Shown here in pieces: positions 1-61,058 of a stretch of DNA of 61,058 nucleotides. This DNA comes from Beroe ovata (lineage: Eukaryota > Ctenophora > Nuda > Beroida > Beroidae): assembly GCA_946803715.1 (NCBI GenBank), contig CAMPET010000016.1:52909-113966 (forward strand). The letters run 5' to 3'. The number at the start of each line of letters is the position of its first letter. The first letter of the stretch is position 1. The translations under genes and the position numbers were made by a program. The notes beneath the pieces are model-generated. The model did not search any database, was not told the DNA's origin, and saw nothing but the letters and a program-made list of their open reading frames with translations.

Positions 1-20
1 CTATCTCTCACACCAACACC

Positions 21-63
<43 letters not shown>

Positions 64-551
64 ACACACACACACATACTACTATTGTGAGAGTGTTATG
101 TACTGTATTGATCATACTCAGTAGGGGGTTTCAGGTAATACCCGCAGTTCTAATTGAAGGTGTGAATTCACAATAGTAGGTTACGCTGGACTATAAACAT
201 ACTGTGTACCATGTACAATATACAAGATATCATGGTCTGTTTTTACTTTGCCACATATGGTTTTGTTATGATCTCTGCTGACCCCCTGGCCCCTACACTT
301 GCCAGTTACCACACTTAATACCCCGCAGTTTGGTTGGACTCACATTGTGCTGCTGTGCTGTGTGGTGCAATCTCATCTCATTATCCAGAACTGCTTCGAG
401 GGACTCTACTGGTACAGTTCATTTCATTGCTCAACTATAGAGAGTTGTAATCACATGACGAGTCTTCTACTCTTAGTTCCACCCTAAACTCACGCACTCC
501 ACAAATCCACAAATCCACACAAAACTCATAAAATCAACCTATTCCTCACAG
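1..551. repeat. (CA)n microsatellite and intronic flank
   Basis: A nearly pure CA dinucleotide tract runs over about 22-75. The rest of the stretch lies just upstream of the first readable exon of the CDP-diacylglycerol synthase gene and is probably its intron, ending in a pyrimidine-rich acceptor with AG at 550-551. I see no exon that can be supported before that point, so the N-terminal half of the enzyme must be encoded outside the window. Confidence 0.7.
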
Positions 552-2820
552 GCTACTGTTCCCGGCCGCTATGGTCATCTGTAACGACATCATGGCCTAC
601 TTCTTCGGATTCTTCTTCGGTAGAACTCCCCTTATCAAGGTATGGTCCTGAATTAATGATCATGCTGCCTAATAGGCAGCAATTTACACATAACGTCAAA
701 ATTTCGTCCATGATTAAGCGTAATTTCGGGTTCCTCAAACTTCAATCAGTAGTTCTTTCTTTGTTTCTCAATATTTTCACGATAATTTTGAACCAAGAGG
801 TAGAGGGATGTACACATCCGTCATCGCTCCACACTTTAACCATTTCAATTTGCTCCTTCATAATTTGCCTCATTGCCCCCTCCCCAGCTCTCACCAAAGA
901 AGACTTGGGAAGGTTTCATTGGCGGTTTCTTCGCAACCATGGTATTCGGAGTGATTGTGTCTAAGACAATGTACCAGTTCAAGCACCTCATTTGTCCTGT
1001 GGAGGTGAGTGTGAGAGGGGAAATGGGTGATCTTCTCGATATCTGATGATAGATTGGGATTCAGATTGGGTTAATTTATCATGGGGTAGGTCAATACATC
1101 ATGAAATAGAGTAATGCATTCTCTTACTAAATGTGTGTGTGGTGTCTGTATATGTAATGTCCATTATCTCTATGTTGTTGCATAAGCTAGGGAATGAATT
1201 ATGATCAATTTCATGTACAACAGTAGGTTCTCTTCATGATAATGACATGAGTTTCCAACGAATAGCTTTATTTACATTGCAATACAAGTATACTTTAACT
1301 CAGCGAGCTTGATTTTGATGCAAGTTGTCAAGATAGCCAAGGAAAACACTGTATGGCTTCACACCCAAAATCGAAAGAGTGTCAAATACTATACAAGCGT
1401 TCTTGTCATTACATACCAATGTATCATAATAACTCTAAGTTAAGTTTAGCAATCTCTTGGTTATGAAGAATCTGAAAATATTGCACTCTTGAATTGTCAA
1501 AATCTCGGTTCTGTAAATCCTATCTCTATGGTGTTATGTCCCACGCGCGCATTAGAATCAGTACTTTCACGGAATGCGCGAACTTTAATAAAGCGCTATG
1601 CGCGCGCAGCGTACAGAATTAGCGTGAGAAAATAATTAATCGATGAATTACTTTCTACCAGTAACAGCGTGTAATTGCTTTCTCATCATCAATTAAGCCG
1701 ATACTGAGCATACAATTACAAGCTAATTACTTAGAGTCAAATCCACTGCGTCAAGAGGTGACAAGTATCGTTCCAGAGACAGATAATTTTGGAAATCCGC
1801 CAAGTTTAATTCGTGTATTAGTCACAACTAGGCCAAGAATTTAAAGAATTTGATAAATTGAGTTCCTATCCTACTACCATTCTTTGTTTCCTTTATTCTT
1901 AGTGTCCGAACGTGTAAATGTGTTGTAGGGTTGTTATATATTGTGTACACACTTAGTGTATTTTGGAAGTTATGTATTGTGTGACACAAACTGTGTATCT
2001 ATTGTTTGAACCACCTACATCTGGCTACATTTTATAGATCAGATCATAGAAAAACAGCTCTGTACACTCTTCTGAGTATTCCCTAACCAACTCAATTTCA
2101 GTACGATGGGAACTGGCTTGTTATCAGTAACTGTGACCCCGGCTATGTGTTCAATCAGCAGACATTCAACGTACCTTCCGTTATCAGGGGACCTCTATCA
2201 ATCGTGAGACAATGATCAGATGCACTTCACATTATGCTCACTGCTCAATCTTATCTATCCATATTTCCATTGCGTGATTATCTTATCAATCATATTGTTT
2301 CAGTTGGGCATTTCGTGGACAGAGTTCTCGATGAGACCAATCCATTTCCATGGTGCAGTCATGGCAATGTTTGCATCTCTCATCGCACCGTTTGGGGGAT
2401 TCTTTGCTAGTGGATTCAAACGGGCATTCAAACTGAAGGTAACACAACTATTATTCATATCGGTACTATGCACGTGCTGTCTGCCTTGAGTAATCCCCAC
2501 ATGTCCCAGGATTTCGGGGATCTGATTCCCGGTCATGGAGGTGTTATCGATAGGATGGACTGCCAGTTCCTCATGGGAACATTCGTCTTCGTCTACTACT
2601 ACAGTTTCATCAAGTAAGTCACTAAGTCGTCATCTCTGTGTGTGATGTATTTATAGTGTGACACTGTATCACGTCATATTATCCATGTTTTGACGTGTTC
2701 CCACCCAGGAGTGTTAGCGTGAACAGTGTTCTGAACATTATCTACGGCATGCCCCCCGACCGGCAGATTGAGCTTTACTCTACTCTTGGGGAGAATCTAG
2801 CTACACGTGGACTGTTGTAA
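552..2820 (+). CDS. CDS2/CDS1-like: CDP-diacylglycerol synthase (phosphatidate cytidylyltransferase), 3' exons
   Basis: The enzyme condenses CTP with phosphatidic acid to give CDP-diacylglycerol for phosphatidylinositol and cardiolipin synthesis; it is an integral ER membrane protein. Six coding exons are readable: 552-639, 888-1004, 2102-2203, 2304-2438, 2510-2613 and 2709-2820, with all phases closing. The exons read, in order, [21 protein letters not shown]-like text ([11 protein letters not shown] core), [17 protein letters not shown], a divergent luminal segment, [14 protein letters not shown], and [13 protein letters not shown]. The last two together satisfy the family signature (SxxKRx4KDx...HGGxxDRxD) that carries catalytic acidic residues. 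The stop TAA is at 2818-2820. The start and first half are outside the window. Family assignment is firm; CDS1 versus CDS2 cannot be decided in an invertebrate. Confidence 0.95.
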
Positions 2821-2824
2821 ACAC

Positions 2825-2870
2825 GTTACCATAGCAACACGTTACCATGGTTAAATGTTACCATGGCAAC
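2825..2870. promoter_or_regulatory. Three tandem X-box (RFX-type) motifs
   Basis: GTTACCATAGCAAC (2825-2838), GTTACCATGGTTAA (2841-2854) and GTTACCATGGCAAC (2857-2870) are spaced by two bases. The first and third match the imperfect inverted-repeat X-box bound by RFX factors (GTNRCC/AT/RGYAAC); the second keeps only the left half. They begin five bases after the stop codon of the upstream gene, in the gap between two convergent genes. Binding is inferred from the motif only. Confidence 0.45.
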
Positions 2871-3497
2871 ACGTGGCAGTAACGTGATAGAGTTTACACG
2901 TGCTATATACGGAGAGATAAGAACTCTCGATTAATAGACACGAATATTACATTTTAACTCCTATTATACGAAAGCCCTCGGCTATGAGGTACAGGAACGA
3001 TCAGTTTGAGTGTCTAGAGTGCTATGCTTGATTCTGAGTGTATATTTGATGATATTTGGATCGATAGGTGCAATCTTTATTGATGTTTATTCCCTGTAAG
3101 TCTTGTTCTAAAATCTAGATGATAAATTTGCAACTTACAAACATGCGTTGATTATTTAGCTCTCTGATGTTATTTGTACTTGTAGCCTTCTTACTTATTG
3201 ATATGTTATGCCAAGAATGCAGTTGTTTTAATTCTCCTAAATTATCTGTGACTTGAAGAACGAACCGCGCCGCGCGCAAACGCAAAATATCATCACTGTG
3301 AATGATGGTGCACTAAACACCGTGTTTGAGGTACTAACTGAAATAAAATCTGCGGTATTTACAATGTGTCACGTCTCAAGAACTGTTAAAATCGCAACTC
3401 ATTGTATGAGTATCCTGTATCTCGCTGCAAATCTGTGCCCACAATTGCACTGTCCAGTGTCCAGTGTTCATGATACGTTGAGCAGAGACACGCTGAT
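2871..3497. other. Intergenic stretch between convergent genes
   Basis: This gap separates the stop of the CDP-diacylglycerol synthase gene (+) from the stop of the 475-aa gene (-). It should hold both 3' untranslated regions. I find no open frame with exon-like boundaries or recognisable RNA gene here. Confidence 0.6.
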
Positions 3498-6400
3498 TCA
3501 CGTCTGTGCAGTCAGCTTCCCCTTCTTGAAGCGCATTTTGAACCAGATGCCAAAGAAATCCTCGTGGACACCCAGACCCTTCTGAATAACAAACTGAAAT
3601 ACGCAGATGATGATGCACTCAGCTGGGACAAACTCGCAGACACTCATCACAATTCAATACAATTCTTGTCTTGGCTTACCCTGATAGCATATTGATAGTG
3701 TGGCTGCAGGACATAGTACACAGGCATGCACAGGGTCAGATAGCATAACTTAGCCTGTTGTGGAATGTGGAGGACGGTTTATTGTATTGAGTAAGTGACT
3801 AAGAGAAGGATTGCTTGCATTACTCTATTATAACAGTTAACACCATACCTTGAGTGATTTGATCTCGTCAGTAAGGTCGGTCTGTGAGTATCTCTCAAAC
3901 TGGGTCAGCAGACTTGCCACTGTGGGGTCATCACTACACTTCTTCACGTCCAGGTCGTTAAGTGCGTCAACATACCTGTCAGTGTCAGAGCTGTGACGAG
4001 TTTCACCCAATTTCCTGATATCACTCTTCAAACATTGATTTTTGTTAATCTTTTTAATTCCAAACTGAGTCGGAATGAAAAAGAACCGACACTTACCAGT
4101 CTTGTTTGGAGCTCGTTTTTACACTATCTAGATCAATGATTCTGCTTGATCTATCAACTCTCCTCACGTCGACCATTCCCAAACTGAGTGTGGGAGCGTG
4201 TTTCAAGGCGTGGAACCGTCGTACAAACTTGACTCCTTCATCCCTGAAAAATCGCTAGAATAGAGGACTCTGACGCGAGAGAGTGAGACGATGCACTGCG
4301 GTCAAGAAGTGAAGTCAAACATCAAGTGAATTCTGTTGATGTGGGAGTAGGATGAATGGAAGATTTTGATTTGGTGAAGACATGTTGGGACTTGGGACAA
4401 AAAATAATGACATCTTATGAAATGAATAAAATCGTTGTTGGGTTGAAATGACATTTACAAGGTTTATATAAATCGAAATAAATCTGAAACGTAAAAGACG
4501 CACAATATTATGAAAATGGTTCAACAATAAATCAATCAGTTCAAATAGAGTTAGATCAGTCAGTAAGATAGTTCGCGATGCTGACTTAAACCGTCAGTCA
4601 AGTCTGTTAAAATTGAGTCACTTCACATGTGAATCTTGTTGAAGAATTTGTTGACGTCCGATTCCAACCAATCATATTCGTGTCCCTTGCTCACAACAAG
4701 AGCGTCCATGACTTGGTATAAGACGTCTTTGAACCGCTGCATGTCACTAGAATACATCTTGTAAGCTCGGTTGAGGCTAGTTGCAGCCTTCCTCTTCTTC
4801 TCGACCTCACTCATACCATCACACACCATTTTCAGGCCCTGGTCAGCAACTTCACATCTCAAACTATCAGGCTTACAACAGAATGGAACATGAAGGGCGG
4901 GAGCAACGCTAACTGCTCCCATGTACCTCCTGACACTGAAACAGTTGGGGTTCTCAGACACACAGTCGCATTCTCCGCTGTGAAGAATAACACCATTGCC
5001 TTGGTCGAGCAAGTTCTGTCTCTGTTCTGCTTTCAGCTCTCTGGCAGCCCTTCTCACTAGAGGGGGAGGGGTGTTTCGCTTCGCCACTTGTTTCTGGATA
5101 GCTGCATTCCTGGCAAGAGCTGCCTTGTTGAGAATTGCTCTCTGTTTCTTCACGGGAACAGCTGGCTGCTCGGACATCAGCTTTGCTCTTTTCTCTGCAA
5201 GCTCTAACTGCTCGGCGACATCAACAGAAGTCTGATAATCTGGCGATGTTGAAGAGGGTGCTGTGGTATTCAGACCTCCGGATATCATCTGAGCCAACCC
5301 CTCAACAATGTGACGTCGATCATTGCTATTTAGAATATCCGCAATTTGACCACTTCCTCCAATTTTCAGTCTTGGAGCTTTCACCTTAGCGATAATGTTC
5401 TTGAATGTCTTCTTCTTTCCCGGGAGTTTGGGAGCTTCCTGTACAGTTGCGTACGACTTTTGTGTCCTCGGAGTAGAGGTCTTCATGACTTCCAGTTTCC
5501 TGAGACTATTCAATGTAGATCTGACGCCTCTCTTCGGTTCCGCCCGGACGGCTTTAACATTTTTTGCACCCGGCAATCTTGGAGCTTTGTCAACAGTGGC
5601 AAAGGGGGCGGCTGGTCTGGTGTATCGGTTCGCAGTTCCGGATCGCACTGCTTCCTGCCTCTTCTTGGCTGCTGATGTCTCGACTACGGGAGTGTTCCTG
5701 AGAGCACGAGCCATCGCAGCAGCAACATCTTCCCTGGAATATCTCTTCCCTGGGAGGGGAGGAGCGGCGACAGCGGAGGTGTTGGCAACTCTGTTCTTCG
5801 CAGCTTCTCGGGCAGCAGCCGTGTGTCTGTTTCGCATCACCACGTTCCTGGATTGCTTGACAACATCTGAACTGCGTCTTGACATCCTCTTCCTTATTTC
5901 GTCCATACTGATCTTCCTTCCTGGTAACTGGCGTGGGGTATCGGCCATTTGATTTTGACGAGGAGTCACAACAGTGGCTCGTTGTCGCACTTGGACGCCT
6001 CCGGCAGATGGCACAGATCGACTTCTCGTGGAGCGATAGTTTGATTTTCTGACGGGAGTCATCTCCTCCAGTCTAGGGATTCCACCTTGTTGTCGGACTA
6101 CTCTAGGTCGGGCAGCTGCTCTCTCAGCTGTTCTCTGAGATCGGACAGCAGGGACGGATCTGCTCCTGGTGGAACGGTACTTGGTTGGCTTTATTCGAGG
6201 CATATCCGTCAGACTCGGGATTCCACCCTGCTGTCTGCGTGGAGTAGTGACGGGGGCCTGATTTCGTCTGGGTTTGGTAATACGCTGGAACACCGGCTCC
6301 TGACTCTTTACTCGTCGAGCTTTGCGTCTGAAACTAGGGAGTTGGCTCAATGGTGGGATTCCCCTGGGTTGCCGTGTAGTTCTGGGAGTCACATTTGGCT

Positions 6401-9400
6401 GAGGTCGCAGAGCTCTGGATCGGGATCGTCCCTCACTGGTGTCACTGGTTACAGATGATGTCCGGGGCAGATACCTCGATGGGGCAGATCTCTTGGGTTT
6501 AACAGGAGGGAGTTCATTCAAACTCGGTATTCCGCGATTCAGACGCTTCGGTGTTACAAAGTCCCGGCCTTTATACGCTGCTTTCCGCAACATGGCACTT
6601 GAGTTAGACCTTGGCTTGATTGGCTTGTAAGTGATCTCTTTGATTTCACCTAACGCCCCCGATCCATGCTTGAATTTCTTGATCTCATTTTGCAGTTTTT
6701 GCGGTATTTTCTTGGTATATCTCTTCCACAAAGCATTACGATCAAAGCTGCTCAAGAAGTGTGAGAGATTTTCATTGAACGGATCTCCGTCCTCATCAGA
6801 GTCAGCCTGTACGCGGGTGTTGTTGAAGAAGTCGTCGCTTTCATCGCTCTCGTACTCCTCCAGGTATTCGTCAGGTCTGCTCATCCTGCTCAGGAAGCCG
6901 TCGTATCCGGCGTTCCTCTCTCCGTACTGAGGTCTCATCACAAACTCTTCTTCATCCTCCTCAACAGCCGAACTTTCAGGCTCATCCCTGACGCAACTGT
7001 TGATGAAATTCCTGTACTGGGTCTCCTCGAATATTCTGTCCAGTTCCTCTGACGTCTGGTACGATGAAATGGCCGGGTCACTGCGTGATTCAGGAACATA
7101 GTAGTCATCGGAATGATAGCCTTCATAGTCGTCAATATCCGGCAAATCTATACACAACTCGTCTTCATATTCGGTTTCGTACTCTTCTCCGATCGAACAA
7201 GCGTATTCATCCTGGATGAATTCGAACAGCTCCGGGTCTTCTTCCATCCCGGAATAGTCGATCAAATTGTGGCTGCTCATTTTGGTGAATGTGGATTGTT
7301 AAAATCTTGTGACAAGACTGAATGACATACACTGAAATGGGGAGGTGATCTTGTGAGATGATTGATATGGTGAATGAAATATCTATCGATCAATGAAGTA
7401 TTACGATAATCGAAAACAGACAGGAAAATCGAACTGTGAACTGGTAGCTGGCACTTGGAACAAAGAGAATGAAACCACACAACCAATGATGATATATTGT
7501 CATGGAAATGAATCGTGAATAATAACATTGGGTGTGGAAAACAGATGTAAAATCATCAATGAAACTGAAATATTTGATGAATATTCAAATGATAAATCTA
7601 AAACGAAATGAAAATAATAACTCTTCTCTACACTGATGATGAATGACTCAGACCTATTCGAAGAAGCATTCCTTAAAAGCGTTTAGCACGATGGCTATCT
7701 CTTCATCTTTATCATCTGCCATTCTTGCCCGAAGAGCGTCAACAAAGACTCCAGTATGTTTGTAGAGCTGGTATCTGGCTTCTTTGAGAGGTTCCATCAA
7801 GTTCTTTATATTCAGCATTTCCTCATCCAGTTCAGATATCTCCTCAATAATCTGGTCGACAAGCTCAGTTGTCTCCTCCAGGGTAGTACATTTGTCCGGA
7901 TCCTCAGAGCAGCACGTCCTCGCAGCACTGCCCAGTTGCACCTTGACAGACCCCGTGAACTTGTCGATAACGGCACAAGTTTCCTCGCTATCCTCAGGAC
8001 ACCTACACTTGTAACAGTGGAGTAGAATGCCCTGGGCATCGTCATCAACCAACATCCGATACGGTACCACTTCCTCTCCCTTCAGTGTGGCTTTGTGTTT
8101 TGCCCAGTACTTGAGAGCTTGTTTCAGAGGCCGACTCTCGACCGGGACTTCGGTTGTCGGTTTCTTGGCGGGTAAAGATCGGCGGGGACTCTTCCTCACG
8201 GCAGGAGCGGCCTGGTTCAGATCCAGAGTGTCATTCTTCTTCTGTTGACGAGTTCTAGGGGTGTCGACTATGACATCTACAATCGGGTAGAGTTCGTCAG
8301 AATCGGCTGCGGGAAGTGGCTCAGTTTGGTTCATCTTCAAAGCGGGAACAATTTCCTGATCAGAAGTAGGTAACAGAACCTCGTTATCACTCATATCCAC
8401 TCTCTTGGTTACATTAAAATCCTAGGAAAGTGATGTGATTATCAGGGATGAAGCAAGGAATGAGTACATAGGGCAACAAGTTCGTACTATAAATAGAACA
8501 GTGTTCAACAAAATCAAATCGACGACAGCAGTGCTGATAAAAACGAAAAACGGCCTGACTGACATCATACGCTGAGCAATCAAGAAATCATAGCACTAAG
8601 AACAACTTGGGCTCGTTCAGTCGGATTCTGAAATAATGTAATCTAGGATATCTCGTAACATCTCGTTCTCCTTCACAAGTTCCTCGTTCTCTGATTCCAC
8701 TTCTTCCAATTCTGCCTGAGCAGAGGCTAGCTCCTCATAACACTTCAGTGCCAGGGCATCGAATTCTCGTTGTTTCCGTTTCAGAGCAGCTGCGAGGATA
8801 GTGATCTCACTTCGACTCAATCTGTCACTGGGCAGTGGCTTTACTCCTCTCTTGCCGCTCTTCTGTGCTGGCCTAGGGCTCAGTACTGACGGCTGCTCTG
8901 TGTCTTTGACGGTTAGACTGTCATGCAGAGCCTCCGCAATACAATCAACTGTGTCCTTGCTCTCAGCGTCAGGGCAGGTGACTCGGCTGCGTTGGTCCTC
9001 TGAGGTCACTTCATCAGCAGTGATTTCCTCATCGACTTTCTCTTCAAACCCCTCTTCTGCTTCGTAGAAGTCATCCTTCAGGGAATGGCCTGCTTTGAGG
9101 GTCTCTGGTGTAGGTGATCTGGAGTCTGAGTGACTCATGGATCTGTCCAATTTCTACATCGACATCAACCTAAGTAAACACTTGTGAAGTGAGAAATAAA
9201 GGAGAAAGCATGGGCTTCACAACAATGGAAAACAATGATCGAGACTCAAAAGTGCGACATTGCAGACGGATGTTCAAGTCAAAAGCATAATAATGTTCAT
9301 GAATCACAGATTTGGTGTATATACAAGTTAAAAATGGTCGAACAAACACACAACAGACCGAAATTTCTATAAACAAAACTCAAGCAATAAAAGTTAGTGA

Positions 9401-12400
9401 TGATAAATCTGAAGTATCGTTAAAGAAGTCTAAATGATGTGGATAAAATCGTATGAAAGGTGAAGTTGACACATGGTGTGGTTGGAACTCACTGTTCCTC
9501 ATCTCTATTGAGCCACTTGTTGAAGTATCCCTTCAACTTGGGGTTCACCCGATCTTTGATAGGTACACTGTAGTCTGTATCATCTGGAGCTCCGGTATAC
9601 TCATCAGCAAAGAAGTATCTCACATCAGGACTGTGCTTGGTGTCCTTTGTTTTGAGATACTGATCGATGAAACCAGCCAGTTTGGGGTTCACAGCACCAT
9701 AGTGCTGCTTCACTCTCTTCTCCAAAACCTCAAACTCGTCCTCCCCCTCGGCTATGGGCTCCTCCTCCAGCTCCTCGTACGTTGGCTCTTTGTACGGCAT
9801 CTTCATCCTCCCCTCCAGGATTCGGAACATGAGCTCCTCGTAGATGCTTTTGTACTTCTCGGGATCTGGCTGCTCTCTGTTTGGGTACATCCTATCTGGG
9901 TCGTTCTGGTAGGCGGCCGCCTCCTTAGCCTCAAGCTCAGCCGCTTGCTGGGCTGCTTTTTTAGCTGCACTCAGGACAAGACGTCGTGCCTCCGCTTCTT
10001 CAGCAGCTTCCTTCTTCTTCTGATAAGTTTCCAGCTTCGACACAAAGGCATCAGTCCTGGGTTCTGACCTGTCTTCCTGCAGGGCATAGAGTCTGGGGAG
10101 GAGGGTCGCAATGAGAGCAGGGGCGGCTTCTATGTCACTCATGGTTCTGGTAAAGTCTCAGTCTGGTTGTTAGTGGTGTATTGACATGTGTCCTTGTGAT
10201 ATGGCGGAGTGTGAATGTGATGTGAAAAAGTATCAGACACGGAGGAAAAGTATTGAGTGAATGACACTGTATTCAAGTGAATAGCGAGCTCGAGTAAAAC
10301 GATTATATCCATGAATCATTAAAATCTTAAATCATCTCACTCAAAATTAGTGATCAAAAGACATTCGTGGCAAGATTTTAAAAACCAATGCTAAGCATTT
10401 TGAAGACAATGAGATAAATTGTTTTCTACAAGTTTCTTCAAATGGAACATTTCTCTGTCCTTATCAACACGTATGTCTAACTTCGATATTAGTGAAGCCT
10501 GGATCTCTAGGAATCTCGCGAATTGAACACGACAACTGGAACAGAGTTTAGTGGCCACAATCCCATTTTGAGTCTTGGTATCAGGATAGCAGTTCATAGA
10601 TTTGCCAAAGTGAAACTTGTTCAATCGATCGAAGAGATCGCGAAGGATCATCCTCCGTTTACATAGCCATTCATTTACATTGACAGAGCTAATATCTATC
10701 GGCTGATAATTGTTTGTGGGTATCGAATTCTTGTTTTCAAAAGGTGTAAGCACCTCCTGTATGACATCATCAGATTGTGATTGAGACAGAGACTGAATGG
10801 GACAGGGCACTTTATCCTCACTTTGTCGAGGAACAGTTTGACAAGCTTTGTTCAGAAACTGATATTGGACAGAAGGGCAGTTTGACATGAATGTTCGATC
10901 ATTGTAACCCAGACTGACCACCTCACTTAACGGGACTGATTTGGAATCTTTGACAAGACTGTCATTAGAGGTGTGTTGAGCAATACTCGAGTCATCTCTG
11001 ACAACATTATCATGAAAACTGCTGATCTTGTTTGATGATCGCATTGTCAATGACGACTGATCTGACTGGGAAATGTTTAATATTGACTGTGGCGTGTCTG
11101 AAGATGTGGTTCTCTGTGGAGATCGTGAAGAATGCGAACTATCAGACGAGAATTCCTCTTGGAATGTCACAGAGCGAGGCTTAAGCAGTTTTGGCATTGT
11201 GATCGATCCTCTACTGTCTTGTTTCAGGCTACTGAATGTTGAAAAGTCACTTGAGACATTTTTGGAGACATTGACAGACATACCCGAATCACTTTTGAAG
11301 GATGGCTGACTCGATCTCCATTGAATGGAACGATGTGAATCATTCCTATGAGTCATATCTTCATAAGTGGACTTTGCAATGGATGGGCTAGATTGCACCG
11401 AGTTGCTGTAACCGAAAGAATCTTGTTTCAGAACGACTGATTCCGATCCACTCGATTTGCTAGATTTCAGTGTTACCTGACCCGACCCAAGTGACTGTTG
11501 AGTGAGGTCATGTTCTGATAGTGTATGTTGAGATATAGATTGTTTGTCATTGATACTCTGTCGATTGAACGAGTCTTCAGATCTGCTAACATCGCTCCGA
11601 ACTGGTTTGATTGGGCCAGGGTCTAGTGGAGATGGATTCATGGTACTATTTGCTCGTGGCTCGCTGATGAACCCAGATTGGTCTGAATATCGAGGTTGAA
11701 CATCTTGGAATGAGACTGAGCGCGAGTTAGACCGAGACGAGGAACTTTTCAGTGAAGACTGAACCGGGGAATCGAGATGATTGGAGTCTGCATCCTCCAC
11801 AAGGGACTGAGGGCCTGATGGGCTGCTTGACAAGCGAGATGGTGTTTTCGATAACACCCGGTTTACAAGCGATTCCCTGTGTTTGTCGGCATAGGCAGAT
11901 TCAATTCTGTAGACAAAGTCATCATCCATAGGATGCTGTGAAATGTTTGAGGTTGTTCCACTTGGCAAACTCATAGAGTCACTTGGTTCTGAATGTTGCG
12001 ATATGTGAGAGCCACCTTGTTTTGAATTTTGTGATATGTTCGATCTTATCGTACTCCTCAAACTCGGATTGGGTACCACATCCTTGACACCACTCGCCGT
12101 TCGTGATTGTGGACTTACAGATGGCACAGATGGGCTGCTTGAAATGCGAGATGGAGTGCTAGATGGAATTCGATTCACATGCGATTCTCTGTGTTTGTTG
12201 GCATAGACAGATTCAATTCTGTAGACAAAGTCAGCATCCAGAGGATGCTGTGATATGTTTGAGGTTGTTGCACTTGTCAAGCTCATCATGCTACCTGGTT
12301 CCGAATGTTGCGATTTATAAGAGCCACCTTGTTTCGAATGAATACTTTGAATCGGAGTTAGCAACTCTTGAACTATTTCTTCAGACTCAACTGTTGGAAC

Positions 12401-15400
12401 AATAGGACCGCTAACTTGTCCCATATTCCTCTGACTCCCTTGTGATACAGTGGAATTGTTGTTATTCATGGAGATCGCATGAAATGAAGGGAGTGCTTCA
12501 GCCTCAATACTTTCAAGAGACGTCAAGACCCTATCCGACGGTTGACTGCGTTGTTTCGGGAGAGAAACACCTCTACCAACATCAGTTTCTGTCTCACTCT
12601 TGCGAGATTGCACTCTTGTGAGTGATGGGAATTTAGGTAGAACCTCAGCCTCGATTCGCTCTTCAGATTCAAATATCTGACCGAGAGATGGGACAGATTT
12701 CGACATTTCAAGGACAGCCTCTTCTTCTCCCTGGGGCATCTCAACGGATAGTTGAGAACGTGAGTTAACTTCACCATGACCAACATCAGTTTCTGTCTCA
12801 CTCGTGCGAGATTGCACTCTTGTGAGTGATGGAAATTCAGGTAAAACCTCAGCCTCGATTCGCTCTTCAGATTCAACAATCTGACCGAGTGATGGGACAG
12901 ATTTCGACATTTCAGGGACAGGCTCTTCTTCCTGAGGCATCCCAACAGATAGTTGAGAACGTGAGTTAACTTCACCAACAATCAGAGCAAGAGACGGGAC
13001 AAAATTGACCCTTTCCTCCTCTTCCCCATGAGGCATCTCAACAGATTGTTTAGACGGTGATTTAACCTTGATCTTGAGCGAAGATGATGTCAAATCAGCA
13101 TTTGAACTTATTTTCCCTGAATGTGAAGAAAGCCTTCCCTCAGATGACATGGTTCTGTTTCCTGACTCAGATGTGCCAGAATTTGTCTGGGAAATTCCCG
13201 ACCGCGACCCCCAAGGGGGGCGCGCGCTGGGAGTGTGGGAAGGTTTTAGAAGAATTCTGGAAGACTCAAAGTTTTCGAGCTCCTTGTTGGATGATGATAA
13301 CTGATCTCTTGATTCCTCAGCTGCCATTTCAGACTCGAGGTCCAAGGTCTCATTATCTGGGACAATTAGCTGAGGAATATTTGCCATAGATCCATGCCGT
13401 GAAGAGTGCCGATCACTCGACAACTCCCCATTGTTTTCAAGAGAAACTCGAGACTGTCGAACTGAACTTTTCCGTTCACTGAGACCGAGGTCCTTGTCAG
13501 AAGAAGCCTGATTGGGCAAACTATTCTGAGAGGGCGTGCTGGATCGAAATGATTTGGCGGAACTGATCAGAGCAGATAGTGACTTCTTGGAACTGGCTCT
13601 AGAGGAACGGGATTGCTTCAGTGTCAGTGAGTTCCTACTAGTTTTATCAGGAGTGTCTGCTAGATCTTCATCTAAAATATCTGACCCACTTTTGTGAGCC
13701 GGAGAATCAACAATCGGCTGCTCCTCCTCATTAAAATCACCATTACTATCCATAATGCATCTAACGCTAATAAAAACGTTGGATATTAGTTTAAACATCT
13801 CATAACGCGGGAATAATCGTTAGAATAATCGTGCCTGCTACCAGTTCATAACGTTCATAAACCACAAAAATAAGAGTAGAACTGAAAGAAAAAACAAACA
13901 CCCACATGCAGAATGAGACACAAACTTCACAATCTGACCTGATGGTTGATCTGTAGTAACTTGATCTTGATTGACTCTATCAATTTGTTACAGATTGAGA
14001 GAGAGAGAGCTGAAATTGAGTACAGTTTTAAATCTATTATATGGTAAGAGGCGTACGGAAGCAAGAATAAAGGAGACCTTATTGCTAGACCCAGGAGAAT
14101 ATCTCACCTCTGTTAGTTATAGACTTAGAGAGATCAATCCTATGGCACTGGAGGACAGCAGCTAACATCAACTTCTCTGAGGGTCATATCCCACTTTTCC
14201 AAAGACTAGTAACGCTATATACGGTGTTACGGGTAAAGAACATGGGTTAGGATCTCACCTAAACACTCGCCGTAGTCGAATATGGAGGTGTGTATCGAGC
14301 TTTTCCTGCATTGCCACAAAATCTTTCCGCAGATTGAGGAGAAATTCTTGATCTTTCGCTTCCGGACTGAGGGATGAGTGAGTCACACTTGGAGCTAGGT
14401 CACAGGAGTATAGGTCACAGAAACATGATATGCGAGAGAATTCAGGTGTTACCTATTCAGTTCTCTTTCGGTTGCTTCTGAAAATAGATGTCGGATCAGT
14501 TATTTCATGAAAGACCGCCTTAGACGCAATCAGGAACACGCATTTCACGTTCGTATAAATACCATTTTCAGTTGAAACAGCCATTGACTCATTCTCTTGT
14601 CGTATTTTCTGCCAAGGAGGAATGCCTTCGTTCCAGGAGAAACTGGTGAGCGATAACATGTTATGAGTCAAGTTATCTGTCAAATTAGAGTGAATGGTCT
14701 CAAGCTCACATGACAACCTCATCTTACCCTCTGGATGGAGCAACATCCGGCAACACTTTATCACGAGCAATCGAGTTGTTTTTCTCGTCTCCCAAGTTAT
14801 ATGTTGAATCTTTGTCTCGATCTTGCAGTGAAACTCGCTGAAATAGAGCAAATATTGTCATATTTCTAAAGAAAGATTTCACTGATTGAATTGAAAGAGA
14901 GCATGTGTTCTTCACCTTCCCCTTCAAATCCCTATTCTTTATGTTGAGAAGGGCATTGAGAACATATATGAATGCTTCGAGTCGCCTTATCACTCGCTCT
15001 TTCTTGATACTGTGACGTTCAAAGTGTTACTGGATGCCTAAGTATACACTGGATGCCAAAGTTTACACTTGAAAGTCTGACTACCTGTCAATTGCAGAGG
15101 GCTCTTTGATGCTCTTTTCTTCAATCAAGCCTGTCTCGGATGCTTCGTCGGCGTTCTGAGGATAGCATCGATTAAGGAATCACATATTTTCTTTGATTTC
15201 GGCATTGAAAGTTAGGAAACTTACCGTTTCATAATCAGAGTCAAGAATCTCAAAGTACTGTTTGGTACCACGTGTTGCTGACACTCGCTTGTTCGTTTTC
15301 TCCACAGCCGCTGATAACTGATTGAAGCCTGCAACGGAAATATTGCAGAAATTGAACATGTGCGCGCGGCTCTTCCTGTCACTGTAAGAGCTGACAAAAA

Positions 15401-16585
15401 GTCGTTAGTATGAAACAAAATTTGCGCGCATTCCAATAAAACTAAGAATGTGGCAAAATTTTCCATGGCACACTACTGCAACTTACCAGTGGATTGTATC
15501 TTTGGCCAGTTTTGGTCCTGTACAACGAATGTCTGCCGTCTACGTCTGCTCTTTCTTTGTTGCTCAACTTCAGGTTCAACAATGAGATCTTCATATGTAG
15601 CTGTGCCTCTCTTTGACTCTTGCTGCGAAAAATGGACAAAAATGTAAACTTAGAACTAGAAATTGGATTTTGAAGAAAAAGTGAAAGAGAATGAGTCGAT
15701 TTTTAATGCAGCTTCAGTCATTGTTCAGAATGTGCATTCTATGCCCACAAATAAGTGGTCGAGTTCATAAGACGTTTACTTTTTAATGCTGGAGTTCATT
15801 TTCATCATTTTGTTGACTTTTTTCCAACTTTCTCAACTTCAACTATCAGCAATCTTTTCTTTAAACGGATATAGACGAGAAGAATTTGGCACAAAGTAGG
15901 CAAAAACAAGCACGTGTGGACTAAACTGAGAAAGAAAATTTCAGAAAGTCACAGTTACTCCTTCATAAATCGTTCGTGATAAGATTTTTTTTCTAAGACC
16001 GATTTTTCATGCCATACATTTTATGGCTTCGCAATGCTAATATCCGTTTCATATCAGCATTATTTCTCACATTGATCGATTTAAAAGCAACTCACATTCA
16101 GTCGAATGATAGGGAAAACGACTTTAGTCGCAGTCTTCCATTTCCCAATATGACCTATCGCCGGTTCTTGTTGTTCATTCTCGTTGATCTGATTGTTAAA
16201 GTTGGCGAGTGTCAACTTTTTGGGGTCGAGAACAATATCTCCAAGTGTGCGATAAGGACTTGTGACTGAGGAGGCGTGGCCACAACCGAAATAACGGCGT
16301 TGACGCACTAATCTCGAATCTTGTTTCGTCTTGTCGCTATCTGTATAAAACTGGGTAGGTCAGCATCAAAGTATTTCGTAGGCTCTGATACTGTGATAGG
16401 TACTGTAATATCACAAAACGGGAACAATTGCTACCTTTCAGTTTGTAAGGTTTCTCGATATACTCAAATCCGTTTCTGCAGGTTACTTTCTCGCGAATGT
16501 TGGTATTTGGGGCAGGAATGACATATTTGCTCTTAATATTGTTGAAGAAGCGATTCAGATCTTGCTTGTCGAATGCTTTCTCCAT
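3498..16585 (-). CDS. 475-aa protein of unknown function, host of a nested gene cluster
   Basis: Eleven exons on the minus strand join in frame: 16435-16585, 16096-16340, 15487-15622, 15225-15328, 15085-15155, 14916-15009, 14728-14837, 14259-14366, 4097-4243, 3849-4014 and 3498-3593. Each junction has GT-AG ends, and intron phases match throughout to give 475 residues plus TGA. The start reads MEKAFDKQDLNRFFNNIKSK. The protein is basic and hydrophilic, has a Lys/Arg cluster (RKSRRRRQTF) around residues 155-164, predicted helices around residues 236-330, and no signal peptide or membrane span. I do not recognise the family. Intron 8 (4244-14258, 10 kb) contains five intronless same-strand genes. 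Linking exon 8 to exon 9 across it rests on matching phase (AG|G) and on the lack of any other 5' exon for exons 9-11. If that link is wrong, there are two separate genes here. Confidence 0.65.
4244..4622. other. Spacer at the 3' end of the nested cluster
   Basis: AT-rich stretch between exon 9 of the host gene and the stop of the 885-aa gene. It begins with the acceptor of host exon 9 (AG read on the minus strand at 4244-4245). It presumably carries the 3' untranslated region of the 885-aa gene. No further exon is supported. Confidence 0.5.
4623..7280 (-). CDS. Nested intronless gene: 885-aa acidic/basic repeat protein with C-terminal CxC-CC domain
   Basis: Single open frame, not recognised as a known family. 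Residues 1-175 are strongly acidic (Glu/Asp/Tyr-rich). Residues 200-740 are very basic with RS-type stretches (STRSRSVP twice) and two short repeat families: GIPxLxxLP/MP at about 250, 307, 353 and 400, and LPGxK at about 452, 509, 569 and 619, the last two inside a longer ATVxxAPxLPGxK unit. The C-terminus has six cysteines spaced C771-x-C773-x6-C780-x20-CC801/802-x6-C809, followed by a helical tail. The same spacing occurs in the next gene upstream (248 aa), also after a G[VI][IL]LH lead-in, so the two are paralogues in this domain. Length, codon pattern and lack of stops over 2.6 kb argue for a real gene; function is unknown. A chromatin, cytoskeletal or scaffold role would be a guess. Confidence 0.8.
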   Translation of the reverse strand: MSSHNLIDYSGMEEDPELFEFIQDEYACSIGEEYETEYEDELCIDLPDIDDYEGYHSDDYYVPESRSDPAISSYQTSEELDRIFEETQYRNFINSCVRDEPESSAVEEDEEEFVMRPQYGERNAGYDGFLSRMSRPDEYLEEYESDESDDFFNNTRVQADSDEDGDPFNENLSHFLSSFDRNALWKRYTKKIPQKLQNEIKKFKHGSGALGEIKEITYKPIKPRSNSSAMLRKAAYKGRDFVTPKRLNRGIPSLNELPPVKPKRSAPSRYLPRTSSVTSDTSEGRSRSRALRPQPNVTPRTTRQPRGIPPLSQLPSFRRKARRVKSQEPVFQRITKPRRNQAPVTTPRRQQGGIPSLTDMPRIKPTKYRSTRSRSVPAVRSQRTAERAAARPRVVRQQGGIPRLEEMTPVRKSNYRSTRSRSVPSAGGVQVRQRATVVTPRQNQMADTPRQLPGRKISMDEIRKRMSRRSSDVVKQSRNVVMRNRHTAAAREAAKNRVANTSAVAAPPLPGKRYSREDVAAAMARALRNTPVVETSAAKKRQEAVRSGTANRYTRPAAPFATVDKAPRLPGAKNVKAVRAEPKRGVRSTLNSLRKLEVMKTSTPRTQKSYATVQEAPKLPGKKKTFKNIIAKVKAPRLKIGGSGQIADILNSNDRRHIVEGLAQMISGGLNTTAPSSTSPDYQTSVDVAEQLELAEKRAKLMSEQPAVPVKKQRAILNKAALARNAAIQKQVAKRNTPPPLVRRAARELKAEQRQNLLDQGNGVILHSGECDCVSENPNCFSVRRYMGAVSVAPALHVPFCCKPDSLRCEVADQGLKMVCDGMSEVEKKRKAATSLNRAYKMYSSDMQRFKDVLYQVMDALVVSKGHEYDWLESDVNKFFNKIHM
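7281..7653. other. Spacer between nested genes
   Basis: 373 bases, AT-rich, between the start of the 885-aa gene and the stop of the 248-aa gene on the same strand. It must hold the 3' end of one transcript and the promoter or 5' leader of the next, unless the genes are co-transcribed. No exon or known motif is visible. Confidence 0.5.
7654..8400 (-). CDS. Nested intronless gene: 248-aa protein with CxC-CC domain
   Basis: Unrecognised. The N-terminal 50 residues are acidic and loop-like; residues 65-80 are basic (RKSPRRSLPAKK). A cysteine domain follows with C129-x2-C132-x-C134-x7-C142-x20-CC163/164-x6-C171, the same frame of spacings as the C-terminus of the 885-aa neighbour, including the GILLH lead-in and a GSVKV segment matching GAVSV there. 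After it come about 75 residues of predicted helix rich in Glu and Leu, ending KECFFE. The pattern suggests a metal-binding or disulphide module plus a coiled-coil-like tail, but no ligand can be named. Spacing to the flanking nested genes is 373 and 216 bases. Confidence 0.75.
   Translation of the reverse strand: MDMSDNEVLLPTSDQEIVPALKMNQTEPLPAADSDELYPIVDVIVDTPRTRQQKKNDTLDLNQAAPAVRKSPRRSLPAKKPTTEVPVESRPLKQALKYWAKHKATLKGEEVVPYRMLVDDDAQGILLHCYKCRCPEDSEETCAVIDKFTGSVKVQLGSAARTCCSEDPDKCTTLEETTELVDQIIEEISELDEEMLNIKNLMEPLKEARYQLYKHTGVFVDALRARMADDKDEEIAIVLNAFKECFFE
8617..9150 (-). CDS. Nested intronless gene: 177-aa protein with C-terminal coiled coil
   Basis: Unrecognised small protein. The first 75 residues are acidic and disordered-looking. 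A short basic linker (KSGKRGVKPL, around residue 97) precedes residues 110-173, which form a long heptad-patterned helix (LAAALKRKQREFDAL, then AELEEVESENEELVKENEML), a convincing coiled coil. It lacks the cysteine domain seen in two neighbours. The likely biochemical property is dimerisation or oligomerisation through the helix. It sits 216 bases downstream-side from the 248-aa gene and 338 from the 217-aa gene, all on the same strand. Confidence 0.7.
   Translation of the reverse strand: MDRSMSHSDSRSPTPETLKAGHSLKDDFYEAEEGFEEKVDEEITADEVTSEDQRSRVTCPDAESKDTVDCIAEALHDSLTVKDTEQPSVLSPRPAQKSGKRGVKPLPSDRLSRSEITILAAALKRKQREFDALALKCYEELASAQAELEEVESENEELVKENEMLRDILDYIISESD
9151..9488. other. Spacer between nested genes
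   Basis: 338 bases of AT-rich sequence between the 177-aa and 217-aa genes. No open frame with exon-like boundaries or recognised element is visible. Confidence 0.5.
9489..10142 (-). CDS. Nested intronless gene: 217-aa cysteine-free protein with a C-terminal doublet
   Basis: Unrecognised. Residues 30-80 form an Ala/Glu/Lys-rich single helix or coiled coil (KKKEAAEEAEARRLVLSAAK). Residues 118-145 are acidic (YEELEEEPIAEGEDEFEVL). The C-terminus carries two copies of one motif, VNPKLAGFIDQYL at 151-163 and VNPKLKGYFNKWL at 199-211, separated by an acidic, aromatic linker. The protein contains no cysteine. The duplicated VNPKLxGxxxxxL unit looks like a binding helix used twice. The start codon is the first ATG of the frame (MSDIEAAPAL). 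Confidence 0.75.
   Translation of the reverse strand: MSDIEAAPALIATLLPRLYALQEDRSEPRTDAFVSKLETYQKKKEAAEEAEARRLVLSAAKKAAQQAAELEAKEAAAYQNDPDRMYPNREQPDPEKYKSIYEELMFRILEGRMKMPYKEPTYEELEEEPIAEGEDEFEVLEKRVKQHYGAVNPKLAGFIDQYLKTKDTKHSPDVRYFFADEYTGAPDDTDYSVPIKDRVNPKLKGYFNKWLNRDEEQ
10391..13753 (-). CDS. Nested intronless gene: 1,120-aa Ser-rich protein with two internal duplications
   Basis: Long uninterrupted frame, unrecognised. I start it at MDSNGDFNEEEQP (13753) rather than at the upstream Met at 13798, because the intervening residues are unlike the acidic start of the neighbours. The body is extremely rich in Ser, Gln and short charged runs and should be disordered. Two units are duplicated: one of about 65 residues containing SRSQLSV.MPQ...SVPSLGQI and FPSLTRVQSR (about 12970-12580), and one of about 70 residues containing SNISQHP and FVYRIES (about 12335-11815). 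The last 100 residues are different: a folded-looking, cysteine-containing, helical segment (WLCKRRMILRDLFDRL, then LCSSC, then helix). That tail may be a distant relative of the cysteine domains of the 885- and 248-aa genes, but the spacing does not match. Confidence 0.75.
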   Translation of the reverse strand: MDSNGDFNEEEQPIVDSPAHKSGSDILDEDLADTPDKTSRNSLTLKQSRSSRASSKKSLSALISSAKSFRSSTPSQNSLPNQASSDKDLGLSERKSSVRQSRVSLENNGELSSDRHSSRHGSMANIPQLIVPDNETLDLESEMAAEESRDQLSSSNKELENFESSRILLKPSHTPSARPPWGSRSGISQTNSGTSESGNRTMSSEGRLSSHSGKISSNADLTSSSLKIKVKSPSKQSVEMPHGEEEERVNFVPSLALIVGEVNSRSQLSVGMPQEEEPVPEMSKSVPSLGQIVESEERIEAEVLPEFPSLTRVQSRTSETETDVGHGEVNSRSQLSVEMPQGEEEAVLEMSKSVPSLGQIFESEERIEAEVLPKFPSLTRVQSRKSETETDVGRGVSLPKQRSQPSDRVLTSLESIEAEALPSFHAISMNNNNSTVSQGSQRNMGQVSGPIVPTVESEEIVQELLTPIQSIHSKQGGSYKSQHSEPGSMMSLTSATTSNISQHPLDADFVYRIESVYANKHRESHVNRIPSSTPSRISSSPSVPSVSPQSRTASGVKDVVPNPSLRSTIRSNISQNSKQGGSHISQHSEPSDSMSLPSGTTSNISQHPMDDDFVYRIESAYADKHRESLVNRVLSKTPSRLSSSPSGPQSLVEDADSNHLDSPVQSSLKSSSSRSNSRSVSFQDVQPRYSDQSGFISEPRANSTMNPSPLDPGPIKPVRSDVSRSEDSFNRQSINDKQSISQHTLSEHDLTQQSLGSGQVTLKSSKSSGSESVVLKQDSFGYSNSVQSSPSIAKSTYEDMTHRNDSHRSIQWRSSQPSFKSDSGMSVNVSKNVSSDFSTFSSLKQDSRGSITMPKLLKPRSVTFQEEFSSDSSHSSRSPQRTTSSDTPQSILNISQSDQSSLTMRSSNKISSFHDNVVRDDSSIAQHTSNDSLVKDSKSVPLSEVVSLGYNDRTFMSNCPSVQYQFLNKACQTVPRQSEDKVPCPIQSLSQSQSDDVIQEVLTPFENKNSIPTNNYQPIDISSVNVNEWLCKRRMILRDLFDRLNKFHFGKSMNCYPDTKTQNGIVATKLCSSCRVQFARFLEIQASLISKLDIRVDKDREMFHLKKLVENNLSHCLQNA
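13754..14258. other. 5' flank of the nested cluster within host intron 8
   Basis: About 500 bases between the start of the 1,120-aa gene and the donor side of host exon 8. A promoter for the nested cluster would be expected here. No host exon with compatible phase is visible. Confidence 0.4.
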
Positions 16586-16949
16586 CTACTAAGAAATCAA
16601 GTTGTTATCAGGCAGCGATCGCTTGAGCATAACTACGAAAAAAAAACAAATTTTAATTTAGTCTGCTTATCGCTAAGAAGTACCTAAATCATGAATTGAA
16701 ACTCGTTTCCCTCAAATAGGGATTAGAAAGCTTACTCTTAGATCCTTGTGGCATTGAGTGATATAAAATAAGTTCATAATATGACCGCAAGTGAGCTGTT
16801 TATTGGATAAGTCCTTGTCTTTGTTGATTTAAATACCATTCAACCAGGATATCAGTATCAAAATCTTCCAGCTTCCTCTTCATCCATCGGAATCGATATT
16901 CGATATGTCACACTTCACAACTTGATTATAATTACTGAGATTCTATTCT
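16586..16949. other. 5' flank of the 475-aa gene
   Basis: AT-rich sequence upstream of the start codon at 16585 and before the satellite array. It should include the promoter and leader; no individual element is clear. Confidence 0.4.
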
Positions 16950-19430
16950 CCCCGGAGGGAAATTGGTTTCGTAAGTGCTATTGAAGTCTTCATTAGAGAC
17001 CTCGAAAAACGAAGAAAAAAAGTGGGAAGTTCGCTGATTACATTTTCTACCATACTGAGATCAGAAATTGGACGAAAATTTTTCTGCCAGATTTTAATGC
17101 AAATACCATCAATTCCTATGTATTTTTGGACGCTGAATCGATTTCCGATCGAATTTTGACCCTATCTTGCTTCCCTGAGGAACTGTACGTCATGTGATTT
17201 CGAACCTCACATCTGAGAAGAAATTGGAACTTTTACCGACTTCCCGACAAGCTAGCCCCAAAATTCCACCAGAATCGGATTCTGCGTCAAAAAATAGGCC
17301 AGGAACACCTATTACTAGTTTTCGTTCTGAGAAAAAAATTTTACCGATTTTGGTGTCCCACTGATTTTCGTGTTTTTTGTAGGTTTTGCTCCCACGGGTT
17401 TGAAAATGAACTTTGGGCGTGGTTCCACGGAAAATATGAACCCGATATGATCATAAAAAGGGTAGAAACTTATAGTCTGAGAGTAGGAGAGATGATTTGG
17501 TGGAAAATTGGTTTCGTAAGTGCCATTGAAGTCTTCATTGGAGACCCCNCGGCGAGTATGAACCCGATATGATCATGAAAAGGGTAGAAACTTATAGTCT
17601 GAGAGTAGGAGAGATGATTTGGTGGAAAATTGGTTTCGTGAGTGCCAGTGAAGTCTTCATCAGAGACCTCCAAAAACGACGTATAAAAGTGTGGAGTTCA
17701 TTGATAACATTTTCTACCTTACTGAGATCAGAAATTTGACGAAAATTTTTCTGCCAGATTTTAATGCAAATACCATCTACTCCCATGTAATTTTGGACGC
17801 TGAATCGATTCCTGATCGTATTTTGACCCTATCTTGCTTCCCTGAGGAACTGTACGTCATGTGATTTCGAACCTCACATCTGTGAAGAAATTGGAATTTT
17901 CACCGACTTCCCGACAAGCTAGCCCCAAAATTCCACCAGACTCGGATTCTACGTCAAAAAATAGGCCAGGAACACCTATTACTAGTCTTCGTTCTGAGAA
18001 AAATATTTTACCGATTTTGGTGTCCCACTGATTTTCGTGTTTTTTGTAGGTTTTGCTCCCACGGGTTTGAAATCGAACTTTGGGCGTGGTCCCACGGCGA
18101 GTATGAACCCGATATGATCATGAAAAGGGTAGAAACTTATAGTCTGAGAGTAGGAGAGATGATTTGGTGGAAAATTGGTTTCGTGAGTGCCAGTAAAGTC
18201 TTCATCAGAGACCTCCAAAAACGACGTATAAAAGTGTGGAGTTCATTGATAACATTTTCTACCTTACTGAGATCAGAAATTTGACGAAAATTTTTCTGCC
18301 AGATTTTAATGCAAATACCATCTACTCCCATGTAATTTTGGACGCTGAATCGATTCCTGATCGTATTTTGACCCTATCTTGCTTCCCTGAGGAACTGTAC
18401 GTCATGTGATTTCGAACCTCACATCTGAGAAGAAATTGGAATTTTCACCGACTTCCCGACAAGCTACCCCAAAAATTCCACAAGATTCGGATTCTACGTC
18501 AAAAAATAGGTAAGGAGCACCTATTACTAGTCTTCGTTCTGAGAAAAATATTTTACCGATTTTGGTGTCCCACTGATTTTGGTGTTTTTTGTTTGAAATC
18601 GAACTTTGGGCGTGGTTCCACGGCGAATATGAACCCGATATGATTATGAAAAAGGTAGAAACTTATAGTCTGAGAGCAGGAGAGACGATTTGGTGGAAAA
18701 TTGGCTTCGTGCCAGTGAATTCTTCAATAGAGACCTCTAAAAACGAAGTATAAAAGTGTCAACTGATTACATTTTCCACCATACTGAGATCAGAAATATG
18801 AGAAAAATTATTTTGATTAATTTCTATGCAAATTATTGATTCCTATGTATTTTTGGTAGCTGAATCGATTGCCGGTCGAATTTTGACCCAATCTCGCTTC
18901 TCTGAGGAACTTAATATCTTCTAACCTCACATCTGAGGAGGAATTTCAATTTACCGCTAGTTATCCGACATCGTCCTGAGAAAAAATAATGGACCAATTT
19001 TGGTGTCTCACTGATTTTCGTGTTTTTGCTGGTTATGATTCACACAGGTTTGATATCGAACTTTGGGCATGGCTTCATGGTGAGTATGAACTCGACATGA
19101 TCATAGAGAGGGTGAATACTAATAGTTAAAGAGTAGGAGAGATGATCTGGTGCAAAATTGGTGTTGCAAGTGCCAGTAAAGTCTTCATTAGAGACCTCCA
19201 AAATTGGAGTATAAAAGAGTGGAGTTCACTCATTACACTTTATCCCGTTCTCAGATCTGAAATCAGAAATATGAAGAAAAATATTTTGGCAAATTTCCTT
19301 ACATATGTCATTGATTCCTATGTCTTTTTGGACGCTGAATCCAGATGGAATTTCAACCCTATCACGCTTCCCTGAGGGGCTGTTGGTCATGTCACGTCAA
19401 ACCTTACATGTGAGTGGAATTTACAAAAAT
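16950..19430. repeat. Decaying ~546-bp tandem satellite array
   Basis: The landmark GGAAAATTGGTTTCGT recurs at about 16957, 17501, 17622, 18169, 18700 and 19150. Two complete intervals are 544 and 547 bp, giving a unit of about 546 bp. Each unit also carries TGAGATCAGAAAT, GGACGCTGAATCGAT, CTTCCCTGAGGAACTGTACG and GACTTCCCGACAAGCTA. The copies between 16957 and 18600 are nearly identical; those after 18600 are progressively diverged. A single N at 17549 cuts one unit short and marks a collapsed join. Short open frames in the array repeat from copy to copy but show no protein-like constraint, so I do not call them genes. Confidence 0.9.
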
Positions 19431-21002
19431 TGACCAGGTGAACTGATTCTCAGTTTGTCTCCTGATAAAACAATCTTGGTACAGAATCAAGACCAAATAG
19501 TGGTTATGAAGTCTAGGCAACAGACCTTCAAAAATCGAGGATTCGGAGTGTAGGTTTTAGTAACTATACATCCATCTGAAATCGGGACTTGCACTGATAT
19601 CATATTGAGCTAGCCATGTAATCCTTCCATGTCATAGCCATGTCTGATTCTCTATCAACCATCAACTCTTTATGATTTTCAGATGCGGCTGTTTCTGATA
19701 GTGAAACTTAAAAGTGCAAGACTTACAGGGTTATTTGTCATGAGAGTTAGCTGCCAGCTAAGTCTTCATAAGAGACCTTCACTTTGACAACAGCTTCATG
19801 TAAGCCTACAGTCAAACTTTCATCTAGACTACAATTTGTATAAACTGTAAGAATTTATATTCTCTCTACACTGAATTTGGACTCCTCAATTGAACAGGCT
19901 ATGGTGTCTCAAGACCAGAGATAGGTATCTCAAGACCAGAATTGATCAATTATCAAAAACAAGAGAGATCAGATCAAGAGCCATTAGAACTCTTAGACAC
20001 TGTAATCTGTATAAGGTAACTGCAAAAGAACAAGGTGCCAGAAAGAGTAATCAGTGTGGTAGCCCCACCTCAGGCATATGATGGAAGTCATTGATGATGA
20101 TCGAATAATTCTAATACGCGCACCGCGGCGCATGTTGTTGATCTCTTATCATATCACTTGCACTTATAATTATGTCTTATGCTCAACATTTTAACATAAC
20201 AATTGCCAAAAGTATAGTATAGCAATGAATTATCCGCTGCACGCTGTTTCTCGTACGTGGCAGTAAGGGCCGCGCGGTGCACACGTTGCGCGCGCGCGGC
20301 CACGAAAGTACGACCACGACGTGTAAAGGATTTTGTCAATCGATAATAAACTTGTCGAAAATTTTCTTTGTGCGCGCGCGCGGCGCAAACTTATTCTCAG
20401 CGCAGCTTCGCGGCTTGCATCGGCGCGGCGGTCTAGCATTGCCAGACAAGAAGGATCATATCCAATATTACTCCCTACCACCAGTGAAAAGTAATCATAT
20501 GAAGAGCACCAGATTCAAATGTGCTATAAATAATAAAATTTCAAATATGAAGATTAGGCCTTCTGATTTGTGATGAATCTTCACAATATAATACTGAACG
20601 CTATGATATATACTGGATATAATCTCAATGAGCATAAAACTGTACAGCAGTCTTGCTTATGGACACAAGTCACCACCTTATGAACCCTAGTCAGTCACGA
20701 ATCACCAAGATGACTGGCAACTGGTGTAGATGAATACTTGATAATAATGATATGCTATTGCTGATTGCAATCACTTCAATACTGGAATTAGGATTTGTTC
20801 TTAGATGACAATTGACAAATGAAAATTCATACATGATGTAGTGTTACTGTTTGTTCTCGGTAATCAGTCTTAGCTTTTCCACAGTTTCTAAGCAACTAGC
20901 ATGATGTCACTTTAATTTCTCGTGATGCTTTCATTCCATCAGCATCTCAGAAACTCTCTTCTCTTTAACTATCCTTTGCTCAACATAGCTTCTATATGGA
21001 CC
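19431..21002. other. Gene-free stretch with a dispersed CpG-rich repeat
   Basis: No exon is supported. It contains an inverted copy of a dispersed repeat at about 20330-20455 (listed separately) and otherwise AT-rich unique sequence. Confidence 0.5.
20330..20455 (-). repeat. Dispersed CpG-rich repeat, copy 1
   Basis: Read on the minus strand, it contains TCTGGCAATGCTAGACCG, GATGCAAGCCGCGAAGC, CTGAGAATAAGTTTGCGCC, a CGCG run, and TTTTCGACAAG. The same blocks in the same order occur at 33820-33915 and 55254-55365. No coding capacity; probably a short non-autonomous element. Confidence 0.75.
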
Positions 21003-24000
21003 TCAATATCTTGGTGTAAAGCCTCTCCTCAACTCCACATGCCTGTGACTCCCCATAGGATCATATGGATTTGGTGTCAAGTGAAGGCTGTTTCTGTTGG
21101 GAGAGTTGCCCAATTTTCTCTCCTTATTCCGCTTGTTCTGGAACCAATTCTTGACCTGTATGGAGTTCTAAATCAGAACATAATTAGAACTTGAAGAATC
21201 AGCTCGAGAAAGCTTGGACAACAAAAACTCATTTTTGAGTGTGAATAGAATCTCCCCAGTGTGATAATTACACATGGCAAAGTAAAATTTGACATGTTAA
21301 ACATTCCTCGTGGTCACTGAGAATTTTCCAGTCACTGAGAATTTTCCAGTCTTAAACCAACAGACTGTAATAAATCAAAATGACAATTTGATGCATGATG
21401 TAAATATCTGATCGAATTCGAAATTAGGATGCAACAAAAGTTTACCTGTGGCACTGTCATTCCAAGTTGCCGAGCTATCTCATTCCTCTCTTCGGTACTG
21501 ATGTAATTATTGCTGTTGTAGTTTGCCTCCAATACACTGAGCTGCTGTTGTGAGAACACTGTTTGCGTCTTACGAGGTTTAGACTTCCTGGTTGCCTCCA
21601 CCTGTCCCTGATAACATGGGACTGTTAACACGAGACTGTTAATATGAGACTGTGAACACGAGACTGTGAAAACGAGACTGTTAACACGAGACTGTTAACA
21701 TGAGACCCTTAACATGAGACTGTGAACACGAGACTGTGAACACGAGACTGTTAACACGAGACTGTTAACACGAGACTGTTAACACGAGACTGTTAACATG
21801 TGACTGTTAACATGAGACTGTTAACATGAGACTGTTAACATGAGACTGTTAACATGAGGGTGTATGAAGTTGCATCACTTGCTGTGTATATAGTGTGGTA
21901 TGAAAGGGTGAAGAACTATACTTACTTTCTTGTGTACTGGAATGTTGGAAGAACTCATCTGAGTCCACGATCCCGGTGTATGAGTTCCAAATGTCGGTCT
22001 GAATCCCTCTGAAAACAGATTGAATATTCACTGATGCGCTGATTTATAGACCATGACAAATCGGAATGTGCTCAGAGAGGGTTCACAACCCTAAACTCGG
22101 TCCAAGTACTGAATTTACACGGGAAATCAGGGGTATTAACCTTAAATTATCACATTTCAAGTTCACTAATCCGTGTTCTGTGAGGTGATGGTGCTCATCA
22201 TAAGTATCGGATACATGTTCACAGACTAAGTATCATCTCTGTGGTCACGTGCTCAATGAGAACATGAGAAAATGACTCCTCTGACTGATGTCAGTGAGCA
22301 GTCATAGGATGATCTCAATGTGATGATTCAGTTCGGGAGCCTTGGGTAATCTTTGATGAGAGAGGTCTAAGTATCAGCATGTTCTCAATATATTATATTG
22401 GATGAGTGCAATGGAAATCGCTCATGTTGCCACATTTTTCATTAAAAATAACCACCACTCCCCGACTAAGTTAATCATCAGTTGTGGCCCCCGCCCGGAT
22501 CCCTTTTCTGGGTTCAATATTATACAGGGTCTAATGCCAGGAAATGAGTAGCATTCGTGAGAAGGGGTACTAAAAATTACGAAATTTAATTAAAATACTC
22601 CGAGGAATGATTCTCTTATCATCATTATCAACCTTAATTATGCTCAAATTATCGAAAGGTTTCATTTGTCGCCAAAAATTCATCCCCAAGTACCTAGTCG
22701 ATTGATGAAGTTATCTGCTAACAAAGTTAATTACAGTCGAGTGGTGCCTGCCCCTGTTCGAAATCGCACGCCCAAATGTCCGTACCGTATAATCTGGTTT
22801 CTCCAATAGTGGTAACACCACCAGACTGACACCAGACGATCAGTTGCCGCGGCCGTCACCATCACTCACGTGTGACACCCAAAGTTACGTGACACACGTG
22901 GCACACGTGACTACGGTGTATGAGTTTGTCACTAACTTTTCACATATTGTGCCTGGCTACGCGAGATAACTGTGCTTGACACACAAATCCGTCATGATCA
23001 GCGCAACCAACTGATTATTAGGGTGCATCGTCAATTTATTATAACCGTATTATAACGCTCATGCTCAACCCCCTCCCTACCCCTTCTTCCCCTTGCACTG
23101 TTTAGGACCAGATAAAAGGAGCAGGTGCAAAGCACGAAGCTGCCCTCTGATTGGCTGGGAAGGTCATGAGATCTGAATGGAGGTATCTGATTGGCTGCCT
23201 TGCCAAAGTAACTAACACATACTCAGTACAGTACTTTGCAAATAAGGAAAATGAAGCACGGCCTTGATAAGAGTTAAAATTCCCCAAATTATTTGCGAGA
23301 CACAAGGGTTCCTCAATTTCAGGCAATTGTTAAAACACACACGAGAATTGTGAATATGTGCTATTGGATTGTTAACTGATAAGAATTGCGTCAATTCTGC
23401 TCTGAGTTAAGAAGTGACTGGTTTCAATCGCCAATACGAAACTTTTAACAATGCATTTGATCCAAGTTAAATATTTTAACTTGATTATGTATGTGAGATG
23501 AGACGATAAATTCTTGGAAAGGGACACCACAAGCAACAATTCCCGAGTTGGGTTGTAGGAATGTGAATCTCTGATTCGTGTCTACCCGGTGTTGATTGAC
23601 TCAGCACTGGAAAAGTGCGAGAATCGCTATTTCGGTCGCGCTCCACTGACACGAAGCTCCCCTTATCTTATAGTAGGACTGTTTGGAACCTGCCTTACTT
23701 TGTGGACCTTCTCAGCTCCATACGACTCATATCAGGGTCTGATTTGGGGCGAGTCGGATTCTCTGAGATAAGGTCAGGGCACGCAGATTGGAGGAGAAAC
23801 GGAACATTCATCCATACGGCACTAGTTTGAGACATGGTTCCCCTGAAGTTGACTCACTTATTGATAAATATGCCGGTGTTATAGACAACCATTAATAACT
23901 GCATGCACATATTATATCCGCGCTCTTATCAAATTGATATTCTAGCACCTGCAGAGAATGCCCCATTGTTACTTATCTCCCTAGCCACTCTTTGTTGCCG

Positions 24001-27000
24001 TACACACCGACACAATGAAACATGTCTCCCTCTCTTTCCCGGCTATCCATGAGCAGCAGAGGGGGCTGCCCCACCCCCTAACTTATGGAGATTCCTAAAT
24101 TCGGAGCAGTTGGGGCAGTTTACATTATTGACCAGTGGGGAGGCTGGGACCTGATCACGCGCGTCAATGCGACCAATTTGACTGGTCCCCCTCTTCATGG
24201 TCTGAACGGCGTTTCCTTCAGTACCCACATATATATATATATATTGCGCCAACTCCGCTTAATTTTATCACCACAATCCACATGGTAAAAAGTGCGAATC
24301 AAATTAAGCACTGTTGACCGGTTTATGCTAATATATAATGATTGGCAAACGGATTCACGAAGTATTCATACTGAGTATTAAAATCTAATGAAGTGAGGAA
24401 TACTCATTCCTAATTGATGTCTGATAACACATACTCCCCCTCCTTTCCTCTCAGCTTGGCAAGTATATTACGTATAACCAGTCTAGCGCTGTACCTACTA
24501 AACAGACGTTGCATCCCACAATATATGAAACTTGGGGACTGTGTGTTATCTCTGTGTATCAGCTAGACGGGTGCTGCTTGCTGAATGGCGATATAATAGG
24601 AAAACTGCGATAATTGGCGGAGAGCGCGCGTGGACTGGCCCAGAAAATTTGATGGAAATTAAATTTGAGATACTGCATGTTCCGATAGCATGACCAATGA
24701 CCAATAGCATGAACGATTCTTACTGTTGTCTTGCTAAGAAAAGCTGGTTAATGATCATCGACCGATATCTATTTGGAGCAATATTGATTTGGACGTTATA
24801 GCGCTTGAAGTCGCTTATGCTATAAAGTAAAGAGCCTTGAGTATTTGTCGACCAACTTAGCAGGTATTGGCATAACTAGAGTTTGCTGAATTGGAATCGT
24901 TTTCAAAGCGGGAACCATTGATCGTGGGCAGCTCCGACATATTTGAGCAAATTCACACTTACTATGAGACTAAATTCCCTGAGCATTGCAAGAGAAATGC
25001 CAAGTTCGGCACAGCAGACGGTTGTGAACAATTGCCTCTGTTGTTTCACGCGACGCTCACTACCCCTATTGGATCTATTGTTTCAACCGAGTTCTTATCG
25101 AATCACGTCGGGTTAATAAATTGCTGGAGGCGCATAGAGATGGGGCGAGAGAGAGAGAGATGGTGAGGGAAAGAGAGAGAAAGAGATGGTGGGGGAAAGA
25201 GTGCTGAGACCGGATTTAGAGACTGAGAAAGAGAGTAAAGTGAGAAATGGAGAGTAAAGTGAGAAATGGAGGGAGAAAGTGGAAGGACACTTGGAACGGA
25301 TGAATAACTCCGGCTTGCTATAAGTTGCACATTGTGCGCAGTCTGGTGCCGAATGGCAACAGTCATTAGTCCCCCCCCCCATCAATAGAGCTATTCTATA
25401 GTTGATGGAGTCCAGACACATGATGTGACCCCCCCCCCTGTGTGACAATTGGGGATTGTTTGAAGCTGGCAATTCAATATGTACTAGGAATGGTCGCGGT
25501 ATATATTTTAGGTTTTTTGGACGAATTTTGACTCCTAGCTATACTTATTATTCCAAATTGGAATTGCGGACTATATTGTAACAGATTATCGTTACAGAAC
25601 ATTGATTATCAAGATTTAATAAGTTGGTGCTGTCACGGAGATCAGCAATGCGTGATAAGGGGGATGAAGAAGAAGCCGATTGCGAACAATTCATTAAGGA
25701 CCGTGTGTGTGAGAGCGAACTGCCCAGTATATATATCAGCTTTTGTCTCTTTCCTTATCTCTTTTCACAATTGCAGTTTAATCAGTTTATGAAAATGACG
25801 CGGGGTACACGGGGTTGCAAATTATCACCTATTTTCGTATTTTTACAGCCAGGTTCACCGGCTCACAGTTTCCAATATACAAAGGGTATTGTGCCCCCGC
25901 ATCAGGTGTATCTAGTGGGGAGAACGCGCCCCCAATCGCAAAATGACGGCTGTCAGCGATAGTGTGACTCAAAGGTGGACTCATTTGTCAAAGTGTCAAT
26001 AGTTTATTGTTGTTCTGGTCCGACTGCAGTCGTATCGTATCAATGGAAGACCAGGATTCTACATACCAAGACTATATATGTGAAGATTGAACTGTGTCAG
26101 AATAATACGTATTGTGCTTAACAAGGCTAGACTGCGGTGATTGTTATGATTCCAGGCATTCCTGTCATATGAGCGACCATTTCGAGAGAAAACTGATCAT
26201 GATATTTTCAACTACACCGAAAAACGGAAGATATTTATGGGAAGTCCGTGATTTGAGATTCACCCCCATCAAAAAGTGACAGTTTTTTTGATGAATTACA
26301 AAACTGTAAGACTTTAATTCCCCGGTTTATAATGAGAGTAGGTGATACATACACTTGGAAATCGACTCACCAGATTGATTTGGACGAGGAGACATGATCT
26401 TGGAGGTTGTCTTGTGGCCGTAGTTCGTGGGAACTGGCAGTGAAAACCCAGTCGACTTGTAACACAGACCCTGAGAAGAAGGAAATCGTGAGAAAACGAA
26501 ATGAAAATAGAATCAATTTTAGAAAACATTGGATGTCTTTCAGGTTCATTATGAGATTATTAGGATTTATCACTTCACACACTTCACACTTCAATAACAG
26601 TTGAATAAGGCAGCCCTCTAAACCTCTTACAGAGTATTGAATCAAGAATTTGTCGTGAATTTGTCGAGACAACATATTGCAACGGTGATCGTCGGTCTTA
26701 TCTAGATTTCTACCATGAAGAATCCTAATTCTCGGTATCCATCATGAAATCTTATCGAGATTCATGACGCGACGGATGTTCGACGATATCCACAATGAAA
26801 TATGTCTACTGACTACTACGCATTCCAGCACAGGAGTCATCGATGAACATTCCTGGCACTAACCTTATTGACATCAGGGCAGAAAGTACCAACGTCAGAC
26901 GGATTGAAGGCATGATAAGAGAGATTTTTGTGGTAGTTCGACATCTTATTGTTTTTCTTGTTTACTCCGGAGAGAATATCCTCGATGTTGAATCCTTTTG

Positions 27001-27004
27001 TCAT
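21003..27004 (-). CDS. NK-like (ANTP-class) homeobox transcription factor, 212 aa
   Basis: Five exons join in frame: 26864-27004, 26371-26470, 21926-22008, 21446-21607 and 21003-21155. Exon 1 encodes MTKGFNIEDILSG, an EH1-like motif (FxIxxIL) of the kind that recruits Groucho/TLE co-repressors. Exons 2-3 are a Pro/Ser/Thr-rich linker. Residues 119-178 are an exact 60-residue homeodomain: F8 (TVFSQ), L16, then W48, F49, Q50, N51 and R53 in VKNWFQNKRNKERK. The intron between exons 4 and 5 falls between homeodomain positions 44 and 45, a known conserved site in ANTP/NK-type genes. After the domain come about 34 residues ending in GFTPRY. Q50 predicts TAAT-type core recognition. K52/N54 are unusual and Y replaces F at position 20, so I do not assign a subfamily; Bsx/Hhex/NK-like relatives are the nearest by eye. 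It is expected to be a nuclear repressor. Confidence 0.88.
21610..21860. repeat. 14-bp minisatellite in homeobox intron 3
   Basis: About 17 tandem copies of a unit close to GAGACTGTTAACAC or GAGACTGTTAACAT, with variants GTGAAC and GTTAAT. Each unit includes the palindrome GTTAAC. The array starts directly upstream of the acceptor of exon 4, so length changes here would bring the repeat close to the branch site. Confidence 0.9.
22866..22912. promoter_or_regulatory. Cluster of CACGTG/ACGTG elements
   Basis: Within about 47 bases the sequence holds TCACGTGTGACA, TTACGTGACACACGTGGC and ACACGTGACT, so at least three CACGTG cores and one TACGTG. This is the consensus for bHLH-zip factors such as USF, MITF or Myc. 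It lies inside intron 2 of the homeobox gene. Confidence 0.4.
25140..25280. repeat. GA-rich purine tract
   Basis: Imperfect (GA)n and GGGAAAGAG-type repeats, including two copies of AGAGTAAAGTGAGAAATGGAG. Low complexity; no gene. Confidence 0.8.
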
Positions 27005-27143
27005 CTTGGCGATGGCTTCTTCTATCGTAGTATACGAAAAACAAACGAAATAAGTCCTCTTGAAACGGGAATAAAATCGCGTAGCTACTCGATGCGCACT
27101 GTTTGAGCGTCGCGTGACACGCGTTACAGAGTCCGGCTCTGTG

Positions 27144-27188
27144 ATTGGCTGCCGAGAGGGTCACGTGACCCTCTGATCACGTGACCGC
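27144..27188. promoter_or_regulatory. CCAAT box and CACGTG palindrome upstream of the homeobox gene
   Basis: ATTGG (reverse CCAAT) at 27144-27148 is followed by GAGGGTCACGTGACCCTC (27156-27173), a perfect 18-base palindrome around a GTCACGTGAC core, and then by GATCACGTGACC (from 27175). The group lies 140-180 bases upstream of the start codon of the homeobox gene on the minus strand, where a core or proximal promoter is expected. GTCACGTGAC is the CLEAR/M-box type bound by MiT-family and USF factors. Confidence 0.5.
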
Positions 27189-28595
27189 CGCGCGGCATCT
27201 AGTGGGGAGGACAATGTGTCTCGTGGAATGTGGTGCTCGTGTCACCACGGCCTTTGCTCTGCCAATCACTGCCCCAACGTGCCATGGGATAGCAATATCG
27301 GGGTCAGCCTGCAGTTAAGCTGGTTTGTAACAGTTTGGTACGGATTTATGATTGTGTTAACTGGTACAGATTTTATCGAATATATGGACTTGGAGTTCAC
27401 CAAATGTTGTATGCCAAGGGGAGGAAACAATACAGTATTCAGAGAGGGGCTAAGAGTAAGTCATGAGTACAGAGTTTAAATAAAAAGTGAAAACTTGCTA
27501 CTTACATATTCAATAGCTTTGTTTCAATTGTACTATTGAAATTACTAATCGTCGCATAATGCTGCTGATCTGACAGATTCTACTGTCATTTGTCGGGTGA
27601 AAATGTAATCAAATTGAGCTGCTGCCGATATTTTACTGGCCAGAGGGAATCATCACAATTTTAATTCACCAGAAACTATGCTCATTTATCAGATGATGGG
27701 AACTACGCCGATAACTTCAATTGAGTCCACTGTCCAGCCTCTAACTGAGTTTAAATAAGCGTCCATAATTTGGAGTATACACATTTGACATTTCATAATG
27801 CTTGTCATTGGGTAAGCATGGTAAATCCGATGGTTGAAATCTCAAATCTGGTGTTAAAACGGAGGAGAACGCCTGATGCCATTGAGTGGAGCACATGATA
27901 CTGTATAGCTAGGCTTGATCTTTCATCTATAAATATAGGGGGATTTGATTTGAAGGGAACTGGATGGGCTGGTGTATCAGACGATTTGAAAAATGAAAAT
28001 GTCCCCCTAGTCATTGGATCCTAAATCCATGGAATGTTTTCTGTCCAATTCATGGGTGATTACACGTTTTGATGACAGGGTAGAGCTTCTAGAGGGTTGA
28101 ACAGAGACCAGAGTAGAACGCCAAAGGGGGACACAAGTCACAATCCTGCAGTAGTACGATATTGCGCCATATCATCGGTACCACAGATATATCTACAATA
28201 CAGGGACGCGCGAATAGTTTTCTCTGAAATATCGGCATCGTGTATCATCAGAATCGTTCGTTTGCGCGCGCATGCACTACGCGCGAACGAGCATGCGCAA
28301 CACATGGAGGGAAGCTTTTGGCAAATGCTACATGGCAGGAGGTATTGACATTCCACTGGCATAGGCATCGGTTAATGTGATCCCTGCTCTTTGCTCATGT
28401 AGACACCAGGCGCGAAGTAGATTTATAATTTCGAATGCCATATCTTCATCAAACTCAGATGGTACAATTATTGGGATCAAACGTGTTATTAAATTGATAA
28501 TTTAAACATCACACTTTTTGAGGAAAAAACTGTAAATATACTTTTAAACTGATTATAATAAAAGTTTTTTCGGACAGTGCGACGACGGTTGTCAC
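27189..28595. other. Intergenic, no gene seen
   Basis: Separates the homeobox gene start from the PABPC stop; both genes are on the minus strand. It includes a CpG-rich patch at 28260-28300. Short frames here lack splice context and protein-like composition. Confidence 0.5.
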
Positions 28596-32939
<4,344 letters not shown>

Positions 32940-32974
32940 TCAAGATTAAATCGGATGAAGTATCTCAGTCCACG

Positions 32975-33070
32975 GATTTTTTGGTCTTTAAAGAGTCTTT
33001 GTAGATGTTTTTGTTGTTTTGTAGTTTATATTCTTTTTTTGTGTTTTTGTTTATATTTTTGTATAAAAAA
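32975..33070 (-). promoter_or_regulatory. A-rich tract upstream of PABPC (possible autoregulatory leader)
   Basis: On the minus strand, 70-165 bases upstream of the start codon, the sequence is strongly A-rich with runs such as ACAAAAATATAAACAAAAAC and AACAACAAAAAC. Vertebrate PABPC1 mRNA carries an A-rich element in its 5' leader to which PABP itself binds, repressing translation. Position and composition fit that arrangement; whether the tract is transcribed is not shown. Confidence 0.5.
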
Positions 33071-33271
33071 GCTTGTCAACAAGCCATCGACGCAAAGTAT
33101 TACAACACGAAAAACGAAAATATCGATTGTGTGAAGATTCAGTGATGGGAGTTGTTTTGTGACTCAGTACAGGAACGCTTGCGCAAAATAACAGGCTAGA
33201 AACGATGTGTAGTGCGCGGCGCGTCAGGTTTTGGCATAAATAATGCTCGTCCCTTGTTGTAGGGTTTCAGG

Positions 33272-33366
33272 TTGTAGGATTTTACCCTACCGTCGGTGCG
33301 CGCGATTTTCAATCCGCCCCGACAGGGATAAAATCCCGCCAGCAAGGGTAGGGTGAAATCCTACAA
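33272..33366. repeat. MITE-like inverted-repeat element, copy 1
   Basis: Left arm TTGTAGGATTTTACCCTACC (33272-33291) and right arm GGTAGGGTGAAATCCTACAA (33347-33366) are inverted with one mismatch. The 55-base centre includes CAATCCGCCCCG and AAATCCCGCCAGCAAG. No coding capacity. Confidence 0.85.
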
Positions 33367-33431
33367 GGTTTCAGGATATCTTCAATACCCTCCACCCTCG
33401 CTGACAGTTGTCAGATTTTATCTGACCTCAG

Positions 33432-33519
33432 TTGTAGGATTTTACCCTACCGTCGGTGTGCGCGTTTTCAATCCGCCCCGATAAAATCCCGCCAGCAAGG
33501 GTAGGGTGAAATCCTACAA
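33432..33519. repeat. MITE-like inverted-repeat element, copy 2
   Basis: Same terminal arms as copy 1 (33432-33451 and 33500-33519), with a centre shortened by about 7 bases. A third, partial copy in inverse orientation lies at 55713-55752, where it matches the right half exactly before being cut by a single N. Confidence 0.85.
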
Positions 33520-33544
33520 GACCCCAGTTTCTCGCGCGCGGCGC

Positions 33545-33600
33545 GCGCGCCTTCATCGAAGGCCGAAACAGGCCTGTTTCGGCCTTCGATGAAGGCGCGC
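33545..33600. repeat. Perfect 56-bp palindrome
   Basis: Two 28-base arms meet without a spacer between 33572 and 33573. The centre is CGAAACAGGCCTGTTTCG and the arms run outward through CTTCATCGAAGG to GCGCGC. One arm of the same sequence recurs near 42565-42583 and the flanking AACAGGTCAGGTAACATCTG is shared with other repeat sites. Confidence 0.9.
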
Positions 33601-33610
33601 TCGTGCGAGA

Positions 33611-33635
33611 AACAGGTCAGGTAACATCTGACAAG
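33611..33635. repeat. AACAGGTCAGGTAACATCTG repeat, several copies
   Basis: The core AACAGGTCAGGTAACATCTG continues with ACAAG here. Other copies are at 42629-42648, 55799-55823 and 55829-55854, with an inverse copy at 42857-42880. At most sites it adjoins GAGAAA and a CGCG run, so it looks like the end of a short dispersed element. Confidence 0.8.
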
Positions 33636-33819
33636 CTGACAGAATCTTATCCCTGGCAAGGAAGTAAAACTGCGCGGCGCCGACGGTAGGGAACACCCTA
33701 CAAGTTGTTAGGGCTTTCCTCACTGTCCATAATATAGATGAAATTAAATAATAGCCCCTATGTCGCCCCTTTTCTACTCAGTGAACTGGAAAGTCGTAGA
33801 AAGGAGACGCGCGCAGAGT

Positions 33820-33915
33820 TTGCCTGGCGATGCTAGGCCCAGCTGACGCGAGCCGCGAAGTCTGAGAATGATTTGCGGCGCGCGCGCAATGAAATTCTCG
33901 ACAGGGGCTATCATC
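33820..33915 (+). repeat. Dispersed CpG-rich repeat, copy 2
   Basis: Contains CTGGCGATGCTAGGCC, AGCCGCGAAGTCTGAGAAT, a GCGCGCGC run and AAATTCTCGACAGGG, in the order seen at 20330-20455 (inverted) and 55254-55365. Confidence 0.75.
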
Positions 33916-34192
33916 GACAGCCAATCGACAAGATATTCATAACAATATTCTGATTAACCGAATAGTAGTATTTTCGGGATAGTTTTCGAACTCGAAGCTC
34001 ATTCTTTAACTTAAAGTTTACGTTCTTGGCGTTACGAAATTCGATTTCGAAGCAAAACTTTGTTCATTATGAATTTCATGATGAACCCACGTCCTCCTCT
34101 CAGACGGCACGGAATGCGTCAGCGTGAAGGAAAAATCATTCACCATTCACAAATCCATCATCATGGAAGTGTCTGCCACCAACTCCTTTCTC

Positions 34193-35479
34193 TTAACTTG
34201 TGCAATGATATTCAGGCTTGTCCAGTAGATCAACATATTCCAGAAAAGTGTGTTTCATAGCAACTTCAGCTGTACCTGATGGTAAATGAAGCTTTTCAGT
34301 GATTGGCTGGGGTTGGCATTAGCAAGTACCATGTTGCTGCACCTAATATCCATGGCAACAGTCGAACAGGTTGCTATGACAACACTCCACTACCTGCCCT
34401 GGAAGCAACACTGAGTCTCCGATCGATGGCAGCGACCAAAGCCGAGGGCTTCATTGTAGAGCCTCGCGTCTTCATGTCGGAAATTCGATCAACAGACCTG
34501 TGCGATTTTCATAACAGCCACTCATTCACTATCAGAAATAATATGGTGAGATTGAGGGAAACACTGACCGAGCTATGGTGCTGCTGAACTGATACGTTTC
34601 TTGGGCATAGAAAACCTGCTTCAAACACAAGTCGGCAGTTGTAATGGGCTCTGTGGAGAAATTCAATGAATATCAATATCATGGAGTTATGAAACATGTC
34701 AAGATAATCAGATCATCATGGCTTTAGATTCTTAATGACTCAGTTAGATTAACTCCAGTTAGATTTACTCAGTTAGATTTACTCCAACCTTCAAGGAGAG
34801 GTTCTATAAATCCATATCTGAGCATCAACTGACAAGTGAGAGGGGCCTGCATGTCGGGCCCCTTGTCTATCAGATCAAGGAGGAGATTACCTGAAACCAG
34901 CCCATATTAATATTATATTTAATACGTCCTGCAGTCAACTGCGCACATGAGAAATTATTTCCAGCGCTCTAACTCTAACAGGGTGCCTTGTTTCGGGCTA
35001 GGGTTAAAAAAGCGACAACTGCGCACATTGCATGACAAGCAAGTTGGAATCTATACCCAACGACAACTGCGCACCAGCACATGACTACAGCAGATCAAGG
35101 TATAAGCTCACTGGCCAAAACTGAACACTCCCAAATGAAAGGCACTCCCTGAACCACACCCAAACTCAGCATCGATGGTAGGAATGCAACAATTCCAGCA
35201 GCAATTGCTGCACAAATCGTACTTACCCGCGATGTACTGACATGTACTACTGCTCTCATCAGTAGAACTGGTGTTGCTCCCTTTGTCTACACACTTCCTC
35301 CTATTGAGCCCTCCCATGAGGTTACCTAGCAACGAGCTCCGCCGTGTTGCCTCGGTGACAGTCTTATCACGACGTTTTGTATCCTGCAACTTCCTGGGGC
35401 ACATCACGTGACACGTGTTGTGATGATATGGTAACCATGGGTGATGATGATGCACCGTGTTACCATGGTGATTAAACAT
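34193..35479 (-). CDS. 207-aa protein with a DEP-like domain
   Basis: Five exons join in frame with GT-AG ends: 35227-35479, 34789-34890, 34569-34650, 34394-34497 and 34193-34275. The start MFNHHGNTVHHHH leads into a basic segment (RRSSLLGNLMGGLNRRK). Residues about 80-150 read NLLLDLIDKGPDMQAP, CQLMLRYGFIEPL and QVFYAQETYQFSS. This resembles the core of DEP domains (ELVDWLL, then an AxxLGQxLLxxGLI helix, then a FxDSxxxYRF strand), which direct membrane or GPCR-linked targeting. The order is right but the match is weak. The tail (RRLSVASRAG) has a PKA-like site. All intron phases close, which supports the gene model more strongly than the domain name. The terminal exon is short and the least certain. 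Confidence 0.55.
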
Positions 35480-36200
35480 GGTAACTAACAAAGATAGGTA
35501 ACAATAATACTATAAACCTTCTGCAGGCATCCTGAGCAATGTTCAGTGTGCTTTCCCGCCGNCCCTACGAAAACTACGCACTCAGATTCGCGCGAGTTCG
35601 AATACAGCTGTGGACGTCGCGCCGTACGTACATGTGACGCGCGCTAAATTACAATATTGTTTACTGAGCCGCGCCGCAGTAATGCGCGCATGTGCGCGTT
35701 AGTCAAAGACATAAAGCAATATCCAAACTCGGTGTAATAAAAGTCTAGTGTTAACACTGGACATGGTGTCATTGTGCTGTGTCCGCCCCCAAAACTCATT
35801 GACTTGACTAAAGCTAAATATATAATCAAAGCGGTAACTGTAAGACCTGATTTGATAAGATGATGAGTTTTGATACGAGNTGTTTACTGAGCCGCGCCGC
35901 AGTAATGCGCGCATTGCGCGTTAGTCAAAGACATAAAGCAATATCCAAACTCGGTGAAATAAAAGTCTAGTGTAAACACTGGACATTTAAGTTTAGTGCT
36001 AACACTGGACATGGTGTCATTGTGCTGTGTCCGCCCCGAAAACTGTTTGACTTGACTAAATATATAATCAAAGCGGTAAGACCTGATTTGATAAGATGAT
36101 GAGTTTTGATACGAGTTTGACAATACGCCAATGCGGCATGGACAGTCAGACTGAGGCTTTTCAATACATTGATTTTGATGACAGCAAAAAGTTAGTTATA
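35480..36200. repeat. Artefactual direct duplication across a single-N join
   Basis: About 230 bases before the N at 35880 (from GTTTACTGAGCCGCGCCGC at about 35659) are repeated after it, from 35882 to about 36117, with small indels and substitutions. Both copies include GCAATATCCAAACTCGGT and GATAAGATGATGAGTTTTGA. The arrangement fits two allelic contig ends joined with one N rather than a real tandem repeat. Another single N is at 35562. Confidence 0.75.
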
Positions 36201-37950
36201 GCGCCTCACCTAGCGTTAGAACTCACAGCTCCTTTATTATAAAAGACAAAGGAGCAGTCATGAGCGAAAAACCGATCATTCAGTTCCACAGACACGTTAT
36301 TTCCACCGACACTTGTGTTCTCAACAATTTCATGCAATAGGAATCTGCATCGTTAAAGATAAACTTTGTATCAATGAGTATGAACGGAAATGGGAAGCCA
36401 AAGATTCGAAAATCAATGGCACTGCACATGAGCGAAACAGGGGACCCTCAACAAAAATGAAAAACAAGTATTTGCTGTACATCATACAATGCATCGTTGT
36501 ATCGTGCCAAATTCAAGAATAGGACCATGAATACCAAAATGTTCAATCATGAATCAACATACAACACCATCATCCTCCATCGCAACAACATCATCGGTAT
36601 TTTGTTCTATCTATACTTCCACAATTCACGGCGTAAGGTTAAGGTTACGGCGTGTAAGTGTAACGGATATCCAAGTAAACACGATAATTATCAATTTAAT
36701 TAGCAATAGATTCGTTTCTATAAACAACGAAATCAATCACAGTAGCACACACATGACACAGGCACGAACTTGCAGCTGCCGATGATTATTCCTTATATGG
36801 TAGTCTCATGTATGAAAGTTATACGGAAGTCGTAGTCAATCCTCTGCAATGTTATTTTCGAAATAAAAACAGGCTATGTGCGCGGCTTAACAGCGGCTAT
36901 TTTACAAACTCAGTTTAGGTTTTGACACTGACCGTTTCAATTTCATCGGCTCAATTTTTGACCAATCTACTCAGTTAAACGTTGCAAAACAGATTATATA
37001 GAAAACATTGGACCATTTTCCAAATCATGAATTCCCGATCTTTCACCCTGACAAGTAGCTTGCGCTCAACGCGCGGAGTTCCAGATGTCGTTTCGGCGCA
37101 TGCATATTCTGAAATTCATCAAAATATTGCCAAAAAACAGATTGAGATTGTTTCTTTCACCCTCAGCCCACGTTAGAGGCATGCCTGTGATTGATCCACC
37201 TCATATGCCACCCACACTGAAGCATTTTGGACATTTTTACCCTTGCCGTAGAGCCGCGCACTTTCCACACATTTGTCAGTAATTCAATTAAGTTTATTCC
37301 TCTGCAAGCAATCATGTCCGCTCTTTACACACGAGGCATGTGCCCACACTGAAGAAGACTATACAATGTACAAAATACATTGTACACTCTACCCCAACAT
37401 TCTTCCTGCGTTATACTGTATACGGTCTTGTTATGATAGTTGCGGATGTTTTGCTATCTTATTCACGATCATTACACGCGATTAACCATGAATGAATAAA
37501 TTACCTAATGCTGCGTAGTGTGTTTCAAACTTCGTTGTTTGCTTTGACATATTAGTATATTCGATGTCATGTCTTTATACCAGCAATCCCTGCGTTAATT
37601 GAAGAAATAGGTATTGTCAGTGGGCTTTTAACTTAAAGTTTAAGGGAGCTGGGAGGAGTTGTCAAAGTGAACACTGGCAGCTTATCGTTATCTATCTCGA
37701 GCTTCTATCATCCCTTGTTCCCTTGTACTCTGCCTTTTACCACAACATCTTAATGATTCAGTACTGTTTACGTTCAACTGTTTGAATCGTGTTCAAAAAA
37801 AGTATTGTTTATGTTCAACTGCTTGAATCTGGTTTCTGGGTTGGGATGATTCTATAAGTACCTAGACGCTTCCTAGGATTCGTGATGGATGTGTCTAAAT
37901 ATCTTCATCGAAACGGGAAACCATGTCATTGTGCGTAACTGTTAAGTGTT
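36201..37950. other. Intergenic, no gene seen
   Basis: AT-rich sequence on both strands with only short frames lacking exon-like ends. No repeat family listed here extends into it. Confidence 0.5.
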
Positions 37951-39720
37951 ATTACGTGGCCTGCATTGAGTATGGTTCAGTGTGATAAAAATTGGTAATC
38001 GTACCGGAGTGTGATGGATGACTTGCCAGGGCCAAAATTGTTCCAGTGTTGAAGCCAGTGGTGTCGGCGTAGGTACAGAATGGCGTCGAAGCACTGTGGT
38101 TACAGCGTATGCGGTGCAGTGTCAATAGAACAGCAATATTACAACTATATATTCCAATGTTTTGGAAAATGGTAGAAATGAATCGTAACCGCTCAAACCA
38201 GTACGGTTCTGAATTGGGAAAATCTGGCACTTTCATCCCGTGTCAAGTGTGTTGTCAGAGGTCAGAGCGGTGTTAGTGTAGGTACCAAATGTTTGAGCAC
38301 AGAGTGGCTTTCAACAGAATGGCTTCAAAGCACTGTGGTGACCAGCTGCAGCGTTTGTCGTGCAGTGTGGTGTCAGAGCGGTGTTAGCGTTCCTAATTTC
38401 TGAGCACAGAAATATGTAGTATATGGACATTGGACCGGACCCCGTGGTGTGAGAGCATAGATTGATAGTGGCATCAGTGAATGAAGTTATGAAACTGAAA
38501 GGTAGCGCAGTGGCATCGTTCACTATACACTGATGAGACCACTGTACAGTTTACAGTACAATTTAGAATGGTGTCAAGGAATCAGTTTGTCTGCTGGTGT
38601 CAGCACAGAGTGGTGACTGCATATATTGTGATGTCAGTGTGATAGCTAGTATAGCCGGATGACTTGCTTCATTAGTTACAACTCAGTGGTTTCAATTTGC
38701 AATTTCTTGATACTGATAGTACATAACAGAGAGTTTCAAGCGTACAGAATGGTGTTCACATGTAGTGTGGTGTCGGAGCACAAGCCAAACATAACAAGAT
38801 AGGTCTCATAAAAAGAGCCTAGTCTGCCGACAACTGCACACATAAGGATTTATTTTCACGGTCTAACAAGGTGCCCTGTCAATGTTCTTGGCTGAATAGG
38901 TACCTCTGATTCTTGTAACGACAACTGCGCACATAGCATCACATGATCACAGCAGAGTCGAGGTACAAACTGACGATATCCAAGCCCAAGACATATCCCT
39001 ATTTCCACACTGAGAGGTGTCAGCGTACAGTGTGGTGGCCACGTGGTGTGAGAGCAACGAGTACTATAGTACTCAGCGGTGTCAGTGTACAGTGTATTTG
39101 CAGAATGATGACTGCGTATAATAATTTGGTGTCCGAATGCTTCACTCGTAACTACTCAGTGGTTTCAGTTTGCAAATTTGTGATACTGTAGGCATTACAC
39201 TACATCGATTTGTCAGCGCACACTTACAAAATAATGTTAGATTTACAGGGTGGTGTCAGCGTGTATTGTGGTATGAGAGTGTGTCGGGTTCTCAGATTCT
39301 AGACTTATTCAGTAGTCACTCAGTGTTTTCACTCAGTGTATACAAATTTGTGATAGAAGGGAGGCAGCAGCGAACAGGAGAGTGTCAGAGAACAGGGTGG
39401 TGTCATTGGAACCAAAGTGTGAAATATTGAGGGTGTACTCAGTGGTAACTGGTGTCAGCGTAGTGCCTGTTGTCAAAGCACAGGTGACAAGATGGTGACA
39501 GCGTGCAGTGTGGTATCAGATTGTGACGAGTCCCCAGATTGTGACATGTTCAATAGTTTAAACTTTAAGTGGTTTCAGTGTAAAAACTTGTGTTTGTGAA
39601 AGCAGCAGAATAATGTCAGAGGACGGGTTGGGGTCAGCGCACAGTAGGGCGTTAGCTTGTGCCGTGTAGTGTAGTGTCCAAGCACAGTGTGAGGAGTCAG
39701 TAAAGAGTCAACTGTTGAGT
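37951..39720. repeat. Diffuse GTGTCAG-rich degenerate repeat region
   Basis: Words such as GTGGTGTCAG, TGTCAGCG, AGCGGTGTTAG and CACTCAGTGG recur many times at irregular spacing, and GAAGCACTGTGG occurs at least twice. Within it, CGACAACTGCGCACAT-type blocks (38828-38845, 38918-38935) match blocks at 34937, 35011 and 35060. It behaves like an old, eroded tandem repeat. I see no gene. Confidence 0.5.
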
Positions 39721-40286
39721 CAACTGTTGCAAACCAAAATGTAGGTGCCATGTTGTTACAACGAAACTATAATCGATCCCTAAATCGTTTTTCTTTTCTA
39801 TCTTAGTTCTTTAGTTAGTTTCACTAAATTTTCACTATTTGCCGAGGAACAAAACTGTCGATTGCATTGCTCAAGAGTGTGAAAGGGGATACCGGGGCAA
39901 ATACTCTCTAGCACCGGAGCGCCCAATTTCCGCGATATCATTCAATTTAATACCCGATGGGCTATCCGGGGATGACTCACATCTTAAATTCTGAGTTTGT
40001 AGAAGAGTTTCTAAGGTCAGAGGTTATATTTCCGTTGATTATATATTCGTGTGTCTACCGTATTTCATCTCGATTGGAGCTGTCTTTTCCTTATGGTTTT
40101 TTAATTCACTTAGGACAGTGTCATTTTCGGGCAATCTGATCGAAATATTGAATTAAGCGGAACCTACGTAGCGCATTGACCTGACACTCGTAGTGCATCG
40201 AATTTGATTTACCAAGGTCCTGTCATCCTTGCTCGTTCACAAAGGTAGATGGCTATTAATCTCAATCTAAGTAGGAATTCCTGTTT

Positions 40287-40660
40287 NNNNNNNNNNNNNN
40301 NNNNNNNNNNNNNNNNNNNNNNNNNNNNNNNNNNNNNNNNNNNNNNNNNNNNNNNNNNNNNNNNNNNNNNNNNNNNNNNNNNNNNNNNNNNNNNNNNNNN
40401 NNNNNNNNNNNNNNNNNNNNNNNNNNNNNNNNNNNNNNNNNNNNNNNNNNNNNNNNNNNNNNNNNNNNNNNNNNNNNNNNNNNNNNNNNNNNNNNNNNNN
40501 NNNNNNNNNNNNNNNNNNNNNNNNNNNNNNNNNNNNNNNNNNNNNNNNNNNNNNNNNNNNNNNNNNNNNNNNNNNNNNNNNNNNNNNNNNNNNNNNNNNN
40601 NNNNNNNNNNNNNNNNNNNNNNNNNNNNNNNNNNNNNNNNNNNNNNNNNNNNNNNNNNNN
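40287..40660. other. Assembly gap (374 N) ending at a (GT)n microsatellite
   Basis: All bases are N. The right edge opens on GTGTGTGTGTGT (40661-40686), so the gap probably formed at an unresolved dinucleotide repeat. Any exon inside it is invisible. Confidence 0.95.
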
Positions 40661-40824
40661 GTGTGTGTGTGTGACTGTGTGTGTGTAGATATGATATGTG
40701 AGTTTCATATTTTGTCATCAATTCTTATTTTGGCTGGTACTCTGAATCCATTTTCTTACTCCCTCTAGATTACTGTGCCATCACTGCTCCTGTCAAAAGA
40801 CTGATTGACGTCTTTTCATCAAAG

Positions 40825-40990
40825 AGGTCTGAACTTTGAATTAACTTTCAACTCAATATCATCGCTCAGCACTACTGAGAAGCCTATGAAATTTATTCAA
40901 TACTATACCGAATCTGAACCGGCTTCATCCATGCAGGTACCTGGTACGACACCTTGGAACAAACCAATGGACGAAATGAAGAAGTTGTAA
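40825..40990 (+). CDS. Possible terminal exon, 54 codons, weakly G-gamma-like
   Basis: After an AG at 40823-40824 with a T-rich lead (GTCTTTTCATCAAAG), a frame reads LNFELTFNSISSLSTTE, then PMKFIQYYTESEPASS, then MQVPGTTPWNKPMDEMKKL and stop. Order and spacing resemble the end of G-protein gamma/GGL domains (a helix with I..S.......I.Y, then a VPxxxNPF/W turn), but there is no CaaX box and identity is low. The frame is closed by TGA at 40802-40804, so an upstream exon is required, perhaps in the N gap. It could equally be a chance frame. Confidence 0.25.
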
Positions 40991-43839
40991 AGAATTCCTA
41001 TCGTCAACTTCCCGAAGTCTTAATTTGACTTTTTTGGCACATACCTACACTCTACAGTACTGGGTTCGTTGTTCAAAACTTTGTGTCAGAGACTAAGAGA
41101 TATGGAATTTTAGAAGTTTCATATTGTGAAGATATTACCTTATGACACTCTTCAAATTTATAGACTTAGATAATGGAGGTGTATGAAATGCAGTGCGATA
41201 TCTGACAAAAATTAATGATATGTTATCGTCGATTTTGTGATGTTTCATGAACTGAAAATGATGCTCTTCCACGTATGAATGTAATGCATTTGCATAATGA
41301 AAGACAGTTGGATTATATCTTCTCAGAGAAGTTCTCTATTTTTATTTTCCTATTTAGTGAAAGGGTTCAGTTCTAGAAATCGTTCAAATATGGTTTTAAC
41401 TTCTTGTGAAATCTTCAATATGACTACGGTATGAGCTGTTGCTTGGACCTTATCTATACATTTGCTAGAAGTATTATGTTAGTATTACAGAAAAGAGAAG
41501 TGTATGTTTCAATAACACTATTTCAATACTATTGTTTGAATAATATTGTTTCAATTATATCTTTTCCAATACATCAAGTGACTTCCTATGATAGGTGAAC
41601 AGAAATCCCCAATAATGCCAATGTGAACGATCCCCTTAGTGTTGACTATGCTATAAGTTATAGCATAACGTTATAGTATGAATTTTATCCGTAATTCAAC
41701 GCCGATTTTCAAAGAGTAGGAAGCAGTCATAAGGAATCATAAATACTGTTGAATGGAACTGACTGCATAATATGCAACTGAATAGCTGAATCACGCGATA
41801 CATGCATACCGCGTGTCTTATGTCTGCACCAATGAAATCGCGTGCTCACGTACGTCCTGCGGAGTAAATTCTCGTAGGGCAATAAATTTCGCCGAGCGCG
41901 GCGTCATTTCACTGAATCGGCTATAACTTCCCACAGGATGCTCCAATTTAAGCGTTCGTACTTGCGATCTCTTCTGCTAAATGAGAGCTTTCAGATGATA
42001 TATAGTTTCATATAGGTCACTTTTACTGGAAAAATCGCAAAAATCGCGATTTTGAGTGCGTAGTTTACGTAGGGCCAGCCTAAGCACGTCAGTTTGAGTG
42101 AGCATTTGAGAATAGCTTCCAAACCGAAAGACCGATTGACTTNATCGATACTCGATAGGCAAATAACTGTGCACACATTGAGCACCCCTTATTTTACTCG
42201 GTGATCAGAATATTTGGTGATCTGAATATTTGGTGATCTGAATATTTGGTGATCTGTCAGATGCATTATGATGTTGATCATCAATCATGATGTTATTTGT
42301 GTTCCCGCGCTGCTGCGTGACCCAAATACTCAGATCATGATCAATATCACTAAGTATTTGGGTCCTTACACATTAACTTTAATTTCAGTTAGTCTTTTAA
42401 TTTGAAATTATAGTGCTTTAGAAATAAAAAAACAGTGAAGTTGTAGCTGTGCATGTGAGTGACGCACATCACACATGCGCGGCGGCGCGAATTTATAATT
42501 GAATTGCAGCATGGCAGACCAATGCGTTGCCGGATCATGTTATCTGTCCTCTGTTCATGTTTCTCGCGCGCCTTCATCGAAGGCCTTTGTTGTCGAATGT
42601 TATACCTGACAAGGCGCGTGTGCAAAAAACAGGTCAGGTAACATCTGAGGCTGCAAGCGCCCGGCCTTCGTGTAAAGCGTGCGCGCGCGAGAAACAACTA
42701 ACTAGGACAGATGACATCCGTCTGCATCCGGCAACCAGCCAACCAATGCGGCGCGCGATCTGCAACGGCGCAACGCGACGTCAGCAGTCAGCGACGCAGA
42801 TTAGATTGTATTTGTAGATGTGAAATGCACTTTGTACTAGCTTAGTACAATTGTAGTTGTCAGATGTTACCTGACCTGTTTCTCGCGCACGCGCCGCGCG
42901 CAAGAAACTGAGGTCAGATAAAATCGGACAACAATTGTAGCACATGTACAATTGTGCTTTGTAGTACAATTGTATACTTGGACTTGTAGTACGATTGCAA
43001 AGTCTTTGTATAGCCACAATCTACAACTTAGGATTTTTCACAGAATTGAATTACTATTTGCTATTGCCACATGAGTGTGGCTAGGCAGGTTGCATTGCTG
43101 GTTGGTTCACGCAGCATGTGAATGAAGAACAAAATCATAGCCTTTTTAATTCATCAAAATAGACCCTGACCTGAGTCAAGAATCCATTGCAAATTTACAC
43201 TCACTTTCAATTTAATTTCTGATCAAATTGTACTTAGTGTGTTTACAAATAAAGCAGGGATGTCAGGGTACAGCAAAAGCCACTTGCTTCACTGTTTCCA
43301 AAATCAGAGGTTTCTTGACATATTCCTTGAATCAAGCTCTCACTCCTATTTGATATTTCTATAATATTGATAGTAACATTAGAACCATAGCTGCCATATC
43401 TCCTTTCAGTTCCATTATCAGCCATTTACCATTTTATCCTGCTATCACTTGTGAACCCTCTGATTGAATCAGAAGCAATGATACGAAGGAACCAAACACA
43501 ATTTATAAGACCCAATAGCAATACAGATACATTCCTTTGACATCACATATCTGAAAGAGTTATATTCAAATGTGATAAGTTATTAGGAAATATAAAGTTA
43601 TATAGTTGGACATATTAGATGATGATCATGATATAGAGAACACAATTCCACACATGTTCCAATAGAGTCCAGGGACATTTCCCCTCCTCCCTGCCCCTTT
43701 CCACCTGCCAGCAATTGCGACTGAATTCAAAACTCTGACTTAATGCCAATTATATGAATAGACTGCTTATCCCCTATGTGATTGAATATTCTATATTTTG
43801 TAATAGTCTTTATCAGGGTCACCTTGTACTCTCAGGGAC
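40991..43839. other. Intergenic region with repeats and a single-N join
   Basis: No supported gene. It contains about 3.5 copies of GTGATCTGAATATTTG (42200-42256), a single N at 42143, the AACAGGTCAGG repeat in both orientations (42629-42648 and 42857-42880), CGCG-rich patches, and TGTAGTACAATTGTA-type short repeats at 42830-43000. Confidence 0.5.
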
Positions 43840-45624
43840 ATGGAGAATAAATCAACACTCGGGGCAGCTTGGATTAATGAAAACAAGCTGATGCTCTATT
43901 CAAATTCTCAAGATGGTGATATGACTTTCAAATTAGAGAATTGGGAAACAGCTTTGAACAGCTCTATAAATAAGTACATTGTTTTTGAAGGTCATAGTGT
44001 ATTTTCAGAAGTTCAGCTGTCAAATGGTAATGATGTTCAATCTCACAGTCATGCATACAGATCATTACTAAGAGCTGCTATTCAGGAACTTGGTTCTGAG
44101 AATGAGGATGACAAAAAATTAATTGCACTCTATGAACTAGTTTGGTCATTTTGCGAAGTTTTGTTTATTGAGCACCTGCCAGGTGGATGTGTTTTGCCTT
44201 ACCTCATGGAACTCATGAGATGGCATTTCCCTCAACCTGTTGAAATGCTTGACAATGTCCTATCAAGCGAAGACCCTCAAGATCATCCACAGTTTTGGGA
44301 CTGTATTATCTCTCTCATTTTTCAAGGCCATGTGGAAGAAGCAATGCCTTTGATAAAACTTACTCCAGATGGAAATGAAATCAATTCGTTTTTAGAAAAA
44401 ATGCCTTTGCTTCAAAATTTCAGTGGACATTCTTTATCTGAATTCAAAATTTCTTGGTCAATGTGGCAAGAGAGTTGTAAGCAGAGTTTGGGATCATTAA
44501 CCTGTGTCTTAGATCAATCAGTTGATATTTTGAACATACTATGTGGTAACCTTGATGTGTTCATCAAATATAAAGATCTTGCCCAGACATGGTATAACCT
44601 CATGACCTCATACTTGCTCTATACCATGCCAACTGTGACTGTTGTCACCCTTCATCACCACGCTAAAGACATGATGGGGATATACAGGGATTATTTGAGC
44701 CCTCTCGATGAAATTCTTTTTTCTGCCATGGAGTTTGACGCCCATGCTGTTTTGACACAGTGCATAGCACAGTTTAGAAACAATTGGTGGTTAGTTGCCC
44801 ATTTGGCTGACACACTGCATCATGCTAAACAATTAGATGAAACCGAATTACAATATGGCTGTTCTTTGCGTGAGTATGTCTTGCTTCACTATGCATCTGA
44901 GCTCATATTCTGCCAAGACTTTTGGAGCATTGGTATTGATTATTTCATGGAATGCAAGAAACTTGGAAAGTCCTATCTCGAGGTTGCAATTCCAAAGATA
45001 CCAATTGAAAATCAGAGCAAAGCTCTAAGGATATGGTCAGCCTGCCAGAAGCACAGCTTAATCAGTGTTGGATCTAATATCTGTAAGATAATGTCTTCTA
45101 TGGCTTATCAAAATGACAATCTCGGTCTTGCTCTTATCTGGAGTCTGCAAGCAAAAGATCTAGTCAGTGTTACGAATATATCAGAGAAAATACTGGACAA
45201 TTACATAGATACAGGTGGGTTTTCTAATCTTGATTTCCTTGACCAATTAGGAAATAATAAGTTACTCAGCAACAGACTGATGTTTTTGGGAAAATACAGA
45301 GAGTTTCACAACATGCTCAAATCACATAGCTTCAGCGAGGCAGCCGACCTTCTTGTCTCTCTTGTAGAGTCCAATTTGGGTCCCCCTCGCTTCCAGATCA
45401 CCCTTCTTCTCGATTCTCTACCCTTGATTAATGACTCAAGTGAGAAATCGGATAAAAACAAGGTTGTTATGAACTCAAATCAGACGTCTATTTTACTCAA
45501 AGCTCTAGAAGATATGCAGATCAAGAAGCTTCTCAAAGAATCCGACACACCTAAAGTTGAAACTATCAGATTGGCTCTGGTTACGAATTTGGCATCATCA
45601 TATCTTGATGAGCCCTGGAATTGA
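43840..45624 (+). CDS. NUP85: Nucleoporin Nup85, intronless, 594 aa
   Basis: Nup85 is a scaffold subunit of the Nup107-160 (Y) complex that coats both faces of the nuclear pore and works at kinetochores. The single open frame aligns along the whole family: YELVWSFCEVLFIEHLPGG, DHPQFWDCIISLIFQGHVEEA, a TWYNLMTSYLLYTMPTV block, EFDAHAVLTQCI, NNWWLVAHLADTL, REYVLLHYASELI, WSIGIDYFMECKKLG, then LALIWSLQAKD and RLMFLGKYREFHNML. These form the alpha-helical solenoid. It is somewhat shorter than the ~650 residues usual in vertebrates, at both ends. The absence of introns contrasts with the 22-exon USP7 gene 324 bp downstream, and may reflect an old retrocopy replacing the parent or simple intron loss. 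It looks intact. Confidence 0.95.
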   Translation: MENKSTLGAAWINENKLMLYSNSQDGDMTFKLENWETALNSSINKYIVFEGHSVFSEVQLSNGNDVQSHSHAYRSLLRAAIQELGSENEDDKKLIALYELVWSFCEVLFIEHLPGGCVLPYLMELMRWHFPQPVEMLDNVLSSEDPQDHPQFWDCIISLIFQGHVEEAMPLIKLTPDGNEINSFLEKMPLLQNFSGHSLSEFKISWSMWQESCKQSLGSLTCVLDQSVDILNILCGNLDVFIKYKDLAQTWYNLMTSYLLYTMPTVTVVTLHHHAKDMMGIYRDYLSPLDEILFSAMEFDAHAVLTQCIAQFRNNWWLVAHLADTLHHAKQLDETELQYGCSLREYVLLHYASELIFCQDFWSIGIDYFMECKKLGKSYLEVAIPKIPIENQSKALRIWSACQKHSLISVGSNICKIMSSMAYQNDNLGLALIWSLQAKDLVSVTNISEKILDNYIDTGGFSNLDFLDQLGNNKLLSNRLMFLGKYREFHNMLKSHSFSEAADLLVSLVESNLGPPRFQITLLLDSLPLINDSSEKSDKNKVVMNSNQTSILLKALEDMQIKKLLKESDTPKVETIRLALVTNLASSYLDEPWN

Positions 45625-45948
45625 TGTTTTATGAGGTCATTCCCATAGGGAGAAAACATGACGATGGCGCATTTTTGTGCTATTTTTAAGTTGTGATTGA
45701 ATTTTTAAAAACACAATCGACGAAATGTGTTTCTTTTTTAATATTTTGATATTTGTAGTACGAATTTGTAGTACTATTTGTAGTACAAATTAACTTCGTA
45801 GATGAGGAGTTAAATCTGCAGACACGGTAATACCTGTTATCAACAATCTTCATACAACTTAGAGGAACAACTGTTTTTTCCCCGATAGTTGCATGAGTCG
45901 ACACTGGGCCGGGTAGTGAGTCGAGTGCGACAGCAGGGACCACTTATC
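45625..45948. other. Short Nup85-USP7 intergenic spacer
   Basis: 324 bases, AT-rich, between two same-strand genes. It contains three TGTAGTAC-type words at 45755-45790. It must serve as Nup85 3' end and USP7 promoter; no core element is certain. Confidence 0.5.
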
Positions 45949-54124
<8,176 letters not shown>

Positions 54125-55253
54125 GGTTCAAACACCGATATAGGTGCGTCCGATATACTTCTACTACTAAGAAACATGCAGTTATGTTGTTATTCAGGGA
54201 ATTTGATCGATTTCTCGCGAAGGCGTCGCTGCCCAACGTCATGTAAACAGTAATTCTTCCAGGAGTATTAGGACCGTCAATTGTGTGTGGAATGAGGTCA
54301 AAACGGAGGTTGATGCCCCTAATAGGGTGAGTGAAGGCACGCACAAATGATGCACACAATGTGCACGTGCAACACGTTATCAATAACACAGGAGTATTAT
54401 TGCAAAAGACGCTTCAATTGTGTCTTATAGAATGCTGATAACGTAGAAAATGGTGGATGTTCTCTGTCGCAATTTCGCGAGGAGTATTTAAGTAATAAAA
54501 TAAATTTTGATTTTTTCGGTTCGAAAGAACGTCTGTTTAGTAGTATCATCACCGGGTATACGTCTTGTTTTCTGATTCGGTATCAGTACACCCGGTGTCA
54601 TTGTGTCAGTTTGGGGGTAATAATGTGCATTTCTTGATAAAATTCGACTGCTTCTACAGTTGTGTTAAATTGTACGTTTGAATAAACATATATTATTTGG
54701 AACTGGTGTCGCAATTGCAAACTGGAAATCGTTATTTAAAACTGTCATATATTGAGTTGAGAGTTAGGGTATTGTTTTGAAGCATCATGGTGATGCAATT
54801 GCTTTGTAATCATGTGATCACGAGCGCTTTCTAGAGAGTTTTTCTATGATTTTCCGATGGTCATAGCGTATTGAAGGATGAAATATCTCCTTTTGAGGAA
54901 AGGGTTTAAATCTCAAATACAAAATTTCAAACGCAGACAGTATTGTAAGGTGAAGAAGACATCCAATTTATTCGAGGGCCCGTACACACTAAATCATTTA
55001 ACATGACTTATCAATTTGTCTGGTTATGATGATTAAAATGTGTCCCAGTAATCTATTTGAATTTTCATCTTTTACTTTTCCTATTTTTACGCTAGTTTGT
55101 CTAAAAGTAACACGAGTTTGGTGGAAAGCGATCAATAATTGAGATTAATACCTGATAGCATTGTGACCCGTGTTCAACTACTTATTTTCATGAAATATGT
55201 GATACACCTTTGATTTAGTGACTGTTGTTGGTCTTCAAACAAATATTCCTCGT

Positions 55254-55365
55254 TTGTCTGGCGATGCTAGACCGCTGATGCAAGCCGCGAAGCGTCTTAC
55301 TTCAGCAAGCCTGTCTGAGAATAAGTTTGCGCCGCACGCTACGAAATTCTCGACAGGGTCTATCA
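55254..55365 (+). repeat. Dispersed CpG-rich repeat, copy 3
   Basis: TGTCTGGCGATGCTAGACCG, GATGCAAGCCGCGAAGCG, CTGAGAATAAGTTTGCGCCG and AAATTCTCGACAGGGTCTA appear in order, matching 20330-20455 (inverted) and 33820-33915. It is the fullest of the three copies. Confidence 0.8.
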
Positions 55366-56287
55366 TGTATCATCGATCGACAAATTCCTCGTAAAAGTCT
55401 TGGACTCGACGAGTCGTGGACTTTAGTAGCAAATATCATTTGCTGTGGTCCACGAGTACATTGAACATACTGTGCAGTGCATTAATTTGAATATACTGCA
55501 CAATATATGTTGATCAATTTGCCTTCGCAGACGTTGCGCGCGCGCGCTCCTTATTTTATTCTGCAAGCGCGGAGACGCGCAGCGCGCGCGAGTATTCGGA
55601 TTTCGGGTGACACATGAGCGCGGAAATGCAAATTTGCCGTATGTTATATTGTAGAATTTCTCCCTACCCAGTATACCCTTGCTGACGCGGACGGGATTTC
55701 ATCCCTGTCAGGCTTGTAGGATTTCACCCTACCCTTGCTGGCGGGATTTTATNTCAGTTCACTGAGTAGAACAGGGGCGCGCAACGTTTGCACAGAGAAA
55801 CAGGTCAGGTAACATCTGACAACGCGAAAAACAGGTCAGGTAACATCTGACAAGGTCACACAATATGAGCGCGGAAACAAATTTTCCGTATGTTATATTG
55901 TTATATTGTTCCGTGGCATGGCGTTATATATTAAAAATTATAGTCGACATTTTAAACCTATCAGCACTACTTATTACAATCAAATTTGTGACAGCTGATG
56001 AGCCTATAAGGCGAAACATGCCCTGTTAACATGTTTATTTACTGCTTCACCAGTAATGAACTGGAAACTGGCAATGCAATAATGAGCCAGTTAGTGTCAA
56101 AACTCAGTTCTGAATAGTGTCAATAAGCAGATAGCTTGTAATTAGTTATTAGTAACTAGATAACCTGTTGGCTGTTAGTAACTAAATGTTTACACTTTCT
56201 TTGTATTTCATAAGTTGATATATGCAACAGTATTAGTGTCATCTTTTCTATTTATTTATTCCTTTTTCACTAGATATGAATACAATA

Positions 56288-56314
56288 CAATCTAAATATT
56301 AAATATTTAGATTG
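56288..56314. repeat. AT-rich perfect palindrome upstream of the F-box gene
   Basis: Two 13-base arms, CAATCTAAATATT and AATATTTAGATTG, flank a single A. It lies about 155 bases upstream of the F-box start codon. The flanks continue as TACAATACAA and ATTGTATTGTAATTGTATTG, partly extending the foldback. Confidence 0.8.
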
Positions 56315-56469
56315 TAAAATTGTATTGTAATTGTATTGAAAGTCCTTTTTTAGTATTATCCTATCTGATATCTGTGACACTTTCTCAGATAGGCCCAAAT
56401 ATAAATATTCAGTTTTTAGCATGCAATAGAAATGCTGTGATCAATTCATGATAAGAATATCATGCCATC

Positions 56470-57105
56470 ATGGTTGGTATTTCTCTTCTCCCAGATGAGC
56501 TTCTTGAGAAAATCTGTGTAAAACTGAATGGCTGGACATGTCTCCAATTTGGACTCACATGCAAGCGATTTTATGATTATGTTTTTGCATCAGAATACCT
56601 TTGGTTAATGCTTTCATTCCATGATTATGGATATAAGTTACCAATGGTCTTTGATGCTGGCAATAAAAGGTTGGGCATAACTTACCCTAACCAACACATG
56701 CTATTTTATATGAAGATCTTAACGAAATACTGGAAGTTTATCAAAGATACAGACAAACGAAGGGGAACTAGGGTACTTTTGACTTATGTCAAACTTGTTA
56801 ATGACAAACCTCATCTTTACTGGAGTTTATTAATAAGCCCACCTGAACAAATTGGTTATACTATTTTCAATATATTTAGTTTATCTATTCTTGAGTATGT
56901 AAAACATGAGAACACTGTATTTGATAGTGTACTCTCATTTGATTTGCTTTGTGATCTAAATCCTTACAAATTGATATCATATTCTGAAGATAATAGGTAT
57001 TTTGCTCACATGTTTGATATGCAATGGAGCGAACATATTTTGTCAGCCATTTTGTTATTTGGATCATCATGGCCACCTCATGTACCATTCAAATTGTATA
57101 AGTGA
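56470..57105 (+). CDS. Intronless F-box protein, 211 aa
   Basis: The N-terminus (residues about 5-48) reads SLLPDELLEKICVKLN, then CLQFGLTCKRFYDYVFASEYLWLML, a standard F-box: LPxELLxxI start, a C[KR]xFY/L helix and W near the end. F-box proteins bind Skp1 and bring substrates to SCF ubiquitin ligases. The remaining 160 residues (TYPNQHMLFYMKILTKYWKF, then SWPPHVPFKLYK at the end) match no repeat class I know, such as WD or LRR, so the substrate side is unassigned. The gene is more AT-rich than its neighbours, lacks introns, and is followed by partly similar sequence that may be a decayed copy. The start is the first ATG in frame. Confidence 0.75.
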   Translation: MVGISLLPDELLEKICVKLNGWTCLQFGLTCKRFYDYVFASEYLWLMLSFHDYGYKLPMVFDAGNKRLGITYPNQHMLFYMKILTKYWKFIKDTDKRRGTRVLLTYVKLVNDKPHLYWSLLISPPEQIGYTIFNIFSLSILEYVKHENTVFDSVLSFDLLCDLNPYKLISYSEDNRYFAHMFDMQWSEHILSAILLFGSSWPPHVPFKLYK

Positions 57106-57199
57106 TTTGTGTCCTGCCAAACCAGATGTCTTGCGGATGAGACCCATCTTACCTCTCAGCAGGTTTTTTAGAAAGGAATCAATAATCAACAGAGATCTG

Positions 57200-57560
57200 C
57201 CAATGAATTCTTATGGTCTAGAATATTTATTTGTCTGAAGATAATAGGGGTTTTGTTTTTTCTTATAATTTCATAAGGTTTTTTATAGAAATTCTTTTAA
57301 TCAAGTTTAATGGGGTTCTATGGAAGGTTTTCCATATGTTGAATATATACCGTAAGACAGTTTTTGACACTGTTGTTATTTTTTATAATATTTGCTACTC
57401 AAATCATTTTCAATCCCATTTCAAATTTTTTCTCAATTCAGAACACCATCCATGATGCAGAATGGGATTCCATATTGATACCTTTATTCAATCACATGAT
57501 CTTTCTTAAGATCTTATCTTTCAGGTATAGGCATGAAATTAAAAGTTCGGTGATTGAAAT
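57200..57560 (+). pseudogene. Possible decayed duplicate of the F-box gene tail
   Basis: TCTGAAGATAATAGG at about 57234 repeats the same words inside the F-box gene (about 56984). Further on, a frame reading TVFDTVVIFYNICYSN resembles the gene's TVFDSVLSFDLLCDLN. The two blocks are in the opposite order to the gene and interrupted by stops, so this may be a rearranged fragment or chance AT-rich similarity. Confidence 0.25.
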
Positions 57561-60500
57561 GTGAGTTCACCTATTCCTTTTCGACCTAGGTACCTATTAC
57601 CTATTTCCCTATTTGATATATGATTTTACTTGCTAGACTAGTAACGCCCGATAATAGCATACTTTACTTTAAAAACACCATTTTAACTTGTATCACTCAC
57701 ATCACATAGGCATTAGACCCATGTGTCGACATCTGATTCTAGTAACACTCCATCTTGTTCACACTATAGTCTACGTACAGCAAGTTTATTACATGATTGA
57801 CCACAGTGTAACGTCCATACACTTGCAACTAATTTGTGTAATGGAATGCGTTGCTATGTTGAAACAATACTGTGGGAGACATTTCTTACTTTCTCACTGT
57901 TGGTGTAAGTCCGATAGGTAACAGAGCTTACTATATATAGTAGCTATATTATAGTTACTATATAGTTGCTGGTTATCTTCTATATTGCCATAGAAATTGT
58001 GTTGCTTTGTGTCTTGCTGTTTCTATGAAACCGTTATGTCATGGTGGCATGATGCTATTATCGTTCCAGTGTTACTTGTTCTGCTGCTTCCAATGAGCTA
58101 TTATTAGACCCGGTGTGTGACTCAGTCATGACAACTATTCAGTGTATGTGCCCGCGTCAGTCAAACACTTGTTCTTATAGGGTTTTGATGAAGCATTGCG
58201 TGTATGATACTACATACTCGTTCTGCATCATGCTTTTGACAGCTGCTCTGAGCAGTCAATTTACGTTAGAATTAATTTGAATTAGCTTTCTGGTACGGTG
58301 ACACGTCATTTAGTCGCGTAGTATCATATTATAAGGTTATGATTATACAATACCTTCTGGCGAGAGGGATACGTGTGATGAATTCCGAGCGCAGTGGGGG
58401 AGAGCACGTATAACGTCTGGAGTATAAAGCACAATGCCTGGAGAGTATTGTAATTCATAACTTAATTCATAACTTAATATTATAATTGATAACTTCCACC
58501 CCACATACACAAACAAGCGCACACGGATATGTGTACAAAAAAGGAACAGACACATACAAGTACACACCACAGACACATTCACACATTCACATTTACAAAC
58601 ACGCGCACATACACCTACAAACGCAAACATATGCGCAAAAACACACACACTGTATACGCACAGACTCACATACTTATTTACTCAAATTAATTGCCAATAA
58701 TTTTGTTTTGTATAATATGTGTATATTGTATAATGTGTATGGTATAATGGTACAGAACTTTGGAGTTTGGATCATTACGAAATTTGCAGTACTCTATCAT
58801 AGTGCACTCTGGTTGCACACATAGCTTACAACTCTATAGTGCGTTCGGCAGCTTGTATGAAAGATTGATCTTTTGGTACTTTTTACTATGGCAAAGACAA
58901 TAGCCAGGATTTCTGGATTGATAAAACAAAGCAAAGTGTGGTGATACTATATCACAGATTCATACGTGTCACAAACCTCCCAGATCAAGAAAAAAACGAG
59001 ATATGACCCATAATCCATAGTATAGAGCAAAATCGGAGAAAATTTTCTCTTGAAGGAAATTGTTGGAAAAATTTCAACAGACAACGGTTTATATTCCCGA
59101 TCGAATTTCGGACCTATCTCGTATCCCTGAGGGGCGTCTGTCATGTGACTTGATCTACCAGGAAATTGGAATTTTCAAATTCCCGATGACTTCAGATAGA
59201 GCAGTTTGACGATATCAGAACTTGTATTGTGTAAATATCTGCACTGAGTTAATGTTTATCTGCACTGATTTAATGTGTGGGTCATATCGTATCACTTCAC
59301 TATTTCGCTCACATACCCAATATCATCTCACTATGTTAATCCTAATCTAGCTATATAACTCACTATCCAACAGCGTCATTGCGTAACTTACTTATCACTC
59401 ACTAAAAGCGTTATTGCGTAACTTACTTGAAAGTTGAAATATTCTGCAATCTTAATTACAGCATAAATTTATCATATGCAGAAACATCACTTCAATTAAT
59501 ATTGCCACCTGTAGGTTTCCTTTTACTACCCCCTTGACACGCGTAGTTGGTTACGGTGTTAATTTTAGTGTATAAAACCGTGTAGTTGCTTCACATGGAT
59601 AGAGCTATGTTCATATGATAGAGCTATGTTCCATACACTTGATTTTCTTGGACGACACTTTATTGCTAACCGATCGTAATAAATTACCATTTGCCATCAT
59701 CGTATCTCGATTTTCCACTATAGTAGGAGTACTTCAATACAGCAATGAGATAAACATAATAAGCAACGAAAATTCAATCTCTGACCCTTCTAAGAACTCA
59801 GAATTATTACTTCTAAGAACTCAGAATTATTACTTCAATTATAATCTTTTCATACTCGAAACTTGCCACGGAAATGGCTATTGATTACTATCGGTTATTT
59901 CAATTAACTTGAGTATACTGTATAACCTCATTGAATGTACGCATTCATGACCTCAGGAAGACCGATGAATGATCATAACAAAAGACGCAACATGAGTCGT
60001 CAAACATGATCGATTTGTAGTATTTGATGGAACGCGCAGCGTTTTGAAGACAGCCGCAACGCACTCCTCTCATGAATTACCATAACACAATTATTGTGCG
60101 CTGCGCGCAAGCGATATCAATGTAGCTAGCTATAGGTATGCAGTGGCACTGCATTGCATTGGTCGTCGACTACTGGACTGTGGTATTTATATAATTAGTA
60201 ATGACAAAGGAGTCTGTCAGTTGTTCGTACATCCATTATTCATCTGCATTCATCTCTTTTCGCAGCCCTTGTTTACCGGTCTGTTATATCTGTAGATCTG
60301 TCCAAATAACTAAGTGTAGATCTGTCCAAATAACCAAGGTGGTTTTCACTTTTCTACTGCAGTAGCTGTCCGTCGGTGCAGTTAGGTTTAACATAAGCTG
60401 TGCTTGGCTAAGTGCTCGCTGCTCCTGCCACATCGCTCGATTAGATACTGAAATACGTTAGTAGAGGTTAACCATGATCGGGCATTTTGCGGTAACTATG

Positions 60501-61058
60501 TCGTCACGAAATACCATCACAGACTTGATTAATTTATAAATTCTATTGGTTTTGAAACATTATCCGGCTTTTCAAATTAATCAATTTTCTGGACTGAGCA
60601 AGCCGTCAACAAGTTGTGTGTGAGGCACACGTTTACTTAAACTATAGGAACTGCGTTATAGCTGCGTTAGCCCATTATTTCACAATCCATTAGAACCATT
60701 TTATGTTTCACTTAGAATAGTGTAAGAAGGTGTTCGTCTCGAAAGTCTCGTGTGTGATCATTCCCAAATCTGAAACAGGAAGTAGTCACGAGTCCGTTGT
60801 TCAAAACCATCACACATAACACTCTGCGTGTTTCTCTCTGATTTAATAGCTTCGATCAGATTTCTGGTAGGAACTGGAAGTTGATTCCCCAATGATATTC
60901 GAATACGGACTCTAATGTGTATGATTGAAGTTCATTACTGAACGCTCTCTGAACTGCATCCGCTTCGGATGATGAAGCTTGAGGTGATGCGTGTCTTGTG
61001 TGTATGTCCAGTTCCCACGTTGCGTGAACCAACCTGTCGCGCCGCGCGCGTGGCTTCT
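57561..61058. other. Gene-free right end
   Basis: No gene or spliced exon series is supported on either strand. Visible elements: an AC-rich simple-sequence region at 58500-58665, a single diverged copy of the 546-bp satellite at about 58940-59200, tandem AACTTACTT words at 59370-59430, and a CGCG-rich patch at the very end. Confidence 0.5.
58940..59200. repeat. Isolated diverged copy of the 546-bp satellite unit
   Basis: CCCGATCGAATTTCGGACCT, TCCCTGAGGGGCGTCTGTCA, and AGGAAATTGGAATTTTCAAA followed by TTCCCGATGACTT correspond in order to blocks of the satellite at 16950-19430, 40 kb away. It is about as diverged as the outer copies of that array. Confidence 0.65.

Follow-up and report, generated by a model that had tools for sequence, protein, structure and literature searches.

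How does a gene accommodate a row of further genes, all on its own strand, within a single intron, and what would such a row consist of? The question is raised by a stretch of 61,058 nucleotides from Beroe ovata (the whole of it is referred to here as the window), for which an earlier note had described five long open frames enclosed by one gene. Our analysis of the DNA supports the reading that one host gene surrounds five same-strand, apparently intronless nested genes. Below we set out the evidence for the host, for the coding capacity of the five frames and for the way in which they might be transcribed.

The host gene and its longest intron

In our model the host gene lies on the minus strand, has 14 exons between 16585 and 3498 and encodes a product of 522 aa (Table 1). 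The reading frame is open throughout and all 13 introns carry GT/AG borders, the acceptor of exon 12 having been set from the homologues, 48 bases later than in our initial model. The earlier note had counted 11 exons and 475 aa, a structure that we replace by ten exons before the long intron and four after it, while the interval that it gave for that intron, 4244-14258, coincides exactly with our intron 10, which has matching phase (2) on both sides and GT/AG borders. The donor of this intron, GTGAG, follows position 14259 (in full GTGAGATC), and the acceptor TTTTTCAG, in its fuller form GATTTTTCAG, precedes position 4243. The remaining 12 host introns measure 69-473 bases, making intron 10 more than 20 times longer than any of them.

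Table 1. Positions of the host gene and of the five nested frames within the window
Feature	Positions	Strand	Remarks
Host exons 1-4	16585-16435, 16340-16096, 15622-15487, 15328-15225	-	GT/AG, open frame, homologues P0001-P0003
Host exons 5-8	15155-15085, 15009-14916, 14837-14728, 14642-14563	-	GT/AG, open frame, homologues P0001-P0003
Host exons 9-10	14477-14453, 14366-14259	-	GT/AG, open frame, homologues P0001-P0003
Host exons 1-10 as block	14259..16585	-	before the long intron
Host intron 10	4244..14258	-	10,015 bases, phase 2
Nested gene 1	10391..13753	-	1,120 aa; Ser-rich, internal repeats; length against shuffles
Nested gene 2	9489..10142	-	217 aa; codon use
Nested gene 3	8617..9138	-	173 aa from ATG (177 from TTG); codon use
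Nested gene 4	7654..8394	-	246 aa from ATG (248 from GTG); relatives, codon use
Nested gene 5	4623..7280	-	885 aa; length, codon use, Cys-rich module
Host exons 11-14	4243-4097, 3975-3849, 3754-3680, 3593-3498	-	stop TGA
Host exons 11-14 as block	3498..4243	-	after the long intron

The disproportionate length of intron 10 is what would speak for two separate genes, one made of exons 1-10 and the other of exons 11-14, with the row being merely intergenic. This reading is strongly disfavoured by the homologues and we consider it extremely improbable. Three relatives of the host protein (P0001-P0003) emerged when some 5.8 billion proteins were searched and the 7,997 candidates with the most shared words, and no others, were scored; they are 61, 59 and 45% identical to it, in alignments that take in 98-100% of its length. 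Around the intron 10 join, 37, 38 and 33 of 51 columns are identical in the three homologues, there is no gap in any of them, and the Arg whose codon is split by the intron is kept in all three. Since conservation runs ungapped across the join in 3/3 homologues, the two halves of the host encode one protein, and the exons that flank the nested genes form a single product through a phase-matched GT/AG junction. The longest contigs of the three homologues measure 1,957, 2,033 and 1,792 bases and contain frames of 514-531 aa; at only 1.8-2.0 kb they look like spliced transcripts, which is what they suggest to us, with the qualification that the records are unlabelled and intronless genes would fit too.

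A Pfam search of the host and its homologues returned no match above the cut-off, and the structure model of a host homologue was too poor for use (mean pLDDT 36.9). We also considered the family DUF4698, to which homologue P0003 is a weak match (17 bits, the cut-off being 28.6; E 0.0029); because of the weakness of this match, and because DUF4698 searched alone in the genome found nothing (its control was likewise without a match), the host was not filed under it.

The genome searched comprises 77.8 Mb in 534 contigs and has animal gene content, with 87 homeodomain matches, Wnt matches and a Nup85 gene, the last a single-exon gene lying about 27 kb from the start of the host. No Hox-like homeodomain was recognized by eye among the 21 examined of the 87 matches, unlike the annelid Dimorphilus, whose Hox cluster is reported to be intact in the available part of its genome account. 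A COX1 search of the genome gave no match.

Coding capacity of the nested frames

The five long frames described in the earlier note are present in the intron, all on the host (minus) strand, an arrangement that has a probability of 1/32 if strands are random. Its lengths of 885, 217 and 1,120 aa stand as given, while 248 and 177 aa depended on GTG and TTG starts and become 246 and 173 aa when counted from ATG; of its spacing of 216-373 bases the upper end holds, the range recounted from ATG being 222-373. Along the row from nested gene 1 to nested gene 5 the stop-to-ATG gaps are 248, 350, 222 and 373 bases, with 505 bases from the donor to the first nested ATG and 379 bases from the last nested stop to the acceptor. 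In four of the five frames the start used is the first ATG after an in-frame stop located at most 30 codons upstream; nested gene 1 has a further in-frame ATG 15 codons upstream, which would extend it to 1,135 aa. All other frames of at least 150 aa in the intron overlap these five, on the opposite strand or in another frame.

The length expected by chance was estimated from 200 dinucleotide shuffles of the intron. Over all six frames, the longest ATG frame per shuffle was 123 aa at the median and 228 aa at most. The frames of 1,120, 885 and 246 aa exceed this maximum and are thus longer than chance would produce, while those of 217 and 173 aa fall within the shuffle range and owe their coding case to codon use. 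A codon score derived from the 4,105 codons of nine long single-exon frames was compared with composition shuffles and yielded z values of 7.4 (885 aa), 7.2 (246 aa), 5.1 (173 aa) and 8.3 (217 aa), and in each of these four the frame itself scored best of the six. The 1,120-aa frame reached a z of 3.8, but an opposite-strand frame scores slightly higher, so that the result is ambiguous and the coding case for this frame is mainly its length. Length for three frames, codon use for four and relatives for one therefore indicate that these host-strand frames are coding genes.

The relatives belong to nested gene 4, which shares 48% identity with P0004 and 45% with P0005 over 99% of the protein, with its Cys residues conserved. 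One of the two (267 aa) is known from just one contig, 1,030 bases long, as expected of a separate mRNA. The other (a 231-aa frame) was found on four contigs, the longest of which, at 3,439 bases, is far beyond the need of such a frame, so that this relative need not be a single-gene mRNA. Residues 118-187 of nested gene 4 form a Cys-rich module that recurs at the C-terminus of nested gene 5 (BLASTP E 3e-6, 16/69 identical; hhalign E 4e-5 with a moderate probability of 69%), while a profile of the module had no match in nested genes 1, 2 and 3, the last 200 residues being compared in the case of nested gene 1. Because nested genes 4 and 5 have this module in common, part of the row perhaps came from duplication, and the row may have grown partly in this local manner.

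No relative was found for residues 690-885 of nested gene 5 in the protein search, which among the nested proteins covered this part and nested gene 4. A Pfam search of the nested proteins and the two relatives gave no match over the cut-off, and the structure model of nested gene 4 was too poor for use (mean pLDDT 42.6). In the analysis as a whole, profile searches against solved structures reached E-values of 0.062 and 0.11 at best. By eye, nested gene 5 appears Arg-rich and the C-terminus of nested gene 3 resembles a coiled coil.

Transcription and origin of the row

The reading that we favour, and regard as probable, is that of parallel nested intronic genes: a spliced host and five single-exon genes that are probably separate transcription units. 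Each nested gene would have a promoter in the 222-505 bases before its ATG and a 3' end of its own, host polymerase would read through the whole row, and the 10-kb piece would be removed as one intron. Some enlargement of the row through local duplication, as hinted at by the Cys module, would be part of this history.

We examined the 3' flanks using 13 automatically listed words that are overrepresented downstream of the stop codons in 26 other single-exon frames; two of the words, TTTATT and ATTTTA, also belong to a set of eight words that had been partly hand-picked after viewing the flanks. The reference set contained 28 kinase-type loci, of which 26 entered this word test and 27 the acceptor test described below, loci being left out by the filter when the frame was shorter than 260 aa or, in the acceptor test, also when the start lay too near an edge. 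Within 220 bases downstream of the stop, the word counts for the nested genes are 4, 6, 3, 2 and 3, while the same flanks give 3, 1, 0, 1 and 2 on the opposite strand; the host has 3, Nup85 4 and an F-box gene 4. Against the background used for word selection the mean is 0.73 and p is 5e-5, a value that flatters the result. Background that was not used for word choice gave p values from 2e-4 to 0.004: a mean of 0.92 in 146 windows of the present stretch (p 2e-4), 1.05 in 328 windows of other loci (p 3e-4), 1.25 in 244 GC-matched windows (p 7e-4) and 1.64 in 77 T-matched windows (p 0.004). The nested 3' flanks therefore suggest a resemblance to the 3' ends of other genes here, part of which is base composition, since the flanks are T-rich and the signal weakens once T content is matched. 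On the sense strand of the intron's 2,077 noncoding bases there is no AATAAA or ATTAAA, compared with nine on the opposite strand. Shuffles predict 0.91 sense hexamers on average (P 0.39) and 19/28 other frames are also without them, so the absence is no sign of shielding, and it gives no support for separate 3' ends either.

The same strand and the gaps of 222-373 bases would also suit an operon inside the intron, in which the five frames are co-transcribed, perhaps with the host pre-mRNA, and cut apart by spliced-leader trans-splicing. Trans-spliced leaders are described in ctenophores and in a glass sponge in the available parts of published reports. A strong acceptor-like site lies 51 bases before the ATG of nested gene 5 (reached by 1.5-2% of control windows) and a moderate one 27 bases before that of nested gene 4 (10-14%), and acceptor sites are somewhat enriched before the ATGs of the 27 other single-exon frames (p 0.48, 0.041 and 0.006 within 30, 60 and 100 bases). 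Taken jointly, however, the five nested genes give no convincing acceptor signal (Fisher 0.06-0.09; enrichment p 0.09, 0.05 and 0.23 within 30, 60 and 100 bases), and the spliced leader of Hormiphora is not enriched in the genome, where it had 6 loose hits and its reversed control 13. A nematode SL1 model found no match in the genome, its control likewise being without one. The 3'-UTR-like flank after every frame also tells against co-transcription, though operon genes can carry such flanks too. We judge an operon unlikely overall, and its stricter form, an operon wholly inside the intron in which the host pre-mRNA would yield either the spliced host mRNA or the five nested mRNAs, decidedly so.

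Splicing could alternatively tie the frames to the host itself, if exon 10 were joined to sites ahead of them and the frames served as alternative last exons. This fit was looked at for the 1,120- and 885-aa frames. If exon 10 were spliced to the TTTTTATTAG site, which lies 13 bases ahead of the ATG of the 1,120-aa frame, the reading frame would continue, but an in-frame fit occurs by chance in one case in three and 41-44% of control windows have an equally good site. For the 885-aa frame the best site would lead to a stop at that ATG, and the homologues have the standard join of exons 10 and 11, leaving this reading very unlikely in our estimation.

As regards origin, compact, same-strand, intronless frames of unknown kind might also be expected of an integrated virus or mobile element. 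Viral or mobile hallmark genes and terminal repeats were not found in the Pfam, PHROGs and repeat searches: no Pfam match came near the cut-off, the best PHROGs match (E 0.0017) was to a family of unknown function, and no inverted repeat of at least 20 bases lies within 3000-17500. Viral contigs searched with two of the five proteins held no relative. The genome search found no second copy of nested genes 2, 4 and 5, and a match for nested gene 3 at E 0.64 only, leaving four of the five nested genes (2-5) without a convincing second copy; we regard a viral or mobile origin as highly improbable. A former retro-derived cluster, which the earlier note had raised, gains no positive support from repeats, A runs or second copies, although old insertions could lose such marks: no repeat of at least 20 bases flanks the row, no run of A on the sense strand of the intron exceeds 6, and no parent gene was found elsewhere for nested genes 2-5. 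The tests for a virus, a mobile element and a retrogene array are thus negative but partial.

Comparison with known nested genes

Read as parallel nested genes, the locus offers a clean natural case of how polymerase passes five internal same-strand genes, and of how a 10-kb intron is removed in a gene whose other introns measure 69-473 bases. It also hints at duplication as a way in which nests could expand where the genome is compact, and at why annotation programs that do not allow nesting would either break up the host or miss the row. The spliced-leader operons of nematodes resemble it in that their genes follow one another on one strand, a few hundred bases apart; unlike them, the row described here sits in another gene's intron, and a leader or common transcript would be hypothetical.

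Genes nested in introns are a known kind of arrangement, and what is unusual here is their number in one intron, for which we claim no record size. The earlier note took nested genes to be single as a rule and antisense in many cases. The latter agrees with humans, in which the available part of one report puts about two thirds of nested genes in antisense orientation (PMC4394429), whereas in the ctenophore Hormiphora californensis the portion of the genome report at hand gives 1,654 hosts that together contain 2,357 nested genes, of which many run parallel to the host, and a published figure with four genes nested in one host (PMC8527503). Like these Hormiphora nests, the genes described here lie wholly within one intron and on the host strand, as many do there; in contrast to the four-gene example as available to us, there are five in one intron, all parallel, single-exon and closely spaced. 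The compact genome of about 80 Mb with nested single-exon genes also recalls the glass sponge Aphrocallistes vastus, for which the available text reports this same size, 2,432 nested genes and many genes with a single exon (PMC10282587). Another glass sponge, Oopsacas, is reported to be without Wnt genes in the part of the account available (PMC10280926), unlike the present genome with its Wnt matches. Several genes inside one host gene are also known from human NF1 and MOB2, the MOB2 nest including a paralogue group; as far as the available part of that report goes, these cases differ from the present row in that the NF1 nest is antisense and MOB2 spans about 295 kb (PMC4394429).

Repeats in and around the host gene

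Direct repeats occur at two places inside the 1,120-aa gene nested in the big intron of the host gene, spaced 204 bases apart at one and 312 at the other, and from the sequence they suggest internal expansion of this nested gene. Neither the host gene nor its big intron contains any N, the 374-base run of N and single N at eight further positions of the window all lying elsewhere. A repeat of ~545 bases, present in several diverged copies, begins ~370 bases upstream of the start codon of the host gene, and short arrays related to it occur on many other contigs of the genome (at least 179 matches).

Features of the window outside the host gene, and direct repeats of the 1,120-aa nested gene
Feature	Position	Strand	Detail
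Direct repeat in nested gene	11817-12339		spacing 312 bases; 84% alike
Direct repeat in nested gene	12568-12977		spacing 204 bases; 93% alike
~545-base repeat	16954-19422
Partial homeodomain	21440-21574	minus	positions 1-45 of 57
14-base-unit array	21608-21858		~18 copies
N run	40287-40660
Nup85 gene	43840-45624		single-exon; Pfam E 1.5e-115
Frame with F-box domain	56470-57105	plus	E 5e-7

Homeodomains

The partial homeodomain is probably interrupted by an intron, and the array of 14-base units adjoins it. Homeodomain matches number 87 in the genome, many of them diverged; none of the 21 inspected by eye was Hox-like.

Single-exon genes

In addition to the single-exon Nup85 gene of the window, the genome holds many cases in which a single open frame contains an entire kinase domain.
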